In this document: positions 1-64,000 of the stretch, one piece after another
Numbering within the stretch: the stretch's first letter is position 1
Layout: each line of letters starts with the position of its first letter
Origin: Ureaplasma urealyticum serovar 8 str. ATCC 27618
GTDB lineage: Bacteria; Bacillota_I; Bacilli_A; Mycoplasmatales; Mycoplasmoidaceae
Length of the DNA stretch: 64,000 nucleotides
Assembly: GCF_000169535.1 (NCBI RefSeq)
Contig: NZ_AAYN02000002.1
Location: 612,642 to 676,641, forward strand
Reading direction: 5' to 3'
Notes under the pieces: generated by a model
What the model was told of the DNA's origin: nothing
The model's input: the letters and a program-made list of their open reading frames with translations, nothing else
Databases searched by the model: none
Position numbers and translations under genes: made by a program

Positions 1-1810
1 TAGGTAAATTTTTATTATTTTGCAATTTAAAAAGTAATTCATGATTATCTTTTTTCATTTGTTCTAATGAATTTTTATATATTTTTTCAATTTGATCAAG
101 ATATTCTTTAATGATAACATATCAATACATGTTGATTCTTATGTTTAATTTTCATCTTTTTTCTCACTCATTAAACTTCGTTTCAAGAAAATCAATAATT
201 TTTTGAGGAAATAGATGTTTGTATTTTCTTAATTGTTCAATAATATAAAGTTCAAGTTCGATTGAATTTTTAATTTTAGTATAAACACGTGTTTTACCTT
301 CAATTTTTGAAGTTTCGCCTTCTAAGTATTTATTTTTTTCATATTTCTCATAAATCTTATTAACATGGTATTCAAAATTACTAATTGAATCTTCAAACTC
401 CTCTACTATTTCTTCTCTATAAGTTTCTCCATTTAAATAGTTATTAACTTTCTCTTGATTAATTTCGCCATAAAAAAATCTGTCATTTTTATATTTGTCT
501 TTTAAAATCAAAGTTTGACGAATTTTATCTTCTGAAATAATATTAGAATAAATAAAATATTGATTTGATATGGAATTATAGCTAATTTCGTTTTTGTCAA
601 AGCTAGGATTTGGAAAACGCTTAATTCTTCCAATTGTTTGTACTGATAAATTTTTTGAAGAAACGTTTCGCAATTGTACTAACATGCAAGCACGCGGAAT
701 ATTTCAACCAGTTGCAGGACCAATTTTAAACAAAATTACATCCACATTTGAAGTCTTTTTAGAAATTTCTTTTAGAGAAATTTTATTATTTTTTTTATTA
801 ATTAAAATATTAGTTTGAACCTCTTTATCATTAGAAAAGTATTTAACTCATGATAAATTATGTTTTTCCAAAATTTTAATAATTTTTTCAATTTTATCTA
901 AAAATTCGCTTTTTTGTGGTTCTTTATTAGGTTCATTTTCAACTTGAATTAACATGGCTGGACGAATATTTTTTAACTCTTTTGCTTTTGGATATTGCTC
1001 TTTGATTTTTAAAAATTGCTCACAAGCAGTTGTTAATAATAGTTCATCATCAATGTTTTCTTCTTTTAGTTCTTTAATTTCTAGATTATAAACATGTTCA
1101 TCTTTTAACAATTTTGTATCATCATCCATTAAATCTTTTTCATCAATGAATACTAATTTATGAATTCCTTTAGGAGTTGCTGTCATTTTAATAATAAAAG
1201 ATGCTGCTTCTTGAATTTTATATTCAAATCGTGTTTCTTCTTTTTTAAAAGAATTTTTGTGTATTTTTTCATCAAAATCTTCAAATATTTTTGTTTTATT
1301 AACATTACCGCCATGATGAGCTTCATCACGGATATAAACTAATGTATATCCTTGTGATTTAATTTCATCTAAAAAAGCATCTAAAATTCCTTCTTCTGTA
1401 ATGATTCTTCCTTTACCAAATGAAGAAGACCCAAAAATAATTACTTTATTTTCTTCAGCTAAAATATTGTAAGAACTATCTTTTTTAGCACTTTTAGAAG
1501 ATGGTGATTCTTTAAGTTCGACATCAAATAAACCATTAATATAATATTTATACTCATTCATATTTTGTTCTAATTGAAATGGTAAATCAGCTGATGATAA
1601 AGTCGCAATTACAAAAATTAATTTTTGAGGACTACCATTAGCTTTGTTTGTCTTAATAATTTCATTAATAGTATTGGTAATAATAAAGGTTTTACCAGAT
1701 CCTGTTGGTGCTTGAAAATCAATAATTTCTTTTTTATTGTTATTCACGCTTTCTAAATAACAATTAACTAATTGACTAAAAGCTTTTTGTTGTGATTTGG
1801 TTAATTTCAT
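1..1810 (-). CDS. res: Type III restriction enzyme, Res subunit (3' end beyond window)
   Basis: ATP-dependent helicase/endonuclease subunit of a type III restriction-modification system, acting with a Mod subunit on unmethylated DNA. From the ATG at 1810 the protein shows a Walker A motif PTGSGKT (residues 35-41), a DEAH box (162-165, context YIRDEAHHGG) and a motif VI-like VQTIGRIKR (about 390-398): a superfamily 2 helicase core of the Res type. The frame continues through TGA codons at 848, 164, 152 and 122, read as Trp, and is still open at base 2, so the C-terminal nuclease domain lies outside the window. The start is 5 bp after the mod1 stop, with AAGGAA about 8 nt upstream of ATG, so mod1 and res should be co-transcribed and perhaps translationally coupled. 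Seen: motifs and spacing. Inferred: activity, which also depends on which mod is in frame. Confidence 0.88.
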
Positions 1811-1815
1811 AGATT

Positions 1816-3425
1816 TTATTCCTTTTTTTCAATTGGCTTTAGTGTACTTAAATTAATTAATAATTCGCGTTGCTTATTTTCAAATAAACTTGATTGACTT
1901 GTATTATTAAAATCAACTAGCATTTTAGTAAATGCTTCTTTAATTTCATTATTATCAATCTTGATTGGATTTGTATCAAAGTATTTTAGATCATAGACAT
2001 TTAGATTATTTAAATAAGCTTCATTTTTGTTGATTCAATCAAAATCAGCTTCGTTTTTAGTACCAACACCATTGTTAATACGATATAAGCGTTCATAACA
2101 AACATTAGTACCAATTTGGTTTTCATTATTTGTTACTAGTGTAAATGTTCTATTTCCACCATCTTCTTTATTCAATTCTAATACTGCATGCCCAGTTGTT
2201 CCAGATCCTGCAAAAAAATCTAAAACACGAGCATTTTTATTTTGAATTATTTCTAATAAATAACATATTAACTCTTTGGGTTTTGGATAACTAAAATTAT
2301 TATTTTCTAAAATATCATTAAGCTCTTTTGTTCCGTGTTCTGTTGTTGATTTAAAATATTTTTCTAAATATAGTTTAGAAGTATTCAAAAGTGCTTTTGG
2401 TATTAAAAATCCTTTTTTATTATCACTATATTTAACTCTAATAATTTGATCTTTTTGATTTGTTAATATGAATTTTGTTCCTAAAAATAATTCTTGATCT
2501 ATTCTGTTTTGTGTTCATCTACTTCTAATAAAAAATTCAAGAGGTTTATCATTTAATTGATTTTTTTCTTTAACAAAAATTTGATTTTTATCAAATTTAA
2601 TTAAAATTTCTTTATTTGAATTATTTTTTAAAGGTGCTGTATCAAATTCTTTTTTATCGCCTTCATTAATATAATTTATGCTATTTATATTTTTAGAATA
2701 AGTATGAATATATTCTGAATTTCTAAAAATCTTCTTTCCATTATTTCCTTGATTTGTATGATTTGTTCTTTCTCAAATAAAGCTACATATAAAATTCTCT
2801 TCGCCAAAAATTTCATCCATTAAGACTTTTAAATACGCTTGTTCACTATCATCAATAGAAACAAAAATTACACCATCATTTTTAAGTAAGTTTTTCGCTA
2901 ATTTTAAACGTTCGTTCATCATATTTAATCAACCATTGCGACTGAATTTATCACGATAAATAAACTTAGATGCAGTTATATCATCTTTTTCGCTAAAATT
3001 ATTACCATCAGTTTTACTTGCTTCAGTATTATAAGGAGGATCGATATAGATTACATCATAGTAAGCGTCGCGCCCGCTAGTCTCTCTCTCTCTCTCTCTA
3101 ACACTAATAAATTCTTTAGTACATCATAGTTTTCACCAATGATTAAACTATTAGTATCATTTTTAAATAAATTATGTGCATCATTCATGAAAGATAATTG
3201 CTCATTTTTAGCTAATATCGCAATTTGAGTTTGGTGCACGCTTGGAGCAACATCAAAACTAAATCCTATCTTAACACGTTGAATTAATAATTGAAACACA
3301 TTATCTAAATCTTGGGGATCAGTTTTTTCTAAAATTTTTTTAATTAATTGTTTTTGATCCTCATTTAATGAACTCTTACTCATTTCATCAATATCTTTTA
3401 AATAACTATCTAAATCTTTAATCAT
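1816..3425 (-). CDS. mod: Type III DNA methyltransferase, copy 1, phase OFF (frameshift in AG repeat)
   Basis: Modification/specificity subunit of the type III system (N6-adenine methylation is usual for the family). Starting at ATG 3425 the first ~110 residues match copy 2 almost exactly. The reading frame then enters nine AG units (3081-3098) and shifts, ending early at 3051 after 124 residues. The remaining frame, starting inside the tract, is open through TGA-Trp codons to TAA 1816-1818 and encodes DPPYNT, a variable centre and FAGSGTTGHAVL, the beta-class order (DPPY before FxGxG). Length 1610 nt is not a multiple of three, whereas copy 2 is. One unit less, or two more, restores the frame. 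The 5' 690 bp and 3' 400 bp nearly match copy 2, but the central target-recognition region differs. It sits directly upstream of res. Seen: tract and frameshift. Inferred: reversible slipped-strand switching rather than a dead gene. Confidence 0.87.
1833..2235. repeat. Direct repeat, mod 3' block (copy 1 of 2)
   Basis: Closely similar to 3589-3991. It encodes the FAGSGTT motif and C-terminal domain shared by both Mod proteins. Confidence 0.8.
3081..3098 (-). repeat. AG dinucleotide tract, 9 units (mod1 phase switch)
   Basis: Nine TC units on the plus strand, read as AG in the coding strand and translated as alternating Arg/Glu. The count is one unit higher than in mod2, which puts DPPY and everything after it out of frame. 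Confidence 0.95.
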
Positions 3426-3478
3426 AAATCCTCTTTATAAATTAAATATATAATCTAATTTATATTATAAATGATGCT
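3426..3478 (-). promoter_or_regulatory. mod1 leader, identical to the mod2 leader
   Basis: A 53-bp block upstream of the mod1 ATG is identical to 5162-5214 upstream of mod2. It contains a TATAAT-like -10 on the minus strand about 40 nt before the start and an AGAGGA ribosome-binding site. Identity ends abruptly just beyond the -10, so any -35 regions differ between the two copies. Confidence 0.6.
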
Positions 3479-3574
3479 ATATAAATCATTTAATACAATT
3501 AAACTGTTTTTAATATAAAAGTATATACTTTAGTTAATGATTTTATTTTAAAGTTATTTAAATTTTGTAAATTA

Positions 3575-5161
3575 TTATTTATTATTAATTGACTTTAGTG
3601 TACTTAAATTAATTAATAATTCACGTTGATTACTGTCAAATAAATTTGATTGACTTGCGTCATTAAAATCAACTAGCATTTTAGTAAATGCTTCTTTAAT
3701 TTCATTATTATCAATTTTGATTGGATTTGTATCAAAGTATTTTAGATCATAGACATTTAGATTATTTAAATATGGTTTATTTTTGTTGATTCAATCAAAA
3801 TCAGTTTCATTTTTAGTACCAAAACCATTATTAATACGATATAAACGTTCATAACAAACATTAGTGCCAATTTCATTTTCATTATTTGTCACTATTGTAA
3901 ATGTTCGATTTCCACCATCTTCTTTATTTAATGCTAATACTGCATGTCCAGTTGTTCCAGAGCCTGCAAAGAAATCAAGAATGCGAGCGTTGTTTGTTGA
4001 AGCTATATTAATAAGATATTTTATAAGTTCTATAGGTTTTGGTGTATTAAAATTATGATTATCTAATATTGAATCTAATTGTTTTTTTGATCCATCTGTA
4101 TGATTGACAACTTCATATTTTAATATTGATAACGAAATAACATCATCTACCTCGTTTAAATATTTTTTTAAAAAGGGTCTATTATTTTCATTTTCAGGTA
4201 AAAAAATTCTATTTTGTTTTATTAATTCATACATTTTTTCTTCGTTATATAATCAACTAGAATTTTTAGGACATAAGTATTTTTTGCCATCTCAAATAAT
4301 ATCATAAATATTGTTTGAACCTTTTTTAGTTAAATCTGACGATTTATAAAAACCTCTATCATCTTTATAAAAATAAAGTCTATTATTTTTTTCTGTTCGT
4401 TGATTTCGATTAAATTTATTTTTAAGTATTTTGTTCTTACAATAACACAATATGTAATCGTGATTTACAGAAACAAATTTATTATTATTTTTTGGTGCAT
4501 AATTCTTTTCTCAAACAAAATTGCAAGTAAAATTCTCTTCACCAAAAATTTCATCCATCAAAACTTTTAAGTATGCTTGTTCGTTATCGTCAATAGATAC
4601 AAAAATTACACCATCATTTTTAAGTAAGTTTTTCGCTAATTTTAAACGTTCATTCATCATATTTAGTCACCCATTGCGACTGAATTTATCACGATAAACA
4701 AACTTAGATGCAGCTACATCATCTTTTTCGCTAAAATTATTGCCATCAGTCTTGCTTGCTTCAGTATTATAAGGAGGATCGATATAGATTACATCATAGT
4801 AAGCGTCGCGCCCACTAGTCTCTCTCTCTCTCTCTAACACTAATAAATTCTTTAGTACATCATAGTTTTCACCAATGATTAAACTATTAGTATCATTTTT
4901 AAATAAATTATGTGCATCATTCATGAATGATAATTGCTCATTTTTAGCTAATATCGCAATTTGAGTTTGGTGCACGCTTGGAGCAACATCAAAACTAAAT
5001 CCTATCTTAACACGTTGAATTAATAATTGAAACACATTATCTAAATCCTGGGGATCAGTTTTTTCTAAAATTTTTTTAATTAATTGTTTTTGATCCTCAT
5101 TTAATGAACTCTTGCTCATTTCATCAATATCTTTTAAATAACTATCTAAATCTTTAATCAT
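3575..5161 (-). CDS. mod: Type III DNA methyltransferase, copy 2, phase ON
   Basis: Full-length Mod of 528 residues from ATG 5161 to TAA 3575-3577, with internal TGA codons read as Trp (4667 is one). DPPYNT lies at residues 128-133 and FAGSGTTG at about 398-404, the beta-class arrangement of type III Mods; the variable region between them should hold the target-recognition domain. Eight AG units (4819-4834) encode an Arg/Glu run at about 109-114 and keep the frame. The gene is tandem with mod1, 149 bp upstream of its start, with its own copy of the leader. Its central region differs from mod1, so the two enzymes probably recognise different sites while sharing one Res. Methylation and target are inferred. 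Confidence 0.9.
3589..3991. repeat. Direct repeat, mod 3' block (copy 2 of 2)
   Basis: Partner of 1833-2235. Together with the 5' blocks it brackets the divergent target-recognition segments like exchangeable cassettes. Confidence 0.8.
4819..4834 (-). repeat. AG dinucleotide tract, 8 units (mod2 phase switch)
   Basis: Eight TC units on the plus strand (AG on the coding strand), one fewer than in mod1. With eight units the downstream methyltransferase motifs are in frame. Confidence 0.95.
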
Positions 5162-5214
5162 AAATCCTCTTTATAAATTAAATATATAATCTAATTTATA
5201 TTATAAATGATGCT
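5162..5214 (-). promoter_or_regulatory. mod2 leader and -10 region
   Basis: TATAAT on the minus strand at 5205-5200, about 38 nt before the ATG, and AGAGGA as ribosome-binding site. The block is an exact copy of the mod1 leader. Confidence 0.55.
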
Positions 5215-5268
5215 GAGATAAACTTAAATATCATTATTAACCAAAATTTAGTTATTTTAACAATTAAA

Positions 5269-5306
5269 AAAAACTTTTAGTAAATTTATAATCACTAAAA
5301 GTTTTT
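5269..5306 (-). terminator. Rho-independent terminator after the repeat gene at 5316
   Basis: A 13-bp perfect stem (AAAAACTTTTAGT at 5269-5281 with ACTAAAAGTTTTT at 5294-5306) and a 12-nt loop. On the minus strand it is followed by a run of T, 10 bp after the stop of the repeat gene. Confidence 0.85.
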
Positions 5307-5315
5307 GAATTTATA

Positions 5316-8300
5316 TTAATTAGTTGTTGTAAATGAATAATCATTGTGTTGAGGATTATCTTTTTTTGCTTGATTACGATTATAAATTTCGTTATTGTTA
5401 TTAGCAAAATTTCATTTATAAGTTAAATAATTTGGCTTTTCACTAAAGTAAATACGATTGATATAGTATTTTGTATTCGGTTCTAAATTATTAATTTTAT
5501 TTTCTGATATTAATCATGATGTTAAACCTGTTTGTAATTCTTGATGTTTATTAGGGTCAACATGATTTTTAATTAATCCATCAAATTCTTTATCTGTTTT
5601 CGAAAGTGTGATTTGATAAGGTCCTTTAATATTTCCTTTATCATCAATTAATTCTAAATTAGCAACTAAACCATCATGAAAAGCTTGGTCGTGGGAAATT
5701 AATTCTAAATTAAGATTAACTTGGGTTGGTGAAATGTTTCTAATATACTTATTTTCTTTATTTTCATTAAAATCACTTGCAGTTGTTAAAATCGTGTTTT
5801 GACTTGGACGACAACGAATTGTTATAGAGCTTTGATTAAAAATTGTTCAAGTATTATCATCGTTTAAAACTTCTATTCGTTCAAAATTATATTCTCGATT
5901 AGCAATTGGTAATGGAATTTTAACATACATACGGTTTTTTAATTTAAATAAAAGATTTTCTCTATTAATTATTTGATCAATACTACCAATATCATTGCTA
6001 TAAGCCATAAACTCTTTTTTTGTGCCATCAACTGTTGTATAAGAAAAAACAAAACGTGCTTTTTTATTTACTAATCAAGGATATTTAACATTTAAAATAA
6101 ATAATTTCACTTCACAAACTGGATGATTAGTTTTTTTATCAACATCAAGTGTGTTTTTTGGATATTTTTCCATCAAAGCTATTGATAAAGGATTTTGTAA
6201 TTCAAAATTATAAGTAATTTGATTTAATTTATGTTTTTCATCTAAATTATTTGGATTATTTTTATCTAAATAATAAATATTATCTAGTTCATATAATGTA
6301 GCAGTTTTAATGTCATCAAACTTTAAATTAAATTCGATCATTCACTTATTTATTTCATTTTTAATTGGTGTACAACTAATAGCGTTAGTTTTAATTTTTT
6401 TGACAATCTTGTTGTCTTTGTATTTAAAAGTTGCAGCAAATGTAAGGTTTTTTAGAATATTAGGATTGGCTTTTAATTCAACTTTTAATTTAATATTAGC
6501 TTCATTTTTACGTTGAAAATAATCTTCTTGGTTTTCTAATGGTAATAATGCAAAATCATTATTGATTGTTAAAGGTTGATTTTTTTCTTCTTTTGTATCA
6601 TCATAAATAATATTAGTATCTAAATAACCAATATTTACAATTGCTTTAGGTGGCTTTTGATCAAATTCAATTTTATTAATAAAAGATGTTTTATTTAATT
6701 CTAAATTATCTAATCGAGCTGTTAAATATTTTTTATTATTTTCAACCACTACATAAGCTTTTGCAATTTTATTATTATCATAATTAATAGTTGCACTCAT
6801 ATTTGTATTTAAAACATTGGCTTCATCACTAATTTCAAACTTTATATTTGTTGAATTAATACTATTTGCTGATCGCGGTTCTTCAACTAGTGAACTTGTT
6901 AAAACTTTAACTAAGGGTTTTCTAATAATCACTTTGTTAATTTCTAAAATATCATCTAAATTCGCAATATTGTTATTGACTGTTAGTTTATTATCAACAA
7001 TTCCAATTAATGTATATTTATGATTTGGCGCAAATAAAGTATTATCATTTGTCTTTAGTGTTATTTTTTTGCTAACATCTACTATTGCTTGTATTGTTTT
7101 TATTTCATTAGTATTATCAATTTTGAATTTAAGTTCAATCTTTTTATTAATTAAATTTGCATCGTTAAAATTTATTGTATAATCCCCGTTTTTTAAATAA
7201 TTAACCACTATATTTGGTCTATTAAGAGTTTGTTTTTGATTATTAGATAAATCAAAATTGTGTACTAATTCAATATTTTCATCACTAGCAGAAACAATTT
7301 TTTCTAATCGATACTGGTTTGGTTTTACTAATTTTCCAATATCAAAACAAATCTGACCATCATTATCAACTTTAGCTAATAATTTATGCAATTTATTATT
7401 TTCATCTTTAAATATCCCATATACTTGTTGGTTAACATAATATGGCGCTACTTTAGCAATTAAATTGATATCACCATTTTTTGTATATTGATATGGTTGA
7501 TTTAAACTATTAACATTTAAATTGTTAATAGTTTTATTATGATATGAAATATTAATTGGATTAATAACTTTAACTAAAGGATGCGTGTTATTTTTATAAA
7601 TGTTAACTAATTCATAGAAGTTATTATTTGCTAATTTACTTACATCAAAATCAACATTTCCTTCTGCATCTACTTTAGCATTAATACTATAAATTTGATT
7701 ATTTAAATCTTTTAGTTGCAAACTAAGAGAAGAATTAAATAATCACTTTCCTACATTTATTCGGTATATTTTTTGATTATTTTGGTTAATAAAAGAAGCT
7801 GTTTTAGGTGGTTTACTAATCATAATTTGATGTTCAATCGCTAACTCATTTTGTTGAATTAAAACGTGATTGTAATCAGTTTTGTCAAGAATTTTTACTA
7901 AACGATAATCATGATTATTTACTAATTTTGATGTATTAAAATAAGCAACTTTATCTTTAATAGTTGGTTGTATGTAATGATATTGATACTTTTCATCAAC
8001 AAAAACACCCATAATTTGCGGATTCTTTTTAGCTTTGTTTTTTAAATTAACTTTAATAACAATATCACCAGTATTTGAATATTCATTGGTTTTATCTATT
8101 TTAGATAAAGTTAAACCAATTATGGAATTAGACAATTTATTTTTTTGTAATCGATAAACATTACCTTGTGGTAAATGGTTATTAATCTCAGTTTTAAGAT
8201 CTTTTTTATCATGAATTTTTAATCAATAAGAATCATTATTTTGATCTACAAAAATAATTGAATTCTCCTTATCATAAAATCTTAAAACAATTCCGACTAT

Positions 8301-8393
8301 GACAGCTGATCAACATAGATTTAAGCATATTAAAAAAGAAGCAATTTTAATATGCTTTTTTCAATGTATTTTCTTATTATTTTTCATTTTCAT
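5316..8393 (-). CDS. Membrane-anchored repeat protein (DUF1410-like), 1025 aa
   Basis: Predicted surface protein with no recognised enzymatic domain. All fragments between 5316 and 8393 share one frame and join at TGA-Trp codons. ATG 8393 (or 8387, same frame) gives a Lys-rich N-terminus, then one hydrophobic segment (about residues 17-38, ending IVGIVLRF) without a lipobox, suggesting an N-in, C-out anchor like those of the two giant proteins. The ectodomain has Asn/Lys-rich beta-strand modules of about 80 residues with a recurring NGDI...V..VYG.F.DENN pattern. A different C-terminal part (about 250 residues, ending DYSFTTTN) closely resembles the broken gene at 63250-64000. An 80-bp stretch (7417-7496) is almost identical to 26520-26599 in the first giant gene. 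DUF1410 assignment comes from overall character and is uncertain; adhesion or immune-variation roles are speculative. Confidence 0.8.
7417..7496. repeat. 80-bp patch nearly identical to 26520-26599
   Basis: Partner of 26520-26599, in the same orientation about 19 kb away. This looks like recent gene conversion or strong constraint. Confidence 0.85.
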
Positions 8394-8704
8394 ATTAATA
8401 TTTATTTTCTAAAACGATTTAACATAATTTAATTAAAACACATTTTTTTTTTTTTTTTTGAATTTATTTTGTGTAAATACCAATATTTCATAAATTGCTA
8501 CACTAAAACCCTTTTATAAAAAAATATTAAGCAAAAGCATAGTAAACAATAATTCAGCTTAAATAATAGTGCTAATCTAATATTTTAAATTGTGTTGGGA
8601 AGTTAAAAATTTAAAATATGATATCATTTATACAGTATTTTTGGACAATTTAAAAAAAAGTAAAATTGTTGGAATTTAAAAATAAATAAAGGGAGAGTAG
8701 AAAT
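8394..8704. promoter_or_regulatory. Divergent intergenic region between repeat protein and BMP lipoprotein
   Basis: 311 bp with no gene. It holds the T17 tract, a TTTTGTGTAAATA motif (8467-8479), a GTGTA...TACAC inverted pair (8471-8475 and 8499-8503) and, toward the plus gene, a possible -35 TTGGGA (8595-8600) and -10 TATGAT (8617-8622) 16 nt apart. A strong AAAGGGAGAG ribosome-binding site is at 8688-8697. Promoter assignments are by eye. Confidence 0.45.
8443..8459. repeat. Homopolymer T17 upstream of the 8393 gene
   Basis: Seventeen T on the plus strand (A17 on the coding strand of the minus gene), 50 nt before its start, between a TTTACACAA motif and the ATG. Tracts of this length are prone to slippage. 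Confidence 0.9.
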
Positions 8705-10324
8705 ATGATAAAAAAACATATTAAAAAAATAGTAATTGGAGCTTTAAGTACACTAGCGTTCATCACAACAACAGTTGTAACAACAGCTTGTGCAAAACAC
8801 AATAATTCTGTTACTAAAAATAATGAACCAAATGTTAATGTTAAAAATGAAATAAGTTCTTCTAATAGTGAATTAAATGATTCACATTATTATTGAAAAG
8901 CGCCTAAATCTGATACAAGCGAAGGTTTTCAAACAATCCATAAAAGTATGGTCGAAGATGGAAAACGTGCATTTTTATTACCAGGGTTTTCACAAAGCAA
9001 TTATCTACAAGACGCAATAAAAAACGCTAAATTTGATAAAAATGCTGTTGGTTTTTTATTAGATACAGTTTATAATGCAAATAATGATCCTTCTTTATTT
9101 GATGGTGCAAATCGTGTTGCAAGTGTTTATTTTAAAGTTGATGATGCTGCTTTTTTAGGTGGAATTGCTGCCGCTTATATGCTAAATACAAACCAAAACA
9201 TTTTTGCAACAGATGGCCAACTTAACTGGGGAGGATATGTTGCTTTAAATGCTAAAAACACTACTAATTATTTAGCAGGATTTGCCTTGGGTATTGAATG
9301 AGCAAACAAGCATTTAGCAAACAAAAAAGTATTACAAGAAGGAAGTAGTGAATCTAAAACATGGATCAAAGTAAATGAGGTTCAAGCTTCACAAAGTAGT
9401 GCTGGAGGATTTGATGAAAACAATGAAAATGCTAAAAAAATCCTTAAGGAACTAATTTCTAAAAAAGCTGATTTAATTTTACCAGTAGCAATTACCCAAA
9501 TGAGTTTAGCAGTTAATGAAGCAATTAGTACAACTTCACACAAAGTAGCAATAATAGGCGTAGATACTGAACAAGAAAACGATAAGACAATTAATAAAGA
9601 AGCAAATACTTTTAAAAATACTAATATAAGCGGAAATAAAAACGGTGTTATTCGTTTTTCAATTGTTAAACGATTAGGAGTAGCAATTGAAAAATTACTA
9701 GAAAACGCTGTAAATGGTGCTCAATTTCAAGGACATGTTAACAAAATTGGTGATGAAATTGATGTTCATGATAAATATAAATTAGGTGTAAACACTGTAG
9801 GTTCACTAGTTGATGGTGTAGTAGGAATCTCAGAATCTGCTTATCACTATTTAATTGATGCTTTTAATCTAGCACAAACAGATGAAACTAATAAAGTAAG
9901 TACATATGACCAATTAGTTCAAAAAATGATCCAAGATCCTTTATTTAAAAGTTTAAACCAAGATCCTAAAATTGATGGATATATAAACCCTAAAAATCTT
10001 GCTAACGCTAGGGGTAATGAAGGTGAATTAATAAATGGAAAAACAATTAGTCCAGAAGTAAATGGGGGAACCATTTATAAAGCAGCAAATGGTTCATATT
10101 ATTACTATCCTGTTGCTAAATCAACATATACTGCACAAAATGCCTCAACTATTTTTAAAGAAATATGAGATAAAGCTAAAAATGATGATGACAAACGTCG
10201 TTTAGTTGGTTTAATTTTATCCTTCGCAGGCGCAAATGTTAAAGATGGAGGATATTCTGAAATTAGTTATGATGGGATGTTAGGTTTTTATGCAAAACAT
10301 GGTATTAAAATTCCAAAATTATAA
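8705..10324 (+). CDS. BMP-family substrate-binding lipoprotein
   Basis: Likely solute-binding lipoprotein of a nucleoside-type ABC importer (BmpA/PnrA family), anchored on the outer face of the membrane. 539 residues from ATG 8705 to TAA 10322, with TGA-Trp codons in frame. The signal peptide is Lys-rich then hydrophobic, with lipobox V-T-T-A-C at Cys29. Family features seen: an early FLLPGFSQ segment, [25 protein letters not shown], a central [21 protein letters not shown], and [17 protein letters not shown] followed by [10 protein letters not shown]; the typical core is ~320-350 aa, so there is an extended C-terminal part. AAAGGGAGAG at 8688-8697 fixes the start. No permease or ATPase gene is adjacent; it is a monocistronic plus-strand gene between minus-strand repeat genes. 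The nucleoside ligand is inferred from the family. Confidence 0.85.
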
Positions 10325-10410
10325 TCATCTAACATTTATATATAATTTTAATAAAATTATTCTATTAACAAAATATATTCAGTATAAATAAATCATTTTT
10401 AATTTTTATA

Positions 10411-10446
10411 AAATCCAATACCTTTATACTTAAGGTATTGGATTTT
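10411..10446 (+). terminator. Terminator of the BMP lipoprotein gene
   Basis: Perfect stem AAATCCAATACCTT (10411-10424) with AAGGTATTGGATTT (10432-10445), 7-nt loop, followed by T residues on the plus strand. Confidence 0.85.
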
Positions 10447-10583
10447 TGTGTTATATAAATCCATTTTTAGTAAATAAGCATTTAAAATACTATATAAAAG
10501 CGTATTTAAAATGTTTGTAGCACTTCAATAAAGAACAAATTTAATTTTTAATTAAAACAGATTTTATAATTTATAAATAAAAA

Positions 10584-10611
10584 GTCTACCTTCTTTTTAT
10601 AAAAGGTAGAC
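10584..10611 (-). terminator. Terminator of the first giant gene
   Basis: Stem GTCTACCTT (10584-10592) with AAGGTAGAC (10603-10611). On the minus strand the hairpin is followed by TTTTTATTT, 43 bp after the stop at 10655. Confidence 0.82.
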
Positions 10612-10654
10612 AATTTAATTTATGTTTTTTTTAATGTTTATTTTTGAATAATTG

Positions 10655-13600
10655 TTACAATCAAATTATTTTTGTTTTTTTATTATTTGGGACTAATGCA
10701 ATTTTTGCATTATCTTTTTTATCATTTGCTCTTCAATATTTAATACCATAAAATTGATATCTTGAAGATCTTGGCATTTTATCTAAAGGTAGTTGAAATT
10801 GTCCAGGAGTATTATAATTTTTGTTAACATTATTTTCAATTATTCCAACTGTTGTATTATAAATTTGACCATTATCTAAATTTTTGTACATAACTTCACC
10901 AAAAATAGAATCATTTTGATTATTCATATTATTAAAAATAAGTTTTCTAACACTTCCACTAAAACTAACATAAGTATAACTTGCATTATTTGTAGTATAA
11001 ATGTTATGATCAACATTCGTAATATCTACTATTCCAGCATAATTACTTGTATTAGAACTTTTGTATATAACTGAACCATTTTTATTAGTATCATAAAAAA
11101 TATTTTCTCAATCATTATTTATGTCTTTATATAGGTAAGAATTTGGTTTATTTTCAAATTTTACAATTCTTAATTTATATTCATTATTTTGATCATTTAT
11201 ATCAATATTGTTAATATGAATTTGTAATTTAGGTTTACCATTGTCATTTACAATTTTAATTATTGGGTTATCATCAATTTTATTGGTTGATAAATTTTCC
11301 ACAATAGCACGAATTTTATATGAATTTAATAATGATTGAGAAAATCACTCATCATCATTAGTAATATTAAATTCCATTATTCTTGATCAAATTTGTTTTT
11401 TTTCATCAAAATTTGTAATATTTTTAAAATTAGTTAATTTTGTCACACTTGGTTCAACAACAAATGTTTTACCATTTAATTTACTAATATCTATTGAAGT
11501 AATATTATTAGTATTATGATTTATTTTAATAATATTTTTTAAAGTATATTCACGATTATAAGTTAAATTTTCAATATTAACGCTATAATCTTCTTGATTT
11601 TTATTTAAAGTTAAGCTTACTTCTTTTTTAGAAGTTGAATTATTGTATCTATACTCTAATACTAATCTATCACCATCATTGTAATCTTTTATATCCTTAA
11701 TTTTTAATTTAATAATTCTTCTTCTTAAATCATTAGTTTTTTCATAAGTAATTGATTCGATATATGGATCAATACCTTTAGTTAAAATTTTATTTTGATT
11801 TTGTTCAATAATGTTAATGTTTGTGTTTAATTCTGTATCAAATAGATCATTGCCTGTTGGTCTTGATAATTTTATTGAAGATAAAATGTATTCTGTATTT
11901 GGCTCTAAATTAGATATTTCTCCTTCAAGAATCCATTTATTATCTTTTCTTACTAAATTAATTGTTTGTATAAATGTCTTGGTACTATCACTAACTTTTT
12001 TAAATACCAATTGGAATTTAGAATTTGTATTTAACATTGTTCCATCATTAGTAGTTGTAATTTCAAAAGCATACTTTGCACTATTAATTGTTGGTTGATC
12101 CCAATTTCCGTATTTTTTTGCATTATATATTGCTCAATTTGTTTTAAAATTAATATTCTCTAACGTTCTTCTTTGTGCATCATTAATTGGTGAAATAATT
12201 TTATTACCATTTACATCTTCATAAGCTTTGTTTGGTTTTTTAATCATTCTTATTTCTTTTATGTAATATTCATTTCCTTCATCAAGATTTACTAAATCAT
12301 GTTTAATATTTGCGTATAATCCATCATTTCTTGAATCAATGATTGACATTGTATAAACTTTCATTTTATCTTGATTGTTTGGATATTTTTTATTAGCAAA
12401 AGTTACACTTATCTTATCACCATTTTCTAAAATTTTATCTAATGATTCTAAACCTAATCTAAATTTAGCAGTAGTTATGCCAATATTTGATTTTCACAAT
12501 TGATTTTCATCGCCTTCTGTTTTAAATGTTACTGCAGTTGGTGCATGATGATATATAAATGAATCAGCAATATTATTTGAATTTAGCAATTCTTCAAAGA
12601 TATTATTATTTGAAATTAAAATCTTTTTGAAAGAATATTTTCTATTAGGAGTTAGTTTACTAATATCAAAATTATAACTAGTTTTATTGTTTGATAAAGT
12701 TAGTTCATTAGTTTCTCATTCTTGATGATTATTATCTTCATATACTAATTTAATTTTTTTGTTAATGTAATTAGAATTAATTCTTGAAAATTCTGCTTTT
12801 ATTGTTCCTATCACTCTATTAGGATTAACAGCATTTTCTTGTATATTGTAATAAATATCATTATTTGATTCTAATTTCAATAATTTTAGTTTATCAATTA
12901 ATGTTTTGAATTTAGTATCTAAGTTACCTCCATATATTACATTATTTTTATTTATTGTTAACATTCATTTAGCTAAATCTGGCTTATTTTTAAATTTAGC
13001 TGATGTGAATCTATATTCTGTTTCTGGTTTTAAATCAGTTAAATTTCATTTAATTTTAGCACTATTTTTATTTGCACTTACTTCGCTTAATACACCATCA
13101 ATTTTTTTAATTTCTGATGGATTTGATGTAGATACAAATGTGGCTTCAACAATTTGATTATTTTCAAAAACTTGATCAGTTGAATTAACTTTTACATTTA
13201 TAGTAGCACTATTCTCAGTTAAATTTGTTACCCAATTAGAATAATCGATAGATAAATTTGTATTATAAGGATTAATACCAAATTTATGACTAACACCATT
13301 AATACTTAAATCATTAAACACTGTATTAGTATCTTTTGAATCAGTAATTTGAGCTTTAAATAATTTATATTCACGATTAGTAATCAAATCCTTATCAAGA
13401 ACTAAATCGTAAATCTTTTTATTATTTTCCAATGTAACTTCTTTTGTTCAAACAATTTCCTCATTATTATCCTTATAAGCTAATTTAATTTTTCTACCAG
13501 CATAATTATCATTAACACCAGAAACAGTTAATTTAATTGTTTGGGTTGTATTATTAATATTATCGTTTGAAGTAATATTTACAATAGTTGTTGGTCCTGA

Positions 13601-16600
13601 TATCGTTCTGAATTTATAATTTTCATTATTATTAATAATAATATTTCCAGGTAATAAATTTTCATATGCTAAACGTGGTTTTTGAACAAATTCAACTTTT
13701 AATAATTTATATTCAGTTTGCTCATTTAATGTGGCCCCTGTTTCAACATTGATTGTAGCTACAGTTTTATTAGAATTAACTTCACTAATTTTTCTAGTCC
13801 ATTGACTTATTTGACCATTATTTTTATTTTCAAGATATACGATAACTGATTGATTAGTTTCAAATATTTGATCAACAGATTTTAATTTTATATTTAACTC
13901 AGCACTATTATACGTAATATTTAATGGAGCACTCCATTCGATGCTTGTTGTTGATGGGTTTCGTTTAAAACTATTATTTACAGTATTTTGTTTTTTTAAA
14001 TCAATATATTGAGAATTATTTTTATCATCATTAATTTGTATTTTAACAAAAGTATAATTTCTATTAGCTATCAGACCACTTAGAGTAAAACTATATTTTT
14101 GCATACCTTTTTTTAAATTAACTATATTGCTTTCATATAATTCGTTATTTTGATCACGATAAATTAATTTTACTTGGCGCCCATTATATTGATCATTTAC
14201 TCCAGAAAATGTTGCATTAATCGTTTGAGAATCAACACTAATTTCATTCGTTGATAACAATTCATTTAAAATTGTAGGTCCAAATTGGGTTGTAAATGAA
14301 ATATTTCTTTTATTTTCGATAGAAACATCTAAATCTTCATAAACATTGCTTGGTTTTGTAATATTAATTGAATTTAATACGTATGTTGAATTTGGTTCTA
14401 AATTATTTATTTTACCTTTAATTAATCATTTCCCATTTTCTTTTAATAAGTTAACATTTACTTGTTTTAAAGTACCACCATTTTTATTAAATGTTACCGT
14501 AGCTGTTGCATTTGCATCTAATTCTCCATCATTATCATCTGTTTTTAGAAGAAAATTAAATTCAGCACTTGTATCTGAAGGATTTAATCATTCGCCATTT
14601 TTAGAAATTATAGTGTGTGATTTGTTTATTTTAATTTGATAATTAATGTTATTTAATTTTGGTAATTTATTACTTTCAACAATTGTATTTGAATTATTAT
14701 TTACTAAATAATACACATCAACTAATGAATATAACTTATTAGCTTTTAAATTATTTAAAGTAAATCTAATTGATGTCTTTCCGTCATTATTTACTAAAGA
14801 TGACCCATTAATAACATTAGTTTCAATAATATCATTATTTGTTGATTTGAATTTAGCTATAAATCTTAAATTATGTGCTATTTTAGGATTAATTTGCAAT
14901 CCAAGATCTACATCGATATTGTTTTTTTGATTAGCGTTTTTAACAACTATTTCTTTATTTATTGGACCATTAACAATAATATCGTTATTAATTTCTAATT
15001 TAGGCATTGAATCATTATTATAAATGATATTATTAGATTTATCAATTCCAATATTTTCAGCTGCTATACTTGGTTTATTATTAAAACTAATATTTACTAT
15101 ATTTACTTTATCATTAAAATTTAAATCAACTAAAGTAGCAGTTAAATATTTGATATTACCACTTACAGTAATAAATCCCATTGCTTGTTTATTATTACCA
15201 TAAACAATAGTAGCTTGATCTTTATCTCTAAGTACATTATCTGGATCATTTAAATTAATTTTAATAATAGTAGATTTTAAATTAGTTGAGACTCGATTAT
15301 TAATTTCTTCAATATTTAATGCATTTATGGCGCTTGTTCTTGTTGTAATAAAACTATTTGTTAAATTACCTTCTTTTGGGAAATCTGAAACATTATTATT
15401 ATCAATCAATTTTACATCAATTAAGGTATATGTCCGATTACGTTTTAAATTATTTAACAATATATTATATTGTGTTTTATTAGATTCAATTAATACCTCA
15501 TTAGTATAAATTGATTCGTTAGTATCATTTGATTTATAACTTAGTTTTATTTTCTTTCCAACTCATGATTTTTTAACTCCACTAAGTGTAAAATTAATTG
15601 TTTGCGAATTTGTGTTAACGCTATTACTTGATGTAATATTTATTAATTTGTGGTCGCCAACTTTCGTTGTAAATTCATAATTTGAATTAATAGAATTTGT
15701 GTTATCTAAAATAACATTATTTTCACTATTATTGATATTATTTTTGGCTTTTGTTGGTTTGTTAACAAATTGGATTTTAACTAATTTATAAGTTGTTTCT
15801 TCTTTAAAATTAACACTATTACTTAAATCATGCGCTCAAGTTCCTTCTTTGAAATCACTAGTTACATCTTTTAATGGTCTTGTGTATTGTAACCATGTAT
15901 TAGTATCTCTAATTGTTTCTTTAGGAGCAAATCATGCAACTACTTGTTGATTATTTTCTAAAATTTTATCTTCTGATTTAATTTTGAAATTAAAATTAAC
16001 ACCACGTGTCCCAACAATTGTAGCACTACTATCATTTCATTGAACTGTAGTATTTTTTGTTTGAGTAATAAATGTATTTGACACACCATTTAATTTTTGA
16101 AGATCTTCAAAATTATTAGTATTAGAAATATGATTTATTTCAATTTTTTCAAACCTATATTCTCGATTTGAATTTAAATTTGATAACAATAATTGATAGT
16201 CATTTTTACCTTTTTGTAATGTAATTAAAGAACTTTCATAAATAACATTATTATTATCTTTATAAACTACTTTAATCTGACGTCCATTATATTTAGAGTT
16301 AACTCCTGATAACGTTACATTAATAGTTTGTTGAGTATCATTAATAGCATCATTTTGAGTTTGAATAACTTTTAAAACCGGATTTCCAGTTTCAGTAATT
16401 AAACTTATATTTTCTTTATCATTAATCGATACAGATAAATTAGTGTGAGTTTTTAATGGTTTACTTAATTCAATATTTTCTAATTTATATTTAGTTTCTG
16501 GATTTAAATTATCGATTTGACCTTTGATTAATCAATCATTATTTTCTTTAATTATACGAACTATTTTTTGCTTAATATTATTATGTTCATCTTTAAATTT

Positions 16601-19600
16601 AACAGTTGCATCAATGTTATCTAAAACATCATTATCATCTTGAGTTTCAATTTTAAATTCAAAATTAGCTGTTGTATCTGTAGGTGATTTTCAATTTCCA
16701 TGTTTACTAATCATCGTAACACCTGGATTAATTTCAATTTCCTTAGATACATTATGGTCCTTAAATATTTTTCTTGTTTCATCAATATTTTGATGAATAT
16801 TATCTAAGTAATAAACATCAACTAATTTATATAATTGATTTGATTTTAACCCCTTAACACTAAAAAGAACTTCTTGTTTGCCTGTTTTATTAATATCATT
16901 ACCATCAATTAATTCGCTATATACTTCATGACCAAATTCATTTCTAAATTTAAGCTTAAATTTAAGATTTTTAGCTATATGTTTGTTTATTGTAAATTCA
17001 ATTGATGAATTAATACTTTCTTTATCATTATAATTTTTAATTTCAAGATGTAAATTATTAGATGATAATGGACCACTTATTCTAAAATCATTGTTAATTT
17101 TTAATTTTCTAGTTTCTTCTGTTAAATTTGTTAATTCATAAATTTTATTCGAATTATTAATACCAACACTATCAACTGCCTTATTAGGACGAGTTATAAA
17201 TTCAATTTTATTGATAATTGTATCATGATTAAATTCAAGATTAGACAAACTAACTTCTAGGTATTTCTCATTATTTACTGTAATAACTTTTGCATTTGTT
17301 TTTTTATTTGTATCATATGTTATTTCAGCAATTTCGTTGTTACTTAATACATCCTCAGGATCATTTAATGAAAATTGAATTTTTGCTACATTTAAATTAT
17401 TTATTACTCGATCACTAATCTCATCTAACTTATTGACACTAATTGGTGTTTTTCCTTTAATAATAAATGAATTTTGAAGATTTTGCTTATTTGGAAAATC
17501 AATTCAATTTTGACCATCAAATCATTTTATGGATTTCAAAGTATATTTGCGATTGTATTTTAAATTATTAAAATTAAAAACATAATTTAATTTATCTTCT
17601 TCTAAATTAACTTTCGCCTCTACTTCATCATTTGTATTAGATATATATACTAATTTAGCTTCTTTGTTAAATCATTCACTACGAATTCCATCAATTGTAA
17701 CATTAACATTTTGCGAATTTGTTAGTGTTTCATTTGATTCAATATTTATAATTCCATAATTACCAGGTTTTGTTTTAAATGAAATATTAGTTGGATTAAT
17801 AGTTTTAAGATTAGAGTTAGCATTTAGTGGCTTAGTTAATACAATAGACTTTAACTCATACTCTGTTTCTGGTTTTAAATTATTTACTATACCTTCAATA
17901 AACCAAATGTTTCCTTCTTTTTTTAATTTTACATTGTTAACAAATTTTGTATCATTTTGATTTGATTTTGATGAAAAGATAACATCAGCCATAACATTAT
18001 TATCAAATATGTCTTCATCATCAGATTCAACTTGTAATTTAAAATTTACACTGTTTGAATTGATCTGTCATTCAACATTATTTTTTTTAAAAGTTGTATT
18101 ACCGGGTTTAACTTCAATTTCATTAACAACATTATTAGATCTTATTAATTTATTATTATCTATAAGATCTTGATCGTCTTGATTTAATAAATAATATAAA
18201 TTATCAAAGTGATATAAACGATTTGATTTTAGATTTGGAATTCTAAGTTCAATAATTTGTTTTTTACCTTCTTTTTTGATTGAACTATAAGAAACAATAC
18301 TTGATTTTACGGTTTCATTATTTTGATCTTTAAATGTTGCTATAAAGTATAAATTTTGCAAAATATTATCATTAGCTTTTAATTCTAAATTAACTTTTAC
18401 ATTAGTTTTATTATTATATTCTAAAGTAATACGTTTATTAGTATCACTTTGAACAGGACCAATGACACTAAAATTATTATCAATTTTTAATGGATTTATA
18501 TTGTTTGTATTGTTATATATTTTATTGCTATTATCTATTCCAATATTCGTAGCAGCTTTTATTGGTTTATTAATAAAAGTAATACTGTTAATAATAGTAT
18601 CTTGGTTTAATGCTAGATTATTGAATGTTGTTTCTAAATATTTTTGACTCCCTACAATTTTAACTTTTGCTTTTACAGATAAATTCTCACCATAATTAAT
18701 GATTGCTTCTTCTTCATTACTTAAAACATTATCAGGATCATTTAATATAAATCTAATTTGTGTTGATTGTAAATTATTTTTTGCTCTTGCAATTGGCTCA
18801 ATTATTGAACTTATACTAATCGATTGTGTTTTATTAACAATAAATCAATCAGCTATTCCATTTTTTAAATGGAAAATTATTGGTGTTTTATTATCATCAT
18901 CAATAATTCTTACTTCTTTTAGTGTATATTTACGATTATGTTTTAAATTAGACAATTCGAAACTATAATGATTATTGGCTCAAAGCAATGTTTTTTGATC
19001 ACTTAAAATTTCTTCACCGTCATTTGAAGTATATACCAATTGAATTTTTTTATTAATTCAAGTTCGTTGAATTCCATCAATATCAATATTAACTGTTTGT
19101 GTTGTAGTATTTATAGAATCATTAGAACTAACATTTGTTACTTTATGATCAACAATTAAGGTTTTAAAATTATAATTTGAATTGTTGTTTTCAAAAACGA
19201 TATTATTAGCATCATTATTAATATTAGTGTAAGCTAATGTTGGTTTTCTAACAAAGCTTACTTTTATTAGTTTATAATTTGCTTCTTCTTTTAGTGTTTG
19301 ATCAGTATTAAAACTAACTGTTGCCTCACTTCCATCACTACTTACACTTGTGATCGTTTTTGTATATGGTATTTGTTGACGTTCATCATCATTAGATTTA
19401 AAATAAGTAATAATACTATCACCCATTTGAAATACGTGATCTTTAGATTTTAATTTATATGTAATTGTTGCACTTGTACTTGTTATATTTGTTGCTAAAT
19501 TATTATTTTCAATGACTATTTGTGTCTTTGATGCACTTACATTAAAGTTATTCGTAACATTTGTTGAATTATTAAGTGTTTCAAAATTATTATTAGAAGT

Positions 19601-22600
19601 TTTTATTTTTATTTCTTTAAAAGAATATTGACGATTAGCAACACTAATTGGCAGTGTGAAAGTATATTGTGTTTGATCTTTTTGAAGAGTTAGTTCATTT
19701 GATTCAACTAAGCTTTTTTGATTATTACTTCTATATTCATAGACTAACTTAATCTTACGATTATTATATAGATCATTAACTCCTGATACTTTAGCAGTAA
19801 TTATTTGTTGATTTGATGCATTAGGTTGATCATTTCACGTTAAATCATGAGACGTAATGCTAACTAATTGTGTTGGTCCACTTTGAGTTGTAAAACTAAT
19901 TTGTTCTTTATTTTCAATTTGGATTTTTAAATTAGCAAAAGCATTCATTGGTTTAGTAATTGAGATGTCATCTAATTTGTATGTATCATTATAAGCTAAA
20001 TCACTAATAGTATCTTCAATATACCATTGATTATCTTTTTGTTTTAGTTTTGTTGTAATTGTTTTTTTAGTATCATGTTGGTCACTAAAAGTGATAGTTG
20101 CCTCTAAATCAGTACTAAAATCAACATTTTCATCTGAATTAATATTAAACTTAAATTTTTGAGCATTTGGTTGTGGGAATGTTCAATTACCATTTTTTTG
20201 AATCGTAGTAATCGTTGGTTTAACAGTTATTTTATAATCAACGTTTGAATTCTTCTCAAATTTATTATTTTCATCAATATTAGTTTGATTTGATGAATTT
20301 ACATAATATAGTCCTTTGAAAATATATTGACGATTTGATGTTAAATTAGTTAAATTAAATGTTAATTCTTTTTTATTATTGTTATTATTTGTAACAATGT
20401 TATCTGCAGCAATTGGACTTGTTAAAACGCTTTGACCATCATTACTGTCAAATTTTGCAATAAAATATAAGTTTTTACTAATATGATTATTTGTATTTAA
20501 TTCTAATGAAACTGAAATATTTGTTTTATTATTAGCTTCAAACTCTTTTAGTGTATGAAGTGGGCCAGTGATTTTTAAATCGTTATTAATTATTAAATTA
20601 GTAGCATCATAAATAACATTAGTATCATTAATACCAATATTCTTACTTGCATTTTTAGGTTTTGTATTAAATTCAATTTTATTAATGATAGTATCTTTGT
20701 TTAAGACTAAATTACTAAAAGTTGCTTCTAAATATTTTTGATTTTGATCAGTAATTACTTTTGCACTAGTAGTTTGATTATTATTATAAGTAATAGTTGC
20801 TTGTTCATCATTACTTAAAACATTATCTAAATCATTTAATTCAAACCGAATTTTTGCACTATTTAAATGATTTACATCTCTATCTTGAATTTCAATAATA
20901 TTACCAACCCCAACTTGATTATTACTTAAAACAATAAATTTATCTTGAATCGAATCACTTTTATTAAATGGTGTTTTAGTGCTATTATCATTAATTAATT
21001 CAATTTTAGTAAATGTATAAGTTCGGTTTTTATCTAAATTAGTTAATTCAAACTCATATTCTAATTTATTTTTTTCTAATTTAATTATAGCGGTTTTTGT
21101 TGAGTTATCGTTTGCACTATAAGTTATTTCTAATTGTTTTTGATTTCATGCATTTTGTATACCATCAAGTTTTAACTTAATTCTTTGTTTTGTATCTACT
21201 GTTGATGGATTTTGTGATTTAATTTGAATAACTTTATAATTACCAGCTTGTGTTTGAAATGAAATATCGTCTTTATTTAATATTTCAACTACTAATGGCT
21301 TGTTTGTTTTGTTTGGTTTAGCTAATAGAATTGATTCAAGCACATACTTGTTTTCTGGTTCTAAATCACTAATTTGGCCTTTAATTAAATATTTATCATT
21401 TTCTTTAGTAATATTAACTTTAATTGGTGTTAGTAGAGTTTGACCTTTTTTAAAACTAATTGTTGCTTCTAAATTATCTAAAACTTCATTACCATCATCA
21501 CTATTAATTACAAACTCAAATTGTGAACTTGTTGATGTAGTATTTCAAGTATTATTTGATTTGCTAATTGTTGTTTTACCAGGTGCAATGTCAATTATTC
21601 GAGTAACATTATTTGCTTTTGGTACTTTGTTTTTGTCATTAATAGTATCATTATTATCATCAATATAATAAACATCAACTAATCTATATAATTGATTTGA
21701 TTTTAAATTATCTAAAGTAAAATTAATTACGTTTTTATTGTTATTAACTATAATTGAACTATTAGTTAAAATTGGACTATAAACAACTTCACCATTGATA
21801 TTTTGAAATTTAAGTTTAAATTTCAAATTCTTACTAATATGTGGATTAACTTTAAAATCTAGTGTTGAAGAAATTACGTATTTGTTATTAGCCACTATAT
21901 TTTGTGTACTATTAACATCAGTTGATAATGGACCAATGATTTGGAAATCATTATTAATAATTAATTTATTTAAATTACTTTCGTCATAAATTACATTTGT
22001 ATTATTTTTGCCAACTTTAATAAAGGTTTGAGCTAAATTTTTAAATTCAATTTTTTTAATAATTACATTTTTATTAAATACCAAATTTGTTATTATTGCT
22101 TCTAAATATTTTTGATTTTGTGCATTAGTTTTTACAATAGCATCAACTTTTTGTTCGTTATCATAAGTAATTGTTGCAATATCATTTGTTTTTAAAATAT
22201 CATTGTCATCTTTTAAATTAATTTTAATAGTTGTTTGATTTAATTTATTAGGAGCACGATCATTAATTTCTTCTACGCTTGATGCTGTAATTTCACTTTG
22301 TAAATTAACATCAAATGAATTATTTACATTGATTTCTTTTACAAATTCCTGATCTTGGCCATTGTCAACTTCTTTAATATTAATTTTCTTTAAACTATAA
22401 CGTCGACCTGGTTTTAAATTATTTAATACTAAACTATATTCTTTTTTATCAAAACTTAGATGAACACTATTGTTGTTATTATCAACTGTTGTTTTAATTT
22501 CAGGATCACCTAAAATGTTTGATTCATAAACTAATTCAAGCTTTTTATTATTTCAAGCTCGCTGAATACCATCAATTTTAACAGTAATTTCTTGTTGTGT

Positions 22601-25600
22601 TGTATTTGTTGATGTGCTTGACATCACACTAATAACTTTATGTTCAAATTTTTGTGTCGCGAATTCATATGCTTGTGAACCATTTTTATACTCAAAAATA
22701 ACACCATTTTTATTTAATGACTCATATGCTTTATTTGGTTTATTTTTAAATGTTACTTTGATTAAACGATATGTCGTTTCTTCTTTTAAACCACTTAAGT
22801 TAAATTCTAATTCACCTTCATTAAATGAATTAGTTACATTATTTAATTTTCCTTCAACTACTTTTTGATCATTTAAATTATTAGTTGGAGCAAAAACTGC
22901 TTCGACAATTTGATCGTTTTCTAATGCTTCATCATTTGTTTTAAGCTTAAAATGTACTTGAGCATTATGTGCACTAATTGCTTTAATAGCATTATTAGTA
23001 TCATAATCAATTCTTGTTAATGATGGTTCAAATTCAATTTTTGGTTTATAAATCTTTGAATCAAAACTAATTTGATTATTTGACGTATTATTTACTGAAT
23101 TTTGATCATCAAAATAATATAAACCTTCTAATTCATAAGCACGATTATGAATTAAATTAGAAAGTTTAAAACTAATTTTAGCATTTTTATTGAATAAAAT
23201 TGGATCAGTTCAAACAGTTTTATTATCGTTTAACTGCTTGAATTTTAAACGTAAATATTGGTTTGCTAATAATTGCTTATCAACTTGAAGATCAACATCA
23301 ATATTTACTGATTTATCATTCTTGTTAATTGTTTGGGGTTTATAAGATGTTGGATTAATATTATTTGATAAACTAATTTTATTTTGTTTATCATATGAAT
23401 AAACAATGTTATTAGTTTTATTATTAGTAAAATTAAAATATGCATTAGTTGGTTTTGAATTAAAACTAATTTCTTTAATAACATAATTTTGATTAATTTT
23501 CAAACTAGCTAAATCAAATTTTAAAAACTTTTTATTGTTTTCTACAACAACTTGGGCATTAGTTGCTAATTTTAAATTATTATTGGCATCATTACTATTT
23601 TCTAATTGATAAACAATATTTGGTTTATCAGCTGTAGTTAAAACATTATCAATGTCATCAACTTCAATCTTTGCTGAAATTAATGATTGGTCATTATTAA
23701 CTAATATACGGTTTGTAACTTCAATATTAGTGTTATTTTTTAAAGAAACTGCATTATTACTTGGATTAATGCTAAATTGATGAGTTAAGGTGTCTAACTT
23801 ATGTAATGCTTGATTATTAGTTTCATAAACGATTCTAGAAAAAGTATATAAACGATTCTTAATTAAATTTGAAAATTCGAATTGATAATTTCTTTTTCCT
23901 TTGATTAAAGTAACTGCTTTTGATTCAATCTCTTTGTTATCATTTGATACATAAATTAATTTAACTTGTTGATTATCTTGAAAATCATCACCTATATTAA
24001 TTTTGGCATTTATTATAGGAGCTTGATCATTATTTCAATTATCAATTGAATTCAGACCCACTAGGGTTGTGTTTTTATTAGATGTACTAAAATTATTATT
24101 TGGATCTAGTAAATCAAATTCACTATTAACAATACTGCTTGCACTCTTATTTAAAGTTTCAAGTTTTTTAATAACATATGTTGTTTTTTCTTTTAAACCA
24201 ACCAAATTGAATTTAATTTTATTATTAGCAACAACTTTTCCATATCCAATTTGTAGTTCGTTTTTAGTGTTATCAATATTTTGATAATAAATTTTAACAT
24301 CATCATTAATTCGTAATTTTTGATCATGATCTTTATAATCAATAAATAAATTAGCATGGTCTGCAAAAATATCTTGTTCTACAGCGCTTTTATTAAATGA
24401 TAAATTTATCTTATTAGGGTTTGTAATAAAATGTTGTTCATATTTTGTAACATCATTTTTAAATAAATACACCTTTTGGTTTTGGTCATTTAAATAATAT
24501 AAGTTTTTAATACTATATTTACTATTTCCTTTTAAATCAAGACCATTAATTGAAGCGATTTTATTAGTTTTACTAAAATTAACTAAAGGATTAATAACAT
24601 CTGTATCTAATAAATCATCATCCATTAAAGCTAACTGTGCATAGATTTTTTGATCATTTTTTAAAATATTATCTTTATCATCAATTTCAAAGGTGATAGT
24701 TGTATCATTATTAGTCTTAACAACCGCATCAAATCTAGTTCAAATTGGTGGATTAATAGTAGTTGCTGAGCTTGTTGTGAATTCAAAATTTAAAACATCA
24801 TCTTTAATTAATTTTATTGGTTTTTCTTTGTTATTTAATTCTAGTAATTCAACATCAACAACTTTATATTTTGTGTTTGCATCTAAGTGTGTAAAATCAA
24901 AATTTAGTTTATAGTTGTTAGTTTTTGGATCATAAGTTGCAATGTATTTTTGTGTATCATTTAAATCATTAACTTTAGCAATTGTTAGTGCAAATTGACG
25001 ATTATAAGATAGTTTATTTAAATCAAATAAGTTTACTTGGAAATTAATAGCATTTACTGTTACGTTAGAAACTGCTGGTGCTTTTAAAACAAGCTTACGA
25101 GCTTGATCGACACCATCATTAATTGCACTAACATCTTTGTTAATACTATTTCTATCTAATATTGTTTTGTTTGGATATTCATTTAAATCTACAATCTTAT
25201 CAAAATCATAGATTTTGTTAGGATCAAATAAATTATTGTTTGGATTAACAATAACTTTTCCCTTATCATCAGTTTTGATTGGAACATGAATTTCATTGTT
25301 ATTTTTATCTTTATAAACAGCAGTTAAATCTTTATTTTTTTGATCTGGTATTTTAAACTCATGCTTATTATCAGCATTAACATTACCATTTTTTTGTTTA
25401 TTAACTATTCGATCTAATGGTGAAATTTCATCAATATTAGCAACTTTTTTATTATCAGCTTCAATTTTTGTTAGTGTATATTTATGATCTGGTGCAAAAA
25501 TTGTATCATCACTTGTTTTAAAAATAGCTTTTCCATCTAAACCAATACTAGCTTCAACCGTTTTTGTATTAGTATTATTATCATCGGTTTTAAATGTTAA

Positions 25601-27919
25601 TTTAATTTTTTTATTTGCTAAACTAGGATTTGAAAAACTAATTTCATAATCATCATTTTCTTTAGTTTTAGCAGTTATTGTTGGTTTTTTAAACGAAATA
25701 TGATTATCACCACTTAATTGCTCTTCACTAATTAGATCAATGTTTGGTTGATTATTTTGTTTTAAAACGACTTTTTTAAGTGTGTATATATTAGATTTAG
25801 TTGGGTCATTATTTGCTAAATTTTTTGTTGGAATAATAACCTTGCCATTAGCATCAATACTTACATCTATCTCATGTTCTATACCATCTTGATCAACAAC
25901 AATCCCTTTGGTATTTGGATTATTTAAAGCTTTTTGCTTTAAATCATCATTTAAATCATTTGCTAATTGAGTGTGAATCTCTAAATTTCCATCATTATCG
26001 TACGTAAAATTTGGATGTGAATCTAATAAATTCAAATCTCGTTTATCAATTATTTTATCTTTTAGTTCAAAATCATTAAGATTAATGACTTTATTTAAAT
26101 CGTTATTTTCAACTTTAGCTAAATGATAAATATATCCTTTTGGTAAATCATTACTATCAAAAATAATTTTATTATTTTGATCCACATTAGCAACTACTTT
26201 ATATTCTTTATCATTATTATCAACAAAAGTTGCTATTAATTTTTGATTAATTAAATCATTATTTAAATTTTCTAAAATTTGAGTTTTTTTAGTTGAATCA
26301 ACACTTGCATTAGCAGCTGGTTTTTTAATTAATTGTTTTTGTTTTGAAGTTAAATCAAAATTTGAAGCCAAAACATTTTGTGGGTTTGAAACTGAAACAA
26401 TTTTGTCTAATGAATAATTACTGTTATTATTTAATGCACCTGTATCAAATGCTATGGTTCCATCTTTTTTAACTTTTGCTAAAATTTGGTGTTCTTGATT
26501 ATTTTGATCTTTAAAAATTCCATATACTTGTTGGTTAACATAATATGGCGCTACTTTAGCAATTAAATTAATATCACCATTTTTTGTATATTGATATGGG
26601 GTGTTTAATGCGTTTGAATTTAAATTATTAATTGATCGATTATGGTATGGGATCTGTTTAAGATTAACAACATCAACTTCATTAGTTTTTTTAATACCAA
26701 TAACTTCATATAAATTATTATCACCTAAAGATGAAATATCAAAAACAGCTAGTCCTTTTTCATCTGTTTTTGCATTAATTTTATATGTTTGATGATTTAG
26801 ATCTTCTAAGGTAAATTCAAGAGTAGTGTTTTTTAATTGAACACCTAAATCAACTTCATATACTTTTTTGTTATCAATAAAATTAACTTTAGCTTTTGCT
26901 GGTTTGTTTACACTAACTTTATGTTCAAGCATTAATTCATTATTTGACACTAAAACATCATTTAAATCATTATTGTTAACAATTCGATTTAATTCATATT
27001 TGTGATTTAAAGGTAATTTTTTAGTATTAAAATACCCAACATTATTTTTTACACTCAACGCTGGTATTAAATATTCTTTATTATTTTCATCTTTAAAAAC
27101 TGCTGTTGGCAAGGCTTGGTTTTTAGTTTTATTTGTTAAATCAACTTTTAAAACAAGATTACCTTCATTATCATAAGTATGTGTTTTATCAATTTTTTTA
27201 AACTGTGCATCAATATCATTAACATTTACAACTTTTGTTAATGGATTTGAATCTTTTAAAATTAGATCTTTTAAATAATAAATATTGCCATCTTTTAAAC
27301 TACTTGTATCAATATCAATTTTTTGATCTAATCCAACATGTGCTTCAATACTATAAACTTCATTATTTTGATTTACAAATTTTGCGACTAAAATTTTATT
27401 AGCAAGTATTTTATTTACCTTTAATTGAATGTGCTTTTCGTTTTTTTGATCCTCATATACATTAGTTGGAACTGGTTTTAAAACTTCAATTTTCTGTTCA
27501 GGTTTTAGCTTCTCATTTTCACGAACAATGTTATTATTTAAATCAATAATTCGATTTAGCTTATATTTACCTGTTTTTGGTAAATACTTAGTATCAAATT
27601 CAAATTTTGCATAAGAATCAATTTGAGTTTTTATTTTATATTCTTGATTGTTTTCATCAACAAAAACACCATAAACATCTTTGTTAATATAAGTTTTTGG
27701 TAATTGACCTTTAATGATTAAGTCACCATCATCATTAAAACTATAAAAATCATTATTACTTAATTCATTATTATTTTTTGAATGTAAAACAATCCCAATA
27801 ATTGCTCCTGCTCACGCTAAATTTAACGTGGCAAGCAATAAGAAAAGACGTTGTTTACGATTCTTTTTATTATTATCATTTTTTATTGTTTGGATTTTTT
27901 TACTTTTTTTATTATTCAT
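10655..27919 (-). CDS. Giant membrane-anchored repeat protein 1 (DUF1410-like), 5754 aa
   Basis: One open frame of 17,265 nt under code 4. Every fragment with standard stops lies in this frame, and at the joins I checked they connect at TGA-Trp. ATG 27919 follows AAGGAAG at a good distance. Residues 1-24 are Lys/Asn-rich, 25-45 form a hydrophobic segment (LNLAWAGAIIGIVL) with no lipobox, so I infer an uncleaved anchor with about 5700 residues outside the cell. Residues up to about 1050 are ~80-residue modules (NGDI/NGNL start, DENN.E centre, NHxYxL end). The rest is built of larger Ig-like modules with conserved signatures: DPxNVL, NRxYxL.xI, KPxKAYxN, SNLxFKxKF, NQLYRLVDVYY. No catalytic motif was recognised. 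Calculated mass is in the 600-kDa range. Function unknown; a surface fibre, adhesin or shield is the natural guess. Confidence 0.85.
10900..24740 (-). repeat. Long-module (type B) super-repeat block of giant protein 1
   Basis: A DPDN(V/I)L-type signature recurs near 15240, 17360, 18735, 20830, 22205 and 23650. The spacings are about 1.38-1.45 kb or 2.1 kb, so a set of three to five different modules repeats as a unit. Conserved Trp codons (TGA) often mark module borders. Confidence 0.7.
24740..27700 (-). repeat. Short-module (type A) repeat block of giant protein 1
   Basis: Tandem modules of about 75-90 residues, each opening with Y-(D/T)-x-(N/E)-G-(D/N), carrying F-x-D-x-N-N and a VD.NG.I.F segment, and closing with H/N-x-Y-x-L. 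The same module type forms the N-terminal part of giant protein 2 and most of the 5316-8393 protein. Confidence 0.7.
26520..26599. repeat. 80-bp patch nearly identical to 7417-7496
   Basis: Differs from 7417-7496 at a single position by my reading, inside genes that are otherwise diverged. It encodes QYTKNGDINLIAKVAPYYV and the following residues in both proteins. Confidence 0.85.
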
Positions 27920-28000
27920 AAATGCTTCCTTTATGTACTATAAAAAATACTATTTTATAGCATTAATAACTGCAACTAAAAATGCTCATAAAATGATAGC

Positions 28001-28015
28001 AAAAAAAAAAAAAAA
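28001..28015. repeat. Homopolymer A15
   Basis: Fifteen A on the plus strand (T15 in the minus transcripts), between the 28145 lipoprotein stop and the giant gene 1 start. Confidence 0.9.
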
Positions 28016-28033
28016 GACCGTTGATTGGCCTTT
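28001..28033 (-). terminator. Terminator with a T15 tail for the lipoprotein at 28145
   Basis: On the minus strand a 7-bp stem (AAAGGCC with GGTCTTT, one G-U pair, loop AATCAAC) runs directly into 15 T (A15 at 28001-28015 on the plus strand). It lies 82-114 nt upstream of the giant gene start at 27919, so the homopolymer could also affect that leader. Confidence 0.7.
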
Positions 28034-28103
28034 GTGCTTATAAAACCCACTAAAACGTATATAAATCTTAGTAAAATAAAAAACTTAAATCTTTATAAAA
28101 AAC

Positions 28104-28130
28104 TAGTTTGTGTAAAATCTTTGTGTAAAA
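28104..28130. repeat. Solo sequence resembling an IS terminal repeat; tandem TTTGTGTAAAAT
   Basis: Two tandem copies of TTTGTGTAAAAT (28107-28118 and 28120-28131). The 27-bp block starting TAG resembles the left terminal repeat of the IS at 62212 in order and spacing: TAG, then TTT, TAAAATC, TTGTGTAAAA. There is no transposase remnant beside it. It may be an excised-IS scar or a regulatory motif. Confidence 0.4.
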
Positions 28131-28144
28131 TATACTCTCATATC

Positions 28145-31100
28145 TTAGTTTACTTTAGGAATTTTATGACCATTAATTTTAATACTCTTTAAAAATTGTG
28201 TAGAGATCTGATTTGAATCAAGATTTGAGCATATATCTTTTAAATCATTTAATCAATAACAATTTTCATTAGTTAGTGTAATTTCAACACTTTTATTATT
28301 ATTTTTATTAATTTTTGCAACTATTTTTGACTCTAAAGTATCCCCATCACTATTGTTATATACATAATTTAATTCAATATTACATTCTTTATCTTGGGAT
28401 AAATTACTTAAAAATATATCTTGATCAAAAGTAATATTAATTTTTGGATCAGATCCATTAACTTCATATTTAATATTATCTACTTTTCATTTTAAATTAG
28501 GATTTAAGATACCAGGAAAATTAAAATAGCGTTGGTTATCTACTCAAGTTAAATCTAAATTTTTATCATTCAATTGAATTGAATTAATTCGATATTCGAT
28601 ATCAGGCTTTAAATCTTTTAATTCAAATTCAATTGTTTGGTGCTCATAGTCGATTTTTAATTGGTTATGAGCATTTAAATCAATACTTTCTTGTTGGTTG
28701 TTTTCATCTTCTAACACTAATGACATTTTATGAGTGTTTTTATCTTTAAAGATGAAATCGCTAAAATGCAACTTGAATTTAATGTTTTTTTGTTGTTGGT
28801 TAATTTCATGATCAATTTTATCTAAGTAAAATTGATCAAATCCCTCATCTAAAGTTTTAAAAGTCTTGTTATTGATATTTTTTAAATTAATCTGTTGCTT
28901 ATCAATAATAAGTTCACTAATTTCATAATCAGTATTAAAGTCTAAATTATCTAATTTAGTTAGTACTTGGTGTGTTTTTTTGTCAAAATAAAAATCTGTT
29001 TTAAATAAATACAACAGCTTGTTTGTTTTTTTATTTTTTAAAATAACATCAACTCTTTTTGGCATATTTATAACTGCTTGGTTTAGTGTTAATTTTAAAG
29101 TACTATTTGTATTTTTAATATCATTAAATTCTAAATTTAATAATAAATGTGGAGATGATTCATTAAGTGTTTTAACTGTAATATTATTAGTTAAATAATT
29201 ATCATCATCTATTTCAAAAGAAATAAGTTTGAATGTTTGATTTTTATCTAAAGCAAAAAGATGTAAAATAATGTTTTTTGTTGCATTAAGTTGAGTAGTT
29301 TCTGATTTTGATAAGTTTTTAACAAACTTATATTTATTATGATTTTCATCTTCTAAAGTATATTTTATTTTATGCTCAATACTATCAGCATATTGATTGT
29401 CTTGTAAATCAACATTTAGATCGGTTGAAGTTGATTTTGTATTTGTGAATGAAAAAACAGCTTTTTTGAACTCATTTGTTTTAAATTTAAGAAATGAAAG
29501 ATCCAAGTGAAATGGATGAGAATCAAAAAAATCTCCTATATAAACATTTACATTAAAAGGATCACTATGGTAATTACCATCAACATCTTCTAAGATAAAA
29601 CTTACAAATTCATAATTAATATGATTATCTAAATTTAATAATTTAATTTTAATTGTTTTTTGATCTTCATCAATACTCATGAAGCAATTTTTATCTTCAA
29701 AACTAAACTCCTTATATGCTCATTCATTTGGATTATTTAATGGATGATATCTTAATTTAATTTTGGGTTTTAAAGAATTTTCTTTTCTTAAAAGTAATTT
29801 TTCACATTTAATATTAATAATCGCACTATTTTTAGTAATATCCGAAATGAAAAGGTGTTCTTTATAATCTTTTTTCACTTCTTTTGATCTTTCATTATCA
29901 TGTTCTTTAGTAGTTGATAAATATCAAAACCAACTATTAAAAGCACTATAGTAAGAATTATAGAATGATTTATCTTTAAAAATTTCAATACTTGATCGAT
30001 CAGGACGTATTTTAAATGTTTTGTTAATAGGTCCATAATATCCACCTGCATAGTCATCATCACTAGGGAAAGATACTGGTTTACCATTTAATAAGATATC
30101 ATCAATTTCATAAGTTTTATCAACATCTAAACCATTAATTACAGCAGTTAATGAACGTTCTTGTTCATCGTATTTAACTTCTGAGAATTCAATTGGGTTT
30201 TGATCATTTTCTTTCCTAATTAAAAATTTAAAATTATGAATATTGGGATTGTAGAAAGCAAGATCTTCAGATAATTTTACTTTGATTGTAACTGCTTTTG
30301 TAATTTTATCAACAGCTGTTTCATAATCGATAGCTTCAACTTTAGCATAATCGCCTTTTGTTGTAAAATCATGTGTTTGATTATTTAAATTTAAAACTTG
30401 ATCATTAATCTTAATTTGTTTAATATCATAATGAGTTCCTCTTTCTAATTCATCAATATAAACAATAATTCTCTTGTTTAATTTATCAATAAAAAAATGC
30501 TTCTTATTAAGCTCTAATTGACCTTTTTTATAAACTCTATTATATGCTAAACTAATGTGGATGTTATTTAAAGCTTCATCACTATCATCTTTTATTTTTA
30601 ACTCTTTAAAGTTTAAAGTTAAATTAGCACCATTATCATTAATCTTTGTAATTTCTAGATTTTTTAAAAGATTATCACTATCATCAAGGGTTTTAAAACT
30701 GTGGTTTGGAATTGAAGTTAATTGCACTTTTTGATTATTAAAATTAAGTTCATCTAATAAATATTCACAATCAGATGTTAAATTATAAACAGTAGCATCA
30801 ATTTCATTTTTTTGCTTATTAAAAACAGCATCACTAGTAATGATTTGGTGATTAGTTTTTTTGACAATTTTTAAACTAAAATTATGAATAGCATCGTCTT
30901 TAAAAGAAACTGTTTTTAACTTAATCTTTATATCAACTTGGTTTTGTTTAATATTTGTAAACGAAATATCATTAATTTCTAAATGATCAATCTTCGTTAT
31001 ATTAGGAAGTGATGGTTGTAAATTTAAATCTTCATTAATATCTTGTTCGATAAAATTTAAAGTATGATCAAAAATTAAATGTTGTGCAGGAAATGCATCA

Positions 31101-31456
31101 TTTGAAAAATTAATGATAAAATGATCATTAATTTTTGGTTTACGAGCTAGCCTTAAATAAATTTTGTTATTAATAATCAAAGGATGAATATTTTCTAAAC
31201 GGTCAACTTTTTTATTTAACAATGGATTAAAAAGATTGGTGTTTAAAATTAAATTCTTATAAATACCTTGTGAAGTATTTAGTTCATTAACTTCATAAAC
31301 AACATAATAATGGTCACTCTTGGTATGAATTATATCTTTCATTAAAACATTAACATTTAACTTTGATTTATTACTACAAGATGCAAGTGCTGTAGCAACA
31401 ATAGGAACTAAAGCAGCTGTAAATAAAAATAATAACTTTTTCTTAATTAATTTCAT
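28145..31456 (-). CDS. Repeat lipoprotein, 1103 aa
   Basis: Predicted surface lipoprotein of unknown function. From ATG 31456 the signal peptide is Lys-rich then hydrophobic, with lipobox L-A-S-C at Cys27; after cleavage Cys would be lipidated and the rest exposed. The frame runs through TGA-Trp codons (29924, 28544 and others) to TAA 28145. The ectodomain has recurring elements such as TKxxVxIKIKLK, LxxLxxDxxYEIxDIxLN and a short linker, each about 100 residues, resembling the modules of the giant proteins. No enzyme motif was recognised. The first part (Y-V-V-Y-E-V-N-E-L-N, then RLARKPKINDHFIINFS) is closely related to the lipoprotein at 36652-39393 (Y-I-A-Y-E-F-N-K-L, RLPQRPKPNEKIIINSS), so these two are paralogs. 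The coding-strand motif TTTTGTGTAAAAT lies 26 bp upstream of the start. Confidence 0.85.
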
Positions 31457-31481
31457 AATTTTATATCCTTAATAATAACTA

Positions 31482-31494
31482 ATTTTACACAAAA
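31482..31494. promoter_or_regulatory. ATTTTACACAAAA motif upstream of the 31456 lipoprotein
   Basis: One of several intergenic TTTACACAA/TTGTGTAAA occurrences in the window; here it lies within the leader, 26 bp before the ATG. Role unknown. Confidence 0.35.
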
Positions 31495-31530
31495 CAATAC
31501 GACATCATTATAACCCATAAACATCAATTC

Positions 31531-31546
31531 AAAAAAAAAAAAAAAA
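31531..31546. repeat. Homopolymer A16
   Basis: Sixteen A on the plus strand, 75 bp upstream of the 31456 lipoprotein start; also the tail of the hairpin beside it. Confidence 0.9.
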
Positions 31547-31579
31547 CACTGCTTTTATTAAGATATTAAAAGCAATGTT
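31531..31579 (-). terminator. Hairpin with a T16 tail, minus strand
   Basis: A 13-bp stem (AACACTGCTTTTA at 31545-31557 with TAAAAGCAATGTT at 31567-31579, one G-U pair) followed on the minus strand by 16 T (A16 at 31531-31546). The gene immediately upstream on that strand is the antisense of ackA; the nearest minus-strand gene it could serve ends at 32893. Confidence 0.75.
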
Positions 31580-31725
31580 TAGATAAGTAAATAATAAAAA
31601 ATAATTGAATTTAAATTATTAAAAAAGCATATGCACATATAATAAAATAATAAATAAAGTGCTGATCAAAAACCAGAATTTTTTATTTTTGGTTTTAAAG
31701 TTTAGTTAATAAGTGGTGGTTAATT

Positions 31726-32889
31726 ATGATGTTAATAATTAATATTGGTAGTAGTAGTTGAAAATTTTGCTTGTTTGATATGAATTTAAAACAAATATTT
31801 AGTGGCAAAATTCGCTTAGACGTTAGCCCACACCAACTAAAATATATCTTTGATAAAAATGAATATGTTTATTTACTTGATGATGATCACAACAATCACG
31901 TTGATTTAATCATTAAATTTTTAATTAACAAAAAAATTATTAAAAAATTAGAAGATATCACTTATTTTGGAATTCGAGCTGTTTATGTTAAAAATTTTTA
32001 TGGAGCAAGTGCTTTTTTAAATAATGAAATTTATAATGATCTTAACCAACACACAGATTTATGTCCTATTCACAACCAAAATACTATCATGTTAATCAAT
32101 GACATTAAGCATTTAAACACCTCTGCAAAAATTATTATTATTTTTGATAATTGGTTTCATCGTAGTATTAATAAAAATAAATACACTATTGCTATTGATC
32201 AAACAATAGCAATAAAACATAAAATCCGTAAATATGGTTTTCATGGAATTTCTTTTAGTTATAGTAATAAAATAATGCAAAATTATTTAGGAAAACAAGA
32301 TGTTAATTTAATTATTTTACACTTAGGTTCTGGATCATCAGTTTGTGCAATTAAAAATGGAAAATCATTTGATACCTCAATGTCTTACTCTCCTCTTTCA
32401 GGAATTATTATGAATACAAGAAGTGGTGATATAGACCCTAGTGTTTTACTTACTTTAAAAAAAGTAAAAAACCAATCATTGAAGCAATTGATATTATTTT
32501 TAAATCAGCAATCAGGTATTTATGGATTAACAAAACATCATAGTATTAATGAAGTTGTTAATAATTTGCACAAAAAAAATAACCAACTTGCCCTTGAGAT
32601 GTACACTGATAGCATTGTTGATTATTTTATTAAATATTTAAACCATTTACAAAAGATTGATGCAATTGTATTTTCGGGAGGAATTAGTGAATTTGAACAT
32701 CTTGTTTTAGAAAAAATTATTAGTAAAATTCATCTAATAAACCTTGAAATTAACGATCATTTAATACTAACAAACACGTTAAATAAAATTTCAACATCTA
32801 AATCACAAATTCCTATATATTTATGTTTAGTGAATGAAGAGCACGAAATTGCTTATGAAATGCTAAATTTAATTAATAAGACAAAATAA
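31726..32889 (+). CDS. ackA: Acetate kinase, divergent
   Basis: Acetyl phosphate + ADP to acetate + ATP (reversible), a cytoplasmic ASKHA-fold kinase. 387 residues, near the usual ~400. Two in-frame ATGs (31726, 31729) precede IINIGSSSWKF, the N-terminal phosphate loop; I take the first. The start beyond the TGA-Trp matters, because starting at 31771 would delete the loop. Catalytic positions look kept: Asn6, FDNWFHRS (Asp, His), YGFHG with His173, DTSMSYSPLSG, NTRSGD with Arg232, NEEHEIA with Glu371/372. Divergent parts: the usual GHRVVHGG is IRAVYVKNF, YGFHGTSH is YGFHGISF, and the SG-LG-G region reads SGIYGLTKH. It is the only plus-strand gene in a minus-strand block and ends 3 bp from the converging lipoprotein stop. 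No pta gene is in view. Confidence 0.85.
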
Positions 32890-32892
32890 AAA

Positions 32893-35010
32893 TTATTCAT
32901 GATAGTCAGCACTATGAATAATATAAAAATACTTATCTAATGATTTGTTAAATTCAATATTTTGATTATTTACTTTAACATCAACAAAATCATAAACAAT
33001 TTGGTCCTCAATATTTTCAAATTTTGCTATTAAAGTTTTCTTATTTACATCATATTCTAAAGTTTTTGGGCTTATCGGATTAGTCTTATATCCTGTTTGT
33101 TTTTTAATTGTAAATGTAAAATTATTAGATGATGTAGGATTTGTGGGAATATTATCAAATTTTAATTTAATTGTTGTTAATTTAGTTTCTTTATTATAAG
33201 ATTTACTAATTTCATTTACATTAAATTTAGTTTTGTAATCACTATTTTTAGTATCAAAATCAAGCGGGATATTAAAAGGATGGTTATGATGATTTGTATT
33301 ATTTTTTAAAAATTCAGGTTTGTTTAATAATTGTTTATTTTTATAATCATTAATAACAAAGTCAATAACTTCATATGATTTATTTGATTCTAAATCATTA
33401 ATTGTTACATTCAATATGTGGTTATTAACCAAACCCTCAACAGTATTATTAGTAGTATCAATACTATTAGATGATGGTTTTAGTCTATATTTAACACTAA
33501 CTTTATCACCATCAACTAAATCAAAATCATCTTCTAAATGAAACTCTAATTTAGCGGATTTATCGGTTGAACTATAAGAAATCTTTTTGATTTTAATTTT
33601 TGCTTGAGGTGTATTAAAACTACTATTTAATCCTTGAGTATTTACTTCTAAAGCTTGTTTTTCACTAAAATCTTGTAGATCATCAAAAACTAGTTTAGAA
33701 AAAGTGTATTTTCGGTTTAATAAAACTTTATCGAAACTAAATTCGTACTCTTTTTTTGTGGGATCAAATAAAACAGGTTTTGATACAATGATGTTATTTG
33801 CATTATCCATGTATACTAATTTTAAATATTTATTTTTTAAATAATTAACGTTATTTTCAAAATATAATTTAATCTTAAAATCCAAATTTTCATCATTAAA
33901 TCAAAAATCACTGCTTTCATGTTCTAAGTTCTCTAATCTTTGAACAGTAGTTAATTTTGTAGAGGTTAAAATATTTAAATCTAAATTAGCTAATGATATT
34001 GGCTGTCCATTAAGAGTTAATGAATTTAGTGAGTATTTTGTATTAATTTGTAAACCCGTTAAATTAAATGATAAGGTCTTTTTAGAGTTGTTGTAGACAT
34101 AATTTTCAAAACTTAGGACATTTGATGGTTGGCGTGCTGAAACTAATTTTAAAATAAATTTTTGATTATTTAAATCACCTAACTTATTATCTTTAAAATA
34201 AAAAATCAATTTTGCACTAGTATCATAAATTTCTTTTTCAATTTTGGTGATGTTTAAATCTTTAATAATCGGGTTTGAGTTTTGCTTATTAGTATTAGAT
34301 AATACTAAATTTTGGTTACTAAAAACTAACTCTTTATTATTTAAAACAATCCTATGAATTTGGTATTTAGCGTTGTTTTCTAATTGAGTAAAATTAAATG
34401 TTATTGATGGCGAATTTGGTTGATAATTAAACTTAAATTTTGTAATTTGTTGGGTTTGTAAATTTAATAAACTAATCTCAAAAATATTTTCGTTTTCGTT
34501 CGCTAAAAAATATTTTGTAAATTCTAAATTTAAATCAGCACTATTGTTAGTAATATTTTTTCAATCAATTTTTTTTATACTAAATTGATCCACATTTTCT
34601 TGTGCTAATGTACTTGTTATAAAATCTAATTTAGTTATCAGCTGTTTTTGATTATTAATTAATAAATCTACTAATTCATAACCCATATTTGGTTTTAATT
34701 CATTAATAATTAATTTATTAAGATCATTATCTTTAACTAGTTTTAAATTATTAATTGTTTTTAAATCACCAGATGCTTTTTCTTTTAAAACAACACTGTA
34801 TGAATGTGATGCTAAAACTGCACTACCTTCTAAAAATAACTCAATACTATTAGTAGTTGTTTTAAATTTTTTTATTTTAAAAAGTACTTGTTTATCTTCA
34901 ACTTTACTTTTTGATTTAGTACATGCACCAATTAAGCAAGATAAACCAATAATTAAAGTACTACAAGTTAAAATTGTAATTATTTTAGTTAAATGTTTTT
35001 TAGTTATCAT
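32893..35010 (-). CDS. Repeat lipoprotein, 705 aa
   Basis: Predicted surface lipoprotein, function unknown. ATG 35010 is preceded by an AAAAAAGGA ribosome-binding site about 12 nt away. The signal peptide ends in L-I-G-A-C with Cys30 as the lipidation site. Fragments at 34561-35010, 33901-34209 and 32893-33885 share a frame and join at TGA-Trp. Modules of ~100 residues carry NSADLNLEF, NAKYQIHRIVLN and NRKYTFSKLVFDD-type strands, the last matching the type B modules of the giant proteins. It stops 3 bp from the converging ackA stop with no terminator between, so its transcript probably runs antisense into ackA. Confidence 0.85.
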
Positions 35011-35194
35011 CTTTTATAAATCCTTTTTTGAAATTATCTATTAAAAAGCAAATTGAGCTTTTATATCATACAATAAATAATCTATTTTTAAAACTTTATT
35101 GTTAATCTACGATAAATTTAAAAAGGTACTTGAACGTTAAGTATAATAACTTTTGTGCTCTTTTTTTATAAATTTATGTATTTAAATCTCTTTA

Positions 35195-36505
35195 TTAATT
35201 TTCATCAATAATATCATTTTCATCGATTTTAATATTAACAGCAACTAAAGTATGATCTGAGATAATAGAAGTAGCTTTTTTAATGTATACATCATTTGAT
35301 TTTGTTATTTCATCCCAATTATCAACAATATTTTGCATTTGTTGATTACTTAAAGAACCAAAATAGGTTTTTAAAAAAGCTAATTTTCAGTTTTTATCTA
35401 ATAATGTATTTGTCAAAGAAACTGATCATAAATCATACTTATAAGTATTTAAAACTTTAATTGATGGTGAAGTAAAAATTTTGTCATAGTGTTGTGCGTA
35501 TTTTAAATAAGTTTTTGCTAATGTAGTTTTGTTATTTTCATTATCATCTTTAAAATTGGATAAATAATTACGTTTATAAAGTGAAGCAAAGGCTCCTAAT
35601 TCGTTTTTTGTTTTAATATTAGTATCACCAACAAAAATTAAATCATCATTATTTCCATCTAATCTATCAATATAATCCATCACATTTCCTAATTGATATG
35701 CCTCATTTAATTCCTTTGAGCCTTGTTTAATATTAATTTTTAAATTTTTATTACCATAAGTATGATCATGTTTGCTAGTTTTATGTTCGTTTGCTCCTGG
35801 TGAATCTAAATGACTAGCGACAATTGTAAAATTAAATTTGTTATCTAAAGTTTGAAATTCATAGGCATAAGGCGGACGTGAATAAGTAATTTTAGTATTA
35901 TCATTCGAGTTCTTAAAATATTGTTCAAACAAAATATCTTTATTATCATTGTTTTTGTAAATATATTCTTGAACTGGTTTTATTATATTAGCCTTATAAA
36001 AGAAGCCAATTCGTTCAGTTTGTGATTCATTGCCTTTTGAAAATAAGTTTTTTGATAGCACATAATTTCAATTAGCTGTTTGATCAAATTGATTTTTGTG
36101 TAAATTTAATTCTTTTAAGATGGCACGCATTGGTAAATCATCGTGTTCATTATTTTTTGCACTATTAATTTCTGTTAAAGCAATTACATCAACATTACTT
36201 TTTAGAATCACCTTTGCTAAAGCTTCATTTTTTAACTGATTTATTCCACCTTGATTTAAAACATTTCAATGACCTACACAAATTGTTTTTTGGTTTAAAA
36301 ATGATCTTGTTGAGTTTGGTTGTTCTTTTAAAGAATTATTATTATTATTATTTTGAATTATATAACTATCATTATTTACACTTGTATCATTCTTTTTTTT
36401 ATTTTTTAAATAAAAAACAACGCCTATAACTGCACTTGTTATTAAAACGATTAACAATGTTAATGAAATAGTAATTACTCATTTCCGGCTTTTATTATTC
36501 TTCAT
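35195..36505 (-). CDS. Membrane-anchored nuclease, endonuclease/exonuclease/phosphatase fold
   Basis: Likely ecto-nuclease degrading DNA or RNA to supply nucleotides, in the style of mycoplasma MnuA-type membrane nucleases. 436 residues from ATG 36505 (AAGGAA 5 nt upstream) to TAA 35195. Residues 1-8 are basic, 9-34 form a single transmembrane segment without a lipobox, then a low-complexity Asn-rich linker. The EEP signature set is present: GHWNVLN (78-84), IALTEIN (metal-binding Glu), ERIGFFYK, ASHLDSPG (His near 232), VGDTN (GDTN 293-296) and SDHTLVAV (416-418). The family uses Mg/Ca-dependent phosphodiester hydrolysis. It sits between two repeat lipoprotein genes on the same strand. Substrate and exposure are inferred. 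Confidence 0.87.
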
Positions 36506-36630
36506 AAATTTCCTTAATTTTGTTCATAGTCATTAAATTTTAAACAATAATTTAATCCTTTTTTAATCTTTTAGACAAGGCAAAGCAAATGAATCATATA
36601 GAATTCATTTATTTATAAAAATTAAGTTTT

Positions 36631-36646
36631 AAAAAAAAAAAAAAAA
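36631..36646. repeat. Homopolymer A16 just after the 36652 lipoprotein stop
   Basis: Sixteen A on the plus strand, 5 bp beyond the stop of the 36652-39393 gene and 126 bp before the nuclease start. It is T16 in the transcript. I see only a weak TTAA/TTAA hairpin ahead of it, so it is either a poor terminator or a slippery spacer. Confidence 0.88.
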
Positions 36647-36651
36647 TATCG

Positions 36652-39393
36652 TTAAGAGTTAATTTTGTTTGGTAGTTTAATAGTTAAATTTTGATCATCT
36701 TTAGAAGAAGAATTAATAACATCTGTAGTTAAATCATTATAAATAATTGTTACTTTATTAAGTACTAAATCATCATAATACCAATCAAGTGACTCATGAT
36801 CATTTTGATCTTCATAGTAAATATATGGACGATTTATTACATATGTTAAAGTTTTAGTTGCTTTATCTAAAACAAAATCTGTGTCCTTGTTTGAATTAAT
36901 TGCTTCAGGATTGTTAAACACTCTAGATAATGAAAATGTTCAATCAGCATTTTTATTATTTTTAGGCTTTAAAGACGAAATAATGGCAAACAGTTTATGA
37001 TCCGCATTCTTGTTATATCATCAATTATTAGAAAACTGCAATGATATTTTTGTTTTTTTGGTTACTGAATCATAACTAGCAATAATTTTTTCTATCTTAG
37101 GATCTGGAGTGCTAATTTGAATCATTGTTAAAGAAGTATTAATAATCACTGGTTTAGCATTTATCATTAACGAACTAATTTGATAAATGCTATCAGGATT
37201 TAAACCTCCATAAATATTTTGATCTTTATCTAAATCATAAATTAATTCAATTACATTTGAATTATTAACTTTTGAAGATAAAACAGTTTGGGGACTAAGT
37301 GTAAATTTTCGGTTAATAATATTAGTATCAAGATTATAAAAATTTAAAGCATAATCTGATGGATTTAAGCTTTGATGTAAACTTAAAGTATCTAATTTCA
37401 TTTTAATTTTTAATATATTATGGATTTTGTCATATTCTCAAGTATCAAGGGATGCTATAAGAGGAATCTCAAAAATAGCTTCATGATTGTGTTTTGATAA
37501 TAACTCAATCACAGATTGATCATCATTTATTAAACTAATGCTTTTAATTACATATTGATGTTGTTTTAAATAATTTGGAAATGTGTTTTGGTTAATTTTT
37601 AATTTAAATCCTGCTTGTTGGAAACTAAATTCATTATTTAAACGATTAAAAATAATTTGCTTACCGTCTTTTAAAGTCAATTTAATTTTATTAATTTTTG
37701 TAAGATTAAGTTGTTTAAAATGTTTGATATTAAGATGTAATTCAGGATCATTTTTAGCATTAAATTTAATTACATTTGATTGGTATTCAGCAAATTTTAA
37801 TGTAAATTGTTTATTTTGTAAATCATCAATTTTAATTGGTATTTCATTGATTGATGCTTCATTATTAACCGCAATCAATTTAGTAATTATATAATTAGAA
37901 TCATTTTCAAAAATTTGACCTATTGATTTAGCATTCAAAGTTTTATTTAGATTTAATAGAAAATATTTATTTTTTACATCATAAAAAGAACCTGTTGTTA
38001 TTTTGTTTTCTAAAATATCAAAACTAAAAGTCTTTATATCTTCTTGCTGATCTGTATTTATTTTTTTAATTGTTAATAAAACTTTTTTAGTATTTTGCAC
38101 TATTGGCGAATCACTATCTAATTGAAATTTCATAAGCATATTTTGTGGATCAGTATCATTAAATGTAAATTTAATGATTTTAGAAAGATGTTTATTAGTT
38201 AAATCAAGCTGTTTTTCTCTAATACTTAATGGCAAAGTTTGCTTATCATTCATTATTGTTAATGATTTAATTTTAAAAAAAGGAGTTTTTAAAATAAGAG
38301 TTTGTAATTCTAAATTATTGGCTAAATCAAAAACAATATTGTTTTTATCGTGATTAAACTTTAATGATTTTAAAATAATAGTTTTATTATTTTTAGTTGA
38401 TATAAGTTCAATATCTGCACTTAACATATTATCTTTAAAATTATATGGGTTAATAAAATGATCATATGAAAGTTGTAATTGTTGTGGAATTCCATCATTT
38501 TTAATCACTTTAGTATCTAAAACATTTATTTTTGTTCATTTTGAAAAAACAGATGGAATTAATAAATAAGTTGGTCTTTGATTATTAATACTTCCATCTA
38601 ACTGTAACCCACTTGGTTTATAAACATTTTGGTTAATTTCAAGTTTTTTTTGGTCTAAAACTAATTTAGAAATAAAATATTCACCATCATCTAATTGGTT
38701 ATTTGCATCAGCATTTAAATTAGCAGTAATAGTTAATACTGGTTTTTTATTTTGATGTGTTAAGTGATTAAATTGATATTTTAGAAAATGCAATTTAAAG
38801 GTTTTATTTGTTTTTTTATTTGTTAATTCAATTTCAATATTTTTATCTTTAATATCATTAAGATTTAAATTTAAAAGCTTAATTTCGAATTCAACTTCTG
38901 TTTTTTTAATGTTAGTAAATCGGGCACTCTGGTCAACAACTTTGATTAAATCATCTTTTTTATTAAAATTAAAATCAATAGATTCAGTTAACATTTTATT
39001 AGTTTGAATCACTTGAACGCCAACAAATTCTTGACTTGAATTTATAATAATTTTTTCATTAGGTTTAGGACGTTGGGGTAAGCGAATATAAATACGATTA
39101 TTTATAATAATTGGTTTTATATCAACATAAAAAGCAATTTTTTGGTTTGAACTATTAATAATACTTGTTGAAAAAATAACTTTTGGCATTTTTTGCATAT
39201 CTTCATTTGTTAATTTATTAAATTCATAAGCAATATAATAATCGTCATTTTCTGTTTTTAAAAAATAATCTAAAACTTTTAATTTATATCTGGTTTCACT
39301 AAAACTACATGCAGAAATGGTGCTGATAATAGGTATTGATATTAATGAAGCAATAAGTAAGTTTCAGTATTTATTTTTATTTTTTAATCTCAT
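36652..39393 (-). CDS. Repeat lipoprotein, 913 aa
   Basis: Predicted surface lipoprotein of unknown function, paralogous in its N-terminal third to the 28145-31456 product. ATG 39393 gives an 11-residue start including a TGA-Trp, a hydrophobic stretch, and lipobox I-S-A-C. Fragments at 38536-39198, 37438-38508, 37021-37401 and 36652-36921 lie in one frame, ending at TAA 36652. The signal is followed by YYIAYEFNKLT and an R-L-P-Q-R-P-K-P strand, then ~110-residue beta modules. The C-terminal part has no recognised domain. The ribosome-binding site is weak (GTGGAT). A TTGTGTAAA motif lies about 125 bp upstream. Confidence 0.85.
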
Positions 39394-39516
39394 AGTTTAT
39401 TCAATCCACTAAACAAATAAATATTTATATTTTATACCGGTTGTAATTAAGTTAAATTTAAATAAAAATTAATGCTATTTTTAGTTAAATTAAAAAATAA
39501 TTTTTGGAACATTATA

Positions 39517-39544
39517 TTGTGTAAATTTCCTATAGTATTATAAT
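39517..39544 (+). promoter_or_regulatory. TTGTGTAAATTT motif with TATAAT 15 nt downstream
   Basis: TTGTGT (39518-39523) and TATAAT (39539-39544) are spaced roughly like -35/-10 on the plus strand, yet no plus-strand gene follows. It may be a motif occurrence in the leader of the 39393 lipoprotein, or a promoter for an antisense RNA across the apt terminator. Confidence 0.3.
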
Positions 39545-39554
39545 ATAAAAAAAA

Positions 39555-39586
39555 TACTTTAAGAACATTGGTAGGTTCTTAAAGTA
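39555..39586 (-). terminator. Terminator of apt
   Basis: Perfect 12-bp stem TACTTTAAGAAC (39555-39566) with GTTCTTAAAGTA (39575-39586), 8-nt loop, followed by TTTTTTTT on the minus strand. Confidence 0.87.
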
Positions 39587-39607
39587 GGAATTTAATTTTT
39601 ATAAAAA

Positions 39608-40129
39608 TTAATAATTAATTAAAGCATGAACTTTTCCACTTAGTTTTTCTTCACCTTTTAGAAATCCTAAACGAATCAAATAAACACTCCCTGCTACAAT
39701 TCCTTTAGCTTGATGAACAAGATTTTCAATCGCAGCAACAGTCCCTCCTGTTGCTAATAAATCATCGACAATTAAAACGCGTTGGTTTGGTTTTAGTGCA
39801 TCTTTGTGCATCTCCACACGAGAACTACCATATTCTAATGTGTACTCAGCACTATAAACATCATTTGGTAACTTATTTGGTTTACGTACCAAAATAAATG
39901 GCTTATTTAATTTGATTGATAATGGTGCTGCAAATAAAAAACCACGCGACTCCGCACCTATTATAGCATCTATATTTAATGATTTAGCAAAGTCAGCAAA
40001 ATCATCAACAATCTTTTCAATAATTTTTGGTTCTAAAAACAAAGGAGTAATATCTTTAAAAACGATTCCTTTTTTAGGGAAGTCTGGTACATCCCTGATT
40101 TTTGATTTAATGTAATCAATATTGATCAT
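39608..40129 (-). CDS. apt: Adenine phosphoribosyltransferase
   Basis: Adenine + PRPP to AMP + PPi, cytoplasmic purine salvage; mollicutes do not make purines de novo. 173 residues, the usual length. Visible motifs: PDFPKKGIVFKDITPL near the N-terminus, GAESRGFLFAAPL, RKPNKLP, and the PRPP-binding loop VLIVDDLLATGGT (118-130). It has no internal TGA. It lies 20 bp after the truncated SecF-like frame on the same strand, the order I recall for the apt and secDF region of M. pneumoniae, and ends at a strong terminator. Confidence 0.95.
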   Translation of the reverse strand: MINIDYIKSKIRDVPDFPKKGIVFKDITPLFLEPKIIEKIVDDFADFAKSLNIDAIIGAESRGFLFAAPLSIKLNKPFILVRKPNKLPNDVYSAEYTLEYGSSRVEMHKDALKPNQRVLIVDDLLATGGTVAAIENLVHQAKGIVAGSVYLIRLGFLKGEEKLSGKVHALINY

Positions 40130-40149
40130 AATCGTTATAAATCTTTCTT

Positions 40150-41013
40150 TTAAAATTTATTTATATTCATAATTTCTTGTTCATCAAATTTATCATAAAC
40201 ATTATCTGCATTATCATCCTTAGCTAATAAACTTTTACTAATATAAACCATTTTCATTCATAAACAATGAATAATTATGATTGATAAATAATGGGTAGAT
40301 ATTAAACTAAATAAAATAATTGCATTAAAACTAATTAAAACAAATGGTGTAAAAATCATTAATCACAATAATGCAAATAATATCATAATGTATATTATAT
40401 TATAAGTATTAAAGTATTTAATTAAAGAATCTTGAATTTGAAATTGTAATTGTTTTTTTGTTACATGCTTCATTAAATCCAAAGTTCGTTTTAAATTTAA
40501 ACAAATATGTAAACTAAAACTAGTCATTAAAACAAAACTCGTGTTAATTGCAATAATTGATATTTGATTATTAAATAAACGTAATAATCCAGCAATACCA
40601 AAACTAATTAATGATGTACAAATAAGATTAATTATTATGGGGATTATTGATTGGGGTTTTAGTCAAATGCTTGATCAAATTAAAATAATATCAAAGATAA
40701 TAAAATACGCAGCAATTGAATTTGTAATATTATTAATTAAATGATATTGACTACTTCTATAAACAATTGCATCACTAAACCGGTGATTTAAACTGATCAA
40801 ATCTATTTCGCTTAAAACATTTGGTTTTTTAGCATCAAATTGCATTGATACTACTCCATCATTAATCTTATAATCTAAAATAGTTTTGAACTCGTGAGAA
40901 TTAAAGTCTTTTAAATCACTTTTCATAATTAACTCATATACAGAACCAAAACTAAAACTATGGTTTGGAACAATAAAACCTAAAATAAATAAGCCAATAA
41001 AAGCTATTATATG
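40150..41013 (-). pseudogene. SecF-like C-terminal fragment (5' truncated membrane protein)
   Basis: Open frame from after TAG (41014-41016) to TAA 40150; the first ATG is only at 40926. It encodes a hydrophobic segment (IAFIGLFILGFIVP), a short outside domain, then about five more membrane spans, the last pair LFALLWLMIFTPFVLISF and IILFSLISTHYLSII. Number and spacing of spans, and the position next to apt, suit the SecF half of a mollicute SecDF export protein; sequence motifs are weak, so this is tentative. A full SecDF would need several hundred more N-terminal residues, replaced here by the end of another gene in head-to-head orientation. It could also be a small intact membrane protein with a non-ATG start. 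Confidence 0.45.
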
Positions 41014-41417
41014 CTATTTTAACTGAGGCCACATTTATTGAAAAACTAGCAAATGATGAAGACCGAATTTTAATGAATTTAAAATATGATCTAGCCCCTT
41101 ATAAAATTGCTGTAATGCCATTAGTTAATAAATTAAAAGAAAAAGCAGAAGTAGTTTATAATAAAATTTTGGATTTAAATATTTCAGTAACTTTTGATAA
41201 TAGCGGAAGTATTGGAAAACGTTATCGTCGTCAAGATGCAATAGGAACAATTTATTGTATAACAATTGATTATGATTCATTTGGTGATGAACATGATCCT
41301 ACTTTTACTATTCGTGAACGAAACACAATGGCTCAAAAAAGAATTAAATTATCAGAATTATCTTTATATTTAAGCCAAAAAGCTCATGAAGATTTTCAAA
41401 AGCAATGTCAAAAATAA
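41001..41417 (+). pseudogene. glyS: Glycyl-tRNA synthetase C-terminal fragment
   Basis: Anticodon-binding domain of class II GlyRS without its catalytic core. The frame opens after TAA at 40998-41000 and reads KLLYAILTEATF, then LAPYKIAVMPLVNKL, TFDNSGSIGKRYRRQDAIGT and FTIRERNTMAQKRI, the signature block of the domain, ending at TAA 41415. Roughly the first three quarters of a normal protein is missing. It overlaps the dnaG start by 13 bp, matching the glyS-dnaG order of mycoplasmas, so the 3' context is original and the break is on the left. A functional glyS must exist elsewhere, or the junction is artificial. Confidence 0.88.
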
Positions 41418-43319
41418 CTAACAATGTTTTTTTAACAATTCGTAATGCTGTAAATATTTCTGATGTTATTCAAAATTACATTAAAGTAATTAAAAAGGGT
41501 AATAATTATTGAGCTATTTGTCCATTTCACAATGATACAAATGAATCATTATCAATCAATGATAAAAAACAAATCTTTAAATGTTTTGCTTGTAATCATG
41601 CTGGCGATGTAATTAAATTTGTTGCTGAATATAAAAAAATCTCCTATGCTTTAGCAGCACAAGAGATTCTTCAATTAATGAATTTAGATTTAAACTTATT
41701 GAATCATTTACAAAAAATTTCTCCACAAGAAATTAAAAAAAATAAAGTTTTTGATTTAAACAAACAAATTCAAAAATGATTTATTAATTTTTTAAATAAT
41801 AAAAATAATATTCATGTTATTGATTATTTAGCTAAACGAAATTTAAATAAAAGTGATTTAGCATATTTTAAAATTGGTTATGCTCCAAATAATGATGAAT
41901 TATTGAATTTAATAAAATCTAATTATAATAATTTAATACAAGAAAATGATGAGTTTGAATTAAATAAATTAATAGAAAATTCCTTTTTAGTAATTGATAA
42001 GAATGGTAATTACCATGATTTTTTTAATGATCGTATTATTTTTAGTATTTATGATCATCTCAATAATGTTGTTGGTTTTAGCGGACGTATAATTGCAAGT
42101 GAGAAAACACCAAAATATTTAAATACTAAAACCACTTCTGTATTTAAAAAAGATGAAATTCTTTATAATTTTCATAATGTTATCACCATTGAAAATAATC
42201 ATCAGTTATTTATAGTTGAAGGTTTTATGGATGTCATTACAATTCATAAATCTAACAAACCAAACGTCGTAGCAACAATGGGCGTTGAATTAACTAATAA
42301 ACATTTAGAATTAATTAAAAGCTATGGAATTAAAGATTTAATTTTATGTTTTGATAACGATCAAGCAGGTTTTTTAGCTACTAAAAAACAAATTATGAAA
42401 CTAATTAATTCTCCATTCAACATTTTTATTGTTGATCATAAAGATAATGATTGTAAAGATATGGATGAATATGCAAATAAGCATGGTTATAGTGCAACAA
42501 GTAAGCTATTAGACCAACAACTTCATATTAGTGAATTTTTATTATTAGAAATTAGTAATACAAACAAATCCACCCCTCACTAAAACACAGTTATAAACAA
42601 GAATGTTTTACAATCATTAAAAAATATGGTGATATTTTTTATATAGACAAATATGTTGATTTCATGAAGCAAACATTTTCAATTGAAGAAAATTTATTAA
42701 AAAAAGTTATTGAAGAATTATTAATTAACAAACAATGCAATTTTATTGAAAACAAAAAAACATTCAATCATATCAAAAACAAACACAAGTAACTAATAAA
42801 CTTACCACTTCAAACCCAAAAGTTATCCTAACAAAAATTGATAAACATTTTAACCGCTTAGTAGTAATTATGTTAATGAATCGGGTTTTCTTCAACCGTC
42901 TTGATGCGCAAGTTCGTAACCGGTTAACTAAAGAGCAAAGTTTAGTGATTAATATTATAGAAGACTTTTATTTGTATCATTTTAAGATTAATAATATTTT
43001 AAAAAACACTGATTCTTTTATTGAATTTATTAATAAAAACTACAGTAAATATACTAATGTTATTAACCAGCTTACAAAAATGGTCCAGATTATTAAATAT
43101 AACCCTAAGTTTGATAATATAGTAGCATTTGAACTAGCTAAAAATAATTTTATATATGAATGATTAAATAATCAAATTAAACGTTTAAAACTCATCAATT
43201 TAAATATGAATAATAACGAACAAATCATAAATAATGAAAAATTAATAAAACAATATAATGATGAAAAAATTTTATTAGACAATTTAATCAATGCTTCTTT
43301 ATTTCATAAAAATCAATAA
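41405..43319 (+). pseudogene. dnaG: DNA primase with two frameshifts
   Basis: Replication primase. From ATG 41405, overlapping the end of the glyS fragment, the protein has a CHC2 zinc finger (C39-P-F-H42 and C60-F-A-C63), an RNA-polymerase-like core with GFSGRIIAS and PKYLNT, and a Toprim domain (VEGFMD 271-276, DNDQAG 317-322). The frame stops at TAA 42581 near a run of four C, continues one frame over ([14 protein letters not shown] onward) to TAA 42790, then shifts again and runs to TAA 43317 as the helicase-binding C-terminal part. Both shifts equal a one-base loss. The ~35 kb of giant genes shows no such errors, favouring real decay over poor sequence, but dnaG is normally essential. 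In mycoplasmas sigA follows dnaG; here a terminator follows. Confidence 0.85.
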
Positions 43320-43326
43320 TAAATAC

Positions 43327-43368
43327 AAAAAAGCTTTTTAGTAATGTTTGTTTACTAAAAAGCTTTTT
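43327..43368. terminator. Bidirectional terminator between dnaG and giant gene 2
   Basis: Long perfect stem: AAAAAGCTTTTTAGTAA (from 43328) with TTACTAAAAAGCTTTTT (43352-43368) and a short loop. A and T runs on both sides let it serve the converging dnaG (plus) and giant gene 2 (minus). Confidence 0.87.
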
Positions 43369-43398
43369 CATTGTTAATCAATTGGTATTTAAATGTAA

Positions 43399-46300
43399 TT
43401 AAAATTGGTTCTCGTTATTTGTATCCATAGCGTCATTATTCGTTGTACCAAAACTATCAGTGTAGTGTTTGTGTTGATCATCAATTTTAAAGATTGATGT
43501 TTTTGGTTCTCCTGAATAATATGTAGCGTTTGAACTATTTGGAAGGTTTGGATCAATTCGTGGTTCATATCATACTTTACCAATATCAATTGTATTTTTT
43601 AAACTATCTGAATTTCTTCGAAGGTAATTTGCTAATTTACAACTTGTTGATAACACGTTAGCACTTGTTGCTCGTGAAGCCCTTTCAAAATCTGTTAGTA
43701 ATGAAGTATCATCACCAGCTACAAAGTCATCAATATCTTGACCTTTTAAAGCTAATTTATTTGTATTATGTTCATAAATTCGAGCATAAACACCAAGTGA
43801 TTTAGCTAATCCTAAATCAAAGATTGTTTCACGATAACCACCAAAACCTGTAAATGGTCCTTTAAGGGATAAAGCAACTTGATATCTTCAAGTAAAGTTA
43901 TTTCTTCCATGACCAAATTTTCATACTTTTCAATCAACTGATTTGGTACTAAATGCATTTTTTAAACTATAGCCCATATCTTTAGCTGAAATTGTATTTG
44001 ATGCTTGATAGTGTAAGACTTTAACTATATTATAATTTTGGTTTGGAATTAATTGAATATTTTTAAATTCTAAACAATTATTATGTGCAACAATTGAAAC
44101 AATCACGTAATCTTTTTTAATATCATAGTTTAGATTATTATCAATCTTATTTTCATAATCACGTGTATTAAATGGATCATCTCATGTTGATAAAACTACA
44201 TTATAAGTTTGTCCTTCAACAAAAGTATTTGCTTCTTTACCTTTTAATTTAAAATTAACCACTGATGCTGGGTAACCACCAGAATCACCTTTTGTAAAGA
44301 CAATATCGTTTTTAACAACTGTAGTTTGATCAAATTCAATTTGAGCCCCCACGGTTTTAATGTGGTATTTTGATGAATTATAATTTTTAGTTGTGTAAAT
44401 AATTTGATTATCATCATTATTTATTGATCCAATAATTCTATTAATACCTTTATTAACAAATGAAATACTTTTAATATAATAATCTTGATTAAAATTTAAA
44501 TTGTTAAAATCTGCATTGAAATATCAAAATGGATCATTATTATTTTTCTTAAATAATTTACATGCTCCAGTATTAAAACCAGCTTCATTATCAGGTTGAT
44601 CTTTGGGTTTGTATTCAATATTTATAGAAAAATCACCATTTAAAATTTGGTTTAAAACTGTACTATTATTTTTTCCAACTAATTTAAATTGTTTTGAAAT
44701 TCCATCTTTAAATTGCGCAAGATTTTGCACTTCATTAACATCAATATGAATACCTGTTTTAATAGTTTTTGTTATGTCATTATCAATCATATTAATTATT
44801 TTGAGATTATCAATCATATAAATTTGCTTTTCAATCTCATTTTTATTTGGATGAGTTTGCTTTTCATTATAATAAACACCTAAAAATTGATATTCACTAT
44901 TTTCTTCTAAAGCCCCATTATTAGGTAAATCAAATTCTAATTTTGAATAATTATTAACATTTAATTGAATTGGTTTAGATCAAACTTCCGCATTTGTTTT
45001 AGTGTTAGTAAATAAAGCAAACATGTATTTATTATAAAGATGTTCATCTTTATTATTAAATGTCACAGTTGATTTTAGTGTTAGATTTTTATTATCTAAT
45101 TTATTTTTAACACTTTTCACTTCATAAGGATTTTGATTTTCTTCAATTTTAATACTTGAGTATTGACTATTGTCTAATTCAAAAGTTACTTTATTCTTAT
45201 ACATTTTTGTTTGTGGATTTTCATACATTAATTTATTTAAATCCTTATGGGATAGTGCCTCAGGCTCATAAACTAAATCAATGCTAATAAGTTGATATAA
45301 ATTACCTGGTTTAAAATAATCATTATTATTATAAATATTAAATTCAATGATTTTTTTCTTGTTATCAACCATACCAACTAATGGAGGGTTCAAAGGTATT
45401 TGTTTTCTTTTATTTGGCATTAAAATTTTTTCTATACCTATTCTTTGCCCCATAAATAAACTGTCATCTGGATCGTCATATCGAATTTGAAATGTCATTT
45501 TTTCATGATTTTTATTATAAACAATCTTAGGGGTTGCAACATATCATTTAATTGTTGTTGCGTTAGTGCTAAATGATAGTGCATTATTATTTACATTTTT
45601 GAATGGTTCACTATCAGTATCTTTAGATATTAGTTTTTTAAGGTGTTTATCTTGAGAAAAACTAGGATCTGCTCATTCAATTCCTAATATTTTATATTCA
45701 CGATTACCCTTAAAATCTTGATTATGATCTTTAATGATTTGAACTAAATAATCTTTTTGACCTGCTTTAAAATTTATTGGTTCAGAATATATTAGTCTAC
45801 CATTAGATTTTCAATAATTATGTTTATCATTAATTTTTCAATTATTATTCTTTTCATCTCACTTATCACTTGTTCTTTTTGAAGATTCATAAACTAATCT
45901 GAATGGTTTACCAATATAAGTTCCATCATGCTGTAATTTTAAATCAAAACTTATACCATCATTAGTTTGATCTTTTTTAACTAAACTAATAATTTTTGGT
46001 TCAACAGTTTTAGTTTTGAATGAAATATTAGGTTGTGTGTTACCATTAGTATTTTCATAAATTACATTATTATTAGCTTTTGAATTTAAATTAGCATAGG
46101 CCTTAGTTGGTTTTTGCTCAAATCACATTTTAGTAATTTTATATTCAATATTAGGCTCTAAATTATTTAAAGATAAAAGTGCATTTGCACCATTAGAATT
46201 TACAATTAATGGGCATGTACGTTCAAATACTGGAATATTTTGATTAGATGGTGTAATTTGAATATGTAATACTTGTTTATCAAATACTTGATCTTTTGAT

Positions 46301-49300
46301 TCTAATTGAAATCAAACTGTTGCAGCATCAGTTGTAGCTGGTGTTTTAATATTTTGAATTCGTACACCATCGGTTGGCACTAATAAATTTGCTGGGTATA
46401 AACTTAGTAAATATGTAGCATTACCTTGTTCAAAATCACTTTGTTGATTTCCAAAATATAAACCATTTAAATTATAATAACGATTTGTAGTTAAATTATC
46501 AATCTCAGCTTGATAAAGAATTTGATTATTATCATTAGTTGTTATTAAACGGGGTTTAGTTCATTTTGTTTCCCCATTATTATCAACATATGCTGCACTA
46601 ATTCATTTATTAGCTAATAATTTTGGAGCTTGTGTAATTGTAATATCAACCTTACCTTTATTATTAACAACATCACCTGTTTTTGATGGACGTTCCTTAG
46701 TTGACAAATCATTATTTTCTAATAGAATTTTAAATTTATATTGATTATCATCATTTGTTGAATTTTGATAAATAAATGAATAGTTGTTTTTATCATTATT
46801 ATTGATGTCTTCACCCATTCTAGCTGGTTTTGTTAACAACATTAGTTCACAAACTTTATAATCTTGATTTAGATCAATTCCACTAATATGAAATTTAACT
46901 ATTTTTTTATTTTCTTTAATTTCAACATGTGCTCTAGCTGAAACGCTTTGTTTTAGATTATTTAACATTGCGTATTTAATACTAAATTGATCTTGGTTAG
47001 TTAATATATTACTTGGATCATTCAACTCAAAACATAAGTCTAAAGCCCCTAATGCTTTTTTAACTTTATTTCCATTTTCATTAACTTCTTGTGTTAATAG
47101 TGAATAATTAGTTGGAGTTTGCATTTGATTAATACTAATACGTTGAGCATTTGGTGTTTTAATATTTCCTTTAGCAGTTTTTTCTAATGCTAATCATGTT
47201 CATTTACTATCATCAATAGCTTTATTATCATCCCCATACCCAATACGTAATGTATAAGATGAATTTCATAATAAATCATTACCAAAATCTTTTTTTCAAT
47301 TTAAATTATTAAGATCTAATGAAGATATTGGAATAGTGTAATAAAGTGGTTTAGTATTTGGATCACTATTATTTAATTTTCACTCAAAACGAATATATTG
47401 ACTTTTACTAAATACACTTAAATCCCCATTTAGTTTAAGATCAATTGTAGCGTTTGGAGTATTATTTACAAAATTAATCGTTGCAGTTTCAACATAAGCA
47501 CTTTTCATTGTTTTAAACACTATTTGATCAAAATCAACATTTAAATTATTAACTGCTGTTACTTTATTAAATTTCTCTAATTCTTCTTTAGTAAATATTA
47601 ATTTAGCATCTTTTAGTTCATATTGCATATCTTCAGTTAAGTTATCAAAAACAATTTCATCTAAAACAATTTCATTATTTACTATTTTAGTTTTTAGTTT
47701 TTTAGTAATTCATGAATTAGATGATTGATTATTTTTTGGTCCAAAACGTAATTCAAGCTCATAATTTAGATTTTTTAAAACACTATCTTGGTCTTCAAGT
47801 TTTAGATTTAGTTTTGCATGATGTGCTTTGATTTCACTAACATTTACTTGCTTAATTTTTAAAGGTTTACTTGCACGAACTGTAAAGTTATCTAAATTAT
47901 CTTGTTTTTTAGTTAAATAACCTTTTTCTAATTTATGTTTTTTAAACTCTGTATTGTCATTAGTATTAGTATTTGATACACCTACTCATTTAATAGTATA
48001 TTGCATACCTCATGTTAAATTATCAACATCAAAAATCAAATCTTTAACACTAGCATTTTGGTTTTCTAATATACTATATAATTTTGTATAAAATAACTCT
48101 TCGTTTTTGTTATTTACTAATAATAATCGTAAAAAACCTTTTTCTTTAAATTGTGAAGAATCGCCATCTAAACTTAATTTTAGTGTATAACTATTTTCTT
48201 GAGCTTTTTTACTAATTTCAATTTTATTAATAAATAAGTGTTTTAATGTTTTAAAGTGTACATTATTAATTGTAAAATGTGGTTTTTGAGCAACAAAATT
48301 TTCTTTTTGTTTTCAAGCTTCTGAACTTATATTAATTTCTTTTAATTCATAATCAGTATTTTCATTTAATTGTATTAAATCTACATCATTTAAAATCACT
48401 TGATCATTTTTAACTTCTTTAACACTAGCAAGCACATTTTTTTGTTTTACACTTGTTGGGTTTGATTGTGTATTAAAAACAAGATTTAGCTGATCACCAA
48501 TTTTAAAAATATGATCAGGATCCTTAAACATTAATTTTAATTTAGCTGTTTTAGCACCAAGATTACTGATCTTATCATTTGCATCAACATAACTTACATT
48601 ATTAACTGTATTTGTTAAAACTTTAATTTGAGGTTTATTTAAATTTGCTATAGTGTTTGTATTAAAGATTGGTTTATTTTGATCATCAACACAGTAAGCA
48701 CCATCAAAATCATATATACGATTTTTAGTTAAGTTTGTAAAGTCAAACTCTAAGTCATCATGAATATTCTCATCAATTTTAATTTTTGTAGAAGCCCAAA
48801 TAAACTCATTATTGTCTTTTCGTTTGTATCTTAAAGCTAAATATTTACCTTTAAATGCACTCTTCATGTTATTTTTCATTTTAACACGAACTGTAACGTT
48901 GTTGTTAGTTTCAGTTGAAGGATGAGTAATATCAATCTTATTAACACTAAATACATTACCAACAGCATAATTTTTATTATTAACATTTTTATCGTAAATA
49001 TAATTATCATAACCACTATTTGTTTTATGAATATTAAATTTAGCTTTATTTGGTTTTTGTTTGATTGAAACAGATGCAACTTCAAATTCTTGATTAGATA
49101 AAGTACCAACACCTAATGAAATATCAGTATATCACTTATTTTTTTGTTGATCAAAATGAATTTGTCAATTATGAGATGCTCGTTCATTATTTGTATTTGG
49201 ATAAACTAATTTAACATTAACTTCATCATTTTCATTAAAGACCTTATCTTCATTTAAATCTTTAAAATAAATTCTAAAGTTAATAACATCTTTTGATCGT

Positions 49301-52300
49301 TTAGAGTCATCTTCAACGATGTTTGCAATACTAATTGGTGTAGGTTCAATACTAAATTGATCATTAACATTATTTTTATTTAATTCGCATCATTGATTAT
49401 GTTCGTTTAAATATAAAATCTTAGCTAAAGTATATTCGCGGTTTCCAATAATTTTATTTGATGCATTTTTATCGAAACTAAATGTATAGTTATGATTGCT
49501 TGAATTAATTGAAACTGCTTTAGTTTCAAAAACTTCACCATTATTTTGTGTTTGATAAATTAATTTTAACTTTTTAGCATTTAAATAAGAATCGATCTTG
49601 TTGAAGTTAGCATTGATATTAATTTCTTCTTTGTTTGATCCATATACATTCTTTGTAGCTTTAATAGTGTTAATTTCAAGAATAGGACTAGATGTTGTAA
49701 AATCAATTTTATTTGTTTCACTATGACTATAGAATTTATTATCACGATCGTTGTTAATATTTAAATAAGCACTATTTGGTTGTTGCTTAAATTGAACATT
49801 TACTAATGTATATTTTGTATTTGGTTCTAAATTATTTAATGTGAAATTAATACTTGTTTGGTTGTTAGTTTTTGTAATAACTGCATTAACTGCAAATGTT
49901 TTAGTTAAATTATCACTCTTAGCAAAATAACCAATAATTTGTGAACTTGGTTCAAAAATATTACCATCATTTGTATTTACAGAACAATTAACAGTAGCTG
50001 ATGTTGAAGTAATATTTGATATTTGATGATTGTTAATTGCTGTTGTTGATGGATTTACAACTACTTTTTTGTTAACAATTGATGAATTAATTTTTATTTG
50101 ATTTGCATTTGTGCATGCAAAATCATTACTTTGATCTGAGAAATAAATTCCTTCAATTTCATAAGTTTTATTAGCAATTAACTTATCATGATTAATTTCT
50201 ACATTAACTTTATTATTAACAATTTTAAAAGCATTAGTAAATTGATCTGTTTGTTTGAACTTATGACCACTTACACTATATTTGATACGAACATATTTAT
50301 TATTTAATAAATTAGAACTTAATTGAATTGGTCAACTAATCTTTGTATTTTGATCATAGTTAATATTTTGCTCTTTAATTTCAATTTTATTAACTTCACA
50401 ACTTAAATTAATTTTTTGATTTTCATCTTGATTATTAGTATTTAAAAGTGCTAATGGTTTATTAGTATCATTGATTTTAGCGAATGCTGCATGAGTTGGT
50501 TTATTAGCAAAACTAATTTCAAAAATTCCATAATTTTGATTTAAAGTTAAATTATTAATATTAAATTCACAGTAAAATTGTTTAGTTTGTTGATCATATT
50601 TAATAGGAACATTAATAATTGAATGTGGATTTTGTGTCTCATTAAATAAAGCATATTTAATATTTAATAATTCTTTTTGACAATCAGTTGCATTTAAAAT
50701 ACCATCATGATCATTAATTATATATTTAACATGTGCACTAACTTTATTAGTGTTTTCAATACTTACAACACTAATTGTTGGTTTTTGTACATCCATCTTA
50801 GTTGGTGCTAATCCTAAAATAAGTGATAAATTATCTTTATTTAAATCCTTTTTATACTCATCACTTGCACCCTTATTTCTAATCGCACAAATTTCACTTA
50901 ATTCATATTTATGATTAGGTGTAATTTGTGATTTTAATAATTGAAATTGGTATATTTGGTTTTGATTTTGAGTAATGGCATTAGTGCTTTTAACTTCAAT
51001 AATTGGTTTGTTAGGATCTGTTTTATCTACAAATTTAACATAGATATCATAACCATCAAGTTCATTACCTTCTTTGTGTAGATCAACACTAAAGTTAACA
51101 TCTTGATCCTTAGCACATTCATATACACCATTTACTAACACAGGATTTTTATTAATTTTAATATTTGTAATAAAATTATTAGCAACTTTGGTTGTTAAAT
51201 TTATTTTTTCTAATTGCTTTTTAGCAACATCATTATATTGAATTGGTGATATTTTTGTATTAGGAGAATTAATATGCGTTGTGCTAATAACCCCAATTTC
51301 ATAAGTTGTATTTGGTGTTAAATCATTTAGTGCCACATTAATCTTGCCGTTTTTAACACTTACTTCATCACTCTTAGATGTTATTCAATTTTGATCGCCT
51401 TTTTTACGATATGTAATAGTAATTTGACTATTATCAACTAAATTGTGATCTTGATCATCATAATCAAATGACAAATGAATTTGATCATATGTGTTTTCTG
51501 TTGTTTGAACAACATTATTAATAATAATAGGAGTAGGATTAATACTAAATTTAGCTTGTTCTTTATTAAAATTAGAAGTTAACTCAAGTTCTTTAGCATT
51601 TTTAAAATCTGCATAATCACTAATTACTAATTTAACAAATTCAAAATCACGATTAGCAACCAAACCTGTTTGATTATTATTAAAACTAAATTCTTTATCA
51701 AATTGTTTTGTAGTTACATCCCAGTTTAATAATACGGCATTTGATTCAATTTCTTGATTTGCATTATTTTTATAAACCAATTTTGCATACTTATTTTCCA
51801 AGCTAGAACCAGTCTTGTTGAAGTTAATAGTTAATTTAATTAAATCATTTTTATCAAAGTTCACTTTTGTTGGTTTAACACTATTTAAAGTTGATTTATT
51901 TAAAGTTTTTAAATCAATATTTTCTTTATGTTCATTAATTGGGTAGATAATATTATCTTTATTAATATTCGTATAAATATTTTCTGATGGTTTATTAGTA
52001 AATCAAACTTTTTTTACACGATATTTAGTATTTGGTTTTAAATCAAATAATTGTGTTTTTAATAATCATTCATTACCTTCTTTTTGTAATGTCAAATCAT
52101 AATCATGTGTTGATGAACCAACTATTTGATCATGTACATCAAGTTCATCTATACTAATTTTAGCTATTGTTTGTTGACTATTTTTATCTTCAAAAATTTG
52201 GTCATTTGAATGTAATAATAAACTTAAATCAATTCTGTTTTCATCAGCCTTTTGTGTTTTTAAACTAATGTATGTACTTGATAATTTGGTACTTATTGTT

Positions 52301-55300
52301 TGTGGATTTACAGAATTTTTAATGACCACCATATTTGCGTGTTTTTCATCAACATTAGCATCTTTTGAATAATATAAACCTGCAAAAGTATATAAACGAT
52401 TAGGAATAAGTTGATTTTTATCTAATTCAAAAGTTAATGGAATATTGTTCTTATTGCTTGTTGAATTAGTTGGTGATGGAATTGTGTTTGTTCACACTAC
52501 ACGATTGTCATTGCTAATATATTTTGCTTTAAAATGATATCCTTTGATTGTTTCAGAACGCGAATCTAAATTAATACTAATATTTTGTTTTTCTGTTACA
52601 TTAACATCACTTAAATTATTACTAAAACTTTCGATGGCAAACTTGTTTGTAAATACATATGTTTGAGTAGTGTTAACACTTGCATCATAAACAACATTAT
52701 TTGGTTCTTTATAATCATTTTTAAAGTTAATTTTATAAACACCATTTCCAACATCTTGATTTTCATCAAAATAAATTTTATAAACTTTGTATTCTTTATT
52801 AACTTTAATGTTATCTACGTTAATTACAAAGAATTTTTGACCATCAACAATTTCAATTTTACCATCATGTTCACTAATTTCACTTAAACTAGCGCCATTA
52901 TTTTCGTTTGGTTGAATATTAAATTTAAATGTTTGACCATTTTTTAAAATATCGTCATGATCTTCAATTGCAAATTTAAGTTGTACTTTTGCACCATTAT
53001 CACTAATTTCTTTAATTGGTGCACCGATTATAGATAATGGTTTAGTTGGTAATAGTTTAAAAGTTAAAGTATTAGAACTATCATTTATTAAAACATTAGT
53101 ATAATCTTTTTCGCTAACATCATTATGACTAAAATCTTTATCTTTAAGATAAACCACACGTTCTAAAGTATATTCACGATTTCGTAAAAGGTCTTTAAAT
53201 TCTCATTCGTATTTTACATCTTCTTTATCTGAAGTAATTTTATTAATAAATGAAATTTCTTTTCCATCGTGCTTACGTTTAAAAATAAATTTAATATCTT
53301 TATTGATTAAAGAAGCACCAACACTTTTAAATCATAAACTTATTTTTAAATCCGCAGTATTTTTATTTTCATAATAAACAGGAGTTATTGACATGTTATT
53401 TATTTTGAAAAAAGGTGCAAGTGTATAAAAATCAATTACATCTGATGGTAATTCAAAAATAACAGGACAAGTATTTTTATTTTTTTGACTTTTAATTGTT
53501 ACACTAACAATTTCATAATTAACGCCTGCAACTAAATTAGTTGCCCTGCAATTTATATTTTTTTTATTTGAATCACTAATTAAAATTGTGTTTGAAAGAA
53601 TGTTTTGCGTTCCTTTAACGCGATAGTTAATACTAATTTCATCCCCGCTATGTAGTTGATCATCTACATCATCTAAAATTAAGTTGATTGAGGCTTCATT
53701 TTGTCATACATCAATATTGTTTTTTCTAACTTTAATTTTTGATGGTATTGTACTAAAACTTGTATTAGCTAAAGAAGCATTTAAAACTAAAGTGTTTTTA
53801 ATTTCATTAATGGCATCAAAATCTTGCTTATTACTATAAACAACTTTTTGTAAACGATAAATTTTATTTGGTTTTAAATCATTGAAACTAAAATTTTCTA
53901 AATCTATTTTTGATTCTTGAGTTTGGTTATTAACTAAAACACCATTCGTACTTATTAGTTGATGTTCATTATCTTCAAACACCAATTTAACATATTTATT
54001 GTTAATTTTATTATTATTTTTAATAATGTTAATATTAAATTTAACATCATATGTTCCATTAGCATTTTTTGTATAACTAGTTTCTAAATTATTAATTTTA
54101 TTAACAATTGATACTGCTAAAGTTTGAATAATTTTTTGATTATCAACAACACTATTTAAAATGATTTCATTATTATCACTATTATTAATGTTTAAGTTAG
54201 CTAATCTTGGTTTTTGTTTTAAATTAATTTTTACTAAACGGTATGAATGAGTAGCTAATAAATTATCAACCAGTCCATGAGCACTAAAACTACGTTCATC
54301 TTTTTTAGTTAATTTTGCTTGTACTTTTACAATTGGTTGATTTTTATCTGTTAAATCTTCAAAATACAACTCAACAGGCATTTCAGCTTCTAAAGTACGA
54401 TCATCATCATTAACACTAAAGTCATAATTAAATCGATCTTCATCAATATTAGTAGCTTTAAAATCTAATAATTTTGTGTTTGAAACTGGTGTATTAAAAT
54501 CGTAATTGTTTGTTTCTTGTTTCAATACAATTTTCTTACCTTGACTTTCATCGTTATTTTGATTTTGATTATCAAAATAGTAAATACCAGCGAAATTTAA
54601 TTTACGATTTGGTGTTAGATGATTAAAATTAAAGTTAATACTTTCTAAATTAGCATCATTAACACTAACATAATCACTTCAAACTTTTTGATGGTTATTG
54701 TCAATATATAATGCACGTAAATACTTATCTTTCAATAAGTTTTCACTACATTTTAGTTCAACATCAAGACTTGCACTTGGATCTAAATTTTCGTTAGGTT
54801 TATTAACTTTGATATTGTTAATAATCAATTCATTTATAAAACTTAATGTTTTATTTGGGTTTTGATTGGCGTCATAAATTCTATTTTTATTAGTGCTATC
54901 AAAAGGATGAGCAGGTTGAACATGATTGTTTGTTGCATAGCTAATATTATCAATAACATATTTATGATTTGTTTGAATTTTAAATGTGTCAGTATTTTCT
55001 ACACTAAATTCAAGGGTTTTTTTATTATTTGCATCAACATTAACTTTCCCAATAACATGATGAGATTTGTGATCTTTTTCGTCATGAAATGTAATTTCTA
55101 AAATACTATCTTGTTCTAAAAAATCGTTTGGATCATTTAGTTTAAGATTTAAATTAATTTTATTTGAATTTGAATCGGGTTTTCTAATTAGTTGATCACT
55201 TACTACTAACGACTTATTAATTGATGCTGTTTTAAAAATATTTTGAACTTTTTTTGTATTTAAAAAACTAAATTGATAGTTGTCTTGTCCCGCTTGAGTA

Positions 55301-58300
55301 TAAATTAGTTTTTTAAATGTATAAACACGATTGTGTTTTAAATTATTTAAATGGAAGCTGTATTCATTAATGCCAAAATTTAAAACAACATAATTATCTG
55401 ATATGTATTCATGTTTGCCATCGCTATAGACAACTTTAGCCTTGCAATTGTTTAAACTTGTTCCATCATTATTAATAACAACATTAACATTATTTGTGTT
55501 TACATTAGAATCAATTACATCATTAGCAATAACACTAACCAAATCAAAACTTGCCTTTGGTGTGCTAAAACTTGGTGTTTTTGAATCATCAATTAAAACA
55601 TGATTATCATTACTATCATTTACATTAAACGCACCTAATATGGGTTTTTGTTTAAATTTAAATGATTTGATATGATAATTAACTTCTTGACTTAAATTAG
55701 ATGCATGAATCTTTGCCATTCAAGTTTTTGTTGAAGCGTCATATTCTAAATTTGTAATAAATTCTTGATCGTTTTTATTATTTTCTTTATTACCAATCGT
55801 AATATTAACAACTTGATCTTCACTAAAGACATCATCATTTGATACTAATGGTAGAAGTAAATCAGCACTAGCAGGCGTAATATTATTAATAATAACTTTT
55901 TGTGCATCAAGACTTACTCTTGAAGCTGTTTGAATATCTGCAGGTACTATTTTATTCATATTAACTTTATTAGCTAATGATGTTGTTGTATCATTTGTAT
56001 TTTTAAAGTAATATAAACCATCAAATTTGTAAATACGATTTGATTTTAACGTCTTTTCATGTGGCAAATTCAACTCATATTCGTTATTATCACTATTAAT
56101 TGATACAGGATTAGATCAAATAATTTCACCATTATTATCAACATACTTTAATTTTAAATATTGATCATTCATTAAAGTAGAAGAACGTTTAAGAGTTAGT
56201 TTAATTTTATAATTTAAAGTATTAGTTTTTGTATTTGTTATAGCTGGTTCATAATTGTAAGCATTTACTAGTAATTCATTACCAAATTCGCTTAATTTAG
56301 ACTGAGAGTTGTTTAATTCATAAAGTTTTTGGTGATTTTCATTTTGATCAAAAGCAGCATTGATTGGCTTATTAGTTAATGTAATACTATTGATATGATA
56401 TTTATGATTCAATAATGTATTAGGAACATCAAATTCTAAGCTTCGATTTCCATTTTGATCAATAACTATTTTTTGATTATCGCCATCAAAAATATTGTTA
56501 GGATCATTTAGATCGCTAACCTTCACAACAAATGAACTACCATCATTATCAATTAATACATGATCATTATCAACTAATGGAATTTGTAATTTAATATTAT
56601 CATAACTACGTTTAATTACTTTTAAATCGTTATTTTTTAAACTAATACTTCCTGTTGGTTCTGTTTTAAAACCATGACTTAAATCGATGCTATTTTTTAT
56701 AATAGCATTTGTGCTTTGTAAATCATTTTTATCTTGTGCATAAACTAATTTAACAAATTTATAAACTCGATTACGTAAAAAACCAAATGAATTGTTATCT
56801 AGTAACGTAAAAGTATAGTTGCTATTATTAACATTTAGTTTTAATGGTTGTGATAAACAAACTTCGTTATCTTTACTGATGTAAACTAGTTGAGCTCAAG
56901 CATTATTTAAAGTTTTATCTTTTTGTGAAAATGAAATTTTAACGTTAACATCTAATTTGTTCTCATTCTTTTTAATAATATCATTAGAGTTAATTGATTC
57001 AATGTATGTTCCGATTAGTTTTGTAGTAAACTGATTATGATTTTGATCAAAACGATCAAATATAACTTTTTGATAAGCATCATTTTGTACGCTTAAAGCA
57101 TTTAATTCCAATAATTCATAGTCATTATTAGAAATTAAATTATTAAGTTCAAATTCCAATTCACCACTTTTATTAACTGTATCTATATTTTTTACATATC
57201 CAACAGTTTTATAAACTTGGTGATTATTTTTATTTAAATAAGTCAATTCAACTAAATTACCAACTTGTAGTTTTTGATCTTGATCTACAAAATTAATAAT
57301 TAATCGTGCATCTTCAGCTTTAATAATTTGCTTATTATTATTTGCATCAAAATTAACAGCTACTGCGTGAGGGGTTGTACCAAAAATTAAAGGTGTTTTT
57401 ATTGGTGTAGAGTAATTAATTCTTTGATTGTTTTGATCATTAAAACCTACAATTAAATATTTACTATTAGCTTTTAGATTTTGCAAATGTGCATTATAAA
57501 ATTTATTATTTGCATCATAATCTAATTTTGCAAATAAATCTGGTTCTAAAGGATTGTTATCTACATCTAAAAGACGATAAACGACAGTTTTAGGCTCTTT
57601 ATCAGTTTTACTAATGTTTAAATTTAACTTAGTATCTGATGGATTTGTTTCATATTGATGGTAGTTTTCTAAAACTAGTGTATTTGAAGATAAAATTACA
57701 AATGTATAACCAATTATTTCATTTTTGATTATATTAATTTTAGTTTCACTACATGCATCTTTTTTTATATCAATAACATTTAAATCATTATTTCTAAAAC
57801 TTAAATCCTTAATGTAGTAAGAAGTGTTTGGTTTTAAATGATTAAAATTAAAGATTACAGTGTCATTTTTATAATCAATTAAGCCATAAGCACTAACAGT
57901 GTGTGTTGGATCATTTTTTAAAGCTATAGTTAATTTTAACCATTTATCAGAAACTAATTTATTAAAATCATTAATTGTTAAACTTAAAATTGTTGGTTTA
58001 TTTTGGATAACTTTTGGATTTTTAGCAATAATTTTGCGGCCTGAATCGACTGTGTTATTTAGTGTTTTAATTAGATTATTTACATCGTCTGAACTAATAA
58101 CTGTCTCTTTAGGAACGTGATATTCATCTTCAATAGTAAGTGAATCAAAATGATAAATTTTATCTTTTACCAACTGAGGATTGTTTGTTAAATCCACTTG
58201 TACTTGATGATTATTAACAATTGCTGGTATTTTAATTACATTGCCATCAGAATCATGATAGTTAACAAAAACATCTTCGCCTTCTTCTACATTATTTGGT

Positions 58301-60804
58301 ACATCAAAAACTAGTTGATTATTATCGATTTTACCAACATTTAATTTATTAATAATAATTTGTTTTTGATCTAAATCATTTACATTAATAACTTTTTGAT
58401 TATTATAATTAATAGCAGTTAGTTGATATTTGTGATGATTTGGTAAAACTTCATCGCTAGTTATGAATTGAACTCGACCTAATGAATCAACAATACTTTG
58501 TGCTTTAACATGATATTCTTTTTGATTTTCATCAACAAAAGTTGCATGTAATTGACGATTAATTAAATTTTTATCAAAACTTTGTAAATTTAGATTTTTA
58601 TTTTTATCTTGTTTAATAATTGCAAGTGGTTTAATAATACTTATTTTACTTAAAGCGTTAATTTTATCATTATCTAATAAAATTTGTTTATGATCTTTTT
58701 TATCAACAATATTTGATAAATGATAATGATGATCTTTATATAAATGTTTCGTATTAATACTAATTTTATTTGTGTTTAAATCAATCTTGGTAGGAATAAA
58801 ATGATCTTTATTGTTTTCATCAATGAAATGCGCATCATATTCATGATCAATTAAAACTTTTTGATTATTATGAATATCAACAATCAAATTTCCTAGATCA
58901 TCATAATTGTAAGCATTTAATTGTTGTAATTTATTTACATCAATTTTCTCTAGTAATTTATCTTTTTTATCTAAATCATTAACGTTAACAATCGCTTGAT
59001 TGTTAGTATTCGTAATTTTAGTTAACGTATAAGTATGGTTATTTGGTAGTAGTTGATCATCTTTAGTTTTTAAAATTACCTCTTGCTGATCATTTAATTT
59101 TGCATTTAATTGATAAAGTTGGTGATTTTCATCCTCAAAAGTTACAACAATAGACTGATTAGCTAGATCAGGATTTAAAAGTTTAATCTTAAAATTCTTA
59201 TCTTCTAAAGCTTTAACGTTTGCAGCTGGTTTACTAAATTTTTGTTTTTGATTACTTGCAAGCTCATAATTATTTAAAACACTAGTCTTAGGCTCTTCTA
59301 AATTAACAATTTCTTTTAGTTGGTATGTGTGATTTTGATTTAAGTCAGAAGTATTAATTAGAATTTTACCATTAGAGTCAACGTTTGTTAACACTTTATG
59401 TTCAGTATTATTTTCATCAACAAAAACAGCTTCAACTTGGTCATTTGCAAACTGTTCTGGGTCTACTTTAGCATTGAAAATTAAATTACCATTTTTGTCA
59501 TAATTGTATGGATTATTTAAGTGGCTAGTATTTAATTTATTAATTGTTTTAGCACTTTCATATACTTGCTTTAGGTTAGCAACACGTTTATTTGGTGAAG
59601 TGTTACTAATACCAATATCATCTAACTTGTATAAATGCCCATCTTTTAATTCATTTAAATCAATAACAATTTCACCATCACTATTAACTTTGGCCAAAAG
59701 TTTTGTTTTTTCATGATTTTCATTCTTGAAGGTGATTGTTAATGATTGATTTTGTAAACTTGGATCAACTTGAATATGAAATAATTTTTGTGAGTTATTT
59801 TCATCAACTTCAATTTTTGTTTTTATTGGATTATAAATGATATTTTGATGAGCAAAAGATAGTTTATTTGGTTTTAAAAGATCGTTGTCATTTTCATCGG
59901 TAACTTTAATTAACTTATATTGATGGTGATTATCCATCTTTTTTACAGGTAAACGTGCAAGTCCGTTTTTATCAACTACCACTTTTAAAGTATGTATTTG
60001 ATGATTTTCATCTTCAAATAAGCTTTGGATTGTTTTATTGGCCAAATTTCGTGAAACACGAACATTAACAATTACGTTTCCCTCTTCGTCAAAACTACGT
60101 GTTTTATCAACACTTCGAATAGAAGGGTCAATTTCTTCTAAATTTACAACTTTCGTGTTTTTACTATCTTCTTTTAAAGTTAAACTATTTAATTTATAAA
60201 AATTTCCTAAAGGTAATTTTTTAGTATCAACTATTACATTTCCTTCTTTATCAACTTGAACATCAAACGCATATTCAGCATTATTTTGATTAACAAAGTG
60301 GGCAACTAATCATTTGCTATTTAGTTCATGATTCAATTTAATTTGAAAAAATTTATCAGCATTTTTATCAATACCAGAATAGAAAATATTAGGACGATTA
60401 ACAATAATTTTTTGTTGTCACACTAATTGATCGTTACTTATTAGTATGTCGCCTTTTTCATTGGCAATTCGATCTAGCGTTCAAGAATTATTAGAATCTA
60501 AATTTGATGTATCAATTAAACCAATTTGTTTATCTTTTGTAACTAAAATTAGCTTTTCTTTACCAATTTTATCTTTAAAAATTGCATAAATTTTTTGGTT
60601 AGAATCGCTATCTTTTGCAAATAATCGAACCTTAATGATTAAATTACCATCTTTTGTATACTCATAATATTTATCAAAATATTGACTAGAATGCTTATTT
60701 GCTGAGCGCAATACAATTCCTGTAATAACACCAGCCCAAACTAACGCACTAATTGTAAGTCCTGTAGCTATTTTAGCATTACGCTTTTTATCTTTATTGT
60801 TCAT
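43399..60804 (-). CDS. Giant membrane-anchored repeat protein 2 (DUF1410-like), 5801 aa
   Basis: A second open frame of 17,406 nt under code 4. All long fragments between 43399 and 60867 are in one frame, and the gaps I translated (for example 47629-48312 and 48880-49140) contain only TGA-Trp. I choose ATG 60804 (MNNKDKKRN) because it matches the start of giant protein 1; 60819 and 60867 are in-frame alternatives. Residues 12-32 are hydrophobic (ALVWAGVITGIVL), again an uncleaved anchor. About 1000 residues of short modules (ENNxEHK, NHxYxL) follow, then long modules with NRxYxFDGLYY, DPNNIF, KPxxAxxN and KYLKLxYxDN signatures. The last ~200 residues (GHGRNNFTWRYQVALSLKG onward) differ from the ends of the other repeat proteins. 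No enzymatic motif seen; presumed surface fibre. Confidence 0.84.
43900..57000 (-). repeat. Long-module (type B) block of giant protein 2
   Basis: Modules with D-(P/H)-x-(N/D)-(I/V/F)-(L/F) signatures (for example near 45465, 47030, 48525, 55130 and 56500), NREYxFVKL strands and KPxxAxFN linkers. They are more diverged from each other than those of giant protein 1. Confidence 0.65.
57000..60650 (-). repeat. Short-module (type A) block of giant protein 2
   Basis: About a dozen modules of 75-90 residues with V.F.DENN.(E/K)(H/Y), VD.NGKI.I and NH.Y.L.(K/E)I, homologous to 24740-27700 and to the 5316-8393 protein. Confidence 0.68.
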
Positions 60805-61016
60805 ATAATCACTACCCATTTCTTTAATAAAGGAGTTATGTATCTTGAGATACAAAACAGTTATCAACTTACAACTTTTTTTGTGTAAATTAATAAACTA
60901 CACAAATTATAATACTTATTACCTTATATTTAATAAAAAAATTGTCTTTATAGCATTTAGAAAATACTTTTTAGTATAATTAAATTTAATAATAAAATTT
61001 ACAAACAGGTTTAATT
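60805..61016. promoter_or_regulatory. Divergent control region of giant gene 2 and the 61017 lipoprotein
   Basis: 212 bp containing an inverted pair TTTGTGTA...TACACAAA separated by 11 nt (about 60879-60905), a TATAAT at 60908-60913 and another at 60975-60980 on the plus strand, the latter suitably placed for the gene at 61017. Promoter calls are by eye. Confidence 0.4.
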
Positions 61017-62153
61017 ATGAAAAAAAATACACGCAAGAAATTTTTACAATTATTTTCTCTTATTGCATTAATTCCTTTAAGTTCATTTATTGTAATGTGT
61101 TCAAAAGCTAAAACGCAAGAGATTAAGGAACAAAGTAAAATTAAAGCTAGATCTATAAGATTTATGGATAAAGATTTAACGTCAATTAACATTCAATTTT
61201 ATTTTGATAAAATTGATATAGATGACATTTTGGTTAAAAAATTTAATATTGAATTAGAAGATGATAAAAAAAATAAAATTAATATTGATGTTAATCCAAT
61301 CTACAATAAAAAATTACAATTATTAAGCTTTAAATTAGAAAACTTAAAACCCAACACCACATATAAAATTACAAAATTTAGTATTACAAATAAAATTGCC
61401 GATTTAACAAAAGTTGATAATTTATCATTTAATACCAGCCCAGAAAATAATCTTCCAAATCTACCAAATTTACCTAACGATCCAAACATTAAAATTGAAG
61501 ATATTAAAACTAATGAGGTTAATAATAATTCAATAAAGATAACCCTAAATATTAATATAGAAAATAACAACAATTTGGAAAATAAATATGTTCGGTTAGT
61601 TTATAAAGATAATGAAAATAAATTAAAATTATCCAATATTTTAAAAATTAATGATCTTAAAAAGCAAAATTTTATTTTAGAAGACTTAACATCTAATCGT
61701 AAATATTCTTTTGAAGAACTAATTATAGGTGAAAGTAATGATTTAAATTTAAATAACGCTCAAACTAAAATATCTACTAATCAAAAACAAAAATTTAGTT
61801 TCGTTACACTTCCAAATCCTGTTAAAATAACAGCTATTGAAATCGATTCGAAATTCGATAATAACCCAAGTAGTTTAATTACTTTGAAATTTAAAGACAA
61901 TGAAAATAATTTAAAAGAGAATGATATATTAAAAATTAAATATAAAAAAGCTGGTCCCAACCAAGTTGTGTTTGAAAAAAGTGTGCGATTGGCAAATAAT
62001 CTCGAAGTGTTATTTGAAATTGAAAATATCAAAAAAAATGAGCAATACGAAATTATAAGTATAGAATCAAACAGTAAGCATGGTTACAACGTTAATCCAA
62101 GCGTGTTTAATTTTTCTTCTAATAGTCTACGTATTTTTAGTATTAAAGATTAA
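61017..62153 (+). CDS. Repeat lipoprotein, 378 aa
   Basis: Predicted small surface member of the repeat family, function unknown. 378 residues from ATG 61017 to TAA 62151, no internal TGA. The signal peptide is Lys/Arg-rich then hydrophobic; the likely lipidated Cys is in F-I-V-M-C, with an unusual Met before Cys, so lipidation is less certain than for the other lipoproteins. After the signal come three modules: NTTYKITKF with a Pro/Asn linker, then KYVRLVYKDNENKLKLSN...NRKYSFEELI, then NNLKENDILKIKYKKAG, all matching type B modules of giant proteins 1 and 2. It is divergent from giant gene 2 across a 212-bp control region, and an IS relic begins 58 bp after its stop. Confidence 0.85.
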   Translation: MKKNTRKKFLQLFSLIALIPLSSFIVMCSKAKTQEIKEQSKIKARSIRFMDKDLTSINIQFYFDKIDIDDILVKKFNIELEDDKKNKINIDVNPIYNKKLQLLSFKLENLKPNTTYKITKFSITNKIADLTKVDNLSFNTSPENNLPNLPNLPNDPNIKIEDIKTNEVNNNSIKITLNINIENNNNLENKYVRLVYKDNENKLKLSNILKINDLKKQNFILEDLTSNRKYSFEELIIGESNDLNLNNAQTKISTNQKQKFSFVTLPNPVKITAIEIDSKFDNNPSSLITLKFKDNENNLKENDILKIKYKKAGPNQVVFEKSVRLANNLEVLFEIENIKKNEQYEIISIESNSKHGYNVNPSVFNFSSNSLRIFSIKD

Positions 62154-62203
62154 TATTAAATGTAAAAGATTATTTAGTTAAAAAATCAATATTCTACAAA
62201 AAA

Positions 62204-62211
62204 TATTAATT
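62204..62211. repeat. Target site duplication, left (TATTAATT)
   Basis: Eight bases immediately outside the left terminal repeat, identical to 63219-63226. An 8-9 bp duplication is typical of IS256-family insertion. Confidence 0.75.
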
Positions 62212-62238
62212 TAGAGTTTTTAAAATCTTGTGTAAAAC
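62212..62238. repeat. IS left terminal inverted repeat
   Basis: 27 bp beginning TAGAGTTTTTAAAATC and ending TTGTGTAAAAC; pairs with 63192-63218. Confidence 0.82.
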
Positions 62239-62269
62239 ACAATTCCTTTTTAATAAATCTTTAATATTT

Positions 62270-62296
62270 AGTTCGCCTTTATAAAATAGGTGAACT
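62270..62296 (+). terminator. Inward-facing hairpin near IS left end
   Basis: AGTTCGCCT (62270-62278) with AGGTGAACT (62288-62296), one G-U pair, then TTTTTATTTT on the plus strand. It stops transcription entering from the 61017 lipoprotein, whose own 3' flank has no hairpin. Confidence 0.75.
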
Positions 62297-62355
62297 TTTT
62301 ATTTTCAAGTTTATTATATTCAATTTTTAATTTTAAAAATAATTTTGTTTTAAGA

Positions 62356-63118
62356 TTAAAATAAACAATCAAGAAATAAAATATCTAATTCATTAATAAT
62401 TTGATCCCAATTAGCGCATCTACTTGTCCATATTTTAGTGATGTTCAAATTGCTAAATGCAATGATTTAACAATTGATTCGTCGCTCTTAAAAATAGGTT
62501 TATTTTTTATAAATTTGTGATATGAACGATTTAAACTTTTGATAGCATTGTTGTATATATAATTTTACACAACGGTTTGGAATAATTAAACATCGTAGCT
62601 ACAAAGTTTAAATTTCATTTTCATACTTTTATAGCACTTTGATATTCTTGAATTTATTTTTGTCCAAATAACTCAAGATTTTCTTGTGCTTCTTCTAGAT
62701 TAATAGCACCATAAATTGTTTTTAAATCCAAACAAAATTCTTTGTAGTATTTATATGAAACGTTTTTAATGTTGTTGCGAATCAAATGAACAATACATCT
62801 TTGTTGAATGATTTTTGAAAAAGGCACTTTAATCGCTTCATCAATACCACTTAAATCAATCTGAACATAATATTAAAATCGTTAACACCGCGGTTTTTAA
62901 GGTCATTTAGCACGTCTAATCAATATTTAGCTGATTCATTTTGACCAATTCAAATGTCTAAAAATCTTTTTTGCCTTCAAGATTTGCATCCAACTTAACA
63001 TAAGTTACTTTTTAATTACTTCTATTATGTCTTTGACATATAAAGTGAATTGTATCGATAAAAACAAATACTATAAATGCTTTCAAGAGAACGGCGTTGT
63101 CATTGGTTAGTTAAATCA
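62356..63118 (-). pseudogene. IS256-family transposase remnant
   Basis: Read on the minus strand with frame changes, it retains WQRRSLESIY, VFVFIDTIHF (first catalytic Asp), LDANLEGKK, GQNESAKYWLDVLNDLKNRG, IDEAIKVPF, QQRCIVHLIRNNIKNVSYK, a degenerate I-Y-T-T near the N-A-I-x-S-L-N-R motif, and WTSRCANWDQIINELDILF, ending at TAA 62356. The second Asp motif is disrupted. Several TAA/TAG codons and at least four frameshifts make it inactive. Roughly the first third of a normal ~400-aa transposase is absent. Confidence 0.85.
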
Positions 63119-63146
63119 AGAACAGCATTTTATTTCTTTTCATATA

Positions 63147-63190
63147 AAAAAGCCTTTCTTGGTAATTATGATTTTACTAGAAGGCTTTTT
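63147..63190 (-). terminator. Inward-facing hairpin near IS right end
   Basis: AAAAAGCCTT (63147-63156) with AAGGCTTTTT (63181-63190) around a 24-nt loop, followed by T on the minus strand. It also ends transcription of the repeat gene at 63250. Confidence 0.78.
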
Positions 63191-63191
63191 G

Positions 63192-63218
63192 GTTTTACAC
63201 AAAGTTTTGTAAACTCTA
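63192..63218. repeat. IS right terminal inverted repeat
   Basis: 27 bp beginning GTTTTACACAAAG and ending AAACTCTA; pairs with 62212-62238. Confidence 0.82.
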
Positions 63219-63226
63219 TATTAATT
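63219..63226. repeat. Target site duplication, right (TATTAATT)
   Basis: Identical to 62204-62211; directly abuts the right terminal repeat. Confidence 0.75.
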
Positions 63227-63249
63227 TTTTGTTGTAATTCTAAAATAAA

Positions 63250-64000
63250 TTATTGTTGTATATTGGTTGTAAATGAATAATCACCTATAGTTGGATTTGT
63301 TTTTTTCGTTTTATTTCTATTATAAATTTCATTGTTATTATCGTCATGATTCCATTTAAAAGTTAAATAATCTGGTTGTTCGTTAAATCAAATACGATTA
63401 ATATAATATTTTGTATTTGGTTCTAAATTATTAATTTTATTATCAGATATTAATCATGATGTTAAACCTAATTGTGATTCTTTGTCAAAGTTGGTTTTAA
63501 TAGTTCCATCAATATTTTTGTCTGTTTTTGAAAGTGCAATTTGATAAGGTCCTTTGATATTACCTTTTTCATCAATTAATTCTACATTTGCAACTAAACC
63601 ATCACGAAAACCTTGGTCGTTTGAAAATAACTCTAAATTAAGATTTACTTGTGTTGAAGAAATGTTTTTAATATACTTGTTATTTTTATTTTCATTAAAA
63701 TCATTTGCACTAGTCAAAATAGAGTTTTGACTACCATGGCAACAAAACTCTAATCCTTTATCGCTTTGGTTAAAAATTGTCCAAGTGTTATTATCATTTA
63801 AAATTTCTACTCGTTTAAGTTTGTAAGCACGATTTGCTACTGGTAAAACAACTTTTATGTATAAATGATTTTTAAGTTTAAATAAAAATTTATCTTTATA
63901 GTTTTTTTGATCATTATCACCAATATCATCGGTTTGAGCCATAAATTATTTTTCTTTGCCATTCGCTGTTTTATATAAAAAAACAAAACGTGCTTTTTTA
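63250..64000 (-). pseudogene. 3' end of a repeat-protein gene, interrupted by TAA (5' end beyond window)
   Basis: The C-terminal ~230 residues (downstream of MAQTDDIGD) align along their whole length with the end of the 5316-8393 protein: FLFKLKNHLYIKV, NDNNTWTIFNQS, NKYIKNISSTQVNLNLEL, GLVANVELIDEKGNIKGPYQI, NLEPNTKYYINRI, and GDYSFTTN before TAA 63250. Upstream, KARFVFLYKTANGKEK is in the same frame but stops at TAA 63946-63948, where the paralog has a Glu codon followed by FMA. One base change from GAA would explain it. The gene is therefore either truncated by ~230 residues or inactive. Confidence 0.75.

Follow-up and report, generated by a model that had tools for sequence, protein, structure and literature searches.

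A single gene of 17,265 nt on the minus strand of the 64,000-nucleotide stretch of Ureaplasma urealyticum serovar 8 that was analyzed here (the window) encodes a protein with one predicted membrane anchor and a long array of tandem domains, and probably builds an extended, phase-variable filament on the cell surface (Table 1). The role of the filament would probably be that of an adhesin and/or an antigenic screen. Translated end to end with code 4, the frame contains 35 TGA codons and no internal TAA or TAG, the sole TAA being the terminal one. The first frame of the plus strand over the same interval holds 391 TAA/TAG stops and the remaining two frames of the coding strand 487 and 903, and the probability that 5754 codons stay free of stops by chance at such base composition is ~10^-215. 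The G+C content per codon position (34/25/9%) follows the pattern of a real gene, and the conserved Trp is encoded by TGA in all five type-A domains (residues 1789, 2258, 2954, 3416 and 4119). Given the codon-position bias, the dN/dS values presented below and the TGA at the conserved Trp, the gene is coding. The initial annotation, in which a small mollicute decodes TGA as Trp and devotes a single gene with a fitting start, ribosome-binding site and terminator to a repeat protein of around 5750 residues, is thus borne out on these points. Its estimate of about 20 false genes under the standard code comes near to what translation table 11 yields, namely 36 non-empty pieces of which 17 are callable as ORFs of at least 60 aa. 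The minus strand, the second giant gene within the window, the T15 tract, the domain anatomy and a function were absent from that annotation.

Table 1. Features of the giant gene and its surroundings (positions within the window).
Feature	Position	Strand	Remarks
Giant gene	complement(10655..27919)	minus	5754 codons (code 4); ATG at 27919, TAA at 10655
Shine-Dalgarno AAAGGA	27927..27932	minus	from sequence; upstream of giant gene
Putative extended -10 TGCTATAAA	27954..27962	minus	inference; TGTTATAAA at the same place in the 9769-aa paralogue
T15 homopolymer tract	28001..28015	minus	82 bp upstream of start codon; candidate slipped-strand phase switch
TTTACACA motif, two copies	28109-28116 and 28122-28129	minus	common to surface-gene promoters
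N-terminal cytoplasmic stretch	27845..27919	minus	25 aa, 10 Lys/Arg
Single predicted transmembrane anchor	27779..27844	minus	residues 26-47; lipobox Cys absent
Around nine DUF1410 (PF07198) Ig-like domains	25070..27778	minus	residues 48-950; ~95 aa each
Array of ~40 Fn3-fold domains	11060..25072	minus	residues 950-5620; ~115 aa each
Super-repeats, whole region	13319..23071	minus	
Super-repeat GABDE	21293-23071	minus	
Super-repeat ABDEC	19565-21277	minus	
Super-repeat GABDE	17801-19573	minus	
Super-repeat ABDEC	16094-17800	minus	
Super-repeat FABDEC	13988-16099	minus	
Super-repeat FC	13319-13996	minus	
C-terminal end	10658..11059	minus	residues 5621-5754
Intrinsic terminator	10579..10611	minus	11-bp stem, then T5; 3' of giant-gene stop
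Short paralogue, 1025 aa	5316..8393	minus	same anchor type and DUF1410 domains; A17 at 8443-8459
DUF1410 lipoprotein, 1103 aa	28145..31456	minus	T16 at 31531-31546
DUF1410 lipoprotein, 705 aa	32893..35010	minus	
Signal-anchored Exo_endo_phos nuclease-like protein	35195..36505	minus	T16 at 36631-36646
Second giant gene, 5806 aa, ~47 domains	43399..60819	minus	long upstream T tract absent; TTTACACA 63 bp upstream
Small DUF1410 lipoprotein	61017..62153	plus	also above Pfam fn3 cut-off, 30.6 bits

The protein has one hydrophobic segment above threshold, preceded by ten Lys/Arg residues, and not a single Cys. Its tandem domains recur every ~115 residues, around 50 in total, and are ordered in titin-like super-repeats of four to six domains each; the ectodomain is rich in Asn, Lys and Thr. 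DUF1410 was recovered in 12 stretches within residues 1-1920 (E 1.3e-93), and the three thirds of the protein scored 307.8, 29.9 and 49.9 bits, all above the Pfam gathering cut-off of 25.5. No piece of the gene matched Pfam fn3 above the cut-off, no known adhesive or ligand-binding domain was recognized by Pfam in the protein, and no NCBIfam model was found. The C-terminal end is likewise free of Pfam matches and resembles, by eye, that of a 9769-aa paralogue. When a pair of the Fn3-type domains was modelled with AlphaFold (pLDDT 96.1), the best Foldseek matches among the top 1000 chains were tandem Fn3 pairs (Z 8.5-9.8), including tenascin (1tdq, Z 9.8), LAR (6tpu, Z 9.7), neogenin and fibronectin, and the model thus places the ~115-aa repeats in the seven-stranded Fn3 beta-sandwich fold. 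For a modelled DUF1410 pair (pLDDT 85) the top match (E 6.9e-5) was 6xi3, the extender segment of a large bacterial adhesin, followed by a Bap domain (7dm0); on this moderate structural match we predict an Ig-like fold for DUF1410. Modelling was performed on non-overlapping domain pairs; a three-domain alignment with overlapping rows was misaligned. A sequence-profile search of the PDB returned nothing for the Fn3-like pair and nothing convincing for DUF1410.

Since the N terminus is positively charged and followed by one transmembrane helix, the rest of the protein would be situated outside the cell, and the order outward would be the Ig-like domains near the membrane, the Fn3-fold domains and finally the distal C-terminal end. 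Fn3 arrays span 3-4 nm per domain, from which we infer an extended shape with a reach of roughly 150-200 nm, on the scale of the cell size. In this way the filament would hold its distal end past the cell's own coat, like the giant bacterial adhesins. These adhesins are recognized by an export signal combined with thousands of residues of repeated domains, and the giant gene specifies one anchor helix and around 50 domains.

A third giant, located elsewhere in the genome with gyrB as its divergently oriented upstream neighbour, encodes the 9769-aa paralogue, which has 84 domains and is 74% identical at the N terminus. Together the three giants occupy 64 kb of the 882-kb genome (7%). A Ureaplasma origin agrees with this genome size, with a thymidine kinase ~91% identical to the Ureaplasma enzyme of PDB 2b8t, and with the presence of repeats of the mba type (TKPGSGET). 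Among nine other Ureaplasma genomes no close relative of the giants was present, with weak DUF1410 or Fn3-array matches in three of the nine. A search of genome contigs with the N-terminal 933 residues, from which the organism's own record was probably excluded, returned no relative either, and phage records contained no match to the giant gene.

Between the 5754-aa giant and the 9769-aa paralogue, dN/dS is ~0.26 over the N-terminal 1040 residues and 0.5-0.64 outside this part, where the alignment across repeats is less certain; the value of 0.64, obtained for the C-terminal part of the giants with MAFFT, possibly mixes non-equivalent repeats and was not relied on. The strong selection that had been invoked to keep the gene free of stops is therefore apparent in the N-terminal part, and is weaker elsewhere. 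The super-repeats of the giant can be matched one after another to blocks in the 9769-aa gene, which implies that the array is older than the duplication of the two genes and that its length changed by whole blocks. A size change by whole super-repeats would leave the frame open. Recent repeat expansion as the source of the gene length was rejected, since the copies are old: their protein identity is 31-56%, and their DNA identity at most ~83%, over short stretches only.

The promoter region suggests that expression is probably switched. The -35/-10 assignment was made by eye, and the 9769-aa paralogue carries a T17 at a distance equal to that of the T15 of the giant gene. In the one genome of this organism in which tract length was assessed, 185 kb of sequence contained six A/T runs of 15-17 nt, one of 9 nt and none with a length of 10-14 nt, where a smooth length tail would give around 18 runs of at least 10 nt. 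All six long runs, including the T15, lie 50-126 bp upstream of surface-protein-type genes (crude chance within intergenic DNA 2e-6), and on the main contig 14 of the 15 tracts of at least 13 nt sit 47-126 bp upstream of surface-type genes, meaning genes with a signal peptide, an anchor or lipobox, or an mba repeat gene. Two other Ureaplasma genomes showed four tracts located upstream of lipoprotein or signal-anchor genes at a distance of 70-82 bp, one tract that precedes a gene of non-surface appearance, and several tract regions without an ORF of at least 70 aa starting within 250 bp downstream. The TTTACACA motif occurs at 15 intergenic sites against 2.9 expected, and at none upstream of housekeeping genes.

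The giant gene thus resembles homopolymer-switched genes in that a long tract, not expected by chance, adjoins its promoter. The Vlp surface genes of M. hyorhinis are switched by such a homopolymer, a long A/T run beside the promoter, whereas the tract of the giant gene reads T, precedes the start by around 80 bp and is accompanied by the shared element TTTACACA, and its switching is what we infer. Slippage in the T15 would alter promoter activity and generate ON and OFF cells, and expression would probably be stochastic; the sister genes carry tracts of their own. DNA inversion of the MBA type was rejected for the giant gene, as the window contained no 25-nt inversion site with up to 3 mismatches allowed. 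The chances are about even that these elements form a genome-wide set of around 14 surface genes, each controlled by a separate T/A13-17 slippage switch and in many cases sharing TTTACACA, with strings of up to 9769 residues in titin-like Ig/Fn3 super-repeats, in which case a near-minimal cell would give 7% of its genome to filaments switched at random.

The long T/A tracts could instead be ordinary terminator U-tracts or A+T-rich noise, with the giants expressed constitutively, but we consider this improbable. Three of the 15 tracts lie behind hairpins of -10 to -12 kcal/mol and the T15 behind a weak one, and the tracts that follow hairpins may in some cases indeed be terminator U-tracts. Most tracts, however, lack a hairpin, among them the homologous T17 of the 9769-aa gene, where moreover gyrB points away, while the terminator of the giant gene itself has just T5, some tracts are runs of A when read along the gene, and the bimodal length distribution is unlike terminators or noise. 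With respect to function, it is conceivable, though rather doubtful, that the filament is solely an antigenic screen or decoy, which covers the membrane and absorbs antibodies, lacks a specific adhesive end, and varies by phase and block loss for immune evasion alone. An Asn/Lys/Thr-rich ectodomain made up nearly entirely of one diverging domain type, the climb of dN/dS from near the anchor outward and the lack of a known ligand-binding domain in Pfam agree with such a decoy, but the order and identity of the super-repeats, kept since before the duplication, exceed what a mere screen needs, and the C-terminal ends of two giants are alike by eye.

A role in elasticity or motility, as in titin or the leg proteins of gliding mycoplasmas, would also account for a very long Ig/Fn3 string with super-repeats of four to six domains; considering that switching and a species-restricted distribution fit an optional surface factor and not machinery, and that gliding is not known in ureaplasmas, this is very unlikely. 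That genes were joined by error in assembly or annotation, or that a decaying pseudogene stayed open by chance, is in practice refuted. Repeats can confuse an assembly and the genome is in two contigs, but the repeat copies are too diverged to collapse, a single frame continues throughout under purifying selection, and two independent giants are built on the same plan.

The phase-variable filament that we favour can be set beside several known systems. The DUF1410 family is already known, without a function given in Pfam, and the giant belongs to it far above the Pfam cut-off, as do neighbouring lipoproteins; yet DUF1410 makes up only the membrane-near fifth of the giant, whereas the remaining domains are mostly below the cut-off and have the predicted Fn3 fold. 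The repeat adhesins with Ig-like extenders (the 6xi3 adhesin and Bap), which gave the best fold match of the DUF1410 pair, show no detectable sequence relation and are anchored differently, and no known ligand-binding end was found in the giant. Titin is a very long Ig/Fn3 string with ordered super-repeats; titin-type arrays share with the giant the ordered super-repeats of non-identical domains and the length shifts by whole blocks, but the giant is bacterial and probably extracellular, and no sequence relation was detected. Giant1-5 of Apilactobacillus kunkeei are Asn-rich extracellular repeat proteins of 3000-8000 aa that take up ~6% of a small genome, and Giant4 and Giant5 contain arrays of beta-sheet domains (PMC12863079). 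Their genes are consecutive in a walled bacterium, and the proteins have helical repeats (Giant1-3), a beta-solenoid at the N terminus (Giant1-4) and SH3b-like domains at the C terminus that bind the wall (PMC12863079), while the Ureaplasma giant has a predicted membrane anchor, is built of Ig/Fn3 domains and is preceded by a promoter tract.

Within Ureaplasma itself, the MBA and UU172 element comprises variable surface proteins with short tandem repeats, which vary through DNA inversion at a 25-nt site (PMC3511179, PMC3047005); both are Ureaplasma surface systems, but this site is absent around the giant. In the open-licence literature we found no description of the giant's architecture or switch, which is weak evidence of absence; DUF1410 was named just in papers on other subjects, and for homopolymer or slipped-strand switching in Ureaplasma only work on MBA relatives appeared near the top. 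Discussion of surface variation in Ureaplasma has centred almost solely on MBA and its relatives that switch by inversion, and the three giants together with numerous lipoproteins, most of them preceded by a candidate slippage switch, would represent a second, larger system. It shows a reduced genome that retains exceptionally long genes, supplies a Pfam domain without known function with a structural name (Ig/Fn3), and offers a switch that is testable. It may also be relevant to vaccines and serology, as the giant proteins could dominate the surface yet vary from cell to cell.

The giant gene is read from the minus strand as one frame of 5754 codons (10655 to 27919 of the window), running from ATG to TAA under code 4. 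The initial annotation had placed a single uninterrupted frame here, and both the location and the one-frame claim hold; the strand was missing from it, the minus strand being open and the plus strand full of stops. A stop-free run of this length has a chance of around 10^-215 at this base composition, the remaining two frames of the coding strand contain 487 and 903 stops, and the G+C content by codon position is 34, 25 and 9%. The frame includes 35 TGA and 8 TGG codons, and the conserved Trp of the type-A domains (one of the clusters, A to G, of Fn3-fold repeats in the giants) is encoded by TGA in 5/5 cases. Given the frame length, the stops in the other frames, the codon-position G+C, the TGA at the conserved Trp and the flanking signals listed in the table, the observation of a giant gene is correct, far beyond chance.

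Positions of features of the giants and their surroundings
Feature	Position	Remark
Ribosome-binding site and terminator hairpin with T5	two ends of giant gene	from sequence
T15 tract	28001-28015	82 bp from giant gene start
T17 tract		82 bp upstream of 9769-aa gene
Second giant of the window	43399-60819	5806 aa
Basic N terminus	residues 1-25 of giant protein	
Sole strongly hydrophobic segment	residues 26-47 of giant protein	
Paired DUF1410 domains	residues 48-950 of giant protein	
Tandem domains, ~115 aa	residues 950 to ~5620 of giant protein	profile derived from protein itself
Partial-copy sites	window 41405-42583, 40150-40926; G000:C2:687506-689452, 679927-682950; 560026-562227 vs 597357-599915	

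Since its N terminus is basic, a single segment is strongly hydrophobic and Cys is absent from the entire protein, the giant protein is predicted by the positive-inside rule to have a non-lipoprotein signal anchor with the remainder outside. Domain clustering resolved the array into the ordered pattern GABDE-ABDEC-GABDE-ABDEC-FABDEC-FC, which explains the periods of 230, 460, 700 and 1160 residues. Around ten blocks of the same super-repeat kind were found in a paralogue on the main contig (C2:564600-593909, minus; loci L021-L022), a single 9769-codon frame of 29.3 kb that is longer than both giants of the window. A tree built from the ABDE blocks pairs four from the giant gene with numbers 2, 4, 7 and 10 in the 9769-aa gene (support 0.98-1.00), in identical order, from which it follows that the array predates the gene duplication and that length later changed by whole blocks. 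Over the first 1040 residues, dN/dS for the giant gene against the 9769-aa gene is 0.26.

The two-domain model of the repeat array (pLDDT 96.1) matched tandem Fn3 pairs best in VIA-align 2, with tenascin first (Z 9.8), followed by LAR, neogenin and fibronectin; the two-domain rmsd to these pairs was large, probably reflecting a differing hinge between the modelled domains. For the model of the DUF1410 pair (Ig-like, PF07198; pLDDT 85) the best match was the extender region of 6xi3, a large bacterial adhesion protein (E 6.9e-5), and the next the biofilm-associated protein 7dm0. No sequence relation of the repeat-array pair or DUF1410 to any solved structure was found.

A/T runs in the surveyed 185 kb (C2:560001-745000) numbered one of 9 nt, zero of 10-14 nt and six of 15-17 nt, where a Markov model predicts ~18 runs of at least 10 nt with a smooth tail. 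Each of the six long tracts precedes a surface-type gene by 50-126 bp, the giant gene being one of these. The crude chance of six tracts in such positions within intergenic DNA is 2e-6 (with a hand-made envelope-gene list). On the whole of C2, 14 of the 15 tracts of at least 13 nt are upstream of signal-peptide, anchor or lipobox genes, or an mba repeat gene. Terminators fail to account for this set, as strong hairpins precede only three of its tracts. Two other Ureaplasma genomes contained four tracts 70-82 bp before genes of the signal-peptide/anchor/lipobox type, and several others with no clear gene downstream. Three tandem lipoprotein genes at C2:797000-804000 (L074) each have A15-A17 47-50 bp upstream of the start, thus reading A, opposite to the T tracts of the giants. 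At 35195-36505 of the window a signal-anchored endonuclease/exonuclease/phosphatase-family protein, a surface nuclease candidate, has T16 upstream and may be phase-variable as well. The 8.1-kb contig C1 and the mba region (C2:450000-459000) share identical DUF1410 scores and a T16 tract; C1 is perhaps an alternative mba-locus arrangement within the sequenced culture.

The motif TTTACACA (consensus ~AATTTACACAAA) occurs at 15 intergenic sites in the 185 kb against 2.9 expected (fivefold), including the two-copy region 28109-28129 before the giant gene, and occurs there solely in the neighbourhood of surface genes or of remnants of such genes. Nine sites lie 28-203 bp before DUF1410-family or lipoprotein genes, the other six in a gene-poor stretch (674.9-679.3 kb) or beside a DUF1410 remnant near 739 kb. 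In none of the 15 cases was the nearest downstream gene a housekeeping gene; one site is also, on its other side, 242 bp before ackA. Another 78 kb contained five intergenic sites: three stand ahead of genes for lipoproteins or anchored proteins, and in the other two cases no gene follows within 350 bp. The copies at the giant gene also match the DnaA-box-like TTWTNCACA. The motif may serve to bind a regulator or as a site of recombination.

The anchor, domain string, blocks and tract can be read directly from the sequence. Most likely, the giant protein would form a surface filament, extended in shape and anchored in the membrane. Slippage in the T tract would switch expression of the filament, which would serve adhesion and/or antigenic screening. 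Our confidence falls from location through shape and switching to function: a position outside the cell is nearly certain and an extended shape very likely, T-tract switching is probable, and adhesion as such is an evenly balanced call.

The three giants together take up 64 kb, or 7.3% of the genome (881,828 bases, of which C2 has 873,729, with the window at C2:612642-676641). Around them lie DUF1410 lipoproteins as well as short paralogues of 774, 1025, 1152 and 1313 aa that share the anchor. The genome also encodes mba-like TKPGSGET repeats, a UU144-like protein and a thymidine kinase ~91% identical to the Ureaplasma enzyme of PDB entry 2b8t; with a size and G+C content that fit the U. urealyticum range given in PMC3511179, it is most likely of that species. 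Among nine other Ureaplasma genomes no close relative of the giants was found and three gave weak DUF1410 or Fn3-array matches; beyond the genus there were only traces. One gene from another Ureaplasma species (G004:C7:1-5568, L098) gave Fn3-like array matches; it is cut off by the contig end and encodes 1855 aa or more. DUF1410 is an already known Ureaplasma domain, and public strain genomes probably already have the giant gene annotated. Among other bacteria, A. kunkeei is known to have giant repeat surface proteins (PMC12863079), and long proteins without known homologues have been remarked on generally for Mycoplasma and Ureaplasma genomes (PMC4706650). Neither the Fn3 super-repeats nor the 9769-aa gene, the set of tracts or the TTTACACA motif was found described in the searchable open-licence literature.

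Partial copies of dnaG, a membrane-protein gene and a type II topoisomerase A-subunit gene adjoin DUF1410 loci, as if duplicated as segments along with them. Elsewhere in the window, in-coding tracts occur in two genes for type III methyltransferases (mod), (TC)9 at 3081-3098 and (TC)8 at 4819-4834, the former gene being out of frame past its tract and the latter intact; a res gene follows, and the cluster looks like a candidate phase-variable type III restriction-modification locus.
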